In this document: positions 1 to 64,000 of the stretch, piece by piece
Position numbering within the stretch: position 1 is the stretch's first letter
How the letters are laid out: each line of letters begins with the position of its first letter
NCBI RefSeq assembly: GCF_000420385.1
Contig: NZ_ATUV01000002.1
Location: 372,001 to 436,000, forward strand
Origin: Hippea alviniae EP5-r
GTDB taxonomy: Bacteria; Campylobacterota_A; Desulfurellia; Desulfurellales; Hippeaceae
Length of the DNA stretch: 64,000 nucleotides
Reading direction: 5' to 3'
Notes under the pieces: generated by a model
Told to the model about the DNA's origin: nothing
Seen by the model: only the letters and a program-made list of their open reading frames with translations
Databases searched by the model: none
Translations under genes and position numbers: made by a program

Positions 1-2
1 AG

Positions 3-806
3 GTGTTTATGGGAGATAACGAGTATGTAAAAAAAGGTAAAGTGCTTGCAGTTATAGACCAGAAGCCTTACAGAATAGCTCTTCAGAGAGCAGAAGCCAA
101 TGTATCGCTGTATGAAGCAAAAATAGAAGAAGCAAAAGCGGCTATAGAAGCTGCAAAAGCAGAAGTAAACCTTGTAGTTGCAAAGTTAAAAAAAGCAGAG
201 TGGGATTTTAAAAGGGCAAAAAAGCTGTTCAAAAACAGGGTTATATCAAAAGATGCTTATGAGAAGTATCTAACGAATTACAATGTTTTGAAGGCAACCT
301 TAAAGGCAAAACAGGATGCTCTAAAAAGGGCTGAAGTATCCTTAAATAGCTTAAAAGAAGCTCTAAAAGCGGCAAAAGCAGCCGAGCATCAGGCAGAACT
401 CAATCTCTCCTATACTTACATAAAAGCGCCAGCAGATGGTTTCATAACAAAGAAAAACATAGAAGTTGGCAAGTTTGCATCACCACAGCTGCCTATCTGC
501 GCCATTGTTCCGAAGAGTGGTGCATGGATTGTGGCAAATTACAAAGAGTCTCAAATCGGCAAAATAAAACCAGGTATGAAGGTAAAAATAGAGATAGATG
601 CCTATCCTTCGAAGGAGTTTGAAGGCAGGGTTGCATCAATTCAATACGGAACGGGCGAAGTGTTTTCTCTATTTCCGCCGGAGAATGCATCAGGTAATTG
701 GATAAAGGTTGTCCAAAGAGTGCCGGTAAAGATTGTGTTTGACAAAAAACCAGATGTGCCGTTAAGGGTTGGTATGTCTGTTGAGACAACTGTTCTGGTG
801 AAGTAA
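3..806 (+). CDS. HlyD/EmrA-family membrane fusion protein, 5' partial
   Basis: Periplasmic adaptor of a drug or solute efflux pump, linking an inner-membrane transporter to an outer-membrane channel. The visible 267 residues start inside the first biotinyl-lipoyl half (DNEYVKKGKVLAVID), pass through a long Ala/Lys/Glu-rich coiled-coil hairpin (about residues 28-130), return to the second lipoyl half (TYIKAPADGFI) and end in a beta-barrel domain. The N-terminal membrane anchor lies left of the window, so the true start is not visible. The stop codon directly abuts the start of the MFS transporter, so the two form an EmrAB-like operon. The family is clear; the substrate is unknown. Confidence 0.9.
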   Translation: MFMGDNEYVKKGKVLAVIDQKPYRIALQRAEANVSLYEAKIEEAKAAIEAAKAEVNLVVAKLKKAEWDFKRAKKLFKNRVISKDAYEKYLTNYNVLKATLKAKQDALKRAEVSLNSLKEALKAAKAAEHQAELNLSYTYIKAPADGFITKKNIEVGKFASPQLPICAIVPKSGAWIVANYKESQIGKIKPGMKVKIEIDAYPSKEFEGRVASIQYGTGEVFSLFPPENASGNWIKVVQRVPVKIVFDKKPDVPLRVGMSVETTVLVK

Positions 807-2345
807 ATGCAGAAAAATCAGCAGCCCAGCAAGTGGATTATAGCCTTAGCCGTTATACTGCCTACCTTGATGGAGATTGTTGATACAACGATTGTCAATG
901 TTTCACTTCCACACATTCGTGGAGCTTTGAGCATCTCGCTTGATGAGTCAACTTGGGTTTTGACATCCTACATGGTTTCAAACGCCATTATCATACCTAT
1001 AACAGGCTGGTTAGCTATAAAGTTTGGCAGAAAAAAGTATCTAATGTTCTCTATTTTTGCTTTTACCTTCTTCTCGTTTTTGTGCGGATATGCGCCATCT
1101 TTTTACTTTTTGGTTTTGTCAAGGTTTGTTCAGGGTATAGCAGGTGGTGGCTTGCAGCCTTTGTCTCAAGCTATTCTGCTTGAGAGCTTTCCAAAAGAGC
1201 AGCGTGGTATGGCAATGGCAATATTTGGTATGGGTGTTGTTGTTGGGCCTATCTTAGGACCTGTGCTTGGTGGTTGGATTACAGATAACTGGGGCTGGAG
1301 ATGGATATTCTTTATCAATATACCCGTTGGAATACTATCAATACTTCTTATAGAGCTGTTTGTGTTTGACCCGGAGTATCTGAAGAAAGCAAAAGAAAAA
1401 ATAGAAAGCATAGATTATATGGGACTTGCATTTTTAGCAATTGCCGTTGGAGCATTACAGATTCTGCTTGATAACGCACAGAGAAAGGATTGGTTTGAAA
1501 GCAGATTTATAACCACTCTTGCCATAATTTCAGCTGTTGGCTTTATTATGTTTATATACAACGAGCTTAAGGTTGAGCATCCCGTTGTGAATCTTAAAAT
1601 TTTCAAGGATAGAAACTATTCACTCGGTAATCTTGTTATGTTTTTGGGCTTTTTTGGATTTTTTGGAACAATTGTTCTTCTGCCTTTATACCTTCAAAAC
1701 CTGATGGGTTATACGGCATTTTTGGCGGGATTGGTGCTCGGACCTGGAGCCTTAACGACCTTAATCGGTATGCCTTTGACGGGAAAACTGCTTGAGAAGG
1801 GTTTTGACCCAAGAAAACTGCTTCTTGGAAGTCTAATCATAAATGCTATTGCTATAAACATTATGGCTCATTTCAATCTGCAGGCTGACTTTTGGAATGT
1901 TATATACCCACGAGCATTGCAGGGATTTGCTATAGCGCTCTTCTTTGTGCCACTTGCTGCTGCCACATTTGCCAATATCAGCAATGAAGACATGGGTAAT
2001 GCATCTGGTTTGTTCAACTTCATAAGAAACATAGGTGGAAGCTTTGGAACAGCCATTGTTATGACGATACTTTCAAGAAGAGCCCAGTTTCACCAGAGTA
2101 GGCTTGTTGAGAATTTAACGCCGCTGAATGATGGCTTTAACCACACTCTTGATGTCTTATCTTTAAAGCTGCACGATGTAATGCATCAATATGCCGTTAT
2201 ATACAAGGAATTACTGAGACAGGCTTACATGCTTGCCTTCAATGATTCTTTCTATTTCTGTGCCATTCTGTTTGTTGTTCTTATCCCAACTGTTTTCCTT
2301 ATAAAGAAACCTTCGGGTTCACTTGACATGAGTAAAATGCATTAG
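807..2345 (+). CDS. DHA2-family (EmrB/QacA) MFS drug:H+ antiporter
   Basis: Inner-membrane multidrug efflux transporter of 512 residues, the length usual for 14-helix DHA2 proteins. The N-terminus reads MEIVDTTIVNVSLPHI, the DHA2 motif with acidic residues in helix 1. GWLAIKFGRKKYL matches motif A and GMGVVVGPILGPVLGGW matches motif C of antiporters. The start abuts the stop codon of the upstream adaptor with no gap, implying translational coupling and a joint tripartite pump. A TolC-like protein at 48093-49388 could be the outer-membrane partner, but that is inference. The substrate cannot be read from the sequence. Confidence 0.93.
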   Translation: MQKNQQPSKWIIALAVILPTLMEIVDTTIVNVSLPHIRGALSISLDESTWVLTSYMVSNAIIIPITGWLAIKFGRKKYLMFSIFAFTFFSFLCGYAPSFYFLVLSRFVQGIAGGGLQPLSQAILLESFPKEQRGMAMAIFGMGVVVGPILGPVLGGWITDNWGWRWIFFINIPVGILSILLIELFVFDPEYLKKAKEKIESIDYMGLAFLAIAVGALQILLDNAQRKDWFESRFITTLAIISAVGFIMFIYNELKVEHPVVNLKIFKDRNYSLGNLVMFLGFFGFFGTIVLLPLYLQNLMGYTAFLAGLVLGPGALTTLIGMPLTGKLLEKGFDPRKLLLGSLIINAIAINIMAHFNLQADFWNVIYPRALQGFAIALFFVPLAAATFANISNEDMGNASGLFNFIRNIGGSFGTAIVMTILSRRAQFHQSRLVENLTPLNDGFNHTLDVLSLKLHDVMHQYAVIYKELLRQAYMLAFNDSFYFCAILFVVLIPTVFLIKKPSGSLDMSKMH

Positions 2346-2410
2346 AAAAAAATAATGAAAATTATTCAATAAAGTGATATGCTTCTAATCAAAAATAGTG
2401 GGAGGGTAAA

Positions 2411-3499
2411 ATGAACATCCAGTATAACTTAAAACCAAAATCAGAAAGAAGAACAGAAGCGTTTAAGCCAGACAAGACTTTGCCCTTTGGTCTTTTAAGG
2501 ACAGACCACATGTTTGTTATGGATTATGAAGATGGTGAGTGGATTAACCCACGCATAGTGCCGTATTCTCCTATTGAGCTGTCGCCCGGTGCCATAGTTC
2601 TTCATTATGCTCAGGCTATTTTTGAAGGTGCAAAGGCATTTATGCACGACGATGGTGAGATTTACACATTCAGGATTGACAAAAACGCAAAAAGAATGAA
2701 CAGGTCTGCTGATATTCTCTGTATGCCACATATACCAGAAGAGATGCAGATTGAAGCAATACACTCTCTGATTGATGTTGACAGGCTCTGGTTTCCTATT
2801 CAAGAAGGTGCATCCTTATATATTAGGCCATTTATGTTTGCAACAGAAGATTCTCTTGGTGTTCATCCAAGTTCGACTTATAAGTTTATGGTTATACTTT
2901 CGCCCAGCGGTCCATACTATCCAAAGGGTTTTACAGAACCTATAAAGCTTCTAATAACAAAAAAGTTTCACAGAGTGCCACCGGGTGGAACAGGCTCAGC
3001 CAAAGCCGCAGGTAATTATGCTGCATCTCTGCAGGTTGCTGAGTTTGCAAAAAAATTCGGTGCAACGCAGGTTTTGTATCTTGATACAACAAACACCTAC
3101 ATCGAAGAAGCAGGCACAATGAATCATTACCATGTTATGAAGGATGGAACAGTGGTTATACCAGAATTCACCGATACGATTTTAAGGTCTATAACGAGCG
3201 AAAGTGTGATGGAGTTGTCCGACAGAATGGGTATAAAGACAAAACAGGAGAGAATTAGGGTTGATGAGTTTATAGAAGGAATAAGAACTGGCGAGATAAC
3301 AGAAGCAGGTGGATTTGGAACGGCCGCCGTGATTTCGCCTGTTGGTGAGTATGTATTTGAAGATGGAAGCTCTGTTGTTGTAAATGACAACAAGATAGGT
3401 GAGATAACAAAAAAGATTTATGAATATTATACGGGACTCCAGACGGGCAAAATTGAAGCGCCAGAAGGCTGGTTGAAAAAGGTAGAAAGAAGAGTATGA
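2411..3499 (+). CDS. ilvE: Branched-chain amino acid aminotransferase
   Basis: PLP-dependent enzyme (fold type IV) that interconverts branched-chain 2-oxoacids and amino acids with glutamate. At 362 residues it is the longer class-II form shared with eukaryotic BCATs. FEGAKAF, the PLP-lysine region GSAKAAGNYAASLQ, EEAGTMNHYHV and the late ITEAGGFGTAAVISPV segment are present. A GGGAGG ribosome site sits 5 nt before the ATG. A short AT-rich inverted repeat (AATAAT/ATTATT near 2352) precedes it. The stop overlaps the mqnA start (ATGA), so both are probably co-transcribed. Confidence 0.92.
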   Translation: MNIQYNLKPKSERRTEAFKPDKTLPFGLLRTDHMFVMDYEDGEWINPRIVPYSPIELSPGAIVLHYAQAIFEGAKAFMHDDGEIYTFRIDKNAKRMNRSADILCMPHIPEEMQIEAIHSLIDVDRLWFPIQEGASLYIRPFMFATEDSLGVHPSSTYKFMVILSPSGPYYPKGFTEPIKLLITKKFHRVPPGGTGSAKAAGNYAASLQVAEFAKKFGATQVLYLDTTNTYIEEAGTMNHYHVMKDGTVVIPEFTDTILRSITSESVMELSDRMGIKTKQERIRVDEFIEGIRTGEITEAGGFGTAAVISPVGEYVFEDGSSVVVNDNKIGEITKKIYEYYTGLQTGKIEAPEGWLKKVERRV

Positions 3500-4248
3500 A
3501 GGTTGCATTAGTTGAGTTTTTGAATGCTGTTCCGCTCTATTATGCTTTGAAAAAGAAGATTGTTGATAACGATTTTGAGTTTATATCAGCCGTGCCGAGT
3601 AAGTGTGCACGGCTGCTTTTTGCTAAAAAGGTTGATATTAGCAATGCGTCAATTGTCGAATATGTAAACTCTGAAGATTATCTTCTTCTGCCGGATGGTT
3701 GTATCTCAACGACAAGCAGGGTAAAGAGTGTTGTTCTGTTTTTAAAAAAACCACTAAAGCAGGTTAAGGTTGTAAAGCTTGATAAGAACTCAAAGACATC
3801 GGTTGCCTTAACGAAGGTTCTCTTTCATTTTAAATACAATATGTCGGTTGATTATGTCTGGGACGGTGAAGCAGATTGCGAGCTTGTAATAGGAGACAAT
3901 GCTTTAAAAAGATTGAAAACATCAAACGGCACTGTAGTTGATCTTGCAAGAGAGTGGTTTGAGATGACGGGTTTGCCATTTGTATTTGCTGCATGGATTA
4001 CAAATAGGAAACTATCATCTGATACTGTTGAAAAGTTTGTTAGAGCAAAAGAGAAGGGTAAGCAGTTGATAAACGATATCTGTGAAGAGTCAAGAAGCCT
4101 TGTGGGTTATGATGAGTGTAAGAAGTATTTAACAGAAAATATACAGTATGATTTAACCAAAGAGAAACTAAAGGCAATTGAAGAATTTTTAAAGCTTGCT
4201 TACTCCTGCAAGGCTATCTCAAATATTAGGCCTTTGCTCTTTAGCTGA
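3496..4248 (+). CDS. mqnA: Chorismate dehydratase, futalosine menaquinone pathway
   Basis: Predicted MqnA, which dehydrates chorismate to 3-[(1-carboxyvinyl)oxy]benzoate, the first step of futalosine-route menaquinone synthesis. At 250 residues it matches the family. It begins with MKVALVEFLNAVPLYYAL, the MqnA N-terminal pattern (V-x-FLN-x-P-L). LVIGDNAL and the later GLPFVFAAWI segment are also typical of this periplasmic-binding-like fold. MqnA and MqnD share the fold, so assignment between them rests mainly on the N-terminus. The start overlaps ilvE by 4 nt. The 3' end is overlapped on the opposite strand by a decayed antitoxin gene. Confidence 0.75.
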   Translation: MKVALVEFLNAVPLYYALKKKIVDNDFEFISAVPSKCARLLFAKKVDISNASIVEYVNSEDYLLLPDGCISTTSRVKSVVLFLKKPLKQVKVVKLDKNSKTSVALTKVLFHFKYNMSVDYVWDGEADCELVIGDNALKRLKTSNGTVVDLAREWFEMTGLPFVFAAWITNRKLSSDTVEKFVRAKEKGKQLINDICEESRSLVGYDECKKYLTENIQYDLTKEKLKAIEEFLKLAYSCKAISNIRPLLFS

Positions 4249-4532
4249 TTCCACATCTTCAGCAATCTGATGCAGAATACTCTTTATAAAGGTTTGGTAT
4301 GACAATCCTTTTTTAGCAGCGAGTGTTTTTATCTTTTGCAAATCATCAGCAGGTATTCTTAAAGTTATAGTTTACTTTTCTTCTTTATTGTTTTCTTCAA
4401 AATACTTTTTTGCAGCTTTTTTAACTCTTTCAGATTTTTCTCATCGTTTTTGAGTTTACTAAAATCAACATTTTTCCACATCTCGATTATCTCTTTTTCT
4501 TCTTCATCTATGTATTTAAATTCTTCATTCAT
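4219..4532 (-). pseudogene. Decayed ribbon-helix-helix (CopG/BrnA-like) antitoxin
   Basis: Reading leftward from an ATG at 4532 gives MNEEFKYIDEEEKEIIEMWK, the acidic N-terminus common in BrnA-like antitoxins. It runs out of frame about 100 nt in. Another frame continues with KKAAKKYFEENNKEEK, an in-frame TAA at about 4326-4328, then TITLRIPADDLQKIKTLA and a C-terminus ending at 4219. The second half is a classical RHH DNA-binding segment. One frameshift plus one nonsense codon make it a pseudogene. It overlaps the 3' end of mqnA by 30 nt on the opposite strand. Confidence 0.75.
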
Positions 4533-4605
4533 AGCTCACCTCACCTCTGTCGATTAATTTTTTAATTTTTCTGCTTTTGTATGCCGTTTTCAAGATAATT
4601 TTATC
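4525..4605 (-). pseudogene. Possible C-terminal scrap of the partner toxin
   Basis: Directly upstream of the decayed antitoxin, an open frame of 26 codons ends in a TGA overlapping the antitoxin ATG (ATGAATGA). It reads KIILKTAYKSRKIKKL. Overlapping stop/start and toxin-before-antitoxin order are usual in BrnTA-like pairs, and the peptide resembles the last strand and helix of small RelE/DUF4258-type toxins. The frame is closed upstream by TAA at 4606-4608. The identification is tentative. Confidence 0.3.
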
Positions 4606-4617
4606 TTATTTACTTAT

Positions 4618-6036
4618 TTACTTAGGTGAAATCGATGGCATTTTGGTTAAGAGATATTTCGTGTCATCACTTGAGAACTCAACACCTGCACCAGCAAATA
4701 CGCTTCTTGTTTTCGGATTTAATATCTCATCGACACCGGCAAAGATGTCAAAGTGCCTAAGCCATCTGTATGTTAGCTGAAATTTTGCCTGAACATGTTT
4801 ATCTCTTATGTCGTTTTCATGATTGAAATCGAAAACATCAAGGCTTGCCTTTAGATTGTCATTTAAGAGATAATAGTCAACACCTGCACCGAAGCGAGAC
4901 TCTTCTATACCCGCCCTTAAGACAAAATCGTAATACCTTTTGCCCATCATAGCTGTAAATCTGAGCTTGTTGTCTGTGTTCTTTGGATGCTCTGTATGTT
5001 CGTAATCCTTTTCGCTTACTATTCCAATTCTGTAAAACTTATCCGGCATCGTGTATATATCAACATTAACAATGCCCTTGTTGTATGAGTCTCTAAAGTT
5101 GTGCTGATTTGCTGCATAGATGTTTAGAGCTATCTGGTCGCCTCTTTTTAAGTAATGCTTTATGCTTTTTAATGTCTCGTTGAGATTGTTGTATGCTTCA
5201 TCGTTGTTTACCAATTTGCCAAGCGTTCCTTTTCCTGTATCAATCTTTGCAAATATGCTGTTTAGATGTTCGCTCGCATTGTCAACATTGTTATATAAGC
5301 TCTCATCGACGAGCAGTTTGCCCAATGTTCCTTTTCCATGTCTTAAATCTGCACTCATAAGATAGATATTCTCAAGCGTCTCGTTCAGCTTTTTCATCGC
5401 TTCTTTTGCTTCCATTACAGCCAATCTTACATCCTGCTTGTTGTCTTTAAGAATCTCTGCGAGTGTCTGCATAGATTTATTGAAGTTTTCTATAGCCTGT
5501 TTTATGTTTTGTCTATTCTCTTCCACAACATCGTTTAAGCGAGAAGAGAGTTTGCTTATCTCTTCTAAAGCCTTTGCAATGTTGTCCCTGTTTTGCTGAT
5601 TGAATACCTTGTTTATGTTTGTTATTAGTGTTCCTAAGTCGGTTGGAGAAACGGTTTTTGCTATAAATTCTCCATTTTGAAGATACTCGTTTGAGTGTCC
5701 GTATTTGATTTCCAGTGTTTTCTCGCCTAAAAGGCTTTTGCTTGCAATTACGGCTATTGAATCCTTAGGTATTTTATACTGTTTGTATATCTCAAGCTCA
5801 ACAATAGCTTTGCCATTCCTTAATCCAATGTTCTTTATATATCCGACATCGACGCCGGCAACCTTGACCTTCGTGTTGACATCTAAACCGTTTACATTGT
5901 TGAATGCTGCATACAGGGTGTATGTGGGCTTTTTCTTTAGTGAAAATTTACCCATTTGTGTCGTTAACCACCCAAGAACAACCAGAATGGCCAATATAAA
6001 GATGCCTACAATAACTTCAACTTTTCTATTACTCAT
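4618..6036 (-). CDS. mlaD: MCE-domain lipid-binding protein (MlaD-like) with long C-terminal domain
   Basis: Substrate-binding subunit of an Mla-type ABC system that moves phospholipids between inner and outer membranes. A single N-terminal membrane anchor (about residues 7-26) precedes one MCE domain (about 38-115; VNGLDVNTKVKVAGVDVGYI). A helical region with two GKGTLGKL repeats follows (about 235-285). The last roughly 160 residues are rich in alternating hydrophobic/aromatic strands. At 472 residues it is far longer than E. coli MlaD (183). The start overlaps mlaF by 8 nt (ATGAGTAA). The terminal extension may be a small beta-barrel (see findings). Confidence 0.85.
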   Translation of the reverse strand: MSNRKVEVIVGIFILAILVVLGWLTTQMGKFSLKKKPTYTLYAAFNNVNGLDVNTKVKVAGVDVGYIKNIGLRNGKAIVELEIYKQYKIPKDSIAVIASKSLLGEKTLEIKYGHSNEYLQNGEFIAKTVSPTDLGTLITNINKVFNQQNRDNIAKALEEISKLSSRLNDVVEENRQNIKQAIENFNKSMQTLAEILKDNKQDVRLAVMEAKEAMKKLNETLENIYLMSADLRHGKGTLGKLLVDESLYNNVDNASEHLNSIFAKIDTGKGTLGKLVNNDEAYNNLNETLKSIKHYLKRGDQIALNIYAANQHNFRDSYNKGIVNVDIYTMPDKFYRIGIVSEKDYEHTEHPKNTDNKLRFTAMMGKRYYDFVLRAGIEESRFGAGVDYYLLNDNLKASLDVFDFNHENDIRDKHVQAKFQLTYRWLRHFDIFAGVDEILNPKTRSVFAGAGVEFSSDDTKYLLTKMPSISPK

Positions 6037-6775
6037 GGCTCTCTCCTACATAATAACTCTCTAAGAACTCTTTTACAATAGGGTTGTTTGAATTTTTTAT
6101 CTGCTCTGCATCACCAAACTCAATTATTTTTCCTTCATGTAAGAAGCCTATTCTATCGGCAATTTTGAATGTTAAAGCAAGGTCGTGGCTTATGATAAAG
6201 CAGGTTGTATTTAATGTCTGTTGCATATTTTTTATCAGTTTTGCTATCGACATTGCCGTTATCGGGTCAAGACCTGTCGTAGGTTCGTCAAAGAATATTA
6301 TCTTTGGATTCGTTATGATTGCCCTTGCAAGCCCAACCCTTTTCTTCATACCGCCGGATAGTTCACTTGGAAGCTTGTTCTCTATATCATGCAGTTCGAC
6401 AAGTGAGAGTGCTTCTTTTACCTTATCTTTTAGCTCTTTTTTGTTTTTTATGAGTTTTCTCTCAATTAAAGGAAAGGCTATGTTTTCAAAGACGGTTAAA
6501 GAGTCAAACAAAGCTGCTTCCTGAAACAGGACACCGAAATTCAGTCTTATTCTCTTTAACTCATCATAGCGAATCTTTGTTATATCTTTGCCTTCAACAA
6601 TAATGCTGCCCTTGTTGGGTTTTAAAAGTCCTATGATGTTTTTCAAAAGCACGCTCTTGCCTGCACCACTTTTGCCTATTATTACCGTTATTTTGCCTTT
6701 CTCTATGTTAAGGTTTAGCTCATCTAAAACCTTCTGGTTATAGAAGTTCACACTCAAATCTTTTACTTCAATCAT
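6029..6775 (-). CDS. mlaF: Mla-type ABC transporter ATPase
   Basis: Cytoplasmic ATPase that powers the MlaE permease. It is 248 residues, with Walker A GKSGAGKS, Q-loop GVLFQEAALF, signature LSGGMKKR, Walker B IIFFDEPTTGLD and a switch histidine in FIISHDLALTF. The LSGGM signature and FDEPTTGLDP are typical of MlaF rather than amino-acid importers. It lies between mlaE (stop/start TGATG-type junction) and mlaD (8-nt overlap), so the three proteins are made together. Confidence 0.92.
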   Translation of the reverse strand: MIEVKDLSVNFYNQKVLDELNLNIEKGKITVIIGKSGAGKSVLLKNIIGLLKPNKGSIIVEGKDITKIRYDELKRIRLNFGVLFQEAALFDSLTVFENIAFPLIERKLIKNKKELKDKVKEALSLVELHDIENKLPSELSGGMKKRVGLARAIITNPKIIFFDEPTTGLDPITAMSIAKLIKNMQQTLNTTCFIISHDLALTFKIADRIGFLHEGKIIEFGDAEQIKNSNNPIVKEFLESYYVGESHE

Positions 6776-7539
6776 CAGAATAGAAACGCCGTCAAAAAGT
6801 AATCAGCCACAAGCACAGAGATGCTTGCAGCGACAACAGCCTTTGTTGTTGATATACCAACACCCTTTGAACCGCCCTTTGTCGTGATACCCATATAACA
6901 GCCAATAAGCGAGATAATAAAGCCAAACACAGCAGCCTTTATAAGTCCATATGTTAAATCCGTCATCTCTATGTAAATTTGAATGTTTTTAACATAAACC
7001 GTTGGGTTTAGGTGCAAAATGCCCATACCTACAAGATAGCCACCCAGATTGCCGACAGCATTTGACAGTATAACTAAAGCTGGCAACATTACTGTTGTCG
7101 CTATTATGCGTGGTGCAACAAGCAGATTTATTGGATTTACCGCCATCACTTCCAAAGCATCTATCTGCTGTGTTACTTTCATCGTGCCAAGTTCTGCTGC
7201 CATAGCTGAGACATTTCTTGCAACAATCATCAAAGCCGTCAGAACAGGTGATAGCTCTCTTCCCAATGATACAGCAACCGTGTATCCTATCATACCTTCG
7301 GCACCAAACTTGTGAAATCCATGATAAATCTGTAAAACTTCAACCATTCCAACGAACATGGAAGTTAAAAATACTATCAATGTCGATTTAACACCAATTG
7401 AATACATCTGCTCAAATGTGGCGTGAATTCTCGGTTTTTCAAATATGGATTTTGCAAAATTCAATAAAAGAACGGCTATTCCGCCGAGTTCGGATATAAA
7501 GTTTATAACAGCTCTTCCAATTAAAGCAAAAATTTCCAT
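6775..7539 (-). CDS. mlaE: MlaE-family ABC permease
   Basis: Inner-membrane permease of the lipid-transport complex, 254 residues. It has an N-terminal amphipathic segment and about five or six membrane helices. The MlaE hallmarks FVGMVEVLQ, GRELSPVLTALMIVARN and the MAAELGTMKVTQQIDALEVM loop are all present. The start codon overlaps the last base of the alr stop codon (TAATG), which couples it to alr. The order mlaE-mlaF-mlaD is the core of the pathway. No mlaB or mlaC is seen in the window. Confidence 0.92.
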   Translation of the reverse strand: MEIFALIGRAVINFISELGGIAVLLLNFAKSIFEKPRIHATFEQMYSIGVKSTLIVFLTSMFVGMVEVLQIYHGFHKFGAEGMIGYTVAVSLGRELSPVLTALMIVARNVSAMAAELGTMKVTQQIDALEVMAVNPINLLVAPRIIATTVMLPALVILSNAVGNLGGYLVGMGILHLNPTVYVKNIQIYIEMTDLTYGLIKAAVFGFIISLIGCYMGITTKGGSKGVGISTTKAVVAASISVLVADYFLTAFLF

Positions 7540-8651
7540 TATCTTCTATAAACCCTTTTAACCCTTATACTTTTTCCAATGTTTGTTAAAATCTCATACG
7601 GGATTGTGCCGCTTTTTTCTGCAAGCTCATAAGCCGTTAAATCTTCATTCATTATGATCACCGTGTCAGATACATTGGCTTCAACATCACTCAAATCACA
7701 CATGAACATGTCCATACATATTGTTCCAACCTGTTTTACCTTTTTACCGTTTACTATGCAGTGCATTCTGTTTGACAAGCTTCTAAAGAGCCCGTCAGCA
7801 TAACCAAAGGCGACAACACCAACCTTCATATCTTTATCCGCCACAAATGTCCTTCCATAACTGATACCTTCACCCTTTCTTAGGGTATGAATGTTTATCA
7901 GTTGAGATTGTATCTCTAATACAGGTTTTAAGTCAACGCTATTTTTAAGCTCTAAGCTTGGAGCGTATCCATACATGAAAAGCCCGGGCCTTACGCAGTT
8001 TAGATGCGTTCTTTTTGATGAGATTATTGCACCTGAGTTTGCTATATGTTTGAGTTTTACCATTATACCCTTATCTTCAAACGCCTTTATTATCCTTTCA
8101 AACCTGTTTAACTGCTCTTCTGTCCACTCAAAGTCGCTTTCGGAATCAGAGAAGTGAGACATAATTCCATCTATGTTTAAATAGTCGGCATTTTTTATAC
8201 ATACATTAATCGCCTTCTCAACTTCTTCTTCCCTTATGCCCAACCTTGCCATTCCTGTATCAAACTTTAGATGAACCTTTATACTTTTTCCTTTGCTTTT
8301 TGCAAACTCTATAATTCTTTCAAGCAGAAATAGACTATGAACAACAGGCGTTATTTCAAACTCGTCCATCATATTCAAGTCAAACGAATCGACACAGCTC
8401 ATTGCGAGTATCGGTTGTGTTATGCCCTTCTTTCTCAACATGACACCTTCTTTTATGTGGGCTATACCAAGATATGCAACCTGAGAGTAATTTGTAAGTT
8501 CTCGCGCTATTCTTACAATGCCATGCCCATAGGCATCAGCTTTTATTACAGGTATTATCGATACTTTTTTGCCTATCAGTTTTATAAGCTGACTTAAGTT
8601 ATAGTGAAAGTTATCAAGATGGACAATAGACTTACTGTGAAAATTAATCAT
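7539..8651 (-). CDS. alr: Alanine racemase
   Basis: PLP enzyme interconverting L- and D-alanine for peptidoglycan. It is 370 residues. The PLP lysine is in VIKADAYGHG near residue 38, and the barrel motifs HLKFDTGMARLG and SHFSDSE are present. The second catalytic tyrosine is in ISYGRTF, and the C-terminal substrate loop is GTICMDMFMCDL. It is the first gene of the alr-mlaE-mlaF-mlaD block, 44 nt after livF. That gap holds TTGATA and TATATA elements that could give it a separate weak promoter. Confidence 0.95.
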   Translation of the reverse strand: MINFHSKSIVHLDNFHYNLSQLIKLIGKKVSIIPVIKADAYGHGIVRIARELTNYSQVAYLGIAHIKEGVMLRKKGITQPILAMSCVDSFDLNMMDEFEITPVVHSLFLLERIIEFAKSKGKSIKVHLKFDTGMARLGIREEEVEKAINVCIKNADYLNIDGIMSHFSDSESDFEWTEEQLNRFERIIKAFEDKGIMVKLKHIANSGAIISSKRTHLNCVRPGLFMYGYAPSLELKNSVDLKPVLEIQSQLINIHTLRKGEGISYGRTFVADKDMKVGVVAFGYADGLFRSLSNRMHCIVNGKKVKQVGTICMDMFMCDLSDVEANVSDTVIIMNEDLTAYELAEKSGTIPYEILTNIGKSIRVKRVYRR

Positions 8652-8695
8652 CCCGAAGAAGTATATAAATAAACAGGATATATATCAAAGAATTT

Positions 8696-9400
8696 TTACA
8701 TGCCTAAGTAGGCTTTTCTTATCTCTGGGTCGCTTAATATCTCTTCAGGTTTTGCCTGTTTTTCTATTTTTCCTAAGGCAAGCACATACATGCGTTGTGC
8801 GATCTCTGATGCTTTATTTGCATTCTGTTCTGCAAGCAGTATCGTTATGCCCGATTTGTGTAATTCGCTTAGTATCTCAAACACAAAATCAACAAGCTTA
8901 GGCATCAGGCCAAGAGAAATCTCATCAACCATAAGGAGCTTTGGTTTTGACATTAATGCCCTGCCTAAGGCAAGCATCTGTCTTTCTCCACCAGATAGGG
9001 TTCCTGCAAGCTGGCTGTTTCTCTCTTTTAGGCGTGGAAATAGAGTGTAAACATGTTCGAGTCTTTCTCTTATCTTTGCCTTATCCTTTTCATGATATAC
9101 GGCAAGAAGAAGGTTGCCTTCTGTTGTTATTTTGGGAAATACTCTTGCGCCTTCGGGAACAAACGATATACCAAGCTGAGCCCTTTTATGGGCTGCAAGG
9201 CTTGATATCTCTTCTCCTTCAAACTCTATATTGCCGCTTTTCTGCTTTAGAAGACCTATGATTGTCTTTAGAAGTGTGCTTTTGCCTGCCCCATTTGCAC
9301 CTATTATGGCAACACATTCGCCTTCTTTGACTTCTATTGATACATCTTCAACCGCTTTTATGCTTTTGTAATTTACCGTTAAATGTTCAACCTTTAGCAT
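8696..9400 (-). CDS. livF: LIV-type amino-acid ABC transporter ATPase LivF
   Basis: Second ATPase of a HAAT-family importer, 234 residues. Walker A GANGAGKST, signature LSGGERQMLALGRAL, Walker B LLMVDEISLGL and the switch region LLAEQNANKA are those of LivF. The ATG lies 14 nt inside the end of livG. It is the last gene of the hut/liv unit. Its place behind hutI and hutU suggests the importer handles histidine or urocanate rather than leucine, but that is inference from context. Confidence 0.92.
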   Translation of the reverse strand: MLKVEHLTVNYKSIKAVEDVSIEVKEGECVAIIGANGAGKSTLLKTIIGLLKQKSGNIEFEGEEISSLAAHKRAQLGISFVPEGARVFPKITTEGNLLLAVYHEKDKAKIRERLEHVYTLFPRLKERNSQLAGTLSGGERQMLALGRALMSKPKLLMVDEISLGLMPKLVDFVFEILSELHKSGITILLAEQNANKASEIAQRMYVLALGKIEKQAKPEEILSDPEIRKAYLGM

Positions 9401-10154
9401 AGCTTTTCCCTAAATACGCTTCTATGACTTCTTTGTTGTTCACTATCTCTTCTGGTTTTCCTTCTGCTATCTTTTTGCCATAGTTTATAACCATAACCCT
9501 TTTGCTTAAATCCATAATAACGGGCATGTGGTGTTCTATGATGATTATTGTCATACCTTGACTATTCAAGTTTAAAACCAGTCTCTTTATTTCGTCCATT
9601 TCAGAGAAACTAAGTCCAGAAAAAGACTCATCAAGCAGGATAACTTCAGGGTTTAAGGCTAAAGCTCGTGCTATCTCAAGTCTTCTCTGATAACCCAAAG
9701 GAAGCTCGCCAGCTATTCTATCTTTTAAATCTTCTAATCCGGTATTTTTCAGTATCTCTTCTATTTTTTCGGTAATTTTTCTGTTCTTTCTTAGTAAAAA
9801 TTTACCAAAAGGCTTATCATAGAATCTAAACCCGTAGGCTACTGCAACATTATCAAATACACTCAAACTTGAAAACGGCCTTACAACCTGAAATGTTCTT
9901 GCTATGCCTATTTTTGCCCTTTGAAAGGCTTTGAGTTTTGTTATGTCTTTATCTTTGAAGATAATTTTTCCTGCTGTTGGCTTTATTGTTCCACTTATTA
10001 TGTTAAAAAGTGTGGTTTTCCCAGCGCCATTTGGCCCTACTATGCCGAATATCTCGCCCTTTTTCGCATAGAAACTCACATTATCTATGGCTTTTAGGCC
10101 GCCAAACATCTGTGTTATACTGTCAACTTTCAATACCTTTTCAAAAGAGACCAT
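9387..10154 (-). CDS. livG: LIV-type amino-acid ABC transporter ATPase LivG
   Basis: First ATPase of the HAAT importer, 255 residues. Walker A is GPNGAGKT, followed by GIARTFQVVRPF, which is the LivG-specific Q-loop. The signature is degenerate (LPLGYQRRLEIARAL), as is common in LivG. Walker B is VILLDESFSGL, with Ser where most LivG have Pro. The ATG at 10154 gives a 25-nt overlap with livM. A TTG eight codons later would shorten the protein's N-terminus, so the exact start is uncertain. Confidence 0.9.
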   Translation of the reverse strand: MVSFEKVLKVDSITQMFGGLKAIDNVSFYAKKGEIFGIVGPNGAGKTTLFNIISGTIKPTAGKIIFKDKDITKLKAFQRAKIGIARTFQVVRPFSSLSVFDNVAVAYGFRFYDKPFGKFLLRKNRKITEKIEEILKNTGLEDLKDRIAGELPLGYQRRLEIARALALNPEVILLDESFSGLSFSEMDEIKRLVLNLNSQGMTIIIIEHHMPVIMDLSKRVMVINYGKKIAEGKPEEIVNNKEVIEAYLGKSYAKG

Positions 10155-10996
10155 ACGATTCCCTTTCTGCCAAAGAATCCATCGGGTTGAAATCTCATCA
10201 TAAGCACGATTAGGAGTCCATAAAGCAACATTCTGTAATCGTGAATGGGTCTAAATAGCTCTGGCAGAAGAACAAGCAGGGCAGCGCCGAATATAGGCCC
10301 TATTATCGTTCCTTCTCCGCCAACCATAACCATAGCAAGAATCGTTACAGAAACCGGAAAAGAGAAATCCGCAGCGCTGATAAATCCCATAAAGCTTGCA
10401 TACAGAATCCCACTTAATCCTGCCAAAGCAGAGCTTAGAGCAAAGGCTATCATTTTGAACTTTACAACAGATACGCCGCTTACATCTGCTGCAAGCTCGT
10501 CATCTTTAATAGCAGAGCATGCCAAACCGCTCCATGAGAGTTTAAATAGATAGCTGATGATTATTGTTAAAACAACAGCAGTATAAACTATTAAAGCAAA
10601 TACCTGGTTTGATATCATATGGCCATTTATAGTTGGAAACGGTATGTTGCCTATACCCATTGCTCCGCCAAAGTAATTGAAGGTGTTGAATATGCCTTCG
10701 ACTATGAAGTTTATCCCTATCGTCGTTATAACAAGGAAATCTTCGGACAACCTTAAACTCGGCAGACCCAATATTATGCCGACAAAGGTGGTAATCAGAA
10801 CGGAAAGCATTGATGCTTCTATAAAACCAACGGAGTATCTTGTGGTTAAGATGGCAAATGAGTATGCTCCTATTGCCCAGAATGCAGCATGACCTAAAGA
10901 GACCTGTCCCGAATATCCTACGAGTATGTTTAAGCTTAAAGAGAGTATGATGTATATGCCTATGGTTATAAGAAGTGTAATGATATATCCGCTCAT
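10130..10996 (-). CDS. livM: LIV-type amino-acid ABC transporter permease LivM
   Basis: One of two membrane subunits of the importer, 288 residues. The N-terminus (LSLNILVGYSGQVSLGHAAFWAIGAY) and the cytoplasmic EAA-like loop KDDELAADVSGVSV followed by KMIAFALSSALAGLSGILY are diagnostic of LivM. The start overlaps the livH stop by 4 nt (ATGA). It pairs with LivH to form the channel and docks LivG and LivF. Confidence 0.92.
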   Translation of the reverse strand: MSGYIITLLITIGIYIILSLSLNILVGYSGQVSLGHAAFWAIGAYSFAILTTRYSVGFIEASMLSVLITTFVGIILGLPSLRLSEDFLVITTIGINFIVEGIFNTFNYFGGAMGIGNIPFPTINGHMISNQVFALIVYTAVVLTIIISYLFKLSWSGLACSAIKDDELAADVSGVSVVKFKMIAFALSSALAGLSGILYASFMGFISAADFSFPVSVTILAMVMVGGEGTIIGPIFGAALLVLLPELFRPIHDYRMLLYGLLIVLMMRFQPDGFFGRKGIVWSLLKRY

Positions 10997-11865
10997 CCTT
11001 TTAATCCTTTGAATAATTCCATAATGCCTTCAGGTTTGAACAGAAGCATGATTATCATGAATATAAAGGCAAGCGAATCCCTTGGCAGTGGAATGTTAAA
11101 TACGCCTATCGATATTGTCTCGAGCAATCCTATGAATATTGCAGCCCAGAAAGCTCCCCAGATATTGCTCATTCCACCCACAACGATTATTGCAAGTGAT
11201 TTATAAGCTGGAACATCGCCCATTGATGGATATATGGAGTTGTAATAAGAACCAACAAGCAGACCAGCAAGGCCTGCAAACGCCGAACCAAAGGCAAAAG
11301 CCAAAAATATCAGTTTTTTGGAATCAAGTGATGTTATCTCGGCTAAATCAACATCCTGCGAAACGGCCTTTAAAGCCATACCGAAACGCGTTTTTTCCGT
11401 TGTAATCCAAATAAGGATAATGGAGAGCAAACTTATAGAAAGCACTACCATCTGAGCATAGCTTATAACGATATGCGATAGATGAATCTCGCCAGAAAAT
11501 AGAGTTGAAGGGAACGATTTTATGTAAGGACCAAATATGAGTCTAACAGCTTCTTCTATGCTTATAAATGCGCCTATGCTGGCTATAAGTGATATTAAGG
11601 GAGAGTGTTTTATGAGTGGCAGATAGATGAGAAGTTCAATGAGAATTCCAACAAGGGAAGCAGAAACCATTGAAGTCAACACGGCTAAGATAAAACTGTG
11701 GGTTGTAAGGTAGGTGTATAAGCCAGCATAGGCACCAACAACATAAACAGCCGCATGAGCCACATGAACTATGCGCAAAATTCCGTATATTAAAGCCAAA
11801 CCCATAGCTATTAGAGCATATATGCTGCCAATAGTCAGACCGTTAATAATCTGCTGTGCTAACAC
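10993..11865 (-). CDS. livH: LIV-type amino-acid ABC transporter permease LivH
   Basis: Second membrane subunit, 290 residues. It begins QQIINGLTIGSIYALIAMGL, the LivH pattern (GL-x2-GS-xYALxAxG), and contains the loop KAVSQDVDLAEITSLD before the helix where LivH contacts the ATPases. The predicted start is GTG at 11865, 23 nt inside the 3' end of hutI, so the transporter is translationally linked to the histidine-degradation enzymes. Confidence 0.9.
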   Translation of the reverse strand: MLAQQIINGLTIGSIYALIAMGLALIYGILRIVHVAHAAVYVVGAYAGLYTYLTTHSFILAVLTSMVSASLVGILIELLIYLPLIKHSPLISLIASIGAFISIEEAVRLIFGPYIKSFPSTLFSGEIHLSHIVISYAQMVVLSISLLSIILIWITTEKTRFGMALKAVSQDVDLAEITSLDSKKLIFLAFAFGSAFAGLAGLLVGSYYNSIYPSMGDVPAYKSLAIIVVGGMSNIWGAFWAAIFIGLLETISIGVFNIPLPRDSLAFIFMIIMLLFKPEGIMELFKGLKG

Positions 11866-13090
11866 ACTTGCCTCTTTTAAAGGTTTTCCAGATAGGATTT
11901 ACACCGTAATGATACGGTATAAACAAGTAACTCTTTTCCTTTAAAATCACAAAATCCGCCTGTTTTCCTATCTCAATAGAGCCAAGCTTGTTCTGTTTGT
12001 CGATTGCATAAGCCGCATTTATTGTTGCAGCGTTTAAAGCTTCTTTGGGCAGCATGTTCATCATTAAAACGGCAAGCGTTATTATCTGCGGCATGGATTC
12101 ACTGAAAGAACTGCCCGGATTGCAATCTGTTGCAAGGGCAACGGCAAGTCCGTTGTCTATGAGCTCTCTTGCGTTGGCAAAAGGTTCTTTTAAACTAAAT
12201 GCAGTGCCGGGCAGAAGTGTCGCTATTGTATCGCCTTTCTTCATTGCTTCTATGCCTGATTTTTTTATCTTTAAAAGATGGTCGCAGGAGTAAATTTTTA
12301 GTTTTTCTGCAAGCTCGCTGCAGCCGATTGATTCTATCTCATCTGCATGCATTTTGGGTTTTAGGCCGTATTTTTCGCCGGCTTTGAGTATCTTCAATGT
12401 CTCACCGGCTGTATAGACACCCTTTTCGCAGAATACATCGATGAATTCGGCGAGTTTGTTTTCTGCAACATACGGTATAATCTCGTTTATTAGCTTCTCT
12501 ATGTATTTCTCTTTGTTGTCTTTATACTCAGGCGGTATTGCATGAGCACCGATGAAGGTCGGGATTATTTCAGCATCGGTCTCTGAATTTACTATCTGAA
12601 TAGCCTTTAGCATTTTTATCTCATCGTCAAAGTTTAAACCATAGCCGCTTTTTGCTTCGAATGTCGTTGTTCCGTATGCGAAAAATAATCTGACTCTCTT
12701 TTTTAGCTCTATCACGAGTTCATCAAGGCTTGCTTCTCTGACTTTTTTAAGCGTATTCAAGATACCACCGCCGGCCTGCAAAATCTCCATATAGCTTTTA
12801 CCTTCAAGGCGCATCTTGAACTCTTGCTCTCTGCTTCCTGTAAATACGGCATGCGTGTGTGGATCGACAAAGCCGGGAATTAAGGCTTTTCCGCCTGCAT
12901 CCAAAATCTCTTTTGCCTGTCTGTGGTATTTTTTTAGCATATCTTCTGTCTTGCCAATATCGGTGATAATGCCGTCTTTTACGGCTATTCCGTAATCGCT
13001 TAAATGTTTGACTTCCTTTAGTTTCTCACCTTTTTTCAGTTTGCCGTCCGATGTAAAGATTTCAGCCCTGATAATGAGTAAGTCTATCAT
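11843..13090 (-). CDS. hutI: Imidazolonepropionase
   Basis: Third enzyme of histidine degradation: it hydrolyses imidazolone-5-propionate to N-formimidoyl-L-glutamate. It is an amidohydrolase of 415 residues. The metal-binding motif PGFVDPHTHAVFTGSR comes first, followed by EAKSGYGLNFDDEI, the metal histidine in KMHADEIE, and ATDCNPGSSFSESMP with the catalytic Asp. The start overlaps the hutU stop by 4 nt, and its 3' end overlaps livH by 23 nt. It acts in the cytoplasm between HutU and HutG. Confidence 0.96.
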   Translation of the reverse strand: MIDLLIIRAEIFTSDGKLKKGEKLKEVKHLSDYGIAVKDGIITDIGKTEDMLKKYHRQAKEILDAGGKALIPGFVDPHTHAVFTGSREQEFKMRLEGKSYMEILQAGGGILNTLKKVREASLDELVIELKKRVRLFFAYGTTTFEAKSGYGLNFDDEIKMLKAIQIVNSETDAEIIPTFIGAHAIPPEYKDNKEKYIEKLINEIIPYVAENKLAEFIDVFCEKGVYTAGETLKILKAGEKYGLKPKMHADEIESIGCSELAEKLKIYSCDHLLKIKKSGIEAMKKGDTIATLLPGTAFSLKEPFANARELIDNGLAVALATDCNPGSSFSESMPQIITLAVLMMNMLPKEALNAATINAAYAIDKQNKLGSIEIGKQADFVILKEKSYLFIPYHYGVNPIWKTFKRGKCVSTADY

Positions 13091-15093
13091 TTTTTCACAC
13101 CCAATTTTGTTTTTACTAAGTCGTTTATTAGTTCGTCTTCTGCAATCTCTGGTTTTGTTATGGCGCCTTTTGAGTCAGAATTCCACTCATCAATTACTTC
13201 TAATGCGTTCTTATTTCTTGCCCATGCCCTTCTTGACACACCGACCATAACATCCCAATCTAAAGCCTTTTTAATGATTTCATCTTTCTCTTTTGAGCCG
13301 TCCAGAACGAGTCCGAAACCACCGTTTATTGCCTTTCCTATACCAACACCGCCGCCGTTAGACAGAACAACAAGACTCATGCCGCGCGCTGCGTTTCCAG
13401 CAAAGCAGTGGACAGCCATATCTGCCATTATATTGCTTCCGTCCTTGATATTTGCCGTCTCTCTGAAAGGTGAGTCTGTGCCGCCTGTATCATGATGGTC
13501 TCGTCCAAGCATTACCGGGCCTATTTCACCCTTTCTTATCATCTCGTTGAACTTTAAAGCTATCTTAACCCTTGTTTGAGCATCGGCATACAAGATTCTT
13601 GCTTCTGTTCCAACGACAAGCTTGTTGTTTTCGGCATTTACTATCCAGTGATAGTTATCCCTATCCTGCATTCTTCTATTTGGGTCTATAATCTCTGCTG
13701 CAGCTTTATCTGTTTTGATTAAATCTTCGTGTTTGTGTGATAGACAGACCCATCTAAAAGGACCATAGCCGTAATCAAAATACAAAGGTCCCATTATATC
13801 TTCAACATAAGATGGGAAGATAAAGCCTTCATCAGTTGTTTCACCATTCTTTGCGACTTCTTTTACGCCTGCATCATAGACGGCTTTTAGGAAGCTGTTG
13901 CCATAATCCCAGAAGTATCCGCCCTTTTTGTGCAGTATTTTTATCAGTTCAAAATGTTTCTTTAAGGATTTATTGACATACTCTACAAAGAGTTCGTGGT
14001 TTTCTTTAATCATTCTGCGTGCTTCTTCTAAGGTTAATCCTTGTGGTATATACCCACCATCGTAAGGCACATGACACGATGTCTGGTCGCTTATCAACTC
14101 TGGTTTTATGTTGTTTTCAACCATATATTCCAATAAATCCACAACATTGCCGTGATATGCTATCGATATGGGTTTTTTAGACTCAAGATGTTCACCTGCC
14201 ACATCGAAGGCTTCCCTTAAACTGTCCGTTACAAAGCTTACCCATCCCTGATTCTTTCTTGTCTCAATACGGGAGTAATCCACTTCGGCTATAATTCCAA
14301 CGCCACCTGCAATCTCGACTGCTTTAGCCTGAGCGCCACTCATACCGCCAAGACCAGAGCTTACAAACAGGTGTCCTTTTAAATCCGAATCCCACGGAAC
14401 GCCTAAAAAGAGTCTTGCGGCGTTTAAGATGGTTATGTATGTGCCGTGCACTATTCCCTGCGGCCCTATATACATCCAACCGCCAGCTGTCATCTGGCCA
14501 TAGTTTGCCACACCAAGCTGAGCCGCTATGTGCCAATCGTCGGGATTGTCGAACAGTCCAACCATCATAGAGTTTGTGTTTATAACGCGTGGTGCGTTTT
14601 TATGAGATGGGAATAGTCCTAAAGGATGCCCAGACATTACGACAAGCGTCTGTTCATCTGTCATCACTTCTAAGTATTTTTTTACGAGTCTATACTGCAT
14701 CCAGTTCTGAAATACCTGGCCTGTCTCACCGTATGTGACAAGCTCGTAAGGATAAAGAGCTATCTCAAAATCCAAATTGTTGTCTATCATAACCTGAAAG
14801 GCTTTTCCTTCCAGTGTATTGCCTTCGTATTGGTCTATAGGTTTTCCCCAGATTCTTCCTTCAGGTCTGTATCTATATCCATAGATTCTGCCCCTTGTTA
14901 AAAGCTCGTCTAAAAACTCTTCGGCTATCTGCTCATGCAGGTGCTTAGGTATGTATCTCAATGCGTTTTTTAATGCCAATTTTGTTTGATACTCGTTTAG
15001 GTTGAAGTGTCTTGCTGGTGCCCTTCTTATGCCTTCAACAAACTTTGGGTATTCTGGCAACTCATTAGGTAAAGATACGATAAATGGGTTCAT
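13087..15093 (-). CDS. hutU: Urocanate hydratase, long form
   Basis: Second enzyme of the pathway; it hydrates urocanate to imidazolone propionate using tightly bound NAD+ as an electrophile. GGWMYIGPQGIVHGTYITI, the nucleotide-binding stretch SSGLGGMSGAQAKAVEIAGG and the active-site cysteine in DQTSCHVPYDGGY are visible. At 668 residues it is about 110 longer than the usual bacterial enzyme and close to the eukaryotic length. The extra residues lie mostly at the N-terminus and in the middle. A GGAGGG ribosome site precedes the ATG. A stem-loop separates it from the upstream livJ. Confidence 0.95.
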   Translation of the reverse strand: MNPFIVSLPNELPEYPKFVEGIRRAPARHFNLNEYQTKLALKNALRYIPKHLHEQIAEEFLDELLTRGRIYGYRYRPEGRIWGKPIDQYEGNTLEGKAFQVMIDNNLDFEIALYPYELVTYGETGQVFQNWMQYRLVKKYLEVMTDEQTLVVMSGHPLGLFPSHKNAPRVINTNSMMVGLFDNPDDWHIAAQLGVANYGQMTAGGWMYIGPQGIVHGTYITILNAARLFLGVPWDSDLKGHLFVSSGLGGMSGAQAKAVEIAGGVGIIAEVDYSRIETRKNQGWVSFVTDSLREAFDVAGEHLESKKPISIAYHGNVVDLLEYMVENNIKPELISDQTSCHVPYDGGYIPQGLTLEEARRMIKENHELFVEYVNKSLKKHFELIKILHKKGGYFWDYGNSFLKAVYDAGVKEVAKNGETTDEGFIFPSYVEDIMGPLYFDYGYGPFRWVCLSHKHEDLIKTDKAAAEIIDPNRRMQDRDNYHWIVNAENNKLVVGTEARILYADAQTRVKIALKFNEMIRKGEIGPVMLGRDHHDTGGTDSPFRETANIKDGSNIMADMAVHCFAGNAARGMSLVVLSNGGGVGIGKAINGGFGLVLDGSKEKDEIIKKALDWDVMVGVSRRAWARNKNALEVIDEWNSDSKGAITKPEIAEDELINDLVKTKLGVKK

Positions 15094-15116
15094 CTGTTTC
15101 CCTCCTTTTGTTTAGA

Positions 15117-15140
15117 AGAAGGGAGCTTTAGCCCCCTTCT
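15117..15140 (-). promoter_or_regulatory. Stem-loop after the binding-protein gene
   Basis: An inverted repeat AGAAGGG/CCCTTCT begins at the livJ stop codon and lacks a following U-run. Hairpins just behind periplasmic binding-protein genes commonly protect that mRNA segment from 3' decay and let the binding protein be made in excess over the permease. That role fits here, but a partial terminator is equally possible. Confidence 0.55.
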
Positions 15141-16287
15141 AATTTGATGGTGTTATTATCTCTAGATTGTCTATCTCACCGAAATATGTAAACTGACCGT
15201 TTACAACCTTCTGTATTTGAACGGGTTTTATAACTTCACCGTTTTTCGTAAATCCTTTTATATCACCCGTTACGCCGTCGAAGTTCTTTATGCGGGCTAA
15301 AGCTTCCCTGATTTTTGCAGGGTTTGTGCTTTTTGCTTCTTTGATTGCTTCTGCAAGTATGTAAACTGCATCAAAACTTGAAGCACCGACCATGTCCGGC
15401 TCAAGATTAAACTGTTTTCTGTATTGTGCTATAAACCATCTTGCTATGGGTCTTTTGTCATCTCTGTTTAAGTCTGTTGTTATTATCGTGCCGTTAGCGG
15501 ATTTGCCTGCTATTTTTAAGAACATAGGAGAGTCAAAACCTTCCTGACCCAAAAGCTGAGCCTTTATTCCAAGCTGTTTTGCCTGTTTTACGGTTAAAGC
15601 ACCTTCAGAGTAATAACCAGTGCAATAGATTAAATCAGGGTTTAAGGCTTTAATCTTTGTCAGATAGGGTGTCATGTCTTTTTCACCAAGAGAAAAGCTT
15701 AAATTTGCCACAACTTTAGCACCGTTCTTTTCAGCTTCTTTTACAAAACCTTGAGATAGAGCTCTTCCGAAATCGTTATCCATTGTTAAAACGGCAACCC
15801 TTTTTGCATGTAAAATCTTTGTTGCCACATAGCCACCGGCTTTTCCTTCAACGCTTGCCAAGAAGCCAATTCTGAATACATAGTTTCCTGCCTTTGTTAT
15901 GTCTGGATGGGTTGCATAAGCTACAACAAGTGGAATTCTGAATCTCTGATAGATTGGTGCTGCTGCCCTTGTGGGTGTTGAGTAAGAGCCGCTTACCACA
16001 GCTATAACCCTATCTTCCTGAACGAGCTTTCTTGCTATAGCCACTGCCTGCTGAGAGCTTACGGCATCGTCATAGACGACGAGTTTAATCTTTTTGCCCA
16101 ATACTCCACCATTTTCGTTGATTTTTTCAACCGCCAGCATGGCTCCATGTTTTGCACTTGCACCATCAGCTGCAGCAAAGCCCGTTAAAGGTGCGAAAAA
16201 GCCAATTTTTATGACTCCAGCTGCAAAGGACGATGTTGTGGCGATAAACATAAAAACCAAACCAAAGATAAACGCTCTAAATTTCAT
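15139..16287 (-). CDS. livJ: LIV-type periplasmic amino-acid-binding protein
   Basis: Periplasmic substrate-binding protein of the LivHMGF importer, 382 residues. A signal peptide (about residues 1-22) is followed by IKIGFFAPLTGFAAADGASAK, the type I periplasmic-binding fold start, and later VVSGSYSTPTRAAAPIYQ and GASSFDAVYILAEAI. It sits between hutG and hutU inside the hut unit, so its ligand may be histidine, urocanate or a related amino acid. The exact specificity cannot be read from the sequence. A GGGAGG ribosome site precedes the ATG. Confidence 0.92.
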   Translation of the reverse strand: MKFRAFIFGLVFMFIATTSSFAAGVIKIGFFAPLTGFAAADGASAKHGAMLAVEKINENGGVLGKKIKLVVYDDAVSSQQAVAIARKLVQEDRVIAVVSGSYSTPTRAAAPIYQRFRIPLVVAYATHPDITKAGNYVFRIGFLASVEGKAGGYVATKILHAKRVAVLTMDNDFGRALSQGFVKEAEKNGAKVVANLSFSLGEKDMTPYLTKIKALNPDLIYCTGYYSEGALTVKQAKQLGIKAQLLGQEGFDSPMFLKIAGKSANGTIITTDLNRDDKRPIARWFIAQYRKQFNLEPDMVGASSFDAVYILAEAIKEAKSTNPAKIREALARIKNFDGVTGDIKGFTKNGEVIKPVQIQKVVNGQFTYFGEIDNLEIITPSN

Positions 16288-16298
16288 AAAACACCTCC

Positions 16299-17213
16299 CT
16301 AAAAGGTTATTCCTTCAACAAGTTTAAATATAATCCTTGCAGCCAAAGCCGAAGTTTGATTGTCTATATCCAACTGTGGGTTGACTTCTGATATATCAAA
16401 ACCTACAATCTTGTTGCTTTTTAGTATCGTGTAAAAGAGTGTTAAAAACTCCTTTATTTCAAGGCCAAACGGTTGTGGAGCACTTACGCCACAGGCTAAA
16501 TAGCTTGCAAACACATCACTGCAGATGGTTAGATAAACACTCTCTTGCTCTTTTAAGAACTCATTTAAGTGCTTAATTGCATGCTGAACATTAAATCGTA
16601 TCATCTCAATATCTATCCAGTCTGCGCCGTAATTTTTGGCAGTCTCAAACAGTTCTTGGGTGTTTGCTGATTTCTGTATACCTATACACAAATAGTTGAA
16701 GGGCTGATTAACTTTTTTGCAGATATCTCCAATCTGTCTAAACGATGTGCCGCTGCTTGGTGAAGCTGAGTAATCTCTCATGTCAAAGTGTGCATCAAAG
16801 TTTATAATTGCTGGCATCTTGCCTGTTGCTTTATATATTCCATAGATTGAGCCAAATGCCGTCTCATGGCCACCACCAAGCACAACAGGAAAAAGGGTTG
16901 ATTCTTTGATTTGGGCAACCCTTTCTGCAAGTTTCATCTGAGACGACTCAAGATTGCCGTCAAACTCTATATCGCCTGCATCATACAAGCCCAGATTTTC
17001 AAAATGCCACGGCAGAGAAGCCAATGCCTTTCTTATGCTGATTGGCGCATCCTTTGCACCAAGTCTTCCTTTGTTCCTTTTTACGCCTTCATCACACCGA
17101 AAACCGACGATGCATATACCTTTTTCTTTTTTGTGCTTATCAAATGGTTTTACAACCTGATGCCACCTTAGTTGACTTTTTAAGTTTCCGTCAACCCTTC
17201 CTTTCCACACCAT
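16299..17213 (-). CDS. hutG: Formimidoylglutamase (ureohydrolase family)
   Basis: Hydrolyses N-formimidoyl-L-glutamate to L-glutamate and formamide, the one-step end of the pathway. It is 304 residues of the arginase/agmatinase fold. Mn-binding motifs are visible as GGGHETAFG, NFDAHFDMRDY and the SDVFASYLACGVSAP segment; GVSAP is characteristic of HutG. With HutH, HutU and HutI it completes histidine to glutamate without a separate deiminase and deformylase. It ends 12 nt before livJ, and its start is 2 nt behind hutH. Confidence 0.92.
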   Translation of the reverse strand: MVWKGRVDGNLKSQLRWHQVVKPFDKHKKEKGICIVGFRCDEGVKRNKGRLGAKDAPISIRKALASLPWHFENLGLYDAGDIEFDGNLESSQMKLAERVAQIKESTLFPVVLGGGHETAFGSIYGIYKATGKMPAIINFDAHFDMRDYSASPSSGTSFRQIGDICKKVNQPFNYLCIGIQKSANTQELFETAKNYGADWIDIEMIRFNVQHAIKHLNEFLKEQESVYLTICSDVFASYLACGVSAPQPFGLEIKEFLTLFYTILKSNKIVGFDISEVNPQLDIDNQTSALAARIIFKLVEGITF

Positions 17214-17214
17214 C

Positions 17215-18738
17215 TCAGCTCTCCAACCGTCTGTTTATATAGTTGACGATTTCACCATCTTCCAAAAGCCGTTTTACTTTCTCTATGTCTTCTGAAAAAA
17301 CCCTATCTTCTTTTGCAAAGTTCACCTTTTCTCTGATTTTGTCATGAACCCACTCAATTAACGGTGTTGATTTCAATGGTCTTCTAAATTCCAACGCCTG
17401 AGCGCCAAGCAGAAACTCAACGGCTAAGATATAAATCAGGTTGTCTAAAACGGTGTTGAATTTTCTTGCAGATATTGAGCCCATGCTTACATGGTCTTCT
17501 TGACCCAATGATGTTGGTATGCTGTCTGCACTTGCAGGAAAGTTTAAGGTTTTGTTCTCGCTTGACAGTGCAGCAGTTAAATACTGCGTTATCATAAAAC
17601 CTGAGTTTATGCCGACCTTCTCAAGCAGCATTTTTGGTAAACCTTCATCGTCGCCGGCAAGCAGAAGATAAACTCTTCTGTCTGAGATATTGCCAATTTC
17701 ACTTGCCGCAAGGGTGGCATAATCAATAGCCAAAGCCAAAAGCTCGCCGTGAAAATTACCGCCACTTAGCACCGTATCCTTATCAAAAATCACGGGATTG
17801 TCCGTTACGCTGTTTAGCTCAATCTCAATCAACTCTTTAAGATGCTCTAATGCATTCCTTGCAGCACCATGAACCTGTGGCACACATCTCAAAGAATATG
17901 GGTCTTGAACCTTATGGCAATGTATGTGAGACCTTACGATTTCTGAATCTTTAAGTAAGCTGTAAACCCTTCTTGCCGTAATCTGAGCACCCTTGAATGG
18001 CCTTACTTTATGCAATCTTTCATCAAAGGGCTTAATTGAGCCCTTAAGTGCTTCTATGCTCAAAGCTGCGGATATGTCTGCTAAATCTAAATACCTTTCA
18101 AACCTATATGCTCCGTATGATGCAAATGCACTGATGAATTGTGTTCCGTTTATTAGAGCAAGCCCTTCTTTTGGATGAAGCCTTAACGGATTTAAGTTGA
18201 ACTGTTTTAAAACTGCTTCTGTTTTTACTCTTTTGCCTTCGAAAAACACTTCTCCTAAACCTATCAACGGCAAAAACAGATGAGCCAAAGGAGCCAAATC
18301 GCCGCTTGCACCAACAGAGCCTTTGCTCGGCACAACGGGTATCGCATCGTTTTCTATATGCCAGATTATTCTTTGAATTGTCTCTTTTGAAACACCCGAA
18401 TAGCCAAGCGATAAAGAGTGCACCTTTATAATCATCATTAACTTTGCAATAAATGGCTTAACAGGTTCACCGACACCACAGGCGTGACTTTTGAGCAGGT
18501 TATACTGAAGTTTGTCGGTTTCTTCTTTTGATATAACTGTTCTGCACAATGTTCCAAAGCCTGTATTTATGCCATAAACAGCTTCACCTTTTTTTAAAAT
18601 CTCTCCTACGGCATTGAAGGATTTTTCTATTTTGTTTAAGGTTTCTTCTGTAAGCTCTGCTTTAATTTCACCCTTTGCTATTTTTATCAGATTCTCAATG
18701 GTTAAATTGTCTAAACCGTATCTAAATATCTCACCCAT
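17215..18738 (-). CDS. hutH: Histidine ammonia-lyase
   Basis: First enzyme of histidine degradation: it deaminates L-histidine to trans-urocanate and ammonia. It is 507 residues. The autocatalytic MIO cofactor forms from Ala-Ser-Gly in GSVGASGDLAPLAHLFLPL (about residues 142-144). YGINTGFGTL near residue 59 supplies the catalytic Tyr. SLRCVPQVHGAARNAL and the glutamine-rich tail motif SLGQEDHVSMG are also typical. Its start overlaps the upstream regulator gene by 8 nt, so the regulator probably heads the same transcript. Confidence 0.96.
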   Translation of the reverse strand: MGEIFRYGLDNLTIENLIKIAKGEIKAELTEETLNKIEKSFNAVGEILKKGEAVYGINTGFGTLCRTVISKEETDKLQYNLLKSHACGVGEPVKPFIAKLMMIIKVHSLSLGYSGVSKETIQRIIWHIENDAIPVVPSKGSVGASGDLAPLAHLFLPLIGLGEVFFEGKRVKTEAVLKQFNLNPLRLHPKEGLALINGTQFISAFASYGAYRFERYLDLADISAALSIEALKGSIKPFDERLHKVRPFKGAQITARRVYSLLKDSEIVRSHIHCHKVQDPYSLRCVPQVHGAARNALEHLKELIEIELNSVTDNPVIFDKDTVLSGGNFHGELLALAIDYATLAASEIGNISDRRVYLLLAGDDEGLPKMLLEKVGINSGFMITQYLTAALSSENKTLNFPASADSIPTSLGQEDHVSMGSISARKFNTVLDNLIYILAVEFLLGAQALEFRRPLKSTPLIEWVHDKIREKVNFAKEDRVFSEDIEKVKRLLEDGEIVNYINRRLES

Positions 18739-19636
18739 TTTTTACAAACTCCGCAACCCTTCTGTTTACATCTTCCCTTTCTGTGATTTTTGAAAGCTTG
18801 AACCCTTCGTTTAGAAGCATCTCCATTATCATTGGCTTGTCAGCATCAAGCAGAACTCTGCAGTTTGAAGGTTTGACTTCTGAGAAAAATTTTGAAGTTA
18901 AAGATGCTGCAACCTTGTTATCAACATCGTCCTTATCGCAGACAAGCACACTGTTTTTATCCTTGATATAAATCACGGCTGCAACAACTTCTCTCTCTTT
19001 TACGGCAAGTATAGAATCTGTTTTTTTAATGAACCCTTTGAAATCATCGACAATCTCTTCATCTGCACAACCAAAGTTAAACATCCACTCGAACACGAGC
19101 TTTTTTAAAGAGAGATAATAGACATCGGCGTATCTAACAAAGGCAAAGCTTGAGTTTTTTATACTTTCAAGAACCCTTTTTGAGAGTGGCTTTCTTCTAA
19201 AAGCGGATTCGAGCTCATCTAAAGCCTCAAGCATAAATTTTGAGTTTTCACCTTCATCGAGCATCTCTCTCATCTTTGTCCTTATAAGCTTCCAGATGGG
19301 TTTGGCGCTCTTTAGAATCTCCTTTGCCTTTTGAGTAAAGCAGACAACCTTGAATCTTTTATCCTTCTCATCGGGCTTTATAATGACAAGACCCTTTTCC
19401 TGCAAAGAAGCAATGGATTGACTAACAGCAGACTGCGTTAAATCGAGATGATGAGCTATCTCGCTCATGGTTAACTCGCCGTATCTGTCAAGCAGGTAAA
19501 ATATGGCAAACCAGGATGGCTCAAACTCTATCTGTTGGTTTTTGTATATCAGACTTACATCTGTTAAGAACCTATCACTTAGCCGTTTAAACCTGCTACC
19601 TAAGATTAACTCGCCTGCAAGGCTAAAAACCGACAC
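18731..19636 (-). CDS. MarR-family regulator with extra C-terminal domain
   Basis: Likely transcription regulator of the hut/liv unit. After about 35 residues it shows a winged helix: PSWFAIFYLLDRYGELTMSE, the recognition helix LTQSAVSQSIASLQEKGLV and the wing KPDEKDKRFKVV. The remaining roughly 160 residues are unlike ordinary MarR proteins (which are about 150 residues in all) and may be a GNAT-like or ligand-sensing domain; I do not recognise it firmly. A longer frame reaches 19690 but would start inside tRNA-Glu. GTG at 19636, preceded by AAGGA, is the better start. Confidence 0.75.
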   Translation of the reverse strand: MSVFSLAGELILGSRFKRLSDRFLTDVSLIYKNQQIEFEPSWFAIFYLLDRYGELTMSEIAHHLDLTQSAVSQSIASLQEKGLVIIKPDEKDKRFKVVCFTQKAKEILKSAKPIWKLIRTKMREMLDEGENSKFMLEALDELESAFRRKPLSKRVLESIKNSSFAFVRYADVYYLSLKKLVFEWMFNFGCADEEIVDDFKGFIKKTDSILAVKEREVVAAVIYIKDKNSVLVCDKDDVDNKVAASLTSKFFSEVKPSNCRVLLDADKPMIMEMLLNEGFKLSKITEREDVNRRVAEFVKNG

Positions 19637-19678
19637 AACTAAGTCCTTAATTAAGCACTTTAGTAAATGTTTAAAAAA

Positions 19679-19753
<75 letters not shown>

Positions 19754-19766
19754 ACAAACCAAATAA

Positions 19767-19840
19767 TGGCTGGGATGCAGGGATTCGAACCCCGACTCGC
19801 GGATCCAGAGTCCGCTGTCCTACCGTTAGACGACATCCCA
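19767..19840 (-). tRNA. tRNA-Gln(CTG)
   Basis: The cloverleaf reads leftward from 19840. It has acceptor stem TGGGATG/CATCCCA, anticodon loop CTCTGGA giving anticodon CTG, T-loop GTTCGAATC, discriminator G and an encoded CCA. It is 13 nt upstream of tRNA-Glu and probably in one transcript with it. The element insertion separates this pair from tRNA-Arg and tRNA-Pro. Confidence 0.96.
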
Positions 19841-19891
19841 ACCGCCAGCACAAATTTTACCGTTTTATATAAGAAAGTCAAGGGTAAAGAG

Positions 19892-20045
19892 TGTCAACGC
19901 AATTTAAAAATACCCCTTTTCCAAAGTAAAAATGTCCCTTTTTCTTCTTATTTTTACCTGTCCTTTGCTCATGTAATAATAGGAAATAGAACAGGAAACA
20001 GTCTTTGAATAACAAGAAAGCGGCTTTCTTCTTTTCCATTCTTTC
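19892..20045. mobile_element. Terminal remnant of an IS1202-like insertion sequence
   Basis: Begins with TGTCAACGCAATTTAAAAAT, nearly identical to the right inverted repeat of the complete IS at 36938-38398. It continues with matching AATGTCCC spacing, the same hairpin type (AAGAAAG/CTTTCTT, about 20014-20030) and a scrap of the transposase C-terminus (KDCFLFYFLLL on the minus strand). The other IS end is missing. The fragment stops about 50 nt short of the attachment repeat, on the chromosomal side. Confidence 0.7.
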
Positions 20046-20095
20046 ACTCTTTGTAAGATATCCGCTATATGTGAGGCGTGGATTGAACAAAAAAC

Positions 20096-20143
20096 TGGCG
20101 CGCCCGAGAGGATTCGAACCTCTGACCCACGGATTAGAAGTCC
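20096..20143. repeat. attL, 48-bp copy of the tRNA-Arg 3' end
   Basis: Identical over 48 bp to 46997-47044. It contains the CCA, acceptor 3' strand, T arm and the 3' side of the anticodon stem of tRNA-Arg, then diverges in the anticodon loop region. It cannot fold as a full tRNA. It is the chromosomal half left behind when the element recombined at the tRNA 3' end. Confidence 0.93.
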
Positions 20144-20332
20144 TAAAAGCACACTTTCTGCCAAACCTTTTCTATCTGAGCTTTTTCAAAAAAATCCCTA
20201 TCAAAACAATGTTTTTTAAATATCAACTATTTGCATTTTTTGTGTTTTTTTGATAGTTTTTTATTGTTAGTTTTGAACAAAAACTTCCAATATGTTTCCA
20301 ATGGAAATTGGAAGTGATGATAGGATATAGAA
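20144..20332. promoter_or_regulatory. Left-end noncoding segment with integrase arm-type sites
   Basis: Between attL and the integrase start. Bases 20276-20301 repeat exactly at 46900-46925 and contain CTTCCAATATGTTTCCAA. An inverted copy of the core (TTGGAAG) follows at about 20309. The position beside attL, the match to the right end and the CTTCCAA core make these probable integrase/excisionase arm sites. The rest is A/T-rich and without other recognisable content. Confidence 0.7.
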
Positions 20333-21461
20333 ATGCCTATCTACGCTTGGTGTCCAAACTGTGGCACAGAATATAGCATAAAACATACACGGTGCCCCAA
20401 GTGCGGCACACCGAGACCACGAGTTGGTAGATTTAGAATTTTCATCCAACTTGAGAAAAAAACAGTTAAGAAATTGATATCCAACATATCTCTCGCTGAT
20501 GTAAAAAAATTGGAAACTATAATAAAACAAAGAATCATAGAAGGTATATACACAGAAAAACCCGTAGGCATAGAATTTAATACCTTTGTGAAGCAATATT
20601 ATCTTCCCTCTGAGAAAAATAACAAAAAACCTGAATCACTTAGAAGAGAAATAGAACTTTATAGAAAATATATTTCGCCGTTTTTAGCAGACAAAAAAAT
20701 TAAACGATATAACACCAAGCGACATAGAAAAAATAAAGGCTGACATGCTTGATAAAAGCCTCTCCCCCAGAACTATACAGTATGCTATTCAAACAGTAAA
20801 ACACATGTTTAATGTTGCGATAAAACAAGGATTTTTCAAGGGTGAAAATCCAACAAGAGGCATAAAAATACCAAAAAAAGACAATAAACGCATACGCTTT
20901 CTCACAAGGGACGAAGCTAAAATGCTTCTACAAGAACTCAAAAAACACTCGCAAGACACTTATGAGATAGCTTACCTTTCCCTCTACACAGGTATGAGAT
21001 TTAGTGAAATAGCCAATTTAACATCAAGATATAGATTTTGAAAATGGTGTAATTCATATAAAAGACTCAAAAAGTGCTGAAAACAGAGCAGCTTATATGA
21101 CTGAAGAAATCAAAAATATGCTTTTGGAACGAAAAAAGAGAGAAAAAACAGAGCAAGGACTTGTTTTCCCAGACAAAAATGGAAAAACAAGAAGCAAAGT
21201 GTCAAGAACATTTGAAAGAGTCGTTAAGAAATTAGGCCTAAACAATAACATAACCGACCCGAGAGACAAAGTTGTCTTTCACACTTTAAGACATACCTTT
21301 GCCTCTTGGTTAGTCATGCAAGGCACGCCAATTTACACAGTTAAAGAGCCCATGGGACACAAAACTTTAGCCATGACTGAGAGATATATAGCCACCTTGC
21401 ACCCGACGCGAAGAAACAAGCAATTGAGAAGCTTATGCATCATGATGATAAATATAAATAG
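20333..21461 (+). pseudogene. int: Tyrosine integrase with zinc-ribbon N-terminus, frameshifted
   Basis: Site-specific recombinase expected to insert and excise the element. The N-terminus is a four-cysteine ribbon (CPNCGTEYS...CPKCG), unusual for integrases. A SAM-like core-binding domain follows, then a catalytic domain with Arg in TGMRFSEI, HTLRHTFASW, GHKT and Tyr in TERY. Three indels break the frame. The first is an extra A in the A7 run at about 20692. The second is an extra base at about 21025. The third is an extra AT at about 21387, after which YSHLAPDAKKQAIEKL would be restored. All catalytic residues remain. It is non-functional unless the sequence contains errors. Confidence 0.85.
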
Positions 21462-21684
21462 AAAAAATACGATTCCATTTCTCTAAATCCCGTTGTCTAT
21501 TTTCCTCTAAAATATCCAAAATTTTGTGCACATCTACAAATACCTTACCCCCCAGTTTTGAAAAAATAGGATATTTTTTCTCGTATTTAAGTCGCCTTAA
21601 ATACCCAAGAGAAAGGGATATTCCATATTTTTGTTTTAGAACAGAAGGGGCTTCTTTAATCCATACCCATTCTCCTTTTTGCAT
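21433..21684 (-). CDS. Small helix-turn-helix protein, excisionase/AlpA-like
   Basis: 83 residues from the ATG at 21684, which has a strong GGAGG site (an in-frame extension to 21744 lacks one). The body KYGISLSLGYLRRLKYEKKY followed by FSKLGGKVFVDVHKILDIL has the winged-helix recognition layout of AlpA/Xis-type proteins (helix, helix, then a wing with GGKVFVD). It converges on the integrase, overlapping its 3' end by 29 nt. Its upstream flank holds a cluster of ACTTCCAAA repeats. A paralogue-like protein is encoded at 45313-45528. It is probably a directionality factor or repressor. Confidence 0.65.
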   Translation of the reverse strand: MQKGEWVWIKEAPSVLKQKYGISLSLGYLRRLKYEKKYPIFSKLGGKVFVDVHKILDILEENRQRDLEKWNRIFSIYIYHHDA

Positions 21685-21736
21685 TTTCCCACCTCCTTCT
21701 TTTTCTATATGTTGTATCCGAAAATAAACACAAAAA

Positions 21737-21819
21737 ACTTCCAAAGACTTCCAAAACTTCCAAAGACTAAAAATGTAGTTGAAAACACGAAAAAACTTCC
21801 AATAAATTACTATTGGAAT
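21737..21819. repeat. Cluster of CTTCCAA repeats, likely arm or operator sites
   Basis: ACTTCCAAA-type units start at 21737, 21747, 21756 and 21795, the first three about one helical turn apart. An inverted ATTGGAA lies at about 21812. The same core occurs in the paired repeats at both element ends. The phasing suggests cooperative binding of integrase, excisionase or the adjacent HTH protein. The surrounding stretch 21690-22106 holds no convincing gene. Confidence 0.6.
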
Positions 21820-22106
21820 AGCTATTTATTCGCATTCCTTATTTTCCTTATTTTTTGTTTTACACTACTGAATAACAAAATAAAAGGATTAAAAATATTT
21901 GTTTTTGATATTTAAGGACATTTATTGTCAATAAAGTTTATTTTATGTCATCTTTTATAATGCCTATGAAAATTTGAAAAAATAAGAAAAAGACTTAACA
22001 AAAGCAACAAAAGAGATATCCTTTCGTAAAGAAGGAAAAAAAGGAATTAAAAATGTATTTTGTAGTTGTTTTTTGGTGAAGGTAAAAAAGGAGTTGAAAG
22101 TTGAAG

Positions 22107-22235
22107 ATGGAAACAACGGAAGCAATAAAAGCAAAAGATTTAGAGATTGGTTTTTGGATTCTGACAGGGATTGCCCAAAAATTTGCAGAAGATATGCCAT
22201 TTTCGTATGTGTTTAAGAAAAGAAAAAAGCAATAA
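22107..22235 (+). CDS. Hypothetical 42-residue protein
   Basis: The frame from ATG at 22107 gives METTEAIKAKDLEIGFWILT and ends in a lysine-rich tail before TAA. An AGGAG lies 13 nt upstream, a little far. It sits 100 nt before the primase gene on the same strand and could be a small regulatory or leader protein of the replication genes. Nothing is recognised in it, and it may be a chance frame. Confidence 0.35.
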   Translation: METTEAIKAKDLEIGFWILTGIAQKFAEDMPFSYVFKKRKKQ

Positions 22236-22336
22236 GGAGCAGCCCCGACCAAAGATGCTCCCATTGAGCAATTTTGCAAGTCCAAAAACCGCCCCTTCAA
22301 CCTCCACCGCAAAAGGGGCAGAAAGGAGTGTTACAC

Positions 22337-24381
22337 ATGAAAACTTTAAGGCAAGAAATTCGGTTTGTCAAGGCCTTTGAGGAGACAAAGCAATACCTTG
22401 AAAAACTTTATCCAAACCATGATTTTAAATGGAAATACAGGAGCGGGCGTTGGTGGGGGTTTGCCCTGCCCACAAAGATAAAAAACATCCAAACTTAAAT
22501 ATTTATCTGACCCGCAATGGTAAAGTAGCCTGGCACTGCTTTGCCTGTGGATACGCAGGAACCCTTTTTCAAAAGGACAAAGAAAAAGAGCTTCAAGAAT
22601 TAGAGCAAAAAGAAAAGGATGAAAAGCTTACCGAACATGAAAAGAATAGATTAGAAAAACTTAGATCTTGGAAACAAGAAAAAGAAAGACAAGAAAAGGC
22701 ACAAGCAGATTTTAAAATTTTGCAAAAAAAACCTTTATGAAAAAATTAAAAATTTAAATTTAAACCAGGCAGCTTCATATCTTTACAAACGCCTTGGGGA
22801 TTTGCTCTTTGAGAAAGAAGAGAATATAAAAAAACTCCCTATCGGAATATTATCTTCAGATATCCTTAAAAAACTACAGCTTGCAGAAAAATTTGAACCT
22901 TTTGCAAATACAGAAAAAATAATATTTGCTTATTACGATATATATGGGAACATAACACATTTTCACATCCGTGATCCACTCGCAAAAACAAAACAGGAAC
23001 GATTCAAGACTTTAAAAGTTAAGGAAAAAGCAGAGGGGATTTTTAACGTTCGAACGCTCCTTGAACATCCTGACCCTTTTGTCTTCATAGTTGAAGGTGA
23101 ATTCGATGTAATAACTCCTGTGCTTGTAAGTGATTTTGCGATACCAGTAATTGCAACTGGATCTGTTTCAAGTATCAAAGCAAAAACAATTAAAAGCATA
23201 CTTGAACAGGATAAGATTCCTATACTTGTCCCCGATTGGGATTGCGCAGGGGGAAATACCTTACAAGAACTTATTTTAGAAATTCAGGAGGATTTAAAAA
23301 ACAAGATTTACATTGTGCCTGAACCGCCTTATAAGGAAGATGAAGATAGAAACGCAATTACTGATTTTGATGAATTATTTAGATTTAAGCAAGAAGATGA
23401 AGCACGCAAAATAGCCGCACAATTTAGTTTCATCACTCTTCATGAATACGAAAAAACTTAGAAGAACAAGAAAAACAAAAAATTATAGAAAAATACAGGA
23501 AATATCCAAGTCAATACAAAAAAATAGTATTTGCAAAACATGCAATACAAACACAAGAAGACGATATTCCTCTGGAAGATGCCCTTGATATTTTACAGAA
23601 TGCAAAAGAAGAAAAAGGATTTTTAAATGGGAAGCTGTATCCAGGCGTTTTAAACCTTCTTGTAGCTCCTGGAGCAGTCGGAAAAACCACTTATGCTTAT
23701 TATTTGTCTTTAAAATTTGTAGAAGAAACAGGAAAAGGAATGATATATTTTAGTCCAGAAGAAACTCAATGGTCAACAAAACTCAAGCTCAAAAATTTAG
23801 TTAATTTTTACCAAAATTTAAAAAAACCTTTAGAGCAAAGAAAGCTCAAAATTGTTAATCAATACATAACTTTTATAACCAAAAGAATGGGGGAAATAAC
23901 GACAACTCCAGCCTTAAAAAGACTTACAGAAATCATAAGCACTAACGATATAGGCATGATAGTTCTTGATCCCGTATTGAACTTTATATCGAATGTAAAT
24001 GAGAACGACATGATAAGAGAGGCTATAAACAAAATATTAGATACAATATCTCAAAGAAACATTGTTTTACTTGGGATTTACCACACGAATAAGGATTACC
24101 AAACAATTGCTACTATAAAACAAGAATATGGGGGAAAAGATGCATCCAAAATAGACAGTAAACATGTAGATGCTTTGACAGAAACGGTAAGAGGAAGTGC
24201 TGAAGTAGTTAATGTGGCACGAATAGTGTATTTTATGTTAAGCGATACAAAAATACCTAACAAACAAAAAATCATAACAATTAAAAGTAATATAAGCAGA
24301 AAAGGTATAGTGATCGACACTTTCAATTTACCCTTCCAGGATCAAGAAAATTACGAAAGATATTGCTATGATAGACTTTAA
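22337..24381 (+). pseudogene. Primase-helicase (CHC2 + TOPRIM + RecA-like ATPase), frameshifted
   Basis: Replication enzyme of the element. From the ATG at 22337 (GGAG upstream) comes a CHC2 zinc finger (CPAHKDKKHP...WHCFACGYAG), then a TOPRIM-like domain (FVFIVEGEFDVITP; VPDWDCAGG). A RecA-fold ATPase follows with Walker A APGAVGKTT at about 23670 and Walker B IGMIVLDPVLNF at about 23955, as in plasmid RepA helicases. Three single-base indels break it: a missing T at about 22462, A8 for A7 at 22724, and A6 for A7 at about 23456. Removing them gives one continuous protein of about 680 residues. Alternatively the helicase is a separate gene whose start is lost. Confidence 0.75.
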
Positions 24382-25255
24382 AAACAACACCGTGCAAATT
24401 GAAGATAGTGTGTTACACTATTTACCTTTTTTACCAACACGAACTCGACAAAAAGATTATCAGGTAATTCGAAAATACAAAAATAGCAATCTAATGTGTG
24501 AATTACGGGCACAGGAAAGCCTAAATGTTCACGACCTCTTGATATTATTTGTTTTACTCAAGGACTATCAAAAAAATCCAGAAAGCTGGAAAAAAACAAC
24601 TATAATGGTTAAAAGATCAAACAAAACTATGGAGATCGCAAGTAAAGTAGTATCCTTAAAGGAGATTTGCAAGACAAGAGGAATAATCCCTAAAAAAAAT
24701 AATAGACAAACTGTTTTAAATTCTTTAAGGCGCTTTAGGTATGCAGAAATAAGATACTTATGGCCAAACGGAACAACAGAGTATTCCTCGTATATTTATA
24801 ACATTGCAGAAGAAGACACAGAAGTCAATGTGTTAAGAATAGATGTAAACAAGAGGTTCTTTGACTTTTGCTTAAAAAAAGGCATAGTGATTAATTTGGA
24901 ATATATTTACAAAATCGAGCAAATCAAAGATAAAAATTTAAAACATTATAAAGGATATGCTATTCTACTGATCTTATACATGCAAGGGACAAAAGAGGTA
25001 TTAGAAAGTAAAAGAAAAAAGAAATACTTTTATTGGAGACGATACTATACAGAAGAAGAATTACTCTACGCATCGCACATAGCAGAATTAAATATTGCAG
25101 AAACAGAGAAGAGGAAGTTTCTACAAAGAAGCTTGAAAATCTTGTATAAATGTGGAATACCAGAATACAAATTAGACAAAGAAAGCAAGATTTATTATCG
25201 AGCAGATATAAAGGAAGTAAATGAAAAATTTACAAAAATCAAACCCATCCAATAA
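24368..25255 (+). CDS. Plasmid-type replication initiator (RepC-like winged-helix)
   Basis: 295 residues, starting 14 nt inside the helicase frame. The gene order primase-helicase-initiator matches IncQ-type replicons, whose RepC initiator is of similar length. The segment ESLNVHDLLILFVLLKDYQK resembles the first winged helix of such initiators. The later lysine/arginine-rich stretch (KRKKKYFYWRRYYTEEELL) would fit DNA contact. Iterons lie directly downstream (25269 and 25466-25509), as expected for an iteron-binding Rep. Family membership rests on context and general features rather than a firm motif match. Confidence 0.55.
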   Translation: MIDFKNNTVQIEDSVLHYLPFLPTRTRQKDYQVIRKYKNSNLMCELRAQESLNVHDLLILFVLLKDYQKNPESWKKTTIMVKRSNKTMEIASKVVSLKEICKTRGIIPKKNNRQTVLNSLRRFRYAEIRYLWPNGTTEYSSYIYNIAEEDTEVNVLRIDVNKRFFDFCLKKGIVINLEYIYKIEQIKDKNLKHYKGYAILLILYMQGTKEVLESKRKKKYFYWRRYYTEEELLYASHIAELNIAETEKRKFLQRSLKILYKCGIPEYKLDKESKIYYRADIKEVNEKFTKIKPIQ

Positions 25256-25268
25256 AAGAAATCAATAG

Positions 25269-25290
25269 GGGAAATTTGGTACCCCAAGAC
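25269..25290 (+). repeat. Solitary iteron copy
   Basis: GGGAAATTTGGTACCCCAA differs by one base from the two tandem units at 25466-25509. It sits 14 nt behind the initiator gene. It may autoregulate the rep genes or belong to the origin. Confidence 0.65.
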
Positions 25291-25465
25291 ACTCTTAAGA
25301 GCCAATATAATACAATTGGAATGAAAGCGACTTCATTCTATTTTGAACATATGTTATTTTTAGAAACACCGCATACAAATAATAATTTTCGTGAAATTTT
25401 GCTATATGTATGAATTATATATATAAAATCTGGAATGCGATTCTGATAAAAAAGAAAAAGCCAGA

Positions 25466-25509
25466 GGGAAATTTGGTATCCCAAAATGGGAAATTTGGTA
25501 TCCCAAAAA
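25466..25509 (+). repeat. Iteron array I (2 x 22 bp), putative origin
   Basis: Two adjacent 22-bp direct repeats (25466-25487, 25488-25509) beginning GGGAAATTTGGTATCCCAA are identical apart from the last base. Tandem 20-22-bp repeats next to a rep gene are the hallmark of iteron-regulated plasmid origins. An AT-rich stretch, a palindrome and a GC-rich hairpin follow. Confidence 0.7.
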
Positions 25510-25550
25510 TTTTTGTAACCCCGTATAGAAACAACAATTTTAAGCCCCTA

Positions 25551-25572
25551 TATAGTATCTTTAGATACTATA
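25551..25572. repeat. Perfect 10-bp palindrome with 2-nt centre
   Basis: TATAGTATCT is followed by TT and its exact reverse complement. It lies between iteron array I and the GC-rich hairpin. A related palindrome occupies the same place in the second module (26430-26443). It could be an operator or a duplex-opening/cruciform element of the origin. Confidence 0.6.
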
Positions 25573-25586
25573 AAACTATAAAACCC

Positions 25587-25634
25587 AGCGGTGGTGGGGG
25601 TCGTCTATCGACTCCCCCCCCCACACACACCGCT
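25587..25634. promoter_or_regulatory. Large GC-rich stem-loop near origin module I
   Basis: AGCGGTG...GGGGGTCG pairs with CGACTCCCCC...CACCGCT around a TCTAT loop, with a small bulge. It is not followed by a U-run, so it is a poor terminator. In IncQ plasmids, single-strand hairpins beside the iterons are where primase starts, and such a role is possible here (inference). Confidence 0.5.
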
Positions 25635-25690
25635 TTCTAATCAAAATTGCTTAGACCTATTTTTATGATTCTTATTTAAAGGAGGTAACT

Positions 25691-25836
25691 ATGAATCCTG
25701 AAAGAATAGAGATAGAATTAACCCATCAGGAGAGAAAACCGATAAAATGTATGGCTTTTTGAAACTATCTCCAGACGACAGGGAGTTTGCAGAAAAGGTG
25801 ATAGGGTCTGGTGAGTTACTTTTTGATGAAGAGTAA
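25691..25836 (+). pseudogene. Short frameshifted hypothetical gene
   Basis: A strong AAAGGAGG ribosome site precedes ATG at 25691. The first frame (MNPERIEIELTHQERK) stops after 23 codons. A neighbouring frame continues as YGFLKLSPDDREFAEKVIGS and ends at 25836. The combined product would be about 48 residues, acidic, with a short helical second half. Function is unknown. Confidence 0.5.
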
Positions 25837-25881
25837 AAAAACACAAGCAACTTCCCTGTCTGCAATGCCTATTGGTTTTGC

Positions 25882-26184
25882 TCACGCCACTTCAGGCTTA
25901 ATTGTTTTTAAAATACTTTCTTCTTTCTCCATAGTTTTATACATATCCCACCTGAGCTGTAAATTCAGCCAAAAATCAGGAGTGGTATTAAAGAACTTGG
26001 CCAATCTCAAGGCTGTGCTTACGGTTATGCTTCTTTTACCGTTTACTATCTCATTCACCCTTTGGTAAGGAACCTTTATAGCTTTGGCCAATTTCTTCTG
26101 ACTTATGCCCATAGGTTTCAAAAACTCTTCAAGCAAAATAACACCAGGGTGGATTGGCTCTCTATCTGTTGGAATTCTAACCAT
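25882..26184 (-). CDS. higA: HigA-family antitoxin (HTH Xre), orphan
   Basis: 100-residue antitoxin and autorepressor. PTDREPIHPGVILLEEFLKP is the HigA N-terminus. The Xre helix-turn-helix is SQKKLAKAIKVPYQRVNEIV, followed by GKRSITVSTALRLAKFF and TPDFWLNLQ, all typical of the HigA/VapI family. No HigB toxin is found upstream (26185-26316) or downstream, so the antitoxin stands alone. It sits between the two origin-like modules and could have been co-opted as a regulator there. Confidence 0.9.
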   Translation of the reverse strand: MVRIPTDREPIHPGVILLEEFLKPMGISQKKLAKAIKVPYQRVNEIVNGKRSITVSTALRLAKFFNTTPDFWLNLQLRWDMYKTMEKEESILKTIKPEVA

Positions 26185-26316
26185 CTCTTGTTCCTTTCTT
26201 ATTCGTGATAATTAACAGATATAATCATATTTACATGATAGCATGGATAACATGATAAAAACAATATACAACTTATAGTATTCCAAAACCCGCCTCACTG
26301 TGATTTTTCTAAAAAA

Positions 26317-26382
26317 GGGAAATTTTATCCGACCAGATGGGAAATTTTATCTGACCGAGTGGGAAATATTGTCCGACCACCC
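26317..26382 (+). repeat. Iteron array II (3 x 22 bp), second origin-like module
   Basis: Three consecutive 22-bp units start at 26317, 26339 and 26361. Each begins GGGAAAT, and they share a core ATCYGACC (GTCCGACC in the third). The period equals that of array I, and the first nine bases GGGAAATTT are common to both arrays, while the second half differs. A solitary related unit (GGGAAA...ATCTGACC) occurs at about 32527. Confidence 0.7.
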
Positions 26383-26429
26383 ACTCTGTAATCCCTGTCC
26401 TGATAGGAATTTAGGCGGGTTATATATAG

Positions 26430-26484
26430 TATTCTATAGAATAAATAGGGAGGGCGGGCTTTCTTAAGAAGACGCCCGCCCTCC
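26430..26484. promoter_or_regulatory. Palindrome plus GC-rich hairpin of the second origin-like module
   Basis: A 14-bp perfect palindrome TATTCTATAGAATA (26430-26443) is followed by an 11-bp GC stem (26449-26459 with 26474-26484; GGAGGGCGGGC and its complement). Order and spacing copy those behind iteron array I. No U-run follows the stem on the plus strand. Confidence 0.6.
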
Positions 26485-26585
26485 TTGAGTAAAAAAGAAG
26501 AACATTGCGAGGTTGGGTTATTTTTCTCTCCTTGACAACTCCTCATCCGTAAGCTATCGTTCTATAAAAGCACTGGGAGGTGCTT

Positions 26586-26792
26586 ATGAAAACCTACACT
26601 GCCATCATAGAGAAGTGCAAAGACACTGGCCTTTATGTGGGATATATACCTGGTATTAAAGGTGCTCACTCTCAAGGTGAGACAGTGGACGAACTCATAG
26701 AAAACTTAAAAGAAGTGTTAAAACTTCTCGAGGAAGACGGCGCTCTTGAGCCAGAGAGCGAGTTTGTTGGAGTTCAAAATATAGTGGCATGA
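26586..26792 (+). CDS. hicB: HicB-family antitoxin
   Basis: 68-residue antitoxin with the partial RNase-H-like fold: MKTYTAIIEKCKDTGLYVGY, then PGIKGAHSQGETVDELIENL, the HicB signature. ATG at 26586 follows GGGAGG at 7 nt; an in-frame GTG six bases earlier is less likely. Its stop overlaps the hicA start (ATGA). The antitoxin-first order is reversed relative to E. coli hicAB but common elsewhere. Confidence 0.92.
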   Translation: MKTYTAIIEKCKDTGLYVGYIPGIKGAHSQGETVDELIENLKEVLKLLEEDGALEPESEFVGVQNIVA

Positions 26793-27013
26793 GCAGATAC
26801 CCAGTTCTCAAACCTCAAGAAGTAGTCAAAATACTCAATAAACTTGGCTTTGTAGAGGTCAGGCAGGTAGGTTCTCACAAACAATTCAAACATCCTGACG
26901 GAAGATTTACAACCGTTCCTTTTCACAAGGGAAGAGACATATCACCTTTGCTTTTGAGAAAAATAGCAGAGGACATTGGCTTGACTATTGACGATTTTTT
27001 GTCTTATAGGTAA
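26789..27013 (+). CDS. hicA: HicA mRNA interferase toxin
   Basis: 74-residue toxin with a double-stranded-RNA-binding-like fold that cleaves mRNA when not bound by HicB. The catalytic histidine lies in VGSHKQFKHPDGR, followed by TVPFHKGRDISPLLLRKIAED, both family motifs. It appears intact, so the pair may be functional and could stabilise the element. Confidence 0.93.
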   Translation: MSRYPVLKPQEVVKILNKLGFVEVRQVGSHKQFKHPDGRFTTVPFHKGRDISPLLLRKIAEDIGLTIDDFLSYR

Positions 27014-27211
27014 GTTTTATGAAACTCAAAATCATCCTTGAGCCCGTAGAAAACAAATGCAACAAAATCTAAATTTTGTTGTAAAGTGTTCCCAAAACCA
27101 CAAAGATGAAACCTATTTTTCTTTGTCAAGACAGAGCTTTTCTCTTGACAAAATACAACTTAATCTTAAAGTAAATGTTGTAATAAAATAAATATTCTGA
27201 GGAGTAAAGCT
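27014..27211 (+). promoter_or_regulatory. Intergenic stretch with inverted repeat upstream of recombinase A
   Basis: Contains an inverted repeat TTGTCAAGA (27123-27131) / TCTTGACAA (27143-27151) with an 11-nt centre. The right arm also supplies a TTGACA -35-like hexamer. The arrangement resembles either a tyrosine-recombinase crossover site or an operator. A clear ribosome site (GAGGAG) precedes the recombinase ATG. Confidence 0.45.
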
Positions 27212-27835
27212 ATGCTACCAATTGAATTAAAAAACAGCTATTTGGTAGGGCAAACAGCTATAACCTATCTAACCGAAGAGCAGGTAAATGCTTTAACTAT
27301 CGCCTTTCAAAACTGGTATGATAAATCAACTGGAATTTACCATAAAAAGCGAGGCAATTACTGGCTTGTCTTTCTCGTTCTTCGGTTTACAGGGGCAAGG
27401 ATAAGTGAGGTGATAAACGCAAAATATGGAGACATAGACTTCCGCAATGCCGAGATGAGGTTAATCACTCTAAAGAGGCATAATCCAAAGAAGAGAAACC
27501 AGACAAGAATTGTTCCAGTCCCACCGCAGGTAACCAGTGAGATAGCCACCTTTTTGGCTCAATACCCGGACATAAAAGATAGGCTCTTCTTGATTGACAG
27601 AAGCAACTTTTATCGTGTTTTTCAGGAAAGGTGCCAGGAAGCAGGCATACCAAAGGAACTGTCTCACCCGCACATCTTAAGACACACAAGGGCTATAGAA
27701 TTATTAAGGACAGGTGTGCCAGTTACTATTGTGCAGGATCTTTTGGGGCATTCGGCTTTAACGACGACGGCTGTTTATTTGAGGATAAGCGGGCAAGAGG
27801 CTAAAAATATACTAAGAGAAAAAGGGTTAGTTTAG
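27212..27835 (+). CDS. Compact tyrosine recombinase A (Xer-like)
   Basis: 207-residue site-specific recombinase. The catalytic residues are all present: Arg in TGARISEV, Lys in the beta-hairpin LITLKRHNPKK, HILRHTRA, LLGHS and Tyr in AVYLRIS. Only about 40 residues precede the catalytic domain, so the usual core-binding domain is shortened or absent. A second copy about three quarters identical (by eye) is encoded at 30465-31022. The two bracket a two-gene cassette. Roles could be plasmid dimer resolution or cassette movement. Confidence 0.88.
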   Translation: MLPIELKNSYLVGQTAITYLTEEQVNALTIAFQNWYDKSTGIYHKKRGNYWLVFLVLRFTGARISEVINAKYGDIDFRNAEMRLITLKRHNPKKRNQTRIVPVPPQVTSEIATFLAQYPDIKDRLFLIDRSNFYRVFQERCQEAGIPKELSHPHILRHTRAIELLRTGVPVTIVQDLLGHSALTTTAVYLRISGQEAKNILREKGLV

Positions 27836-27870
27836 CCTCTTTTAAGTAAAATTATGGATGAGGTGCTATA

Positions 27871-29094
27871 ATGAGAAAAATAAAAATAGAAATAAAAAAC
27901 AAAGAATTACTTATTAAAATTTTCAAAACGATTTCTTGGTTAGATACACTTAGATGGAGCGTAGAAGACAATTATAACTTTATAAACTTTTTTAAAAATG
28001 ATTTAACCAATTATGAAAAAGTACTCACACATTGGATTTGTTATATTACCGATAGACAAATGTCATTCGAAATCGTATGGGATAAGGGTGGATATGTCTT
28101 TTCGGAACTGGTATATGAATATTCTAGAAATAAAAACAAATCTCCTGAAGAAATTCTCAAAGAACATTATGAAAAATATAGAGATAAAAAAGGTAAAGAA
28201 CGATTCAGATTTAAATCTAACACTAATAATGTTACCTTTGCATCCAGATACGTGACTAACGATTACCAAAACATATTCCAAACTTTAGAAGTTCTGGACA
28301 ATTACAAAGCGACTATCGGAGGAAATGAATACAAAAGAAATCTTGTCGCTTTTATATTGCATTTTATTCAACGATTTAAAGGAAAAGATGACCTTCTTGT
28401 AAGAGTGGCATGTGCTTTGCATTTATTGACCTATGATCTTGAGAGTAAGAGAGCAAATCCTGGCAGAATCTTGGAGATTTTAAGCAGTAAGAAGGAATTT
28501 GAAGAAAAACTCAAAGAATTTAAAAGAACCTCTACATATGGTAAAAAGAGATTGTGGTGTTGTATCAGAGATTATAAAAAAGGATTGTATAATAAGATAT
28601 TTAATAATGCTATAAAAGAGTTAGCATCTGATGATAATCATGCGAACAAGTTATCTGATATTTGGAATAATTTACCTATGGATCAAATAGAGTTACCAGG
28701 TGATGTCTGGAACAACAGTCCTCTGTTTAGAGATAATTTATTTGCGGATGTGTTAGATCTTAATTCCATTCCTAAAACCTGGGGCATGCCAAGAATAGTT
28801 AGAGAAATTTATAATCAATTGAAAAATAATAAGGAAGATATTGGTGATTTCTATCCAGAAAAATTTGACATAACTTTTGACTTTGTACCCAGAATGTGCA
28901 ACAAAAAATTATGTAATGTTTGTCTTTTTGGAAAAAATGGCGCTGATTCTATTTGTATTCCAACAAAAGATAAATACTGTCCTGTAGCTCTATTAAGCTG
29001 TGGTTATATAGCCGAATGCAAAGAGGAGAATTGCATCGTTAAAGAAAGTATTAGTAGAGAAATATGTAAAGGAGGGCTGAAAAGATTTTCATAA
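27871..29094 (+). CDS. Unknown 407-residue protein with Cys-rich C-terminus
   Basis: Not recognised. It is largely alpha-helical and basic. The first 90 residues contain a conserved-looking aromatic patch (SWLDTLRWSVEDNYNFINFF; HWICYITDRQM). The last roughly 70 residues hold many cysteines (CNKKLCNVCLFGKNGADSIC, then YCPVALLSCGYIAEC), suggesting an iron-sulfur cluster or zinc site. Start ATG at 27871 lies 36 nt behind recombinase A. A stem-loop follows the stop codon. Together with the downstream RNA candidate and DUF3800 gene it forms a cassette between two recombinases. Confidence 0.7.
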   Translation: MRKIKIEIKNKELLIKIFKTISWLDTLRWSVEDNYNFINFFKNDLTNYEKVLTHWICYITDRQMSFEIVWDKGGYVFSELVYEYSRNKNKSPEEILKEHYEKYRDKKGKERFRFKSNTNNVTFASRYVTNDYQNIFQTLEVLDNYKATIGGNEYKRNLVAFILHFIQRFKGKDDLLVRVACALHLLTYDLESKRANPGRILEILSSKKEFEEKLKEFKRTSTYGKKRLWCCIRDYKKGLYNKIFNNAIKELASDDNHANKLSDIWNNLPMDQIELPGDVWNNSPLFRDNLFADVLDLNSIPKTWGMPRIVREIYNQLKNNKEDIGDFYPEKFDITFDFVPRMCNKKLCNVCLFGKNGADSICIPTKDKYCPVALLSCGYIAECKEENCIVKESISREICKGGLKRFS

Positions 29095-29140
29095 ACCCCG
29101 TCTCAACTCTGCGGTGCTTCGCACTTTACCTGTCGGGGTT
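29094..29140 (+). terminator. Stem-loop behind the unknown gene
   Basis: AACCCCG (29094-29100) pairs with CGGGGTT (29134-29140) and encloses a smaller GTGC/GCAC hairpin. It starts at the stop codon of the 407-residue gene. No U-run follows, so it may be an mRNA-stabilising or processing structure rather than an intrinsic terminator. Confidence 0.45.
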
Positions 29141-29184
29141 ACTTATCAAGCCGTTGCATTAAAATAAATTCAACATGTAAAAAC

Positions 29185-29212
29185 TTGACAAATATACATT
29201 ATTTGCTATAGA
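29185..29212 (+). promoter_or_regulatory. Sigma70-type promoter for the structured RNA
   Basis: TTGACA (29185-29190), a 16-nt spacer and TATAGA (29207-29212), in a noncoding gap. The predicted start lies around 29219, just before the folded RNA. Confidence 0.6.
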
Positions 29213-29218
29213 ATTTAG

Positions 29219-29295
29219 ATGAAATACTTTTAAGCCGCGCGTGTCCCGCCTATGATCGGGACGCAGCCCCGATAGGGGGTGAGCGGCTTTTTTTA
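29219..29295 (+). ncRNA. Candidate small structured RNA with intrinsic terminator
   Basis: An outer stem AAGCCGC (29232-29238)/GCGGCTT (29283-29289) encloses two inner hairpins, GTCCCG/CGGGAC (29243-29262) and CCCC/GGGG (29267-29278), a three-way junction. The outer stem runs directly into a run of seven T, so the fold also terminates transcription. With its own promoter this gives an RNA of about 75-80 nt. No known RNA family is recognised. It lies between the unknown Cys-rich gene and the DUF3800 gene. Confidence 0.5.
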
Positions 29296-29324
29296 TTTTT
29301 ACTGTCCAATAGGGTTTGGATAAA

Positions 29325-30173
29325 ATGTTCATAGCTATTTCAGACGAGTCCGGTGATTTGGGTGTGACTTACAAAGGAGGAACACGTAGCTTTGTCATAT
29401 CTATAGCTCTTTTAAAAGGTGAAGATAATTTACAGAAACTTAATGAAACAGCGAGATACCTCTCAAGACCTTATTTAGATTCTCCTTTGAGAAAGTGGTC
29501 AGAACTAAAAGGAAAAGTTAAGCATGACCCACAAAGACTGTATAATTTTTATTACTATTTATGGAAGAATTTCAGCACTTCTTGCGATTTTTTTCTTTTC
29601 TCTTTTTTTGTTCTGGATAAAAAAGAGATAGAAAAAGGCATATTTGCAATAGATAAGGAAAATTTCAAAAGCTATATATGGGAAGGATATAAAAAATGTT
29701 TCATGAGAGTATTTGCTTTTTTAAAAAAATACCACTACGAAGAAAAACTTTACCCAAATCCTCCATCAATTAAGTGGTTTCTGGATAGAAATACAGAAAG
29801 AGAAAAAGAAATAAAAAATACAATAATAGATCTCGCTAAAGAGAAAGGAGTTCAACTGGGCGGTCCATTTTTTATATCTAAAAGAGGGCGCGATAGGTCT
29901 GGAAGAGAAGCAGCCACATCCATAAAGATAGTAGATTTATTTGCAGGGGTCGTAAGGGTATCGGTGGAACACTATATGAACAACAATTCTCACTGCTCCA
30001 GAAATAAATGTGAAAATTGCTCTCATCCCAACATAAAAGTTTGGCAACTGATTAACACTAATTTATGCATTAAAGATTTTGGTTTTTGGAAATGGAGAGG
30101 AATGATATATTATCCACCCAAAAACAGAAAAACACACGAAAGATTTTTTGGAAAAGATCCTTTTCTTACTTAA
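29325..30173 (+). CDS. DUF3800 protein (predicted RNase H-fold enzyme)
   Basis: 282 residues from ATG at 29325; an in-frame TTG at 29316 would add three residues. It opens with FIAISDESGDLG, the DUF3800 signature in which the two acidic residues are thought to be metal ligands. KWSELKGK and the late ATSIKIVDLFAGVVRVSVEH segment with a C-terminal acidic residue also fit the family. A Cys4-like insert (CSRNKCENCSHP) is present near residue 230. The family is common in accessory and defence-rich regions, but its biochemical role is largely unknown. It sits directly behind the structured RNA. Confidence 0.8.
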   Translation: MFIAISDESGDLGVTYKGGTRSFVISIALLKGEDNLQKLNETARYLSRPYLDSPLRKWSELKGKVKHDPQRLYNFYYYLWKNFSTSCDFFLFSFFVLDKKEIEKGIFAIDKENFKSYIWEGYKKCFMRVFAFLKKYHYEEKLYPNPPSIKWFLDRNTEREKEIKNTIIDLAKEKGVQLGGPFFISKRGRDRSGREAATSIKIVDLFAGVVRVSVEHYMNNNSHCSRNKCENCSHPNIKVWQLINTNLCIKDFGFWKWRGMIYYPPKNRKTHERFFGKDPFLT

Positions 30174-30464
30174 GTAAGAAGTAACAGCCTATATAAAGCG
30201 GCTTAAGCTATGACATACTTAAAAGAAGTAACACCCTTTATTTTCTCTTAAAAAGTGGCAAAATTTATCCCTAATACCTTCAGTGTTAAAATAGTCTCCC
30301 AAATTCACACAATCCGACCTCAATCGATGAATTGTCGAAATGAGAAAAAATTCGCTTAAAATCGATTTATTTACATGCCCTTTGTAATCCCGCATCCACA
30401 AGCTGGTTTTCCGTGCCGATGCAAGGTTCGGTAGGTAGAGAGGGTTTTTAAAAGGAAAGAGAAG
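30174..30464. other. Noncoding gap before recombinase B
   Basis: About 290 nt without a convincing gene. It contains two copies of AAGAAGTAACA (30176 and about 30222) and short GC-rich inverted segments around 30390-30430. A reverse-strand open frame covers the stretch but has no ribosome site and antisense-like composition. Nothing else is recognised. Confidence 0.5.
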
Positions 30465-31022
30465 ATGAGAGAAAAGGAGAGAGGTTTTTTCGAAGCAGAT
30501 TATGACAATGCCAGAACAGACACAAAGCGTAAGCAGTATGGCAGGTGGTGGCTTATCTTCCTTGTTTTGAGATTTACAGGGGCAAGGATAAGTGAGGTGT
30601 TGAATATCAAATACGAAGATATAGACTTCAGAAATGCAGGGACAAGGCTTATTACCCTGAAAAGGCACAATCCCAGGAAGAAAAACAGCTTTAGGATTGT
30701 TCCTGTTCCTGTCAATGTTACATCAGAGATAGCCACCTATATAGCCCAATACCCACAGATAAAAGATACTCTATTCCAGCTTGACAGGACTTTTTTCTAT
30801 AGGGTTTTTAAAAGCAGGTGCGAAGAGGCAGGAATACCAAAGGAGCTTGCACACCCGCACATCCTAAGACACACAAGGGCTATCGAGCTTTTAAGGGCTG
30901 GAGTGCCTGTGACTATTGTTCAAAACCTACTTGGCCATTCGGCGCTTACCACGACAGCCGTATATCTTAAGATTAGCAATTCAGAGGCTAAACAGATCCT
31001 GAGAGATAGAGGGTTAATCTGA
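30465..31022 (+). CDS. Compact tyrosine recombinase B (paralogue of A)
   Basis: 185-residue recombinase, closely similar to the one at 27212-27835 from residue 25 onward. It has TGARISEVLN, LITLKRHNPRKK, HILRHTRAIELL, LLGHSALTTTAVYL and a C-terminal RDRGLI. The catalytic Arg, Lys, His, Arg, His and Tyr are all present. The N-terminus is even shorter and unlike that of copy A. Start ATG at 30465 has a GGAAAGAGA purine stretch. The two paralogues probably arose by duplication, perhaps together with the cassette between them. Confidence 0.87.
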   Translation: MREKERGFFEADYDNARTDTKRKQYGRWWLIFLVLRFTGARISEVLNIKYEDIDFRNAGTRLITLKRHNPRKKNSFRIVPVPVNVTSEIATYIAQYPQIKDTLFQLDRTFFYRVFKSRCEEAGIPKELAHPHILRHTRAIELLRAGVPVTIVQNLLGHSALTTTAVYLKISNSEAKQILRDRGLI

Positions 31023-31349
31023 GTGTGAACCAGATAGGTTTAAAATTTTCTTGAGACTTTCTATTACTTGATTTCTATATACATCTTCAAGAACACCAAG
31101 CTTTTTAACGAGCCTTTTGCTATCTATTGCTCTTATCTGAAATATTAACAAAACAGACGGAAAGGATAAGCCATTCTCTTTTGATGGTTCTACTTTTAAA
31201 GTGTAGGGAAATCTTAAGGCCGTCATGTTCGATGTAAAAGGCATTACTATGGCTATCTGTTTTATTGGTTTGGAAATAACAAGCGCTGGTCTTACTCCAT
31301 GCTGTTCGTGGCCATTTGTTTTTGGTAATTCAATAAGGTATATCTCCAT
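31014..31349 (-). CDS. MazF/PemK-family toxin
   Basis: 111-residue predicted mRNA endonuclease: MEIYLIELPKTNGHEQHGVRPALVIS, the MazF N-terminus with the G-x-E-Q-x-G-x-RP motif. PFTSNMTALRFPYTLKV and LLIFQIRAIDSKRL follow, as in the family. ATG at 31349 is preferred over an upstream in-frame codon because it overlaps the antitoxin end by 20 nt and fits the family start. It ends 9 nt inside the convergent recombinase B gene. Confidence 0.9.
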   Translation of the reverse strand: MEIYLIELPKTNGHEQHGVRPALVISKPIKQIAIVMPFTSNMTALRFPYTLKVEPSKENGLSFPSVLLIFQIRAIDSKRLVKKLGVLEDVYRNQVIESLKKILNLSGSHSD

Positions 31350-31533
31350 TTTCAAGTTCCTTTTCAAAGTTAGCAAAATCTGTGTCTGTTATCTCGTCCC
31401 ATAAGTCAAACTCTTCTTTCAGCTTTAAAAACTCCTTATACAGGTTTATAGACTCTCTCAGGACTTCCTCTTGTGTTTTGTTTGTTTGGATTGAGAGTTT
31501 TTCTATCTCGTTTTGAATCTCTTTTGAAAACAT
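31330..31533 (-). CDS. Antitoxin of the MazF-like pair
   Basis: 67 residues from the ATG at 31533, which has a GGAG site. EIQNEIEKLSIQTNKTQEEV and LRESINLYKEFLKL form a helical segment like short RHH/MazE-type antitoxins, followed by an acidic tail (WDEITDTDFANFEKELENG) of the kind that wraps the toxin. It lies upstream of, and overlaps, the toxin gene, as is usual for such pairs. Confidence 0.8.
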   Translation of the reverse strand: MFSKEIQNEIEKLSIQTNKTQEEVLRESINLYKEFLKLKEEFDLWDEITDTDFANFEKELENGDIPY

Positions 31534-31682
31534 AGACACTCCTTTTAAAAGAGTACTTTCTAAGATAATAACCACGAGAACGAGATAAAGCAAGTGGTAA
31601 TAAAGGACAAGGGAGTAATTTAATTGACTTTTCTCTCTTATGTAATTACAATGTAGTCATAACCGTTAAAAGGGGGTAAACC

Positions 31683-31931
31683 ATGAGAGCTTCTTTAGTC
31701 AGGATAGGCAACTCCAAAGGTATAAGAATACCAAAAGCCATCTTAGAGCAGTGCAACATAACCGATGAGGTAAACCTTGAGATTAAAGACAATAAAATCA
31801 TTATTGAGCCAGTAAACAGCCCAAGAAAAGGTTGGGATGAGGCTTTCAAGAAGATGGCCAAAAACGGTGATGACAAGCTCCTTGATATGCCAGAGAGTAA
31901 CTGGGATGAAGAGGAGTGGGAATGGAAGTAA
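31683..31931 (+). CDS. mazE: MazE-family (SpoVT/AbrB-fold) antitoxin
   Basis: 82-residue antitoxin. The swapped-hairpin AbrB DNA-binding domain is VRIGNSKGIRIPKAILEQ with EVNLEIKDNKIIIEPV. A disordered acidic C-terminus (PESNWDEEEWEWK) binds the toxin. Ribosome site GGGGGT; ATG at 31683. It overlaps mazF by 10 nt. Confidence 0.93.
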   Translation: MRASLVRIGNSKGIRIPKAILEQCNITDEVNLEIKDNKIIIEPVNSPRKGWDEAFKKMAKNGDDKLLDMPESNWDEEEWEWK

Positions 31932-32242
31932 AGAGATTTGATGTTTTCTTGATTAACCTTGACCCCACCGTAGGGCATGAGATAAAGAAAACCAGACCCT
32001 GCCTTGTTATCTCTCCTGATGAGATGAACAGGCACATCTCAACGGTTATAGTAGCTCCCATGACAACAAGGACAAGAAATTACCCAACAAGGGTTAAGTG
32101 CGTATTCGACAACAAAGAGGGAGAAATTGTCTTAGACCAGATTAGAACAGTCGATAAGAATAGGCTTATAAAGAGACTGGGTAGGATAGATAAGGATACA
32201 CAAGAAAAGGTTTTGAAAGTGTTAAAAGAAATGTTTGAATGA
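31922..32242 (+). CDS. mazF: MazF mRNA interferase toxin
   Basis: 106 residues: VKRFDVFLINLDPTVGHEIK, then KTRPCLVISPDEMN, APMTTRTRNYPTRV and LDQIRTVDKNRLIKRLG, all standard MazF motifs including the catalytic Arg/Thr region. The ATG at 31922 is preferred to an upstream GTG. A hairpin terminator follows. It pairs with mazE and appears intact. Confidence 0.94.
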   Translation: MEVKRFDVFLINLDPTVGHEIKKTRPCLVISPDEMNRHISTVIVAPMTTRTRNYPTRVKCVFDNKEGEIVLDQIRTVDKNRLIKRLGRIDKDTQEKVLKVLKEMFE

Positions 32243-32256
32243 AGCAAGATTTCTCG

Positions 32257-32279
32257 CCCCTTCTCAGGGGTTCTTTTCT
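32257..32279 (+). terminator. Intrinsic terminator behind mazEF
   Basis: CCCCT (32257-32261), loop TCTC, AGGGG (32266-32270), then TTCTTTTCT. It lies 15 nt past the mazF stop codon. Confidence 0.7.
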
Positions 32280-32280
32280 A

Positions 32281-32490
32281 AGTCTCAAATACAGCATTTT
32301 AATAAAACAAACAATATAATATATATCAGTCTAACCAAATTTTCGCTTTTTTCTTTTTCTCACCAACCACCCATTATTCCCGTCCCAACGCCAATATCCT
32401 TAATTTCAGTCTCAAATACAGCATTTTAATAAGTTTTTAGTCTCAATTTCCGCTCTTTCCCAACCGCAGAAAAATGTCGGATTTGAGACT
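32281..32490. repeat. 25-bp direct repeats with inverted partner
   Basis: AGTCTCAAATACAGCATTTT (part of a 25-bp unit) occurs at 32281-32305 and again at 32408-32432. A third, partial AGTCTCAATTT lies at about 32439. The inverted ATTTGAGACT is at 32481-32490. A degenerate iteron-like unit follows at about 32527. No gene lies between 32243 and 32606. The cluster could be a partition site, transfer origin or recombination locus. Confidence 0.6.
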
Positions 32491-32606
32491 GTCTAAAACT
32501 ATTTGAATACAGGTTACATGTTGTAGGGGAAAGATGAATCTGACCAGTTTTGTTTTTTTGTGACAACCTTTTGCATATATAAAAAAGACAAAAGGAGGTG
32601 GAAGAA

Positions 32607-32948
32607 ATGTTTTTAAAGCTTGAAGAAGAAAAGAAAAGAGAACGAAAACCCTACAAACCCTACAATTTGAGGCTTGAGGAACTTACTACGCTCATGGAAA
32701 TTATTCATCAAAAAACAGAGATTGTGAACACAAGTGCCATCAAGGTGCTTGAAACTCTTAAGTCCCACAAATCCGATAATATTTGCGCTATTTTCAAACC
32801 AAAAGACAAAGAAAATACTATACAAAAGGTTGCTACGGAACTGATGCCTATAATGGATAATATGCCCAAGATATTGCATCTCGTAAATTCTTTCTCAGAG
32901 TTGCTTAAAAATGCTTTAGAAGACATAGAAAACGAATCAGATTTCTAA
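32607..32948 (+). CDS. Hypothetical helical protein ahead of traG-like gene
   Basis: 113 residues from ATG at 32607, 7 nt behind a strong AAAGGAGG. The N-terminus is very basic (LEEEKKRERKPYKPY). The rest is helical with heptad-like leucines (LEELTTLMEIIHQKT; MPKILHLVNSFSELLKNAL), consistent with a small DNA-binding or oligomeric accessory protein. It is the first gene of a likely operon with the membrane protein and TraG-like genes. I do not recognise a family. Confidence 0.65.
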   Translation: MFLKLEEEKKRERKPYKPYNLRLEELTTLMEIIHQKTEIVNTSAIKVLETLKSHKSDNICAIFKPKDKENTIQKVATELMPIMDNMPKILHLVNSFSELLKNALEDIENESDF

Positions 32949-32959
32949 GGAGGTAAGAC

Positions 32960-33442
32960 ATGCTATTCCGCAAAAAGAAAAAGCAAATAGGCTTCGAAAG
33001 AGAGGTTAGAACTGACATAGCTTGAAAGGCTATTATCGTTTACGGCTTTCTCTTTTCTCTGATAGTTTTTCTCCTTCACGGCAAGGGCTGGGACAAGCCC
33101 CTTGTCGTATTTTTTCTGCTTTGTGCTTATGTGTTTCTCGTTGTTGCTGCTCCACATTGGTTTTATGACAAACTAAAAGATTATTACGCAGTGTTTGACA
33201 AAAAACTCTCAAAAGTGGCAGATGTAAAAGTTCCAGAAAAAGAGCTTGGTAGGATGGCAATAGTTTATAATTCTATTCTATTTATTTTCCTTTCTTTCGT
33301 AGCATACATAGTATCAAGAGCCGTTGGATATTTTGTTTTTCACAAAAACCCGCTTCCTACTTCTATTTTGATGGTGCTTTTGGATGGTTTAGCTTTGTGG
33401 GCATCAATCTCAATAACAAACAAAAGGATTAACAAAAACTAA
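32960..33442 (+). pseudogene. Small membrane protein interrupted by in-frame TGA
   Basis: A strong AAGGAGG precedes ATG at 32960. After 21 codons (MLFRKKKKQIGFEREVRTDI) a TGA at 33023-33025 stops the frame. The same frame then stays open to 33442 and encodes two N-terminal membrane helices (AIIVYGFLFSLIVFLLHG; PLVVFFLLCAYVFLVVAA) and two more near the C-terminus. TGG (Trp) mutated to TGA is the simplest reading. Small multi-helix proteins ahead of TraG are usual in transfer operons. Confidence 0.65.
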
Positions 33443-33457
33443 AAGAGGGGGAAGTAA

Positions 33458-36400
33458 ATGGCTTACGAGCTTATCTATTACGGCAACGGCCCTATAATGA
33501 ACGACATCATTGCAGGCGTAACTTATGTCCTTAACAGTAGCGATTACGGCACCCTTTTGCAACTTACCATGACTCTTGCTGGTCTTTTGCTCGTAGTCGG
33601 TTATCACAGAAGCAGTGCAGCTGGGTCTCACGGTGGGTTAAGTTTAACGATGGGAGTTCTTTTAGTTGCAACGCTTTACTATGGAGCGTATTCACCCAAA
33701 GTGGATGTGGTGGTTTACGACCCTATCAATCACTTCAATAGTTCCGTTAGAAATGTCCCAATAGGTGCTGCTCTTGTTATATGGACTTCAAATAAACTTA
33801 CTAACGGTTTTGCTAAGCTCTTTGATGAGGCGTTTACATCTTCGGGTTTCCCCGATGAGTTTACCTACGAGCAGACGGGCGGAACGCCATCTGCGATTCT
33901 AACCGTCACGGCTTTGGGCAATGTGTATCCTTCAACTGCGTATTTGTTGGTTTCCGTTGAAAATTACTTGAAAGACTGTTGGCTCGTGGCGTCAAGGTTA
34001 GGAAAGGTTAATTACCAGGACATTTTCACATCTTCAGACATACTCTCTACTCTCAAAGAGGCTGCAGATGCTTTAGGACCAGCATGGACTACGAACTATT
34101 ACGATTCTACTCACCCAACGGGAATAAATGTGACCTGTTCGGAAGATTATAACTTAATTTCCACTGCTGTTCAGAATGATGCTTCCTTAACAGGTGGAGC
34201 TATGCAAGCATTTGCCAACATGTTAAAGCAACTTGGAATTGCTGGGATTTCAACCACTGCAGAGGCTGGTAATCTGCTTCAGGCAGCTGCGAGTTTTGAA
34301 GTTGGTGCAGGGCTTTCTGCTCAGAGTCTCATTGCTCAAGCAATGTTAGTGAATGCTGCAAACCCAAATTTATTACGATTTGCAGATTCTTACGGTTTAC
34401 CTGCGGCGAGCTTGAATTCTGCTATAACCGAATCCGCTTTACAGACCACTTCAACTATGGCTACTTCCTACGCCTTAGCAAGCGTTTTCCTGCCCATGAG
34501 CTTTCTCGTGGTTCAGAGCTTTATAATCGCTCTGTTGCCGCTTATCTTTGCCATGATGTTTATTCCTGGTTTAACCAAGAGATACGGCACTATGGCTTTC
34601 AACCTATTGATGTGGATTGCCTTCTGGGGACCTGTTGCAAGCGTGATAAACTTCATAGTGCAAGATTACGCTAAATACTCCCTCCAGAAAGGCACGGCAG
34701 GCTTAATAACATTCCAAACTATGCCTTTCATCGTTGCTCACGGGCAGACCCTCATGGCCGTGGCGGGTTACATCATGTTTTCTGTGCCTGTGATTGCCTT
34801 TGCTCTTGCTTCGGGAAGCGCCTACGCCCTTACAAGCATGGTTAGTGGAGTAACTGGTCTCTCTGCCGCTGCCGCAAGGGCTGCATCTCAGAAAATCTCA
34901 ACGGACGAGGGAGCTCAGGCGCAGCTGCAGAGTGGTGTGAGGATGAGAGAAGCGGGGACATTGGAAAAAGAAGAGGGTCTTGGTGGTGCAGCAGAAACAT
35001 ACCTGGCACAAGGCGATTTTATGTCTGCTCAATCTGCTGCAAAACACATGGCAATCATGATGGGCTGGAAGAAGATGGTGACTGGTTCAGCTGCAAACAT
35101 GGTTGAGAGCATAAGCAGAGGCGCAGCGATGGGGATTGAGGGAGCGGCAACGGCTGGCGCTTTGGAAGGCCAAAGCGCTCTTGGCTCTATAATGGGAACC
35201 TACAATGCCTATAAACAAGCCGTTGCAAATGGTTATCATGGCAGTTTTGCCCAGTGGGTTGGAGAACAAAGCAAATACAGAGGAACGGCTGCATTTCAGG
35301 AAGCTCAGGCAATGCAAGAAATGGCAAACAAATACTTTGGTGGCGATTTAAACAAAGAGATGAGTTTCCTGCAGGAGATGGCAGCTGTCCAGAGAGTTGG
35401 CGGTGCTATAGGTGAAAAAGAGTTTCTTCGTGTAGCAAGTAGATATGGGTTGTCGCCTGTTCAAGCTGAAGCCCTATTGCATGACTTCCATAAACAGGCA
35501 ATTCTGGGTCAGATTTTCGCTGACATAGAGGGAATAGCCAAAACTGGCGCCAGAGATGGGGTATCTTATTATAAGACTATGAGATACGCTCCTAATATTG
35601 CTGCTTACGAAAGAGGCAAAGCTGGGGAGCAACTGATAGAAGAAAAAGGTGTGCCATACATTGCCCGTGCCGTCGCAAACGAGTATATGTATGACATGAA
35701 TAGACAATTCAACCTTGCTCCAACGCCAGCTCAGGCTGGAGAAAAAGGTGCAAGAGACGCACAATTGGAGTGGCATAAATACGAAGAAACCAAAGCCATT
35801 TCTCCAAAACTGCAGGCAGCTTTGGAAACCGCTGGCAATCTCTGGGGCAGAATACTTGCACCGCAGGTGGATGCGGCTTTGGCCACTGATTCTCAGAAAA
35901 TTGTAGATAGCTACGGGCATACCTTTGCCAGTTACTTAAAAGGTGCTGAGACGCCTGATGGCATGCGTGCAAGAGCAATGGTGGCAGCAGGCGGAGTGGT
36001 GGATAGTTTGAACAAGTTTGTGTCGGCGTCGGTGAAGGAGTCGTTGAAGAGCGAGCAAGGAAAGCAGGCGTTGGCGCAGTTTGTGGTTTCTGGCGGTCTT
36101 AAACTGGGATTAAATCTTGATAAACTGACTGGTGGTATTATAAAGTTGAATCCTGAGGCAGGTTTCAATAAACAGAATATAGAAAAGGCTATGGCTGCAC
36201 TTAATTCTTCAAGAGGTTTCGAAGCTGCCACTAATGTCATGAGAGAAATTCTTACCCGCTCTTTTACGCAAATGAACCTGCAGGACCCTGACCAGGCATT
36301 TGCAAGAGAACACGAAGTTGCCCAGTCTTTGATGCATGGGGACATACAAGGTGTAGCAAAAGCACTTAATATTGACTTACAAAACTACCATAAGGACTTC

Positions 36401-36541
36401 CAACATAATCAAAACAACCTTAATAACGACTTAAATAATATCGACAGGAGCAAAGAGCCTACGGTTTTTGGGACACCTGTGAGCGAGATAACGAGAGTTG
36501 ACGGAGCAAAGGATAGGGAAAAAGATGTGAAATTCCCTTAA
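33458..36541 (+). CDS. TraG-like conjugation protein (F-type T4SS, TraG_N family)
   Basis: 1027 residues. The N-terminal part resembles F-plasmid TraG (938 residues), an inner-membrane protein for mating-pair stabilisation whose C-terminal domain is periplasmic. Predicted membrane segments lie near residues 35-50, 62-80, 345-370, 375-395, 400-425 and 440-470 (FLPMSFLVVQSFIIALLPLI; MAFNLLMWIAFWGPVASVI). An alanine-rich helical region follows to the end. The gene is intact but no other type IV secretion gene is in the element. Its G+C content is clearly higher than its neighbours. Ribosome site GGGGGAAG; terminator at 36552. Confidence 0.72.
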   Translation: MAYELIYYGNGPIMNDIIAGVTYVLNSSDYGTLLQLTMTLAGLLLVVGYHRSSAAGSHGGLSLTMGVLLVATLYYGAYSPKVDVVVYDPINHFNSSVRNVPIGAALVIWTSNKLTNGFAKLFDEAFTSSGFPDEFTYEQTGGTPSAILTVTALGNVYPSTAYLLVSVENYLKDCWLVASRLGKVNYQDIFTSSDILSTLKEAADALGPAWTTNYYDSTHPTGINVTCSEDYNLISTAVQNDASLTGGAMQAFANMLKQLGIAGISTTAEAGNLLQAAASFEVGAGLSAQSLIAQAMLVNAANPNLLRFADSYGLPAASLNSAITESALQTTSTMATSYALASVFLPMSFLVVQSFIIALLPLIFAMMFIPGLTKRYGTMAFNLLMWIAFWGPVASVINFIVQDYAKYSLQKGTAGLITFQTMPFIVAHGQTLMAVAGYIMFSVPVIAFALASGSAYALTSMVSGVTGLSAAAARAASQKISTDEGAQAQLQSGVRMREAGTLEKEEGLGGAAETYLAQGDFMSAQSAAKHMAIMMGWKKMVTGSAANMVESISRGAAMGIEGAATAGALEGQSALGSIMGTYNAYKQAVANGYHGSFAQWVGEQSKYRGTAAFQEAQAMQEMANKYFGGDLNKEMSFLQEMAAVQRVGGAIGEKEFLRVASRYGLSPVQAEALLHDFHKQAILGQIFADIEGIAKTGARDGVSYYKTMRYAPNIAAYERGKAGEQLIEEKGVPYIARAVANEYMYDMNRQFNLAPTPAQAGEKGARDAQLEWHKYEETKAISPKLQAALETAGNLWGRILAPQVDAALATDSQKIVDSYGHTFASYLKGAETPDGMRARAMVAAGGVVDSLNKFVSASVKESLKSEQGKQALAQFVVSGGLKLGLNLDKLTGGIIKLNPEAGFNKQNIEKAMAALNSSRGFEAATNVMREILTRSFTQMNLQDPDQAFAREHEVAQSLMHGDIQGVAKALNIDLQNYHKDFQHNQNNLNNDLNNIDRSKEPTVFGTPVSEITRVDGAKDREKDVKFP

Positions 36542-36551
36542 AACAAAAAAA

Positions 36552-36580
36552 AGCGGGGCATTGCCCCGCTGGGTTTTATC
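36552..36580. terminator. Bidirectional hairpin between convergent genes
   Basis: AGCGGGGC (36552-36559), loop ATT and GCCCCGCT form a perfect 8-bp stem. It has A-runs on the left and a T-rich stretch on the right, so it can end transcription from both the TraG-like gene and the convergent small membrane gene. Confidence 0.8.
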
Positions 36581-36605
36581 TTATTTATTTTATTATACTT
36601 TTCTG

Positions 36606-36824
36606 TTAAAATTTTGTTGTATCATCAATGTAAGTGCAACTTGAAAAAGTTGCATGGCCAGTTGAGTGTTTAATTGTATGAGTATTATCATCATAGAACA
36701 TATTGTTGAATGACTTTGTTTTTGATTTTAGCCCTTCCTTATCCCCCGTTGCTTTATAATAAGCGAATTTCAGTCCTATTATAACCACTGCCAGCACCAC
36801 AAAAGTAATCGTGAAAGCATCCAT
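36606..36824 (-). CDS. Small single-span membrane protein
   Basis: 72 residues with an excellent ribosome site (AGGAGGT) 7 nt before ATG at 36824. One N-terminal transmembrane helix (AFTITFVVLAVVIIGLKFAY) precedes a short polar tail with several His and Asp residues. It is transcribed toward the TraG-like gene and could be an entry-exclusion or surface factor, but no family is recognised. Confidence 0.6.
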   Translation of the reverse strand: MDAFTITFVVLAVVIIGLKFAYYKATGDKEGLKSKTKSFNNMFYDDNTHTIKHSTGHATFSSCTYIDDTTKF

Positions 36825-36937
36825 CGCACACCTCCTACTTTTGCTCCTATTTTAATTCTTAACCCCAAAAAGGGGAAAAGTCAAGATTTTTGAGACCGAA
36901 AGGCGGGGAAAGTCTTGACAATACGGGGGAAATTAAG

Positions 36938-38398
36938 TGTCCCCGCAAAATGATAATGTCCCCTTTATACAGAATAAGAATGTCCCTTATCATCGTTAGA
37001 TGATAAGAATCAATTCTTATTATTTATCTTCTCTCTAATTGGTATCATCCAATCAGGGAGGTATTATGGAAGGACATTATCTTATGAGCAAAAAAGAGAC
37101 AGAAAGACTGAAGTATCTCGGTATGGTATCTCAAGGAGTGATTAGCTTAAAACAGGCAAGTATACTTATGGGTATAAGTTATAGGCATTCAAAAAGGATT
37201 GCAAAAAGATTTAAGGAAGAAGGAGAAAAAGGTCTGATACACAGATTAAGAGGTAAAACATCAAAGAGAAAAACAGATGATTTTATAAGGAATAAGATAT
37301 GTTCTCTTTATAGTGAGTTGTATCCAGATTTCTCCATAGCTTTATTTCTTGAGAAACTATCATCTATTCACAATATCAATATAAGCAGAGAAACTCTAAG
37401 AACGATTCTAAAGGATGAAGGTTTGTATAAGACAAAAAGAAAGAAAAAGAGCAAATCCGTTCATCTTTTCAGAGAAAGAAAACACCACAAAGGAGAGCTA
37501 ATCCAGATAGACGGCTCAACCCATAGATGGTTAGAAGACAGATATGATAAAAAACTAACCCTTATGGGATACATAGACGACGCAACAGGTGAGATATTCG
37601 CAAGATTCTATGATTACGAAGGAGTATATCCCTTTTTAAATTCATTAATAGAGTTTACAAAGACATACGGTTTACCAAAAAGCATATATACAGATAGACA
37701 TTCAACCTACAAAACAACAAACCGAAGAACAGCTTGAGAATAAAAAACCGAAAACTCAAGTTGAAAGAATACTTGAAAGGTTAAATGTAAAGCTTATTCA
37801 TGCCTATTCTCCACAGGCAAAGGGGGCAAAGGGAAGGATAGAAAGATTATTTAAAACTCTGCAAGATAGGTTGATTAAAGAGATGAGATTGGAAGATATT
37901 AAAACCAAACAAGAAGCAAACCGCTTCTTAGAAGAATACCTGCCAATATTCAACAAGCGGTTTGCAAAACCACCAAAATCCAATCTATCGTATTTTAAAC
38001 CGTTAAGCAAAGATTTTGATTATGAGTGGGAGTTTGCTTTAGAGTCAACAAGAACAATAAACAACAACTATACGATAAAATACAACTCTAAACTATTCCA
38101 GATAGAAGATATCCATTCCGTAAGAAGAAAACAGAAGGTTTTAATCAAAGAATCAATCCACAAAAACATAAGAGTCTTTTACAAAGAGAAAGAGCTCAAG
38201 ATAAGGGAAATAGAAAAAGATAAAAAAATAGAAAAGAGTAAAACAAAGAAAGCAGAAAATCTGCTTTCTTTGTTCCTTGGAGAATGCTTCTTATTCTATT
38301 TCTTCTTTGTCTATGTCTATGAGTAAAACATAAAAAAATAAGAAAAGGGACATTTCTATTTTGTCAAAAGGAGGGGACATTTTTAAATTGCGTTGACA
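36938..38398. mobile_element. IS1202-like (ISNCY) insertion sequence, 1461 bp
   Basis: The terminal inverted repeats match imperfectly: left TGTCCCCGCAAAATGATAAT, right (reversed) TGTCAACGCAATTTAAAAAT, both followed by GTCCCCT and a further AATGTCCC. The flanks carry a long target duplication TACGGGG(G)AAATTAAG (36922-36937 and 38399-38413) that differs by one G. Long duplications of this kind are typical of the IS1202 group. A partial copy of the same IS lies at 19892-20045. Confidence 0.85.
37066..38326 (+). pseudogene. IS1202/ISNCY-family transposase, frameshifted
   Basis: DDE transposase of about 419 residues. An N-terminal helix-turn-helix (VISLKQASILMGISYRHSKR) precedes the catalytic core with GELIQIDGSTHRWLEDR, YIDDATGEI and YTDRHSTY, then KGRIERLFKTLQDRL with the final Glu. 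The frame breaks at about 37715, where one base is missing after TYK; it resumes as KQQTEEQLENKK and runs to 38326. The shift is in the +1 direction, so it does not match the usual -1 programmed slip. ATG at 37066 has GGGAGG upstream. Confidence 0.87.
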
Positions 38399-38413
38399 TA
38401 CGGGGAAATTAAG

Positions 38414-38442
38414 TTGACAATTGAGTGACAATAGAGTATTTT
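38414..38442 (+). promoter_or_regulatory. Promoter of the Phd/PIN pair
   Basis: TTGACA (38414-38419), 17-nt spacer, TATTTT (38437-38442), 25 nt before the antitoxin start. It begins one base past the IS target duplication. Confidence 0.5.
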
Positions 38443-38467
38443 AATTTAAAGGAAAGGGGGTGATAGA

Positions 38468-38752
38468 ATGAAATTTATAACCGTAAGAGACCTAAGAACA
38501 TCACCAGCAAAAATATGGAAAGAATTGCCAGAAGAACAAGAAATGGTAATAACAAACAACGGCAAACCCATAGCTCTTTTAACTCCTATAGGTGATTCAA
38601 ACTTAGAAGAAACTCTCTCTTCTATCAGACAGGCAAGAGCAATGAATGCCGTAAAACTTATGCAGCAAATATCACTTAAAAAAGGAAATGATAAAATGAG
38701 CATTGATGAGATAGAAGAAGAGATAAGGAAGGCAAGGCAAGAGAGCAGATGA
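38468..38752 (+). CDS. Phd/YefM-family antitoxin
   Basis: 94 residues. MKFITVRDLRTSPAKIWKEL and EMVITNNGKPIALLTP are the Phd/YefM DNA-binding fold. The charged C-terminal half (SIDEIEEEIRKARQESR) would neutralise the toxin. Ribosome site GGGGGTG; stop overlaps the toxin start (ATGA). Confidence 0.92.
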   Translation: MKFITVRDLRTSPAKIWKELPEEQEMVITNNGKPIALLTPIGDSNLEETLSSIRQARAMNAVKLMQQISLKKGNDKMSIDEIEEEIRKARQESR

Positions 38753-39153
38753 GAGTTGTTATAGATACCAATGTCATAGTTTCTGGACTTCTTAATCCCA
38801 ACGGTAAACCAGCAGTTGTGATTAATCTTCTCCTTTTGAAGAAAATAAAAGTTCTTTATGACAATAGAATCCTTAAAGAGTATGAGACAGTTCTTTGTAG
38901 AGATAAATTCGGATTTAGTAGGGAGATTGTGATTCCACTTATTGATTTTATCAAAGCAGAAGGAGAGTTTGTCATTACAGAGCCAATAAAAACGACGATT
39001 CCTGACGAATCAGATAAAAAGTTTCTTGAAGTTGCTATATCAGGCAAAGCTGATTATCTAATAACAGGCAATATTAGAGATTATCCTGCTATAGAGTTTA
39101 TAGTGACGCCAGGGGAATTTTTGAAGAAAAGAGATGAACATGAGAAAATTTAA
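38749..39153 (+). CDS. PIN-domain toxin (VapC-like ribonuclease)
   Basis: 134 residues of the 'PIN family toxin' type. RVVIDTNVIVSGLLNPNGKP carries the first catalytic Asp. YETVLCRDKF and PDESDKKFLEVAISGKADYL hold further acidic residues, and NIRDYP the last. These make a Mg-dependent RNase site. It is coupled to the Phd-like antitoxin by a 4-nt overlap and appears intact. Confidence 0.9.
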   Translation: MRVVIDTNVIVSGLLNPNGKPAVVINLLLLKKIKVLYDNRILKEYETVLCRDKFGFSREIVIPLIDFIKAEGEFVITEPIKTTIPDESDKKFLEVAISGKADYLITGNIRDYPAIEFIVTPGEFLKKRDEHEKI

Positions 39154-39310
39154 AAGAAGAAATAGAGTATGTTTTAGGAGAAATAGAAAAAGAAAAAAAA
39201 TAAAAGGTAAAATATAGTTGAATTTGATTAAAAAAGCACTAAAATTATCTTTTTAGAGAAATGGGGGTAAAATGCTGTAAAATATAAAAACGAGATAGAG
39301 AAAGAGGCAG
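39154..39310. other. AT-rich intergenic stretch
   Basis: A remnant of coding-like sequence (KRRNRVCFRRNRKRKK in one frame) with purine-rich runs. No start, terminator or recognisable site except weak promoter-like T/A boxes before the Panacea gene. Confidence 0.4.
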
Positions 39311-39757
39311 ATGAGTTTAAGTAAAAAAGAAGAGGTTGTGAGATATATACTTGAGAGAACTGGCAATATACCTAAGACTAAGTTGGTAAAGTTGCTTTTT
39401 CTTGCAGACAGAAAGTTCTCAAAAGAAAACGAAGGTAACTCAAATATCACGGGTTTTCGTTATATAAGATATTTTTATGGTCCATACACCTCAGAAATAG
39501 AGGATGTTATTGGGTCTTTAAGTATAAAAGGCTTGATTAGATATTTTAGACACATAACTCTTTCTGGAAATGAGGCATATCTCATAGGTAAATCTGATAA
39601 AGAAGTTAGCTTTAAACATCTGAATGAGGATGAGAAAAAAGCTCTTGACGAAATAGTTGAGAACTTTGGAAATAAAAGTCTATCTGAAATACTCGATGAA
39701 GTGTATAGCTTTGACGAGGTAGAAAAGGCAGGATTTGGAGAGGAAATAACAATTTAA
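39311..39757 (+). CDS. Panacea (DUF4065/SocA-like) domain antitoxin
   Basis: 148 residues. KKEEVVRYILERTGNIPKTK, LVKLLFLADRKFSKENEG, ITGFRYIRYFYGPYTSEIED and the late LSEILDEVYSFDEVEKAGFG are the Panacea-domain pattern. These antitoxins pair with many unrelated toxins. The TAATG junction couples it to the next gene, which is therefore the probable toxin. Confidence 0.85.
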   Translation: MSLSKKEEVVRYILERTGNIPKTKLVKLLFLADRKFSKENEGNSNITGFRYIRYFYGPYTSEIEDVIGSLSIKGLIRYFRHITLSGNEAYLIGKSDKEVSFKHLNEDEKKALDEIVENFGNKSLSEILDEVYSFDEVEKAGFGEEITI

Positions 39758-40988
39758 TGGAAAAAGAGATATGCAAGCATGATTTTCCTTGGGATGTAAA
39801 TGCAAATACAGAAGATTTTTTTACTAAGAAAAACAAAGGACAAACTGGTCTTCTCGATGGCCTTTTTGATGGTTTACCTTTTGACTACTTACAATACTTT
39901 TGGGAATTTTTGCATATCTATTATGTGACAAATCGAACTTTAAAAGCAATCTTTTATATCGATTACATAAAAGATGACGAAGGTAAGAAAAAATAGATTT
40001 ATACTTTACCCCTGAACATTCAATATATCAGTTAATAAAACCTCGACTCCTTCCAGTTTCTCCAGTAAACAAATTACCAAAAGAGATAAAAGATGCCTAT
40101 TTTTGCTGGTGTCACGAAAATAGTGAGGAAAAAACTAATCATTGCCAGAACGAAAATGTCCAAAGGTTAGAAAAAGAATTAGACCTCATAATAAAATATA
40201 ACTGTCATATTTTGGATGAGGACCCAGTTTCTCTCAAAAAGGAAATTGAAAAAGGAAATAAGAAAGAAAGTAGTTTTGATAAAGTATCTTATTTAATAGG
40301 ATTATATAAACTTTTTTCTTGGAATAACCTTAGTGAAGACTTTTTAAATATCTTTAATTCTATTTTTGAACTTACGGAAAACAATATGGAAGAGCGAGAA
40401 TTACCTAAGCAACAACATTCTCTTTTTGAAAGACTGTATAATAAGATAACGGGCTCTTTAATTGCAGAGAAAATAAAAAAGAATGGTGTAAGGGTGGAGT
40501 TTTTTCACAACTTCACCATAAAAGTCCCTGGTCTATTCTTTAATAAAAATAGCATAGAGGTAGATATAGCATTTTGGAATAAAGAGAATTGCAAAATTGT
40601 CTTTATAGAAACCACAGCACACAAGAAAGAGGAAGATGAATGGAAGAACCACTTTACCAAGAAGTCGGCTATATCAAATATACTTTTTCAGCAAGCAAGA
40701 GATAAAGGGTGGAGTGTTAGGTATATATATTTTTACTCTTTTGGCTTCTCATCTGCAGAGAGAGCATTTGGTGTAGAAAATTTCTCTGAGAATGGAACTC
40801 ATTTTATTTTTCTTCCTATGTGGAATTTTAAGCAGTATAAATTCTTATTGAATTTTAATGATAAAAATTGGATGAATTATCAAAAACAAAAAAATGAATC
40901 ATCTTTGCATGATAATATAGAAAATGAATTAGAAAATACCCTAAATAAGTTAGTTAATGCTGTATCAAGTTTTCTGGAAAACGGATAA
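39757..40988 (+). pseudogene. Putative Panacea-linked toxin, nuclease-like C-terminus, frameshifted
   Basis: About 410 residues if one base is restored. The first 80 residues are Phe/Leu/Tyr-rich (GLPFDYLQYFWEFLHIYY) and stop at TAG (39994-39996) right after GAAAAAA. One more A would continue into LYFTPEHSIYQLIKPRLLP, a CWCH...HC motif (about 40100-40145) and a C-terminal domain with SIEVDIAFWNKENCKIVFIE followed by TTAHKK. The D...ExT...K spacing resembles a PD-(D/E)XK nuclease. No known toxin family is recognised. It is either inactivated or expressed through slippage on the A-run. Confidence 0.6.
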
Positions 40989-41030
40989 GACCGTCTATAA
41001 AGCAAGCATTAAGATTTTCTCGGAGTTAGC

Positions 41031-41237
41031 ATGAAACAATCCAACTCGCTTCCAAAAACCCTTCGTTTCCACTCAGCCATCAACAAAGCTTTCGGTTTGT
41101 GGAAAGACAGGGAATTTGATACGGAAACCTACATAAGGGAAATAAGAAAAGGAAAAAGGCTCGATAAGCTGAGTGCTTCAAAATCTCACCATGAAGATTT
41201 TTTGCCCCAGAAATTTTCAAAAAACTTGCAAAAATAG
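41031..41237 (+). CDS. Small VapB-like antitoxin, toxin missing
   Basis: Up to 68 residues. FHSAINKAFGLWKDREFDTE and YIREIRKGKRLDKL match the C-terminal toxin-wrapping segment of small antitoxins paired with PIN toxins. Such proteins usually end near KRLDKL, so the last roughly 20 residues may be readthrough after a truncation. No PIN gene follows. It is an orphan, probably a remnant. Confidence 0.5.
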   Translation: MKQSNSLPKTLRFHSAINKAFGLWKDREFDTETYIREIRKGKRLDKLSASKSHHEDFLPQKFSKNLQK

Positions 41238-41531
41238 GGGTAAAATTTTACTTCGAAAAGTTTTTGGGGGATTTTTCTGTAACTTTCTTCACACTCAAAA
41301 CTTGGTTGATTTTTCCCAAAAACCGCTTAAAATAGTTAATAGGTTTTTGATAAACCTTAATTCTCTCCTTTTGGAGAGACCCCGTAAGGGGCAAGCCTAC
41401 CATAGGCAAATCTGGAGTATAAAGTATCCGAAGCAAGAAGGTATGTTTTATATTTTAATCCTGCCTTAATTTAGAATCCAAATCCTATTCATAAAAAGGA
41501 TAAATCATAAAAAGAGTAGAGGAGGTGTAGT
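41238..41531. promoter_or_regulatory. Intergenic region with duplicated upstream motif, copy 1
   Basis: Contains CCATAGGCAAATCTG (about 41399) and a 29-bp motif TATTTTAATCCTGCCTTAAT... (41451-41479) that recurs with two mismatches at 42178-42206, again before a gene of the same cluster. CCCC/GGGG and GCCTA/TAGGC hairpins lie at about 41381-41405. Probably a shared promoter/operator module. Confidence 0.5.
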
Positions 41532-42119
41532 ATGATTACAAAGGTAAAAACAGAAAAGTATTTAGGTGCAGTTTTGTTGCCCGAAAATCTTGCAGAACCC
41601 TATGGTAGTATCCTCGCAAAGGCGAAAGAGTTTGAGAAAGTTTGGAGAAATGTTGTTAGAAACGATGACTATCTTTGCTACCTAAACGGCGTAATAGGAA
41701 ACTATGTCGCTGACAAAGTTCGCTCAAGCTATTGGGTATCCATACCCTACATAGACCCAGCGATAAGCAACAACTATCCCTGTGTCTATTTAAGTAGAGA
41801 AATTATCAACAAAAAAGGTATAGACGAAAAAGATTTCTTAAAGAATTTAGACAATTGGTTTCAAGAGGCCGTAGAAGAGTTCCTTTTTAGAGATAAGGTT
41901 ATACTTATCAACGATACAACACACAGGCACCTATTTATAGTTGTAAAAGCCGTCGTAAAAAGAAAAAGTTACTACATAGACTACAGTCTATATGGGGTGG
42001 AAGCAAAAAGGGTTAAAGAGAAAGTCGAAAAGAACACGAAAGGGGTAAATAATGCTGACATCTGTCAGACTTTGGCTGGAATAGTAAGTAATTTCTTTGA
42101 TGAGATGATAGTAAAGTAG
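41532..42119 (+). CDS. Unknown protein, first of a three-gene cluster
   Basis: 195 residues, ribosome site GGAGGT. Mixed alpha/beta with many Tyr and Lys residues (YLGAVLLPENLAEPYGSILA; CVYLSREIINKKG; HRHLFIVVKAVVKRKSYYID). No signal peptide or membrane segment. No family recognised. It shares a duplicated upstream motif with the gene at 42264, suggesting coordinated expression. Confidence 0.65.
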   Translation: MITKVKTEKYLGAVLLPENLAEPYGSILAKAKEFEKVWRNVVRNDDYLCYLNGVIGNYVADKVRSSYWVSIPYIDPAISNNYPCVYLSREIINKKGIDEKDFLKNLDNWFQEAVEEFLFRDKVILINDTTHRHLFIVVKAVVKRKSYYIDYSLYGVEAKRVKEKVEKNTKGVNNADICQTLAGIVSNFFDEMIVK

Positions 42120-42263
42120 TTTCCTGCCATAGGCAAGTCTGAAATAATGGTTCTAATTCAAGATATCGTATTGTTGTTATTTTAATCCTACCTTAATTTA
42201 AAATCCCCATATTTTTCATAGAAATAAGAGATAAAAATAAAGTTAAGTTATAGGAGGTGTGCT
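42120..42263. promoter_or_regulatory. Duplicated upstream motif, copy 2
   Basis: CCATAGGCAAGTCTG (about 42127) and the 29-bp TATTTTAATCCTACCTTAAT... motif (42178-42206) repeat the arrangement before the preceding gene. The intervening bases are diverged but similar in length. Confidence 0.5.
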
Positions 42264-42608
42264 ATGAAGGTAAATGTATGGAATATCTTAAAGGGTCTTG
42301 AGCAAATTATCGAAGTCAAGAAACCCAAAGAGAATTTCAAAAGCAGAAAGGGTTTTGTTGCAAGGTTAGTGTATGACATAGACGGGTATCAACATTTTGA
42401 TTATCGAGCAAGAATTTTTCTGATGGTTAAAGATGGAGAATTTGTATTAAAGCTCCAAAAGCTTAATGGTAATCCAATAAGGGAAGAGCCTTTATGTTGG
42501 TTTATGCCGTCAGATTTTGTGGAAGTTAACTACGAGCAATTCTTTAAAACAGTTATGGATTTTTTATCTGAATTTTCTTTTTATTGTGAAGAGGAAGAAG
42601 CAGCTTAA
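42264..42608 (+). CDS. Unknown protein, second of the cluster
   Basis: 114 residues, AGGAGGT site. MKVNVWNILKGLEQIIEVKK and FVARLVYDIDGYQHFDYRAR, then an acidic end (CEEEEAA). The predicted fold is a small alpha/beta domain. No family recognised. The next gene starts 19 nt later with its own ribosome site. Confidence 0.65.
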   Translation: MKVNVWNILKGLEQIIEVKKPKENFKSRKGFVARLVYDIDGYQHFDYRARIFLMVKDGEFVLKLQKLNGNPIREEPLCWFMPSDFVEVNYEQFFKTVMDFLSEFSFYCEEEEAA

Positions 42609-42626
42609 CCCAACAGGAGGTGCAAA

Positions 42627-43076
42627 ATGTTAGAGAGAATAGAGACATTAAAGGACTATGTAATCGTAGAAAAAGACTATGACTGTTTTGGTTCATACAA
42701 AGTTTATAGAAACGGCGACAGGTTTGTAAGAACATACGAATTTCTAAAGACTCCTGTTAGTGATAAGCTCACGATAAAAATTGAAGATACTTGGGAAATC
42801 GATGGTTACAGTCTTATTGAAAAAACTATCAAAGAGAACCCTACAAATCTCAACATCGAGTTGTCTCCTTATGGAGAGTTGGTGTTTGAATCGAAAATTG
42901 ATGATGAAGATTTTGCAAAGTATATCTACAGAGACGGCAGATGGGAGCTAACCTTCAACGGGTGGCTTTGGGATGAGGAGATGAAAGATGTATTTGGCAG
43001 CAGAAAGGTTCTTACAAATGAAGAGATGGTTGAGTTTATCAGAGAGATTAGTGAGAGATACAGAAAAGCAGCATGA
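42627..43076 (+). CDS. Unknown protein, third of the cluster
   Basis: 149 residues, AGGAGGT site. Acidic, strand-rich first half (YVIVEKDYDCFGSYKVYRNG; KLTIKIEDTWEIDGYSL) and helical end (EEMVEFIREISERYRKAA). No family recognised. A terminator follows at once, closing the operon. Confidence 0.65.
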   Translation: MLERIETLKDYVIVEKDYDCFGSYKVYRNGDRFVRTYEFLKTPVSDKLTIKIEDTWEIDGYSLIEKTIKENPTNLNIELSPYGELVFESKIDDEDFAKYIYRDGRWELTFNGWLWDEEMKDVFGSRKVLTNEEMVEFIREISERYRKAA

Positions 43077-43082
43077 CTTTAG

Positions 43083-43103
43083 CCCGCCTTGTGCGGGTTT
43101 TTT
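43083..43103 (+). terminator. Intrinsic terminator
   Basis: CCCGC, loop CTTGT, GCGGG, then six T. Near-identical AGCCCGCCT[T/C]GTGCGGG hairpins recur at about 43740 and 45011, always behind a gene. Confidence 0.85.
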
Positions 43104-43153
43104 GTTGTCAATATTTGTTTTTTGTCTAAAATGTTATAGAGGAGGGGTAGAAA

Positions 43154-43699
43154 ATGAAAAGGCTATCGGTTTTCGTTGGTGTAGTCATATTTTTGATGTT
43201 TGCGTTTATGTCTTCATCTTTTGCATATCAAAAGACATTGGGTCTAACGGATAGGGAAATAGTGGAGAAACTAACAAAACTTGAAGAAGGACAGAAAGCT
43301 TTACAGAAAGAGATGGAGATAAGGTTTAACGACATAAATAAAAGATTTGATGATGTGAATAAGAGGTTCGATGATATAAATAGAAGATTTGGTGATATAA
43401 ACAGAAGGTTTGATGATGTAAATAGAAGATTTGATGACCTGAACAGAAGTGTGAACAAAAGATTTGATGATATGAATAATAGGTTAAATACCATTAGCAA
43501 TTTGATAGTAGGTGCAATGGGAGTTTTCGCTGTTCTCATTGCGACCGTTATAGGGCTTGTTTTCTGGGATAGAAAAAGCCTTATTGACGCATCTGTCAGG
43601 AAAGTTGAGACAGACTCCCGTCTAATAAAAGCATTGCAAGAGCTTTCCAAAGAAGATGCAAAAGTTGCGAAGGTCTTGAAAATGTTTGGACTGCTGTAG
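43154..43699 (+). CDS. Coiled-coil membrane protein with RFDD(I/V)N repeats
   Basis: 181 residues. An N-terminal signal or membrane helix (about 5-24) precedes a run of about eight heptads of the form RFDDVNK/RFDDINR (residues about 55-108), a parallel coiled coil. A membrane helix follows (LIVGAMGVFAVLIATVIGLV), then a cytoplasmic tail. The DNA under the coil is a degenerate 21-bp tandem repeat. Similar coiled-coil/membrane proteins occur on plasmids and phages, with roles in surface sensing or membrane organisation that are poorly known. Ribosome site GGAGGGG. Confidence 0.75.
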   Translation: MKRLSVFVGVVIFLMFAFMSSSFAYQKTLGLTDREIVEKLTKLEEGQKALQKEMEIRFNDINKRFDDVNKRFDDINRRFGDINRRFDDVNRRFDDLNRSVNKRFDDMNNRLNTISNLIVGAMGVFAVLIATVIGLVFWDRKSLIDASVRKVETDSRLIKALQELSKEDAKVAKVLKMFGLL

Positions 43700-43741
43700 T
43701 TATGGCCTAATCGTATATTAAAGTTTTGATTGAACTTCCAG

Positions 43742-43762
43742 CCCGCCTTGTGCGGGTTTTTT
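43742..43762 (+). terminator. Intrinsic terminator
   Basis: CCCGC (43742-43746), loop CTTGT, GCGGG (43752-43756), then six T, 43 nt behind the coiled-coil gene. Confidence 0.85.
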
Positions 43763-43847
43763 ATTTTACTTTCAACTTCCAAAGTAAAACATAACTTTGC
43801 ATATTATACTTTTCTGTGCTAAAGTAAAATATAAAGTGGAGGGTGTA

Positions 43848-44993
43848 ATGCAACCAATAGATTTAGAACACTTTAAGGCTGGAGAATACAAGAAAATCAA
43901 TGATTATGAATACTTTTTACCTTCACCGATAAACAGAGTTTTTTATTGGAAAGACCCAACAATAAACGAGTTGTTAGAGAAAGCCTCTTTTGAGTTAGGT
44001 GAGTTAAATTCTTTTGCCAACCTTGTCCCAGATGTAGATATGTTCATAAAGATGCTTGTCTATAAGGAAGCTGTTGTATCAAGCAAGATAGAAGGAACGC
44101 AAACTAACATGGAAGAAGCTTTAAGTGATGAGAAAGATATAGAACCAGATAGACGAGACGATTGGAGAGAAGTAAATAACTATGTAAAAGCCATGAATTA
44201 TGCTATAGACAGACTAAAAACACTTCCCATATCTGCAAGGCTAATAAAAGAGATTCACAAAATACTTCTCTCTTCTGTCAGAGGAGAGAATAAATCTCCA
44301 GGGGAATTTAGAAAATCCCAAAACTGGATAGGTGGAGCTACCATACACGATGCAGTGTTTATTCCACCTGTTCATACTGAGATACCAAAGCTCATCTCAG
44401 ACCTTGAGAATTTTCTCAATAACGGTGAGTTAGGACTGCCACATTTGATAAAAATAGCTATAGCTCACTATCAGTTTGAAACCATACACCCGTTTTTAGA
44501 CGGCAATGGAAGAGTTGGAAGACTCCTCATAACTCTTTACCTTGTTGCTAATGGCATTTTGGAAAAGCCTCTGCTTTATCTGTCTGCCTTTTTTGAAAGA
44601 AATCGTCTGCTTTACTATCAAAATTTAGACTCTGTAAGAAAAAACAATAATTTAGCAGGGTGGGTTAAGTTCTTTCTTGAGGGGGTTGTTGAGACTTCCA
44701 GTGAATCTATTACAACTCTGAAAGAGATAATAGCTTTGAAGAACAGAATAGAGAAAGAAAAGATACTCTCAATGGGTAAGAGAGCAAAAAACGGGTTAAA
44801 ATTACTTCAGCACCTTTTCTCTCAGCCTGTAATTACATCAAAAGATGTTCAAGAGGCTTTAGGTTTATCTCCTAAAGCAGCAAGCGACATCATAAAGTCC
44901 TTTATGGATTTAGGAATACTAAAAGAGATTACAGGTTACAGAAGAAACAGGGTTTTTGTTTTTAGGGAATACTTAAAAGCTTTTTCTAAATAA
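43848..44993 (+). CDS. Fic-family protein (AMPylase) with winged helix
   Basis: 381 residues from ATG at 43848 (GGAGGG upstream); the frame is open further left without a ribosome site. The Fic motif HPFLDGNGRVGR is intact. An N-terminal inhibitory helix motif SSKIEG ([S/T]xxxE[G/N]) precedes it, so this is a self-inhibited class II Fic. The C-terminus (ITSKDVQEALGLSPKAASDI) is a winged helix, which may regulate its own promoter. It would transfer AMP to a protein target. A repeated AAAGTAAAAyATAA (about 43780 and 43820) in its upstream region may be the operator. Confidence 0.92.
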   Translation: MQPIDLEHFKAGEYKKINDYEYFLPSPINRVFYWKDPTINELLEKASFELGELNSFANLVPDVDMFIKMLVYKEAVVSSKIEGTQTNMEEALSDEKDIEPDRRDDWREVNNYVKAMNYAIDRLKTLPISARLIKEIHKILLSSVRGENKSPGEFRKSQNWIGGATIHDAVFIPPVHTEIPKLISDLENFLNNGELGLPHLIKIAIAHYQFETIHPFLDGNGRVGRLLITLYLVANGILEKPLLYLSAFFERNRLLYYQNLDSVRKNNNLAGWVKFFLEGVVETSSESITTLKEIIALKNRIEKEKILSMGKRAKNGLKLLQHLFSQPVITSKDVQEALGLSPKAASDIIKSFMDLGILKEITGYRRNRVFVFREYLKAFSK

Positions 44994-45312
44994 GATGTCT
45001 GTTATAGCTTAGCCCGCCTCGTGCGGGCTTTTTTGTTGTCCTTTCCCTTAACCCCGCTTTCAGCCCGCCTGCCCCGTGAGGGGCATTTTTGTTTGTTTGA
45101 CGGTTTGTTTTTTAAATATACGGCCGTTTGTTTTTTGTTTTTGTTTGCTTTTTATTTTGTTTTAAAGCAAACCTTGTCCCTTCTTTGATTTCTATATACC
45201 CCTTTTGGAAATTTTTGTGACAACCTCTGCCATATATATAGAGATACAGGTTACTAAACGTAGGAAAAAGGAATACAGGTTTCTTACAAACACAAAGTGA
45301 AAGGAGGATAAC
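44994..45312 (+). promoter_or_regulatory. Two terminators and a T-rich promoter region
   Basis: A first terminator lies at 45011-45035 (AGCCCGC/GCGGGCT plus six T). A second lies at 45070-45090 (TGCCCC, GTGA, GGGGCA, T5). Then comes a T-rich stretch and GTGACAACCTCTGCCATATA at about 45217, nearly repeated at about 32562. An AATACAGGTT motif also recurs near 32504. GGAGG precedes the next ATG. Confidence 0.65.
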
Positions 45313-45528
45313 ATGAGGTATATTCAGTTGACAAAAGAAGATTTTGAGAAAGCAGGTATCCCATTTAACCCAAAAACTTTTTACAGATGGGCTGTAAAAG
45401 GAAAATACCCAGAAATGTTCAGCAAAATAGGTGGTCGCATTTTACTCGATGTAGAGAAGTTCTATGAGCTTGTCGAGCAAAACAAGCTTTCGAGAAAAAA
45501 CAGAGTTTATTCAAAATCTAATGCCTGA
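45313..45528 (+). CDS. Small helix-turn-helix protein (AlpA/MerR-like)
   Basis: 71 residues, GGAGG site. TKEDFEKAGIPFNPKTFYRW, then GKYPEMFSKIGGRILLDVEK. The same helix-helix-wing plan and FSK(I/L)GG(R/K) wing occur in the protein encoded at 21433-21684 near the other element end. Probable regulator of right-end genes or an excision accessory factor. Confidence 0.6.
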   Translation: MRYIQLTKEDFEKAGIPFNPKTFYRWAVKGKYPEMFSKIGGRILLDVEKFYELVEQNKLSRKNRVYSKSNA

Positions 45529-45612
45529 AAGTAGAAGGCTCTAATTCGTTTTCTCTGTGAGGGGCAGACACGTGCTTTACAAAAAGACAACTATAGGAAA
45601 ACAGGGGGTTTT

Positions 45613-46050
45613 ATGACCAAGCTCATCTCAGACGATAAAAACATCGAAGAAAGAGAGACAGTCCCTAAAACCCCACTTCTCGGGCAGGTTGATTGTTCAA
45701 AATGCCCAAGATTTAACACCTGCTCAGCTTCTATATGCCCTTTGAACCCAAACAGACATAAAGCAGTCTGGTATCCAGATGAGGAGATTTGCAAAAACAG
45801 GGAGATGGTTAAAAGGTTTAGGTTCATTCGGGTTCAGAGGAAAATACAAAAACGGGCTGTTAACAGAGATACCTATTACACACTCAGGATGTTGGAAGAG
45901 ATAACAGGTGTCAGAAAAGAAACAAAGGGCCTATCCCCTGAAACCGTCTCTGATGAGTCGTGGATAACTCAAAGAAAAAAACAGAAAGAGAAGAAGCTTA
46001 GAAATGCCCAAATCAGAAAGACAACCATAGGAAAATGCGGGGTTTTATGA
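45613..46050 (+). CDS. Cys-rich putative zinc-binding protein
   Basis: 145 residues. A zinc-knuckle-like cluster C28-x2-C31-x5-C37-x4-C42 (CSKCPRFNTCSASIC) is followed by NPNRHKAVWYPDEEIC. The second half is very basic (RKKQKEKKLRNAQIRK) and likely binds nucleic acid. The first roughly 20 codons and upstream leader are duplicated at 46017-46085. Family not named. Confidence 0.6.
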   Translation: MTKLISDDKNIEERETVPKTPLLGQVDCSKCPRFNTCSASICPLNPNRHKAVWYPDEEICKNREMVKRFRFIRVQRKIQKRAVNRDTYYTLRMLEEITGVRKETKGLSPETVSDESWITQRKKQKEKKLRNAQIRKTTIGKCGVL

Positions 46051-46085
46051 CCAGGTTTTTTAAATTCGATAAAAACATCGAAAAA
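46017..46085 (+). repeat. Partial duplication of the preceding gene's 5' end
   Basis: Matches 45583-45651 at a constant offset of 434 nt, including the GGGGTTTTATGACCA start and GATAAAAACATCGAA. The duplicate ATG at 46047 opens only a 30-codon frame ending at 46139. A truncated tandem copy. Confidence 0.7.
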
Positions 46086-46120
46086 CACTCTGATTGGTCT
46101 TATTTCCATGAAAATTTTAG

Positions 46121-46554
46121 ATGCTCAAAACAACCATAAGGGTTGAGGAAGAAATATTTAGTGGGCACAAGAAGTAGTTTATAGAGAAAGAAAGGGGGGT
46201 GAGAGTGAAGAAAAACAAGAAACAGGTTAAGGGAGAAAATGTTTAGCTTTTGCAATGATAAACTCTTTTTTACTTTTATAAGTTGGCAAAGAGTCAAAAG
46301 AGGTTAGAGAGAGGGTAAAAGGCTATCTGCCTTTGTTGTTATAGATAAAAGAATAGCGGCATAACAAAGCAAGAAGCACTCGCGAGATATTTCCTATGGC
46401 TAAAATAGTGGAAAAACTTTACTTTTCTGGCTGGAGTGATAAACGCATAGCAGAAGAGCTTGGAAAAGGGAAAGACGAGATATTAAGGCTAAAACAGTTT
46501 ACAGGGCTTGGTTCTCTATTTGCGGGTAGGAATTACTCAAGAGCGTGGGAATAA
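46121..46554 (+). pseudogene. Decayed gene with a helix-turn-helix-like remnant
   Basis: Coding-like fragments appear in shifting frames: MLKTTIRVEEEIFSGHKK, then ESKEVRERVKGYLPLL, then ITKQEALARYFLWL and IVEKLYFSGWSDKRIAEELG followed by KGKDEILRLKQFTGLGSLF, ending at 46554. The last part looks like a helix-turn-helix DNA-binding region such as in ParB-like or regulatory proteins. Several stops and frameshifts show loss of function. The original family is uncertain. Confidence 0.5.
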
Positions 46555-46560
46555 AAGCAA

Positions 46561-46830
46561 TTACAGGTCATCTTCATCTTCTTCATTTGTTAATCCTTTT
46601 TTTTCTAACTTTCGGGCGAGTTTTTTCTTATATTCCTCCTCTAACCACTCTTTGTATGATTGTAAAAGTTCCTTTTTTTCTTTAGCGCAAGCACAACTTT
46701 CCAAAAAGGAAACAATTACAGAATTTATGGTTGAGTCTTTCTTTGCAGCTTGTTTACGGAAAAATTCATACAGATAAGTTGGCATTCTTATGCTCACAAC
46801 CAGTGTTCCTTCTTTTTTTCTTCTGCCCAT
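46561..46830 (-). CDS. Ribbon-helix-helix DNA-binding protein
   Basis: 89 residues from ATG at 46830 with AGGAGA upstream. After a basic start (GRRKKEG), TLVVSIRMPTYLYEFFRKQA and STINSVIVSFLESCAC form the RHH strand and helices. The C-terminus is an acidic helix (YKEWLEEEYKKKLARKLEKK). Probable repressor at the right element end; it reads away from tRNA-Arg. Confidence 0.75.
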   Translation of the reverse strand: MGRRKKEGTLVVSIRMPTYLYEFFRKQAAKKDSTINSVIVSFLESCACAKEKKELLQSYKEWLEEEYKKKLARKLEKKGLTNEEDEDDL

Positions 46831-46899
46831 AGCCAATCTCCTAATCTTTTTTAGAAAAATATACTACAAGAACAAAGAAAATCAAGTTTTTCCTATAAA

Positions 46900-46940
46900 A
46901 ACAAAAACTTCCAATATGTTTCCAACAGGAAACTTCCAAT
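46900..46940. repeat. Right-end integrase arm-type repeat
   Basis: Bases 46900-46925 are identical to 20276-20301 at the left end (core CTTCCAATATGTTTCCAA). A second CTTCCAA follows at about 46933. It lies 57-97 nt inside attR, as expected for arm sites. Confidence 0.7.
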
Positions 46941-46996
46941 ACCAAAAAAGCCGTTTAAGGCTTGTTGCCCTAAACGGCATCATAAAAGGCTTTAGA

Positions 46997-47073
<77 letters not shown>

Positions 47074-47080
47074 GCTTTCA

Positions 47081-47158
47081 TGGTCGGGGTGAGTGGATTT
47101 GAACCACCGACCCCCTGCTCCCAAGGCAGGTGCGCTAACCAAACTGCGCTACACCCCG
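47081..47158 (-). tRNA. tRNA-Pro(TGG)
   Basis: Acceptor CGGGGTG/CACCCCG, anticodon loop CTTGGGA giving anticodon TGG, T-loop GTTCAAATC and an encoded CCA (47081-47083). It is 7 nt upstream of tRNA-Arg, probably one transcript. Confidence 0.96.
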
Positions 47159-47216
47159 TTGGCGTTCAATTATTATCACAATTTAATGGCGAATTCAACT
47201 AAAAAATTGAAATTTT

Positions 47217-48092
47217 TTATCCCATTTTTATCAAAATAACACCTATGACTATAAGCAAGCTTGCTATAAATCTTAGTTTACCGTAAGGTTCTTTCAGTAT
47301 AAATATTCCCATTAGCACACCGAACAGTGAGCTTATCTGCCTTACTCCTGCAACAGCGCTGATTTTTGCCATCTCCATTGCGTATCTGTAGGAGAGAAAA
47401 GAGAGTGTAAGTATAACGCCACCGGCTATAACTGCAGGTAAAGAGTTTCTATAGCAGTAAAAGATTTTCTCTTTTAACTCTGCATTCTTTAATATATTTA
47501 CTGTCATATATATAAACATGAATATAACAACCCAGTAGGTATAAATAAAAAATTTGTCTTTTCCGACGCCTATTTTGTCTATTATTGAGCCAAACGAGTA
47601 GATAAAACCTGCAAATAGTGCATAGGGTATATGTTTCTCTTTTAGTGAGAGCTTCTTAAACCTGAAGTTTGAGAGTTGTGTATTTAACTGAATTGTGTAT
47701 GTTCCAAGTAGGGCTAAAACTATGCCTATGAACACTCTTATGCCTATTCTTTCACCAATTAGAAAATATGCCAGAAATGGTATATAGAGTGGTGCTGTTA
47801 TACTTAATGGATAAACCATAGATAAATCGCCTTTTGCTAAAGCGTAAGCTTTGCCTGTGTATATTTGATAAAGGCTAAAGAAAACAGCCGCAGCAGAAGC
47901 AAGTCCAATTGTTTTTGTATCTGTCGATATGAAGCCTTTTCTAAAAGTGGCGAGTATTGTCATAATTACGATTGATACAGAGAACATGCTCCACAGATAT
48001 ATGGTTTTTATCTTGCTTTTCTTAAATGTGAAATTGTATGTTGCATGCATTAAGGCTGAAAATATAACAAGAAATAGAGCGTAATAGCTCAA
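47217..48092 (-). CDS. DMT-superfamily (EamA) transporter
   Basis: Inner-membrane exporter of 291 residues with about ten hydrophobic helices in two EamA halves. YPLSITAPLYIPFLAYFLIG and the C-terminal VRQISSLFGVLMGIFILKEP are typical. The substrate is unknown. The start abuts the stop of the TolC-like gene with no gap, so it is the second gene of that operon. Confidence 0.88.
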   Translation of the reverse strand: MSYYALFLVIFSALMHATYNFTFKKSKIKTIYLWSMFSVSIVIMTILATFRKGFISTDTKTIGLASAAAVFFSLYQIYTGKAYALAKGDLSMVYPLSITAPLYIPFLAYFLIGERIGIRVFIGIVLALLGTYTIQLNTQLSNFRFKKLSLKEKHIPYALFAGFIYSFGSIIDKIGVGKDKFFIYTYWVVIFMFIYMTVNILKNAELKEKIFYCYRNSLPAVIAGGVILTLSFLSYRYAMEMAKISAVAGVRQISSLFGVLMGIFILKEPYGKLRFIASLLIVIGVILIKMG

Positions 48093-49388
48093 TTAGTATT
48101 CTCCTAAAGCCCTTCTGAGTTTAGCTTTAGCGATGTAATATCCGTACAAGGCAGTGTAATAGTTCATTTCTGCCTGTGTTAGATAGGTTCTTGCATCTAA
48201 CACATCAGTTGAAGTTGCTAATTGATTTTTATATCTGATGTCTGTGATTCTGTAATTTTCCTTTGCTTCTTTTAAAGCAACCTTTGCTGTTTTTATATTC
48301 TCTATTGCTGTTTGAAGGTCTAAATACGCCTGTTTTACGCTTAATTTTACCTGCTGTTTTGCTTCGTTTAGTCGTTGGTTTAATGCAAATACTTTGTGTT
48401 CTGCTGACTCTATATCGTAGTGTGTTTTGAATGAGTCAAAAATCTGCCAGTTTATCTGAATGCCAATCATTGCGTTGTGCTGATTGCCAAAATTGTTTTT
48501 ACTTGCAAGTACATCCCTTCCTTTTTGCTGATACTCTCCAAAAACGCTTATGTGTGGATAGTAACTGCTTGCTGCAAGCTTTGTATTTAGCTTTGCCTGT
48601 TGAATTTGAATCTTTAATGCAGCAATTAGTGGTCTATTTGATAAGGCTTTTTGATAGAGTTTCTCTATGTTTGGTATTTTTCCTATCTCGATATTTTTGA
48701 TGTCTTCAACTGAAAAATCGGAATCTATGCTGTTTGTTAATATTGTGTTTAGCCTTGATTTTGCCAACTTTAGTGCGTTTTGGGCTTTTGTCTGGTTTTG
48801 TATGGCATCTGCCAATGCAACCTTTGACTTTAGAAGGTCGTTTAGCGGTATTATCTGCTCTTTGTAAAACTGTTTAGCATCAGTTAGGTGTGCTTTGAGT
48901 TGTTTTACGGTTTCTTGGGCAACCATGAGTCTTTTTTCTAAAAGCAATATATTGAAATATGCTATCTTTGCATCTAAGGCAACATCCAGTATAGCTTCTT
49001 TTTCGTAAATCTTATTTAAATCTATACCTAATTTTGCTATCTCTTTCGCCGTTGATAGGGCAAATCCTGTGAATATGGGTTGGGATAGCCTTAAAAACCA
49101 CTCAACTTTATTTCTATCTCCAATAATGGTTTTTCTTCCCATTGATACTGTGTAGGGCTTATCTTTAAGATGAGTGTAATTGTAAGAGAAGTCTATTTTT
49201 GGGAACATGTCTGAAACAGAAGATAGATAGCTGTATCGAGCAGCTTCTAAATTCTCTTTTTGTATCTTTATCAGATAGTTATTGCTTATGGCCCTTTTGA
49301 CAACTTGATTGAGTGTTAAGGTTTTTGATAGTGATTGTTGTTTAAAAAGAATAAGGAAAATAATCAGAAAAATAGCGACTTTTTTCAT
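48093..49388 (-). CDS. TolC-family outer-membrane efflux protein
   Basis: 431 residues. Signal peptide (about 1-21), then two outer-membrane efflux repeats of long coiled helices with short strands: LTLNQVVKRAISNNYLIKIQ at the start and NYRITDIRYKNQLATSTDVL near the end, both TolC hallmarks. It forms a trimeric channel. It may serve the EmrAB-like pump at 3-2345, since that operon has no outer-membrane gene in view (inference). Confidence 0.9.
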   Translation of the reverse strand: MKKVAIFLIIFLILFKQQSLSKTLTLNQVVKRAISNNYLIKIQKENLEAARYSYLSSVSDMFPKIDFSYNYTHLKDKPYTVSMGRKTIIGDRNKVEWFLRLSQPIFTGFALSTAKEIAKLGIDLNKIYEKEAILDVALDAKIAYFNILLLEKRLMVAQETVKQLKAHLTDAKQFYKEQIIPLNDLLKSKVALADAIQNQTKAQNALKLAKSRLNTILTNSIDSDFSVEDIKNIEIGKIPNIEKLYQKALSNRPLIAALKIQIQQAKLNTKLAASSYYPHISVFGEYQQKGRDVLASKNNFGNQHNAMIGIQINWQIFDSFKTHYDIESAEHKVFALNQRLNEAKQQVKLSVKQAYLDLQTAIENIKTAKVALKEAKENYRITDIRYKNQLATSTDVLDARTYLTQAEMNYYTALYGYYIAKAKLRRALGEY

Positions 49389-49457
49389 TTCTTCTCCCTC
49401 CTTACGAAGGGAGTTTACAAGAAAATAGTTTCATTTGCAACTATTTAAAGGGTTAAC

Positions 49458-50540
49458 TCAATCAAGTATCACTATCTCAACCCGTCTATTCTTTGCCCTT
49501 CCTTCTTCTGTTGTGTTTGGTGCTATTGGGTTTGATTTACCTTTTCCTTCGATTTTGATTCTGTTTTTGTCTATCCCTTCGACATAGATTAAGTAATCTG
49601 CCACGCTTTGTGCTCTCTGAAGCGAAAGTTTTAAATTATAAGTATCAGAACCTATATTGTCTGTATAACCGATGATAAGAATTTTCTTGTTTGGTTGCTC
49701 TTTTAAAAACTCTGCCACGACATGTAGGGCTTTTTTGGCTTTTTCTTTTAGGAAAAACTTATTGAAATCAAATAAAACCTTTTCTGGTATAGTCAGCTTT
49801 GTGCCTTCTTTTGTTTTTTCAACGCTTATCCCTACTTTTTCTGGCGATGGTTTCTCTTCCTTTTTTGAGTATTTGCCGACTTTTATGTTGCTTATCAATT
49901 CGCCGTATCTGTTTGTATCTTCAACAAACATAAACTCAAACCCGCTTATTTGCTCGTTGTCTGTTAAATTAAATGGAGCGGATATAAGTCTTTTTCCATT
50001 GGCGTATATTCTTAACTGATGTCTTCTAACTTGAATAGCGACATGAACTCTTTTTCTAAAGCAGTTTTTTATCTCTCCTATTTTGCCTATGTTTTCAAGG
50101 TAAAATCCGCATCTGTTGTAGTAGCCTGCTATCTGGATATCATAAGGTGGTTTTGCTTTATCCCAGGCTGAACCTCTGCTTTCTAAAAATCTAAAGATGA
50201 GTTTTGGCCCAACTGCACCATCCATTTTCTGATAGGGTAAGTAGTCGAACTCTATTGAGAACTCGTCTCTTCCCAAGAAAAGTTTTTTATATACCCTGAA
50301 ATCGCTATTTGTCGATGGTGCTAACCATATCTGATTGTTGTATTTTACACACTCTCCTGCTCCTATGACTTTATCAAAATTAGAAGGTGGCTCTCCAACA
50401 GGGCATTTAGAAAAATTGTTTTCGAATAATATTTTATCTGCAGGTATGAAGGTTTTGTTTGCTCCCGTTATAAGTTCATCTGCTTTTGTATAAAAAGAGA
50501 GTGTGAGCAAAATCAATACAACCAAGACAAATCGTTTCAT
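49458..50540 (-). CDS. OmpA-domain protein with LamG-like N-terminal domain
   Basis: 360 residues. Signal peptide (about 1-20), a strand-rich region of about 200 residues resembling a concanavalin/LamG-type domain (EFSIEFDYLPYQKMDGAVGP; VHVAIQVRRHQLRIYANGKR), then a peptidoglycan-binding OmpA domain from about residue 250 (GYTDNIGSDTYNLKLSLQRA; NRRVEIVI). It would anchor an extracytoplasmic carbohydrate- or ligand-binding domain to the cell wall. Ribosome site GGAGGA. Confidence 0.87.
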   Translation of the reverse strand: MKRFVLVVLILLTLSFYTKADELITGANKTFIPADKILFENNFSKCPVGEPPSNFDKVIGAGECVKYNNQIWLAPSTNSDFRVYKKLFLGRDEFSIEFDYLPYQKMDGAVGPKLIFRFLESRGSAWDKAKPPYDIQIAGYYNRCGFYLENIGKIGEIKNCFRKRVHVAIQVRRHQLRIYANGKRLISAPFNLTDNEQISGFEFMFVEDTNRYGELISNIKVGKYSKKEEKPSPEKVGISVEKTKEGTKLTIPEKVLFDFNKFFLKEKAKKALHVVAEFLKEQPNKKILIIGYTDNIGSDTYNLKLSLQRAQSVADYLIYVEGIDKNRIKIEGKGKSNPIAPNTTEEGRAKNRRVEIVILD

Positions 50541-50600
50541 AATTTCCTCCTTCTTTGGGTTTTGATTTTAGTTATAATTTTAGATGATTTTTGTCAAATC

Positions 50601-51212
50601 TTATGTGCATAACTTATTCTGTTTTATATCTTGGATTATAGATAAAACCTGCTTTTTTGTGTAGTCCAAATCCTTTGAATTGTCTATCACTATATCTGCC
50701 AGCTCTCTTTTTTTATCTATTGACATCTGAAGATTTATTCTCTTTTCTGCTTCTTCTTTTGATAAATTGTTTCTCTTCATTAGTCGTTTAATCTGCGTCT
50801 CTCTGTCTGTCCATACGACAATTACGCAATCAAACATGCTCTGCATATCCTTCTCAAACAGAAGCGGAACATCGTATATGACAATTGCATCTTTTTTGCT
50901 TTTTGCTATTTTACTTAAGATTTCGTTTCTTTTTCTTTCAACTATAGGATGAACTATCGACTCAAGCTTTTTAAGTTGTTCTTTATCTTTTAGAACTATC
51001 TCTGCCAATTTCTTTCTATCTATGTTTCTATTCTCATATAAAATCGCATTTCCAAAAGCTTCAACAACCCTTTTGTATCCTTCTTCGCCCTTTTCATAAA
51101 TCTTATGAACCAGCTTATCTGCATCTATGACATAACAGCCAAACTCTTCAAATATCTTTGCCACTGTGCTTTTGCCTGTTGCTATTGAGCCAGTAAGCCC
51201 TATAAACTTCAT
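50601..51212 (-). CDS. coaE: Dephospho-CoA kinase
   Basis: Last step of CoA synthesis: phosphorylates the 3'-OH of dephospho-CoA. It is 203 residues, with P-loop GLTGSIATGKST, then IDADKLVHKIYEKG, VYDVPLLFE and the LMKRNNLSKEEAEKRI lid. The start overlaps the upstream nuclease gene by 4 nt (ATGA). Confidence 0.95.
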   Translation of the reverse strand: MKFIGLTGSIATGKSTVAKIFEEFGCYVIDADKLVHKIYEKGEEGYKRVVEAFGNAILYENRNIDRKKLAEIVLKDKEQLKKLESIVHPIVERKRNEILSKIAKSKKDAIVIYDVPLLFEKDMQSMFDCVIVVWTDRETQIKRLMKRNNLSKEEAEKRINLQMSIDKKRELADIVIDNSKDLDYTKKQVLSIIQDIKQNKLCT

Positions 51213-51838
51213 AACAGTTCCCTAAGTGGACAATTTTCGCAATCTGGTTTCTTTCTGCAAAACTCTTTTGCATTCTTTACGATTAGAGCATGATACTCGT
51301 TGAATAGCTTATAATCCTTTGGAAGGTTGTCCATAAATAGTTTCTGTAAACAGTCATAATCCAGCTTTTTTGATAGTTTATGTCTTTCTGCCAATCTTTT
51401 TGTGTATGCGTCTATTACAAATATTGGCCTTTCAAATGCATAAAGCAGGATTGAGTCTGCCGTCTCTTTACCAATACCCTTAACACTGAGCAGTTTTTTA
51501 CGCAACTCTTCGGTTGAAAAGCTAAAGAGTCTCTCGATTCCGCCTTCTTCTTTAAAAAAGCGGCTTATGTTTTTAAGATAAATGCTTTTCTGATTAAAAA
51601 AGCCAGCAGGTTTGATTGCATCTTTTAATCTTTCTATGTCCATATAGAAGATGGCATTTAGATTGCATGAGTCTGTTGCTTTTAGATTTTGTATGGCTTT
51701 TTCAACATTTTTCCATGCAGTGTTTTGAGTGAGAATGGCTCCTATTATTATCTCTTCTTTTGTCTGGGCAGGCCACCAATGTTGCTGCCCATAAAAGTCA
51801 AATAGTTTGCGATAAATTTTCTCTATTCTATTTTCCAT
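51209..51838 (-). CDS. Endonuclease III-related HhH-GPD DNA glycosylase
   Basis: 209 residues. WWPAQTKEEIIIGAILTQNT at the N-terminus, the helix-hairpin-helix LLSVKGIGKETADSILLYAF, catalytic Asp in FVIDAYTKRL and a C-terminal iron-sulfur motif (CRKKPDCENCPL). It lacks the catalytic Lys of true Nth at the expected site as far as I can see. It is nearer the archaeal/Campylobacter MagIII or 'endonuclease III-related' group acting on alkylated bases. Its promoter shares a hexamer with the divergent gene and leaves about 8 nt before the ATG. Confidence 0.88.
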   Translation of the reverse strand: MENRIEKIYRKLFDFYGQQHWWPAQTKEEIIIGAILTQNTAWKNVEKAIQNLKATDSCNLNAIFYMDIERLKDAIKPAGFFNQKSIYLKNISRFFKEEGGIERLFSFSTEELRKKLLSVKGIGKETADSILLYAFERPIFVIDAYTKRLAERHKLSKKLDYDCLQKLFMDNLPKDYKLFNEYHALIVKNAKEFCRKKPDCENCPLRELL

Positions 51839-51846
51839 CTTGTAAA

Positions 51847-51897
51847 AATATATTTAAGCTTAAATCTTTTTGCAAGACAAAGCTATTTGTATATAAT
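51847..51897. promoter_or_regulatory. Divergent promoter pair sharing one palindromic -35 box
   Basis: TTGCAA at 51870-51875 is its own reverse complement. Rightward, a 16-nt spacer leads to TATAAT (51892-51897), 8 nt before the GT39 ATG. Leftward, a 17-nt spacer leads to TATATT (51852-51847), 8 nt before the glycosylase ATG at 51838. Neither gene has a Shine-Dalgarno sequence. Confidence 0.6.
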
Positions 51898-51905
51898 TTG
51901 CCGGT

Positions 51906-53183
51906 ATGTTTGGAGCATTTAAAGAGCATAGAAAGTCTATTCTTATTATATTCATTTTGGGTTTTCTGTTTTTTCTCGGAAGGGCTTTTGAGCCTTTTAT
52001 TAATGGAGACTCTTTAAATCATGCAACTATAGCAAAACATATCGTTCAAAGTAATGATTGGCTGAACCTTTACCTAAATGGTTATCCTTACTTGAAAAAG
52101 CCACCATTTTATTTCTGGTTGATAGCTCTATCTTTTGAAATTTTTGGGGTTTCGGCTTTTGCAGCTCGGATTCCTATTGCTCTTTTTGGTATTTTTGATG
52201 CTATCCTTGTTTATCTGCTGGCTTTAGAGTTGTTTAAAAATAGAAATACAAGTTTGCTGGCTTCCCTATTTTTTATAGTTAATTTTCATGTGATAAGGCT
52301 TACAAGCATAGTAAGAATGGAAAGCGTAATAACATTTTTTATTCTTTTAAATCTCTATCTGCTTTTAAAAAAGAGATATATACTCTCTGGTGTTGCCCTT
52401 GGATTGGGTATATTGACAAAAGGGCCTATAGCGTTTTTTGGTATTGTGTCTTTTATTTTGTATAAACTTTTTGTAAAGGAATATGAGTTTGTTTCTGGAA
52501 AGTTTTTCTTAGGTCTGTTTATTGCTGCAGTGGTAGGCGGTTGGTGGTATGTTTATAAACTTTTAACTGACCCTTATTTCTTTGATGTTTTTATAAATAA
52601 ACAGATACTCCATAGAATAACAGGCGAGCTTTCCGAAGGCACTGTTAGAAGTCAGCTGTTTTACTTTAAAAGATTGCTTTCACGCTTTTTGCCTGGATTA
52701 CCCTTCTTTCTTATTGGGTTGTTTCTTACCTTCAAAGATAAGTTGTTTAAAAAAGACAGATTATGGATACTTGTTCTTGTTTATCTTGTTGTTGTTTTTA
52801 TTGCAATAGATATCCCTAAGGAGAAGTTTACACGCTATCTTTACTATCTTTATCCAATGGCGTCTCTTTTTGCTGCATATTCGGTTGTCAGATTGAATAT
52901 AGAGAAGTATGTTTTTGTTGGTTTTATTGTTATAACTTTTGGTTTTTTGGCTGCTGTGATGTTTTATCCCAAATCGTTTCATCATCCGCCCAAGGAAGCC
53001 AAAGCCTGTTTTAAAATATGTGATGAGTTAAAACGGATAAACGGCTCAGCCATATTTAAAGGATTGAATCAGTTAGAGATGAGTTATTTGAACTTCTCAT
53101 GCATCCGCAGTATGATGTCGAAACCTTCCGTTGTTATAGAAAAAAAGGGCAATGATTGTGTAATAGAAAGATTAAGCCCTTAA
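51906..53183 (+). CDS. GT39-family (ArnT/PMT-like) membrane glycosyltransferase
   Basis: 425 residues. An N-terminal membrane helix is followed by the acidic loop ARAFEPFINGDSLNHATIAK-like region (FINGDSLNHATIA), then YPYLKKPPFYFWLIALSFEI, both typical of dolichyl-/undecaprenyl-phosphate sugar-dependent transferases. About ten further helices follow. It would transfer a sugar from a polyprenyl carrier to lipid A or protein on the periplasmic side. It converges with, and overlaps by 12 nt, the small gene at 53172. Confidence 0.85.
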   Translation: MFGAFKEHRKSILIIFILGFLFFLGRAFEPFINGDSLNHATIAKHIVQSNDWLNLYLNGYPYLKKPPFYFWLIALSFEIFGVSAFAARIPIALFGIFDAILVYLLALELFKNRNTSLLASLFFIVNFHVIRLTSIVRMESVITFFILLNLYLLLKKRYILSGVALGLGILTKGPIAFFGIVSFILYKLFVKEYEFVSGKFFLGLFIAAVVGGWWYVYKLLTDPYFFDVFINKQILHRITGELSEGTVRSQLFYFKRLLSRFLPGLPFFLIGLFLTFKDKLFKKDRLWILVLVYLVVVFIAIDIPKEKFTRYLYYLYPMASLFAAYSVVRLNIEKYVFVGFIVITFGFLAAVMFYPKSFHHPPKEAKACFKICDELKRINGSAIFKGLNQLEMSYLNFSCIRSMMSKPSVVIEKKGNDCVIERLSP

Positions 53184-53423
53184 GTCTATATGTCCTTCTT
53201 TGGACTTTGCCCTTTTTTTCTGCTCTTCTTTGTCTTTGTTAATCGTGTTGTGTGGGTGGTTCTCGCTCTCTTCAACCTTTGTTGTTTTCTCTTCTTTCTC
53301 CTTTTTCTCTATCAAGCCTTTGAAAGCATCTGCTGCAGCGGCTTGAGCCAAAGGGTTCTGGTTTAGCTGACTTTGGGCTGTTGCGTTCAATATAACATTT
53401 TGTAAGTCTATCGGTCCGACCAT
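53172..53423 (-). CDS. Small hypothetical protein with charged tail
   Basis: 83 residues. The N-terminal half MVGPIDLQNVILNATAQSQL then AQAAAADAFKGLIEKK is helical. The C-terminal half is almost entirely charged (KEEQKKRAKSKEGHIDLRA). It follows the phosphoglycerate mutase gene by 2 nt. No family recognised; soluble and probably partly disordered. Confidence 0.65.
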   Translation of the reverse strand: MVGPIDLQNVILNATAQSQLNQNPLAQAAAADAFKGLIEKKEKEEKTTKVEESENHPHNTINKDKEEQKKRAKSKEGHIDLRA

Positions 53424-53425
53424 GA

Positions 53426-54589
53426 CTAATCTCCAAACAACATTTTAGATATAAACATGTCTCCCTTCTCTATGAAAACTCCATTTTTGCAGGAGTTCTC
53501 ATTATAACTATCGGATTTTTTTGGCATTTTTGAATGCCACACAGCAAAAGGCACAGGTTCGTCTGTGTGGGTTTTTATCTTTATCGGTGTCGGATGGTCT
53601 GGCAGGACTGCAATCTTTAATCCGTCTTCAAACTCATCTGCCATTTTTATTGCTTCACCCACTATCTTTTTGTCAAACAGCTCTATTGCTTCTATTTTTT
53701 TGTTTACATCGCCCATGTGTCCTGTTTCATCTGTTGCTTCCACATGAAGATATACAAAATCGCTGCCGTCTTTCAAAAACTCAAACGCCGCATTTATTTT
53801 GCCTTCGAAGTTTGTATCCAAAAAGCCTGTAAGTCCTTCAATCTGCGGGACAAAAAGCCCTGTTAATTTACCCAATCCTACCATAAGGTCAACAGCACTT
53901 ATCATGCAACCATCTTTGTTGAACTTATCCTTAAATAGTGGCATTGATGGTTTTTTGCCTTCCCCCCACAGCCAGATGGCATTTGCTTCTTTGTGAATGG
54001 TATTATCTTTTAAAACTTCACCTGCTTTTCTCATTATCTCCCTTAGTTTCTCTTTTGCTGCGCCATTTGGCAGATAATCATCTATCGGTTTGTCTGATAT
54101 ATCGTGTGGCGGTGTTGTTTTTTTGTCTTCTATGCCATCTCTCCAAATCATTAAGTTTCTATAGCTTACGCCTGCAAAGAACTCTATTCCTTCTTCATTT
54201 ATCTTTTTGTTTAAAAGTTCTATTAGTTGCTTTGCTTTATCTGTTGGAATATGGTCTGCAGAAAAGTCCTTCATTATGCCGTTTTCTATGTTTACAAAGT
54301 TGCACCTGTATGCAACATCGCTATCCTTCATCTCTATATCCTGACTGATTGCTTCAAGTGGTGCCCTGCCTGTGTAATACATCTTTGGGTCATAGCCCAA
54401 AACACTCATATTTGCAACATCACTTCCAGGATGCATGCCTTCTGGCACGGTTTTAACCATACCCTTTATGCCTGATGCGATTATGTCCATATTCTTTGTG
54501 TCTGCATATTCAAGCGGTGTCTTACCGTTTAGCTCATCAATTGGCCAATCTGCCATACCATCGCCAAGCAAAATCAAATATTTCATCAC
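53426..54589 (-). CDS. Archaeal-type cofactor-independent phosphoglycerate mutase / homoserine-kinase-like
   Basis: 387 residues of the alkaline-phosphatase superfamily. GDGMADWPIDELNGKTPLEY holds the first metal Asp, HPGSDVANMSVLGYDP the nucleophile Ser, and HVEATDETGHMGDVNKK and LPDHPTPIKIKTHTDEPVPF further metal ligands. This subgroup is annotated either as ApgM or as a proposed alternative homoserine kinase; the sequence alone does not decide. GGAG precedes the ATG. Confidence 0.85.
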   Translation of the reverse strand: MMKYLILLGDGMADWPIDELNGKTPLEYADTKNMDIIASGIKGMVKTVPEGMHPGSDVANMSVLGYDPKMYYTGRAPLEAISQDIEMKDSDVAYRCNFVNIENGIMKDFSADHIPTDKAKQLIELLNKKINEEGIEFFAGVSYRNLMIWRDGIEDKKTTPPHDISDKPIDDYLPNGAAKEKLREIMRKAGEVLKDNTIHKEANAIWLWGEGKKPSMPLFKDKFNKDGCMISAVDLMVGLGKLTGLFVPQIEGLTGFLDTNFEGKINAAFEFLKDGSDFVYLHVEATDETGHMGDVNKKIEAIELFDKKIVGEAIKMADEFEDGLKIAVLPDHPTPIKIKTHTDEPVPFAVWHSKMPKKSDSYNENSCKNGVFIEKGDMFISKMLFGD

Positions 54590-54591
54590 TT

Positions 54592-54981
54592 TTACTCCTT
54601 TATAACCTTGATATAGAATTCTCTGTTTCTTGGCCCATCAAACTCCATGAAGAATACTCCTTGCCATCTGCCAAGAAGAAGCCTTCCACTCTCGATAGGT
54701 ATCATCACGCTGCTTCCCGTTAATGTTGCCTGAATGTGTGCATCGGCATTGCCTTCTAAATGTTTGTATTTGTCGGAGTATGGAATTAATCGAGAGAGCT
54801 CGTTTAGTATGTCTTCTGCAACAGCAGGGTCAAACGCTTCGTTTATTATAACACCTGCCGTTGTGTGCGGAACATAGATTATAGCTATACCGTTCTTGAT
54901 GCCTTTAATCTCTTCTTCAACCATGCTTGTTATCTCTATAGCTTCCTTTCTTGTGCTTGTTCTTATGCTTTTTCTTATCAT
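54592..54981 (-). CDS. YjbQ/UPF0047-family protein
   Basis: 129 residues. KGIAIIYVPHTTAGVIINEA, DKYKHLEGNADAHIQATLTG and LLLGRWQGVFFMEFDGPRNR are the full set of YjbQ motifs, including metal-binding His residues. The family has weak thiamine-phosphate synthase activity in some bacteria; its true role is unclear. GGAG precedes the ATG at 54981, and the gene runs into the mutase gene. Confidence 0.93.
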   Translation of the reverse strand: MIRKSIRTSTRKEAIEITSMVEEEIKGIKNGIAIIYVPHTTAGVIINEAFDPAVAEDILNELSRLIPYSDKYKHLEGNADAHIQATLTGSSVMIPIESGRLLLGRWQGVFFMEFDGPRNREFYIKVIKE

Positions 54982-55047
54982 GATGTTCTCTCCTTCTTAC
55001 TTTTTTAAAATTTATTGTAAAATTGCCAATAAGTCAAAATTTATCTC

Positions 55048-55076
55048 TTGAATTATACCAGATTATTTGATATTTA
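55048..55076 (+). promoter_or_regulatory. Probable minC promoter, leaderless arrangement
   Basis: TTGAAT (55048-55053), 17-nt spacer, TATTTA (55071-55076), then 8 nt to the ATG at 55085. No ribosome site is present. Confidence 0.45.
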
Positions 55077-55084
55077 ACCAAGCA

Positions 55085-55750
55085 ATGGGTAAGGTTTCGA
55101 TTAAAGGAAAAAACTTTTTAGGTTTTGAGATAGAGATTAAAGGCTCAGATAAGGAGAATATATTTAAAGAGATAGAGAGCCTTCTTGCCGTTTCAAGCCA
55201 ATACATGAAAAACTCGATAATAACGCTTAAGCTTGACGATACGAACAAACATTTGGCTGAAGAGCTTGTCTCTTTTTTGAAGGATAAAGAGATTCCTATA
55301 AGCGCTATTGTTTCAGAAAGCAAAAAGGGTTTAGATATAAGCCTGCCGGTTATAGAGCTTTCTGATTTGCATCTTGTAAATGAGACCAGCGAAAAGGAAG
55401 TGTCAACATTCAAAGGTAATCTAAGAAGTGGCCAGTCGATAAAGGCAAACGGCGATTTGGTTATAGCTGGTAATGTTAATTCGAACTCTTATATCTATGC
55501 AACGGGTAATATCTTTGTTTTGGGTAAGCTTTACGGTGTGCCACATGCAGGATACGGTGGTGATAACGATGCTATAATCTTTGCGTTTGATTTAAACCCA
55601 CCGCAGATACGCATTGGTGATTATATAACACGCTCTCCAGAAGAGAATGTGCTCCTTAAAAAAAGGAAGAATGTCGTACCTGAAGTTGCGCATGTTGAAG
55701 ATGGAGCTATAGTTATAACGCCTTATGATGAGTGGATAAATTCTAAATAG
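55085..55750 (+). CDS. minC: Septum-site inhibitor MinC
   Basis: 221 residues. The N-terminal FtsZ-inhibiting domain spans about 1-100. The C-terminal right-handed beta-helix includes LRSGQSIKANGDLVIAGNVN, IYATGNIFVLGKLYGVPHAG and IIFAFDLNPPQIRIGDYITR, the MinC dimerisation and MinD-binding region. ATG at 55085 is chosen over an upstream TTG because of promoter spacing. It is followed 10 nt later by minD. Confidence 0.93.
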   Translation: MGKVSIKGKNFLGFEIEIKGSDKENIFKEIESLLAVSSQYMKNSIITLKLDDTNKHLAEELVSFLKDKEIPISAIVSESKKGLDISLPVIELSDLHLVNETSEKEVSTFKGNLRSGQSIKANGDLVIAGNVNSNSYIYATGNIFVLGKLYGVPHAGYGGDNDAIIFAFDLNPPQIRIGDYITRSPEENVLLKKRKNVVPEVAHVEDGAIVITPYDEWINSK

Positions 55751-55760
55751 GAGTAAAAGT

Positions 55761-56555
55761 ATGGCAGGGAAGGTTCTTACGATAACATCGGGTAAGGGCG
55801 GTGTTGGAAAATCGACGACAACGGCGAACTTGGCACTTGGTCTTGCATTGCTTGGTAAAAAGGTTGTTGCTATTGATTTGGATATTGGCCTTAGAAATCT
55901 TGATATGATTTTAGGACTTGAAAACAGGATTGTGTATGATGTTGTTAATGTTGTTGAAAAGGCATGCAAGATTAAGCAAGCTCTAATAAAGGATAAAAGG
56001 ACGGACAATCTGTATCTTATAGCTGCAGCTCAGACAAGGGATAAATCCGCTGTCAAACCAGAACAGGTGATAGAGCTTACTGATGAATTGAAAAAGGAGT
56101 TTGACTTTATTCTGCTTGATTCGCCAGCCGGTATAGAAGGCGGGTTTAGAAACGCCATGTTGCCTGCAGATGAAGTGATAATAGTTACAACACCAGAGAT
56201 ATCCGCCGTAAGAGATGCGGATAGAGTTATAGGGATTCTGGAAGCAAACAACAAAAAAGAGATGAGTTTGATAATCAACCGTGTCAATCCAACACTCGTC
56301 AAAAAGGGCGATATGATGAGTAAAGACGATGTGCTTCAGGTTTTGAGTATTCCTTTGATAGGTGTTGTGCCAGAAGATGAAAATATTGTAAGCTATACAA
56401 ACATTGGAGAGCCTTCCATATTGCATCCGAACTCCCAATCGGGTAAGGCGTATAAGAATATCGTTCAAAGGATTCTGGGCAAGGATGTTCCGTTTATGGA
56501 GATAGTTGAGAAAAAAGGGTTGTTTGAAAAAATAATAAGCTTTTTTAAGGAATAG
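55761..56555 (+). CDS. minD: Septum-site determining ATPase MinD
   Basis: 264 residues. Deviant Walker A TSGKGGVGKSTTTANLAL, DLDIGLRNLDMILGLENRIV, Walker B FILLDSPAGIEGGF and NRVNPTLVKKGDMMSKDD. The C-terminal amphipathic helix (GLFEKIISFFKE) is the membrane-targeting sequence. It binds MinC and is released by MinE. minE begins 3 nt later. Confidence 0.97.
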   Translation: MAGKVLTITSGKGGVGKSTTTANLALGLALLGKKVVAIDLDIGLRNLDMILGLENRIVYDVVNVVEKACKIKQALIKDKRTDNLYLIAAAQTRDKSAVKPEQVIELTDELKKEFDFILLDSPAGIEGGFRNAMLPADEVIIVTTPEISAVRDADRVIGILEANNKKEMSLIINRVNPTLVKKGDMMSKDDVLQVLSIPLIGVVPEDENIVSYTNIGEPSILHPNSQSGKAYKNIVQRILGKDVPFMEIVEKKGLFEKIISFFKE

Positions 56556-56558
56556 GCT

Positions 56559-56801
56559 ATGCTGTTGGATTTTTTTAGAAAGAAGAGAAAGAGTTCTGCT
56601 GAACAGGCAAAAGAGAGACTTCAAATCATATTAGCTCACGAAAGAGTCTCAAACAAGGCGCCTTTTCTTGATGATTTGAGAAAGGATTTAATAAAGGTTA
56701 TAGCGAAGTATGTTGAGATAGACCCAGACCAGATAGATGTGAAGCTTCAGAAGGATAACGCTATTGAGATTTTAGAGATAAATATACCTATCAATAAGTA
56801 A
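56559..56801 (+). CDS. minE: Cell-division topological factor MinE
   Basis: 80 residues. N-terminal membrane/MinD-binding helix (LLDFFRKKRKSSAEQAKERL), contact segment QIILAHERVSNKAPFLDDLR and dimer domain (IAKYVEIDPDQIDVKLQ). It completes minCDE. Its end overlaps the convergent DMT gene by 11 nt. Confidence 0.96.
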   Translation: MLLDFFRKKRKSSAEQAKERLQIILAHERVSNKAPFLDDLRKDLIKVIAKYVEIDPDQIDVKLQKDNAIEILEINIPINK

Positions 56802-57654
56802 ATCTCTTAAAGCTTTGGAGCAAAATTCCGCCAACGATGAACAGAAGCGCAAAAAGGCTATAGAAGTGTATCTTCTCACCCAAAAAGATAGAGATAAATA
56901 CCAAAGAGACAAAAGGTGTAAGATAAACCGTATTTGAAATAAGGGAAGTTTCTCCGCTTTTCAATGCTTTAAACCAGAATATATAGGATATACCGTTTAT
57001 GAAGGCTCCATTTATAAATGTCCAGAAGAGTGTATTTGTATCAAGGCTTTCAATTCTAAAGAGTGGCAGGGTGAATAGAGAAAACACAGAAGCAGAAAGA
57101 AAATAGTAGAATACTGCAACTTCTGGGTCTGTTTTGTTTTTCTTGCCAAGCACAGAGAAAAGGGCAAAACACAAAGCACCAGCAAAAGACAACATATCAC
57201 CTGTTATACTTGTAAAGTTCAGTTTGAATGGGTTGCCTTTTGATGCTATAATAAGGACACCAAAAAAGCTTACAAGTATTGAGACTATCTTTACTGCTGA
57301 GATACTCTCCTTGAGTATAGGTATACTTAAGGCAACAATCAGGATTGGCCAGCTGTAGTTTATTATGAAAATTTCCTGAGCCGTTGATAGACTAAATGCT
57401 TTGTAAAGCAATACATAATAAGCAAAACTTCCAAGAAAACCCAAGAATGTTAAAAAAGCATACTCCGTTGGCGAGTTGAGTTTTAATGATTTTCTTTGAG
57501 AGAGAAGATAAATAAACATAACCGCTGCCGATATCAGGTTTGAAAAAAACAGAAAGGAAAAATTATTGAGATTTTTTAGAGCTTCTTTTGATGCAACGGG
57601 TATAAATGCCCACAGAACAACGCAGAGCAGGGCATAGAGTAGTGATTTACTCAT
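56791..57654 (-). CDS. DMT-superfamily (EamA) transporter
   Basis: 287 residues, ten predicted helices in two EamA domains. ALSTAQEIFIINYSWPILIV-like and TYLTPFVSLVFISIFLGEKI-type segments end each half (here TVYLTPFVSLVFISIFLGEK). Probable exporter of amino acids or metabolites. The start overlaps the Trm112-like gene stop (ATGAGTAA). Confidence 0.87.
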   Translation of the reverse strand: MSKSLLYALLCVVLWAFIPVASKEALKNLNNFSFLFFSNLISAAVMFIYLLSQRKSLKLNSPTEYAFLTFLGFLGSFAYYVLLYKAFSLSTAQEIFIINYSWPILIVALSIPILKESISAVKIVSILVSFFGVLIIASKGNPFKLNFTSITGDMLSFAGALCFALFSVLGKKNKTDPEVAVFYYFLSASVFSLFTLPLFRIESLDTNTLFWTFINGAFINGISYIFWFKALKSGETSLISNTVYLTPFVSLVFISIFLGEKIHFYSLFALLFIVGGILLQSFKRFTY

Positions 57655-57823
57655 TTTCCAGTTTTAAGGCTTCGTCAACTATTAGGATAGGTATATCATC
57701 TTCAATGGGATACTTAAGTTTACAATTTTCACAGATTAAAAACTTCTCATCTTCGCTCAGCTTAAGGTCTCCTTTGCACTTTGGACATGCTATGATTTTT
57801 AAAAGCTCTTTACTTATAGCCAT
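57647..57823 (-). CDS. Trm112/YcaR-like zinc-ribbon protein
   Basis: 58 residues: MAISKELLKIIACPKCKGDL, then LICENCKLKYPIEDDIPILI. Two CxxC motifs form a zinc ribbon, followed by the YPI-x-DGIP-like segment of the Trm112 family. In other organisms Trm112 activates methyltransferases. It overlaps the downstream DMT gene by 8 nt and the upstream DUF2726 gene by 10 nt. GGAGGG precedes the ATG. Confidence 0.9.
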   Translation of the reverse strand: MAISKELLKIIACPKCKGDLKLSEDEKFLICENCKLKYPIEDDIPILIVDEALKLENE

Positions 57824-58299
57824 TTTAGACCCTCCTTGATTTTTTCTATTAGCTCATCTTCAAAAATCTCTTTTGGCTCTATTTTTATCAGCTTTATGCC
57901 TGCAGATCTTAGTGTTGGTTCTATTATGTTTAAGGATTGCATCTTTGCCTTGTTTTCTGGGTTGACTATGAAGATGGCAAGTTTGGGTTGCAGTTGTGGA
58001 AATGAGAGAATAAGAAAATCGACAAATTTTGTTTGAATTCTTAGATATGCGTTTCTGTTCTCCTTTGGTGTCCAAATAAAATCTGTGAGTCTAACCTTTG
58101 GCAAGATTGTGAAAGGTTTTTTCTGCTCCTTAAAAAAGTGCAGTATCCTGTCGTATGCTATTTTCTCTGTTTTGTTTAGAAGAAAATCCTTTGTTTTATA
58201 GACATCAAAGTCATCTTTTGCCTTTATGCTGTAATTCTTTGTGATGAAGTAATAGACTATAACAAGGATAATGAGTGAAACTATCACAATCAACCACAT
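57814..58299 (-). CDS. DUF2726 membrane-anchored protein
   Basis: 161 residues. One N-terminal membrane helix (about 1-20) precedes a DUF2726 domain: LLNKTEKIAYDRILHFFKEQ, ILPKVRLTDFIW, KFVDFLIL. The D...D...K-type spacing (VDFLILS, LAIFIVNPENK) suggests a distant restriction-endonuclease fold, with the substrate unknown. It is the first gene of the DUF2726-Trm112-DMT group. Confidence 0.75.
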   Translation of the reverse strand: MWLIVIVSLIILVIVYYFITKNYSIKAKDDFDVYKTKDFLLNKTEKIAYDRILHFFKEQKKPFTILPKVRLTDFIWTPKENRNAYLRIQTKFVDFLILSFPQLQPKLAIFIVNPENKAKMQSLNIIEPTLRSAGIKLIKIEPKEIFEDELIEKIKEGLKWL

Positions 58300-58393
58300 A
58301 CTTGTCCAATAATAGGCTAATTTTTTGTTTTAATCAATAAGCAAGGGTTGATTTTTTGCTAAAATTGATTAAATTAACACTTTGCCTGTTATT

Positions 58394-58763
58394 GGGGACG
58401 AAATTTGGGTTCGACGGGGTGTTTTAGCATCCAAGGGTCATGCCGAGCTCCTGCCCGCTCGTAAAACTGGCAGGGAAAAAGAAACGCAGACGCTGATTAC
58501 GCTTTAGCTGCTTAAGATAAAAGCAGCAGGCTTCTGCACCTTTTGGTGCTTTAGGTTGCAGAAAGCCTTTAGAGTTAAAGCACCGAAGGCTATCGTCCGC
58601 CCGATGCGGTAGCCTTTCTATTCAATCGGGTGCGTCAGGTGTAAGGTTTTGTTCCCTTTTTCCTTACGCCACAGACGCTAAACCAAAAAGGGAACTAAGC
58701 ATGTAAAAGCCCTTGGGTGTGACGCACGCCCGGACGCGGGTTCAAATCCCGCCGTCTCCACCA
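58394..58763 (+). ncRNA. ssrA: Transfer-messenger RNA
   Basis: The 5' end GGGGACGAAATTTGGGTTCG pairs with the 3' end GTCTCC-ACCA. The tRNA-like T arm (CGGGTTCAAATCCCG) is near 58740. The tag frame ends GCA GAC GCT GAT TAC GCT TTA GCT GCT TAA (58486-58515), giving a peptide ending ADADYALAA. GC-paired pseudoknot segments follow. It rescues stalled ribosomes with SmpB. It is 370 nt long with encoded CCA. Confidence 0.95.
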
Positions 58764-58857
58764 GAAAAAAACAATCTAAAAAGTTAACATATATCGTGAT
58801 TAAACTAACTCTCTTTTTATTTTGGTTATTTTTTTAGCCGTTTTGCTTGACGAAGAG

Positions 58858-59781
58858 ATGTTTAGGTGTATATTTAGCGACGGTATGAGAAAGAACGACA
58901 GGCTTGTTTTAAAACCCAAGACGAACATTTTGGCTGTAATATTTATCATTCTGTTTGCCATAGCTTTTATAGCTGGAATAGCCCTTCTTGCTTTTGGGCA
59001 GGAGAGATATGCGCTTAAAAACGGCGTTATTCTCTATAGTGTGAAAAATGTTGAGCAGCTCAAAGAGAGATTGGCAATTTATGATTATTACAAGTCTTAT
59101 CCCTTTGGCGTTGAGCCGTATCTCTTAAAAAGCCTTCCTAAGGACTTTGCAAAGCTTCCCGCAGCAGAAAGAAAAAAACTCTTTATAAAGGTTATGCTTC
59201 CTATAGCTTTAACCGTGAAACAGCAGTTTGACAGAGAGCATGCACTTTTTGAAAAGATAAAGGCTAAGATTGATTCTCACAAAGAGCTTACTTTCGTTGA
59301 AAAGGAGTTGCTTGAATACGGCTATAAGAGATACAGATGTAAAACGATTAATGAGCTTGTTAAAAAATCTGGCAGTGTGCCGATAAGTTTACTTATAGCT
59401 CAAGCTGGTATAGAATCAGGGTGGGGCAGTTCGAGATTTGCCATCTATTACAACAACATCTATGGCATACACAAAAAACACCCAAAGCCCAACGACATTG
59501 TAAGAAGATTTAAAAGTTTATACGATGCAACGGTCTGCTATGTTCTAAATTTAGACAGAAGCGCTGCTTATAAGCGTTTTAGGGAAGCGCGTTATAGAAT
59601 GGGTGATTATCCAAACCCTTACAAGCTTGCCGAGTATTTGACAATGTATTCAACGAAGAGAAAAGAGTACACAAAACTAATTCAACAGATAATAGCATCA
59701 AACGATTTGACTGCATTTGATAAACTCTCACCTGCCGGTGTTGTTGCAGAGACTTCAGCAGGCTCTTACTCTCTACAATAA
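58858..59781 (+). CDS. Bax-like membrane glucosaminidase
   Basis: About 307 residues. A membrane anchor (ILAVIFIILFAIAFIAGIAL) lies near residues 25-45. A glucosaminidase domain in the last 150 residues has SGSVPISLLIAQAGIESGWG (catalytic Glu), SSRFAIYYNNIYGI and a late YNRSAAYKRFR-like repeat. It would cleave peptidoglycan glycan strands. The start is uncertain: TTG 58822, ATG 58858 or ATG 58885. None has a good ribosome site, and ATG 58858 is a compromise. Confidence 0.82.
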   Translation: MFRCIFSDGMRKNDRLVLKPKTNILAVIFIILFAIAFIAGIALLAFGQERYALKNGVILYSVKNVEQLKERLAIYDYYKSYPFGVEPYLLKSLPKDFAKLPAAERKKLFIKVMLPIALTVKQQFDREHALFEKIKAKIDSHKELTFVEKELLEYGYKRYRCKTINELVKKSGSVPISLLIAQAGIESGWGSSRFAIYYNNIYGIHKKHPKPNDIVRRFKSLYDATVCYVLNLDRSAAYKRFREARYRMGDYPNPYKLAEYLTMYSTKRKEYTKLIQQIIASNDLTAFDKLSPAGVVAETSAGSYSLQ

Positions 59782-59838
59782 CCTTGCCTTGTTAATTCAA
59801 TTGTATTAGAATGCTCCCAAAAAAAAGGGGGTATACAA

Positions 59839-60786
59839 ATGGGAAACCTTATAGCAGTAGCAACGGCAAAAGACAAAAAGAGTCTATGGTCTGGTCATTT
59901 TGGTGTATCTCCCTTTTATAGTATCTTTGATGAAGAGGGCAATCTTATAGAGCAGAGAGAAAACCCATTCTCAAAGGATAAACATCATGATGACCCGTTT
60001 AAGGTTAAAGAGTTTTTAAGCGATGTTTCAACATTTGTGGGTAAGAACATGGGTCAGAAGTCAAGAAAAAAGCTGACTGAGAAGCTAAAGGTAAGAACGC
60101 TGCTTGTTAGTGCAGAAGATATATATGATGCGGTAAAGTATTATCTTGATGCCAAGAAAAACATAGATGTGTTTGAGAGATGCACGGATAAGTATGAAGA
60201 TTGGTTTGATAAGTATCCTGCTGTATATGAGAGTGAAATCAATATGCTTAAGAGTATTATGCCAAAGTGGGACAGAGCCATTGAAATAGGTGTTGGAAGC
60301 GGTAGATTTGCCTATCCTTTGGGTATAAAGGAAGGTGTCGAACCTTCCGATAGTATGTCAAAAATTGCCCAAGAGAGAGGCATAAAAGTCTATCCCGGAT
60401 TTGCCGAAAATCTGCCCATATTAGATGAAGAGTATGATTTTGTTTTGATGGCTGTTACAATCTGCTTTGTAAAAGAGCCTATGAAGTCCCTTAAAGAAGT
60501 TTACAGGATTTTAAAGAAGGACGGTAAGACGATTGTTGCCATTGTTGATAGGGAGACAGCAATAGGAAAAGAGTATTTAAGAAAGAAAGAGAAGGGCGAG
60601 TTTTATAAGAATGTGAACTTCTTTTCGACTAAAGAGCTAATTGATATGATGAAGGAAGTGGGTTTTGAGATAGAAGGTGTATATCAGACGCTGTTTGCAG
60701 ACAGTATAAAAGAGATAAAAGAATCACAACCATACAAGGAAGGATTTTCAGAAGGCGGATTTGTCGCTGTTTTGGGTGTTAAATAG
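59839..60786 (+). CDS. NifX-like domain fused to a SAM-dependent methyltransferase
   Basis: 315 residues. The first roughly 115 resemble the dinitrogenase iron-molybdenum cofactor-binding (NifX/NifB C-terminal) fold: LIAVATAKDKKSLWSGHFGV, then SPFYSIFDEEGNLIEQREN. The rest is a class I methyltransferase with motif I AIEIGVGSGRFA, LPILDEEYDFVLMAVTICFV and EVYRILKKDGKTIVAIVDRE. No nitrogenase genes are in view, so the first domain may bind another metal or cofactor. Ribosome site GGGGG. Confidence 0.8.
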   Translation: MGNLIAVATAKDKKSLWSGHFGVSPFYSIFDEEGNLIEQRENPFSKDKHHDDPFKVKEFLSDVSTFVGKNMGQKSRKKLTEKLKVRTLLVSAEDIYDAVKYYLDAKKNIDVFERCTDKYEDWFDKYPAVYESEINMLKSIMPKWDRAIEIGVGSGRFAYPLGIKEGVEPSDSMSKIAQERGIKVYPGFAENLPILDEEYDFVLMAVTICFVKEPMKSLKEVYRILKKDGKTIVAIVDRETAIGKEYLRKKEKGEFYKNVNFFSTKELIDMMKEVGFEIEGVYQTLFADSIKEIKESQPYKEGFSEGGFVAVLGVK

Positions 60787-60968
60787 TGTTGGAGATACTG
60801 CAGAAATCTTTTGTTAATACAATCTCTATTGTTGAGACTATTGTCTTAATCGTAATTGTTGTGTTCATAGTAGGTTTGTGGGTTTATGTGCCTTTTGGCA
60901 TAATGAGTATAAATAGAAGACTTAAAAGGCTGGAAAAAGAGATTAAAAGGAGTCGGGAAGAAAATTAG
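60786..60968 (+). CDS. Small single-span membrane protein
   Basis: 60 residues. GTG start shares its first G with the methyltransferase stop. A long membrane helix (VETIVLIVIVVFIVGLWVYV) is followed by a basic coiled tail (RRLKRLEKEIKRSREEN). Translational coupling to the methyltransferase gene is likely. Family not recognised. Confidence 0.65.
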   Translation: MLEILQKSFVNTISIVETIVLIVIVVFIVGLWVYVPFGIMSINRRLKRLEKEIKRSREEN

Positions 60969-60970
60969 AC

Positions 60971-60998
60971 TTGACTAACAAAGTGAGATTATTATAAT
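60971..60998 (+). promoter_or_regulatory. feoAB promoter, -10 box overlapping the first ATG
   Basis: TTGACT (60971-60976), 16-nt spacer, TATAAT (60993-60998). Transcription would begin at about 61006, which is itself an ATG. No ribosome site precedes either ATG. Confidence 0.6.
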
Positions 60999-61236
60999 GG
61001 AAGTCATGATGAGATTGACTGATGGATTGCCAGAGAAGAGCTATCTTGTAGAAGCCGTAGAAGGTGGATGTATAGCTAAGGATAGACTGTGGAAGCTGGG
61101 CATAATACCCGGCGTTGTTTTAACGATAAAGAGAAAAGCTCCCATGCGTGGGCCTTTGATGATTGAAGTCAATGGCGTTGATATTGTTGTAGGCAGAGGA
61201 ATAGCCAACAGGATAATCATTAGGGAAGCAGGATGA
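60997..61236 (+). CDS. feoA: Ferrous iron transport protein FeoA
   Basis: Up to 79 residues, SH3-like. LTDGLPEKSYLVEAVEGG, LWKLGIIPGVVLTIKRKAPM and VVGRGIANRIIIREA are the FeoA pattern. The first ATG (60997) lies inside a TATAAT box, so the real start is probably ATG 61006, giving 76 residues. The stop overlaps the feoB start (ATGA). It assists FeoB at the membrane. Confidence 0.92.
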   Translation: MEVMMRLTDGLPEKSYLVEAVEGGCIAKDRLWKLGIIPGVVLTIKRKAPMRGPLMIEVNGVDIVVGRGIANRIIIREAG

Positions 61237-63134
61237 AGGTTGCATTTGTTGGCCAACCGAATTGTGGCAAAAGCACTCTATTTAACCAAATAGCGGGTTA
61301 TAAGAGCTTATCTGCCAATTTCCCTGGTGCGACTGTTGAATATACAAAAGGGCAGACATACATAGATGATGAGATAGTTGAAGTCTTCGACCTTCCCGGC
61401 ACATACTCTTTAAGCTGGTATGATGATGCAGAGAAAGAGACTGTAAAAGCTCTATTTTCTATGGATTTTGATGTTATAGTTAATATTCTTGATGCATCAA
61501 CGCTTGCACGAAGTATTGAGTTGACTATTGAACTTATGTCGCTTGAAAAACCGATGGTTGTTGCACTCAATATGATGGATGAAGCATACCGTAAAGGTAT
61601 TGTTATAAATGTGAAAAAGCTTGAGGATGTGTTGGGTGTAAGGGTTATTCCTGTTATAGCTAAGAAGGGCAAAGGGATAAAAAACCTTCTAAATGCCGTA
61701 AAGAACGCCCAAAAACCACGAAAGAGATGTGTCTATTCAAAGGATGTTGAGAAGTATATATCAATTGTTGCAGACTGTATAGAAAAGAGCAATCTAAAGA
61801 GCAGATGGCCTTACAAGATGCTTGCTATAAAGGCTATAGAAGGTTTTAAACCGTGCGAAAAGGTGATAGAAGAGCAGACAGATTGCTTTGATAGACTAAA
61901 GCAAGCAAAGTATGCCTTAAGGGATGGCCTTGTTATAGTTCAGGAGAGACATGCTTTATGTATGGATATATTTGAGAAAGTGGCAAAGGTAAAAAAGATT
62001 AAAGAAAAAAGCATAGAGACAAGACTTGATGCTTTTCTGCTTCATCCGTTTTTTGGTTATATCTTTATGGTGCTTATTTTCTATTCGATTTTCTATATTG
62101 TGTTTACAGGTGGCGTTCCTGTTGAAGGTTTTATAGTTGGAGTATTTGACAAGGTTGATAGTTATCTTGCTGAAGTTCTTTCGTCAAATAGACTCGTTTT
62201 TTCTATAGTTAAAGGCGTTGTTGATGGGGTAGGTGCGGCGTTTGGCATAGCTTTTCCCTATCTGTTACCGTTTCTGTTTCTTATCTCTCTGCTTGAAGAT
62301 ATCGGATATCTACCACGAATTGGTTTTTTAATGGACTCTTTAATGCATAAGATGGGTCTTCACGGCACAAGTGTTATACCGTTTGTATCTGGTTATGGTT
62401 GCAGTGTTCCAGCGATTATGGCAACAAGGATTTTAAAGAGCAAAAAAGAGAAGTTTATCTCTGCATTTTTGGCGTCTTTGGTGCCATGCTCTGCAAGAAC
62501 CACTGTTATTATGGGTCTTGTTGGTTATTTTTTGGGTTATTGGTATGCTATAGCACTTTACATCTTTAATATCGTTGTGATTTTCTTTACAGGTATGGTT
62601 TTAAAAAGACTCTTACCAGGCATGAGTCCAGAGATGATAATAGACATTCCACCCTATAGACTTCCAACAGTTAAAACGCTTCTTTTAAAGACATGGCACA
62701 AGATTAAAGACTTTATCTATCTTGCTGTTCCTATGCTGATAGGCGGCAGCGTTGTTCTTACATTAATCGATTATTATCATCTTACGCCTTACATAAATGA
62801 TTTGTTTAAGCCGTTTCTTGAAGGTTTTTTGGGTTTGCCAGCTGCCGTTGGCGTTGTATTGATTTTTGGTATTCTAAAAAAAGAGTTAACTCTTCTTATG
62901 CTTTATCAGGCACTCGGTGTTGCAGGCCTAAATCAACTCTCTTCTGTTATGAGTAAAGAGCAGATGCTTGTCTTTACGGTTTTTGTTATATTCTATGTTC
63001 CCTGCCTTGCAACGATAGCTGCTATAAAAAAGGAAGTGGGATTAAAGAATTCTCTTGTTATAACAGCCGCCACATTTTTCCTTGCATCTCTTCTTGCCTT
63101 TGTTGTTAAAATAGCAATGAGTATATGGATATAA
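61233..63134 (+). CDS. feoB: Ferrous iron transporter FeoB
   Basis: 633 residues. The N-terminal G domain has G1 GQPNCGKST, G3 DLPGTYSL and G4 NMMDEA. A helical spacer, then two nucleoside-recognition Gate domains follow (PFVSGYGCSVPAIMATRILK; PCSARTTVIMGLVGYF; FYVPCLATIAAIKKEVG). It is a compact version of the family (E. coli is 773). It imports Fe(II). Its 3' end overlaps the RNase H gene by 10 nt. Confidence 0.96.
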   Translation: MKVAFVGQPNCGKSTLFNQIAGYKSLSANFPGATVEYTKGQTYIDDEIVEVFDLPGTYSLSWYDDAEKETVKALFSMDFDVIVNILDASTLARSIELTIELMSLEKPMVVALNMMDEAYRKGIVINVKKLEDVLGVRVIPVIAKKGKGIKNLLNAVKNAQKPRKRCVYSKDVEKYISIVADCIEKSNLKSRWPYKMLAIKAIEGFKPCEKVIEEQTDCFDRLKQAKYALRDGLVIVQERHALCMDIFEKVAKVKKIKEKSIETRLDAFLLHPFFGYIFMVLIFYSIFYIVFTGGVPVEGFIVGVFDKVDSYLAEVLSSNRLVFSIVKGVVDGVGAAFGIAFPYLLPFLFLISLLEDIGYLPRIGFLMDSLMHKMGLHGTSVIPFVSGYGCSVPAIMATRILKSKKEKFISAFLASLVPCSARTTVIMGLVGYFLGYWYAIALYIFNIVVIFFTGMVLKRLLPGMSPEMIIDIPPYRLPTVKTLLLKTWHKIKDFIYLAVPMLIGGSVVLTLIDYYHLTPYINDLFKPFLEGFLGLPAAVGVVLIFGILKKELTLLMLYQALGVAGLNQLSSVMSKEQMLVFTVFVIFYVPCLATIAAIKKEVGLKNSLVITAATFFLASLLAFVVKIAMSIWI

Positions 63135-63580
63135 AGGTTTATACAGACGGGAGTTGTTATAGTAATCTTAAGATAGGAGGCTGGGGTGTATATATTATTG
63201 TTGATAAGAAGAGTATAAAGTTTTCTGGTGCCTGCAGTTGTAAAGATTCTGTATCTGTTGAATTTTTAGCCGTTCTTAAAGCACTTGAGTATTTAGACTA
63301 TTACTTTGACGATATAGAAAAGGTCAGCTTCTATACGGATTGTGATTATGTTGTTAAAGTTGTTAAAGAGTTTGAAAACAAAGGAAAATTCTCGTTCAGG
63401 TCAAAGACATCCTTAAAAAACAGAAAGAATATCTCCACACTTCTTCACTATGTCTCTTTGCTTCCTATAGATTGGTATGTAGTTAAATCCCATCGTGGCA
63501 ATAAGGGTAATCAGATAGCAGATAGTCTTGCAAGAAAGGCAGCTCAACTTTACATTAAGCAGAAAAAAGAAGGCGACTAA
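63125..63580 (+). CDS. Ribonuclease HI-family protein
   Basis: 151 residues. KVYTDGSCYSNLKIGGWGVY has the first Asp. SVEFLAVLKALEYL holds the Glu, FYTDCDYVV the second Asp and GNQIADSLARKAA the last Asp, so all four RNase H carboxylates are present. KSHRGNKGNQ carries the flexible-loop His. It removes RNA from RNA-DNA hybrids. Translation is probably coupled to feoB. Confidence 0.9.
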   Translation: MDIKVYTDGSCYSNLKIGGWGVYIIVDKKSIKFSGACSCKDSVSVEFLAVLKALEYLDYYFDDIEKVSFYTDCDYVVKVVKEFENKGKFSFRSKTSLKNRKNISTLLHYVSLLPIDWYVVKSHRGNKGNQIADSLARKAAQLYIKQKKEGD

Positions 63581-63591
63581 ATGTCGCCTTC
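63569..63591. terminator. Bidirectional terminator
   Basis: GAAGGCGAC (63569-63577), loop TAAAT (containing the RNase H stop) and GTCGCCTTC (63583-63591). A-rich on the left, so it best serves the convergent sucD transcript. Confidence 0.75.
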
Positions 63592-63595
63592 TGGA

Positions 63596-64000
63596 CTAAA
63601 TTATGGCTTTCTCTTTTAAAACCTTAGCTATTGTCTCGCCAATGTATCCCGGATTTTCTATTGTATAGACCCCAGCTTCTTGTAAAGCCCTGTATTTAGA
63701 TTCTGCTGTTCCGTGTTTGCCCATTATTATAGCACCAGCATGCCCCATTCTTCTTCCTGGTGGTGCTGTTCTTCCTGCTATGAAAGCAAAGACAGGTTTT
63801 CTTATTCCGCCTTTTTTGATAAATTCTGCTGCTCTCTCTTCTGCGTTACCACCGATTTCTCCAACCATCATAACGGCTTCTGTTTCCGGGTCTTCTTCGA
63901 ATTTCTTAAGCCAGAAGATGTAATCTGTTCCAACTATTGGGTCACCACCAATTCCCACGCATGTGGACTGACCCAATCCAGCTTTTGTTATCTGGTCTGC
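63596..64000 (-). CDS. sucD: Succinyl-CoA synthetase alpha subunit, 5' part beyond window
   Basis: C-terminal 135 residues of Suc[41 protein letters not shown] and the phosphohistidine loop [20 protein letters not shown] are diagnostic. It catalyses the substrate-level phosphorylation step between succinyl-CoA and succinate. The frame continues past the right edge; an internal ATG/GTG near 63976 is not the start. Confidence 0.95.

Follow-up and report, generated by a model that had tools for sequence, protein, structure and literature searches.

Partnerships between DUF3800 proteins and non-coding RNAs are an arrangement of a published kind, and a series of RNA motifs (DUF3800-I to -XI in Rfam) has been named after them. 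To our knowledge, neither the DUF3800 proteins nor these RNAs, which are numerous and look unrelated to each other, have been given a function since the RNAs were described. The protein family (PF12686) has an RNase H fold with a catalytic rearrangement (PMC10910872), and members of it adjoin some Cas12a2 and VI-F CRISPR loci (PMC10910872, PMC12669027). Integron gene cassettes occurring across domains have been described as well (PMC9668308). Both kinds of element bear on the locus analysed here, which is part of a stretch of DNA of 64 kb (the window) and whose open reading frames, called in a first-pass annotation, were confirmed in position. The locus is very probably a composite of two unrelated units on a decayed tRNA-Arg genomic island. 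The first unit couples a small structured RNA that has a promoter of its own to a divergent DUF3800 gene just 3' of the RNA, while the second is the relict of an integron cassette whose single gene encodes a protein of 407 aa. Taken as a whole, this explanation (composite locus, DUF3800/RNA pair and relict cassette) is considered likely.

The structured RNA and its DUF3800-like neighbour

Transcription of the RNA is predicted to start at about 29219-29222 from a promoter (TTGACA-18-TAGAAT, 29185..29214, + strand) which agrees with the consensus in 11 of 12 positions and has the top score in the region; the overall count of promoter-like sites is at the level given by shuffles. In the RNA itself (29232..29296, +), an outer stem (29232-29289) encloses two hairpins to give a three-way junction, which is followed by a U-tract, and the structure doubles as an intrinsic terminator. 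The region 29215-29300 folds at -35.3 kcal/mol (z = -3.8), so that the promoter-driven hairpin RNA proposed in the first pass is borne out by predicted fold and promoter sequence alike. The RNA is a single unit, almost wholly base-paired and without repeats. Compact three-way junctions were sought with a strict scan, replacing loose two-hairpin scans that were too permissive to interpret, and the two strands of the window together gave exactly one, namely this RNA.

The adjacent gene (29316..30173, +) encodes 285 aa from a TTG codon, with an ATG at 29325 (282 aa) as an equally good start. Its earlier assignment to DUF3800 turned out to be right, albeit not trivially so: a Pfam search with the window protein gave no match at E<1, and its phage homologue (see below) scores 8.8 bits versus 21 for the cut-off of Pfam DUF3800 (PF12686), but HHalign to 22 DUF3800 proteins yielded 97% (P 8.8e-11) over about 200 columns, with 0.1% for the negative control. 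The acidic residues of the family are aligned, namely DESGD (D10/E11), E63-K65, D157 and D207. Because it falls below the Pfam cut-off, the window protein is called a divergent DUF3800 relative and not a Pfam-defined member. It is predicted to be, and probably is, a metal-dependent nuclease; as to the RNase H fold of the family, a single-sequence AlphaFold model of the protein alone reached a pLDDT of only 34, too low to be of use.

The only relative of this DUF3800 clade found is a protein of Marinitoga camini virus 2 with 24% identity over its length. Its locus has the same order of promoter, three-way-junction RNA with T-run, and gene; the promoter (TTGACA-17-TATAAT, at the equivalent place) matches in 12 of 12 positions, and the strict scan of the 8.8-kb phage locus again returned a single three-way junction, also at the equivalent place. 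In both window and phage, the RNA lies 20-30 nt 5' of the DUF3800 gene on the same strand. Apart from the Marinitoga virus, tblastn of the 407-aa and DUF3800-like proteins against plasmids and phages gave no match; none of the viral contigs matched, and neither did any of the genome contigs searched with a profile of the DUF3800 pair. RNAs of exactly this kind are hence known from two places, window and phage. The window pair is minimal, consisting of one promoter, one 60-nt RNA and one gene, and since it is present in this form in a genomic island and a phage, it offers a simple test case for DUF3800-RNA function.

With respect to the described motifs, no Rfam model matches the window RNA, including the DUF3800 motifs with loose filters. 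As the covariance models DUF3800-I to -XI gave no match at gathering score, the RNA is not filed under any of these motifs, and its protein is likewise beyond the reach of the Pfam model. Its architecture, however, is the same as that of DUF3800-VI (RF02915) and DUF3800-VII (RF02967, the nearest), which adjoin canonical DUF3800 genes in 2 of the 19 loci scanned: an outer stem closes a compact three-way junction, the RNA often ends in a U-tract, and a DUF3800 gene lies next to it. With DUF3800-VII it further shares a GC-A-GC junction and a G.U-closed second hairpin. A descriptor built from these two features, applied to T-run-ended structures in 0.95 Mb, retrieved only the window, phage and DUF3800-VII RNAs; as it was composed after three of the sequences had been seen, it shows rarity and is no independent proof. 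A MAFFT alignment of the three RNAs put the second hairpin out of register. The window RNA differs from the Rfam motifs in lying 5' of its gene on the same strand with its own promoter. In the DUF3800-VII locus (L069), by comparison, the RNA adjoins the other gene end and is encoded on the complementary strand, so DUF3800-RNA pairs have no fixed layout. The window pair appears to be a new form of an already known protein-RNA partnership.

What the RNA-protein pair may do

That the RNA and the DUF3800 protein act together is quite likely. Most transcripts would stop at the RNA's own terminator to give an RNA of about 75 nt, while read-through past the terminator would provide the mRNA of the DUF3800 protein. 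This protein would most likely bind its own RNA, and the bound RNA could restrain or steer the putative RNase-H-fold nuclease. Hence, the pair might behave as an RNA-controlled toxin or defence nuclease with a layout like that of type III toxin-antitoxin systems. ToxIN-like systems indeed share the order of promoter, structured RNA, terminator and nuclease-like gene, but the pair has one RNA unit instead of a tandem-repeat RNA antitoxin, and its putative nuclease would be of another fold. By this analogy, it is tentatively conceivable that the RNA acts as an inhibitor of the nuclease.

A slightly less probable role for the RNA is that of a cis-regulatory leader (attenuator), in which the DUF3800 protein or another ligand would set the degree of read-through and no trans-acting RNA would be involved. 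Its position closely 5' of the gene on the same strand and its U-tract end, both found in window and phage, suit such a role, and Rfam classes DUF3800-VI as cis-regulatory; DUF3800-VII, the nearest in shape, is however classed as gene/sRNA, and leader control is impossible at L069, where the DUF3800-VII RNA lies at the far gene end on the other strand. That the hairpin is a mere intrinsic terminator of the upstream gene, leaving the DUF3800 gene as a lone orphan, would fit its U-tract end as well. This is improbable, since the hairpin is preceded by a near-consensus promoter that lies beyond the cassette gene, the two-hairpin form is unique in the window, and the phage homologue is arranged alike, there with a promoter that is perfect. 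Even less credit is given to a guide function directing the DUF3800 nuclease to nucleic-acid targets: the RNase H fold of DUF3800 proteins and the CRISPR neighbourhoods cited above speak for it, but the RNA is almost fully paired, leaving no single-stranded guide stretch, lacks repeats, and has no obvious variable guide segment in window or phage.

A relict cassette with a 407-residue gene

The gene of the 407-aa protein (27871..29094, +) is an integron-cassette gene in other genomes. Relatives with 68-79% identity, plus distant ones, occur in about 12 other genomes including two archaea, and the family extends through two lineages of archaea and a large number of bacterial phyla. The Cys-rich C-terminus reported for this reading frame is kept in the relatives, which substantiates the earlier description. 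The relatives resemble the described integron cassettes in consisting of one gene accompanied by attC sites and in occurring in both bacteria and archaea. In several genomes the gene is bounded by such sites, with canonical attC of 79-82 nt at three loci (L013, L019 and L021), R''/R' pairs 55-58 nt 3' of the stop codon and 5' cassette ends at GTTAAGT. In contrast, the window copy is without attC and outside any integron, in a genome without an integron integrase above cut-off; none exceeded the TIGR02249 cut-off in this genome or in 24 relatives, and the ten cassette-bearing genomes contain only fragments or other recombinases.

Both cassette ends of the window copy can still be recognized. 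The decayed 5' end (27841..27870, +) reads TTTAAGT...GATGAGGTG, compared with GTTAAGT...GGCGAGGTG in relatives, when aligned with the cassette starts of L019 and L021. The decayed 3' end (29095..29159, +), a second hairpin region which the first-pass annotation had overlooked, combines a hairpin of conserved sequence with an attC core that has been damaged (ACTTATC, 29141-29147), the rest of attC being missing; here, positions 29106-29148 align with the 3' flanks of L019 and L021 as far as attC R''. Since no R''/R' pair, and so no intact attC, is present within 230 nt, the copy is regarded as a relict and not as a working cassette. The reading frame is intact, with dN of 0.11-0.20 versus dS from 0.7 to saturation (dN/dS about 0.1-0.2). 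These substitution patterns and the distribution of relatives indicate a gene that has been transferred across phyla and is still under purifying selection, and it marks an unannotated protein family maintained by selection.

AlphaFold gave a helical model of the 407-aa protein (pLDDT 71, pTM 0.74) with the C-terminal Cys region unmodelled; Foldseek of this model against PDB and viral models returned nothing at E<0.001, and a sequence search of the PDB nothing convincing. A joint reading can be formulated in which the DUF3800 clade of phage and island and its RNA are a new RNA-controlled nuclease system for defence or addiction, with the RNA as antitoxin or cofactor, DUF3800-RNA pairs generally operate in the same manner, and the 407-aa protein is, separately, a defence factor with a new fold, encoded by a single gene that integrons have carried from domain to domain; as a whole, this is doubtful.

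In several genomes, members of the 407-aa family are surrounded by defence genes. As a side observation, the two ends of the 407-aa cassette, 5' and 3', showed significant long-range pairing in L022 (0/300 shuffles) as well as in L019 and L028 (3/300 each), and not in other copies.

Recombinases, island and the composite locus

Two short tyrosine recombinases flank the units, one of 207 aa (27212..27835, +) and one of 185 aa (30465..31022, +). Both match Phage_integrase (E-values of 2e-24 and 3e-22, respectively), the former with its catalytic residues present and the latter with an N-terminus about 20 residues shorter than in relatives. They are 75% identical over residues 13-185 and lie on the same strand, in agreement with the twin compact recombinases of similar identity and orientation noted before. 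The tight same-strand packing between two similar recombinases had led to the view that the enclosed parts form one cassette, in which the 407-aa protein would be the helical partner of RNA and DUF3800 protein and the twin recombinases would move all of them as a four-part system. This view is highly improbable and has been largely refuted by the lack of co-occurrence elsewhere: no DUF3800 gene stands beside 407-aa relatives in any other locus examined, a search for such pairs within 3 kb failing in every examinable locus. The 407-aa family travels alone, bounded as single-gene integron cassettes, and the DUF3800-RNA pair of Marinitoga camini virus 2 is without a 407-aa gene. Of the mobile RNA-plus-nuclease system suggested earlier, the half comprising RNA and DUF3800 protein is retained, as the phage homologue keeps the order of promoter, RNA and gene, and the helical partner is dropped.

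The recombinases, too, are neighbours and not parts of the two units, as far as shown. Their family is small, the relatives (in G003, G006, G007, G015, G017 and G018) occur singly beside unrelated genes, and twin recombinases around the same cargo do not recur among them. With a dS of about 1.7 between them, the two copies are old. Instead of a cassette carried with its own recombinases, the former mobile unit is the larger tRNA-Arg island of about 27 kb (20096..47044) that carries both units and the recombinases and is now decayed. An empty-site search found no relative matching across the join of the island. Its ends are marked by perfect att repeats of 48 bp (20096-20143 and 46997-47044), and its integrase is split.

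The 407-residue gene as a cassette of its own

The positions of the open reading frames, recombinases and hairpin RNA agree with the first-pass annotation, which had read them as one mobile cassette. Judged by its flanks, however, the 407-residue gene (27871-29094, forward strand) is a relict integron cassette. In loci L013, L019-L023 and L028 from other genomes, the homologous stretch opens a few bases 5' of the ATG, in L013 and L019-L021 at a GTTAAGT-like sequence, and closes with a conserved hairpin, an ACTTAAC or ATATAAC core and then an imperfect palindrome. Canonical attC pairs (RYYYAAC...GTTRRRY) of 79-82 nt occur in L013, L019 and L021; core sites are variant or incomplete in L020, L022, L023 and L028. 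Both flanks of the window copy align to the relatives' cassette ends, with 29106-29148 being near-identical to L019 as far as the attC core, and no attC is left in this copy. A search of the window's own genome for integron integrases gave nothing over the curated cut-off, and ten cassette-bearing genomes yielded weak or broken matches only. Since it is established that archaea have integrons and that cassettes cross between domains (PMC9668308), the vehicle of the gene is already known. Broken integron integrase genes were noticed at G022:C14:32253-33195 (locus L050) and at L084 (240 and 252 bits); the former belongs to a genome of the window's class, the latter to the genome carrying L022. 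Additionally, in L019, L020, L022, L023 and L028 the 3' UTR opens with a sequence (CACCTCGCCCAC) complementary to the 5' end of the cassette, ribosome-binding site included (GTGGGCGAGGTG), with apparent compensatory changes; such pairing could lengthen the attC stem or mask the ribosome-binding site.

Searches of Pfam, NCBIfam, PHROGs and PADLOC assigned the encoded protein to no family, and with respect to these collections the cargo family appears to be undescribed. A search of 386 genomes gave two close relatives (79% and 71% identity), while a wider scan of 85,000 genomes using these three sequences as queries gave eleven loci, one of which coincides with the contig stretch of the second relative. 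Their labels are Aerophobetes, Actinomycetota, WOR-3, Neomarinimicrobiota, Spirochaetia, Elusimicrobia, Archaeoglobaceae, Bacteroidota, Cloacimonadota, Methanoliparum and Desulfobacteraceae. Every one comes from a metagenome-assembled genome, where an individual label could be due to misbinning, but such errors hardly account for the breadth of the whole set. The reading frame is damaged or truncated in the Archaeoglobaceae, Methanoliparum and Desulfobacteraceae copies; in the window it is intact and under purifying selection. No DUF3800-like gene neighbours any relative (several contigs are short), which speaks against the proposed co-occurrence of the two genes. The neighbours observed in other genomes include defence genes, among them HmaB/HmaC and PsyrTA (L019), restriction-modification-like genes (L020) and a Lamassu-like LmuB with a methyltransferase (L021). 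In L019 (7384-10888), HmaB/HmaC lie upstream and the PsyrTA-like toxin-antitoxin begins directly past the attC; it may itself be part of a cassette array.

A structured RNA paired with a DUF3800-like gene

The 285-residue protein (29316-30173, forward strand) had been predicted to be a DUF3800 protein. A direct match to Pfam DUF3800 was not obtained, but an HHalign comparison with 22 DUF3800 proteins, taken from genomes that PF12686 had picked out, identifies it as a DUF3800 relative (97%, P 8.8e-11; 0.1% for the 407-residue profile as negative control), and the DESGD motif, E63, D157 and D207 align with the family. DUF3800 is described as an RNase H fold with catalytic rearrangement (PMC10910872) and as an accessory nuclease at some VI-F and V-A2 loci (PMC12669027). 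Sequence searches gave a single relative, UF09_18 of Marinitoga camini virus 2, with 24% identity over the full length. Directly 5' of UF09_18 lie a perfect sigma-70-type promoter and an RNA whose long outer stem encloses two hairpins and is followed by a T-run, the same order of promoter, RNA and gene as in the window (promoter 29185-29214, RNA 29232-29296). Under a strict scan, compact three-way junctions occur once in 64 kb of the window (both strands) and once in 8.8 kb of the phage locus, each time at the RNA position. The RNA forms with the DUF3800-like gene a pair separate from the 407-residue gene, and two RNAs of this exact kind were found.

Promoter-like sequence, RNA fold, conserved acidic motifs and a gene order kept at 24% protein identity are consistent with an RNA that would stop at its own terminator and build up, and with a protein that would be a nuclease working jointly with it. 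The main rival is that the RNA acts in cis as an attenuator of the gene. Against this counts locus L069: its DUF3800-VII RNA is on the strand opposite to the DUF3800 gene and sits at that gene's 3' end. Type III toxin-antitoxin systems comprise promoter, structured RNA, terminator and nuclease gene. The pair proposed here has the same order of elements and resembles them, but is not a member because its RNA is a single unit and its protein has a different predicted fold.

Structured RNAs accompanying DUF3800 genes have been published (reference 59 of PMC10910872; Rfam list in PMC11701678). The Rfam motifs DUF3800-VI and -VII, both three-way junctions, adjoin canonical DUF3800 genes in 2 of 19 loci. 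Two details of DUF3800-VII recur in the RNAs of window and phage: the junction reads GC-A-GC, and a G.U pair closes the second hairpin. A search of 0.95 Mb (repeated copies of the window region included) with a descriptor of both details and the T-run matched these three RNAs only; as the descriptor was composed after their inspection, this indicates rarity only. Since no Rfam model matched the window RNA, it is counted as a new variant rather than assigned to DUF3800-VII. The strict scan also returned unannotated, T-run-ended three-way junctions beside canonical DUF3800 genes (L054:1317-1382, L058:2231-2292, L060:2272-2332 and L073:1336-1392), compared with one far from a DUF3800 gene across all thirty loci (by-eye count). 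Those of L054, L058 and L060, the three scanned, reached the gathering score of no Rfam family; all four are possible new DUF3800 RNA motifs.

Recombinases and carrier island

The twin tyrosine recombinases (27212-27835 and 30465-31022, forward strand) both match Phage_integrase and share 75% identity, as the first-pass annotation had estimated. With dS about 1.7 (dN 0.24), synonymous sites are near saturation, so the pair is not a recent duplication. Relatives of these short recombinases occur one at a time, each with unrelated neighbours, and the idea of a cassette travelling with its own recombinases is therefore not upheld.

The locus is carried on a 26.9-kb genomic island with 48-bp perfect direct repeats at its ends (20096-20143 and 46997-47044), of which the second coincides with the tRNA-Arg (tct) 3' end. 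No empty site was found in relatives, none of which matched across the join. The island's own long integrase is broken into three frames (20333-21486), and its cargo includes TraG_N and several toxin-antitoxin pairs. The latter are dense at 25882-27013, 31014-32242 and 43797-44993, with a HigA-like antitoxin (by eye), HicBA, a MazF-like gene with an RHH-like partner and MazEF, in addition to a Fic protein. Iteron-like repeats (GGGAAATTTGGTATCCCAA) at 25263-25518 and 26316-26369 adjoin a possible replication protein (24368-25255); the island may formerly have replicated as a plasmid.
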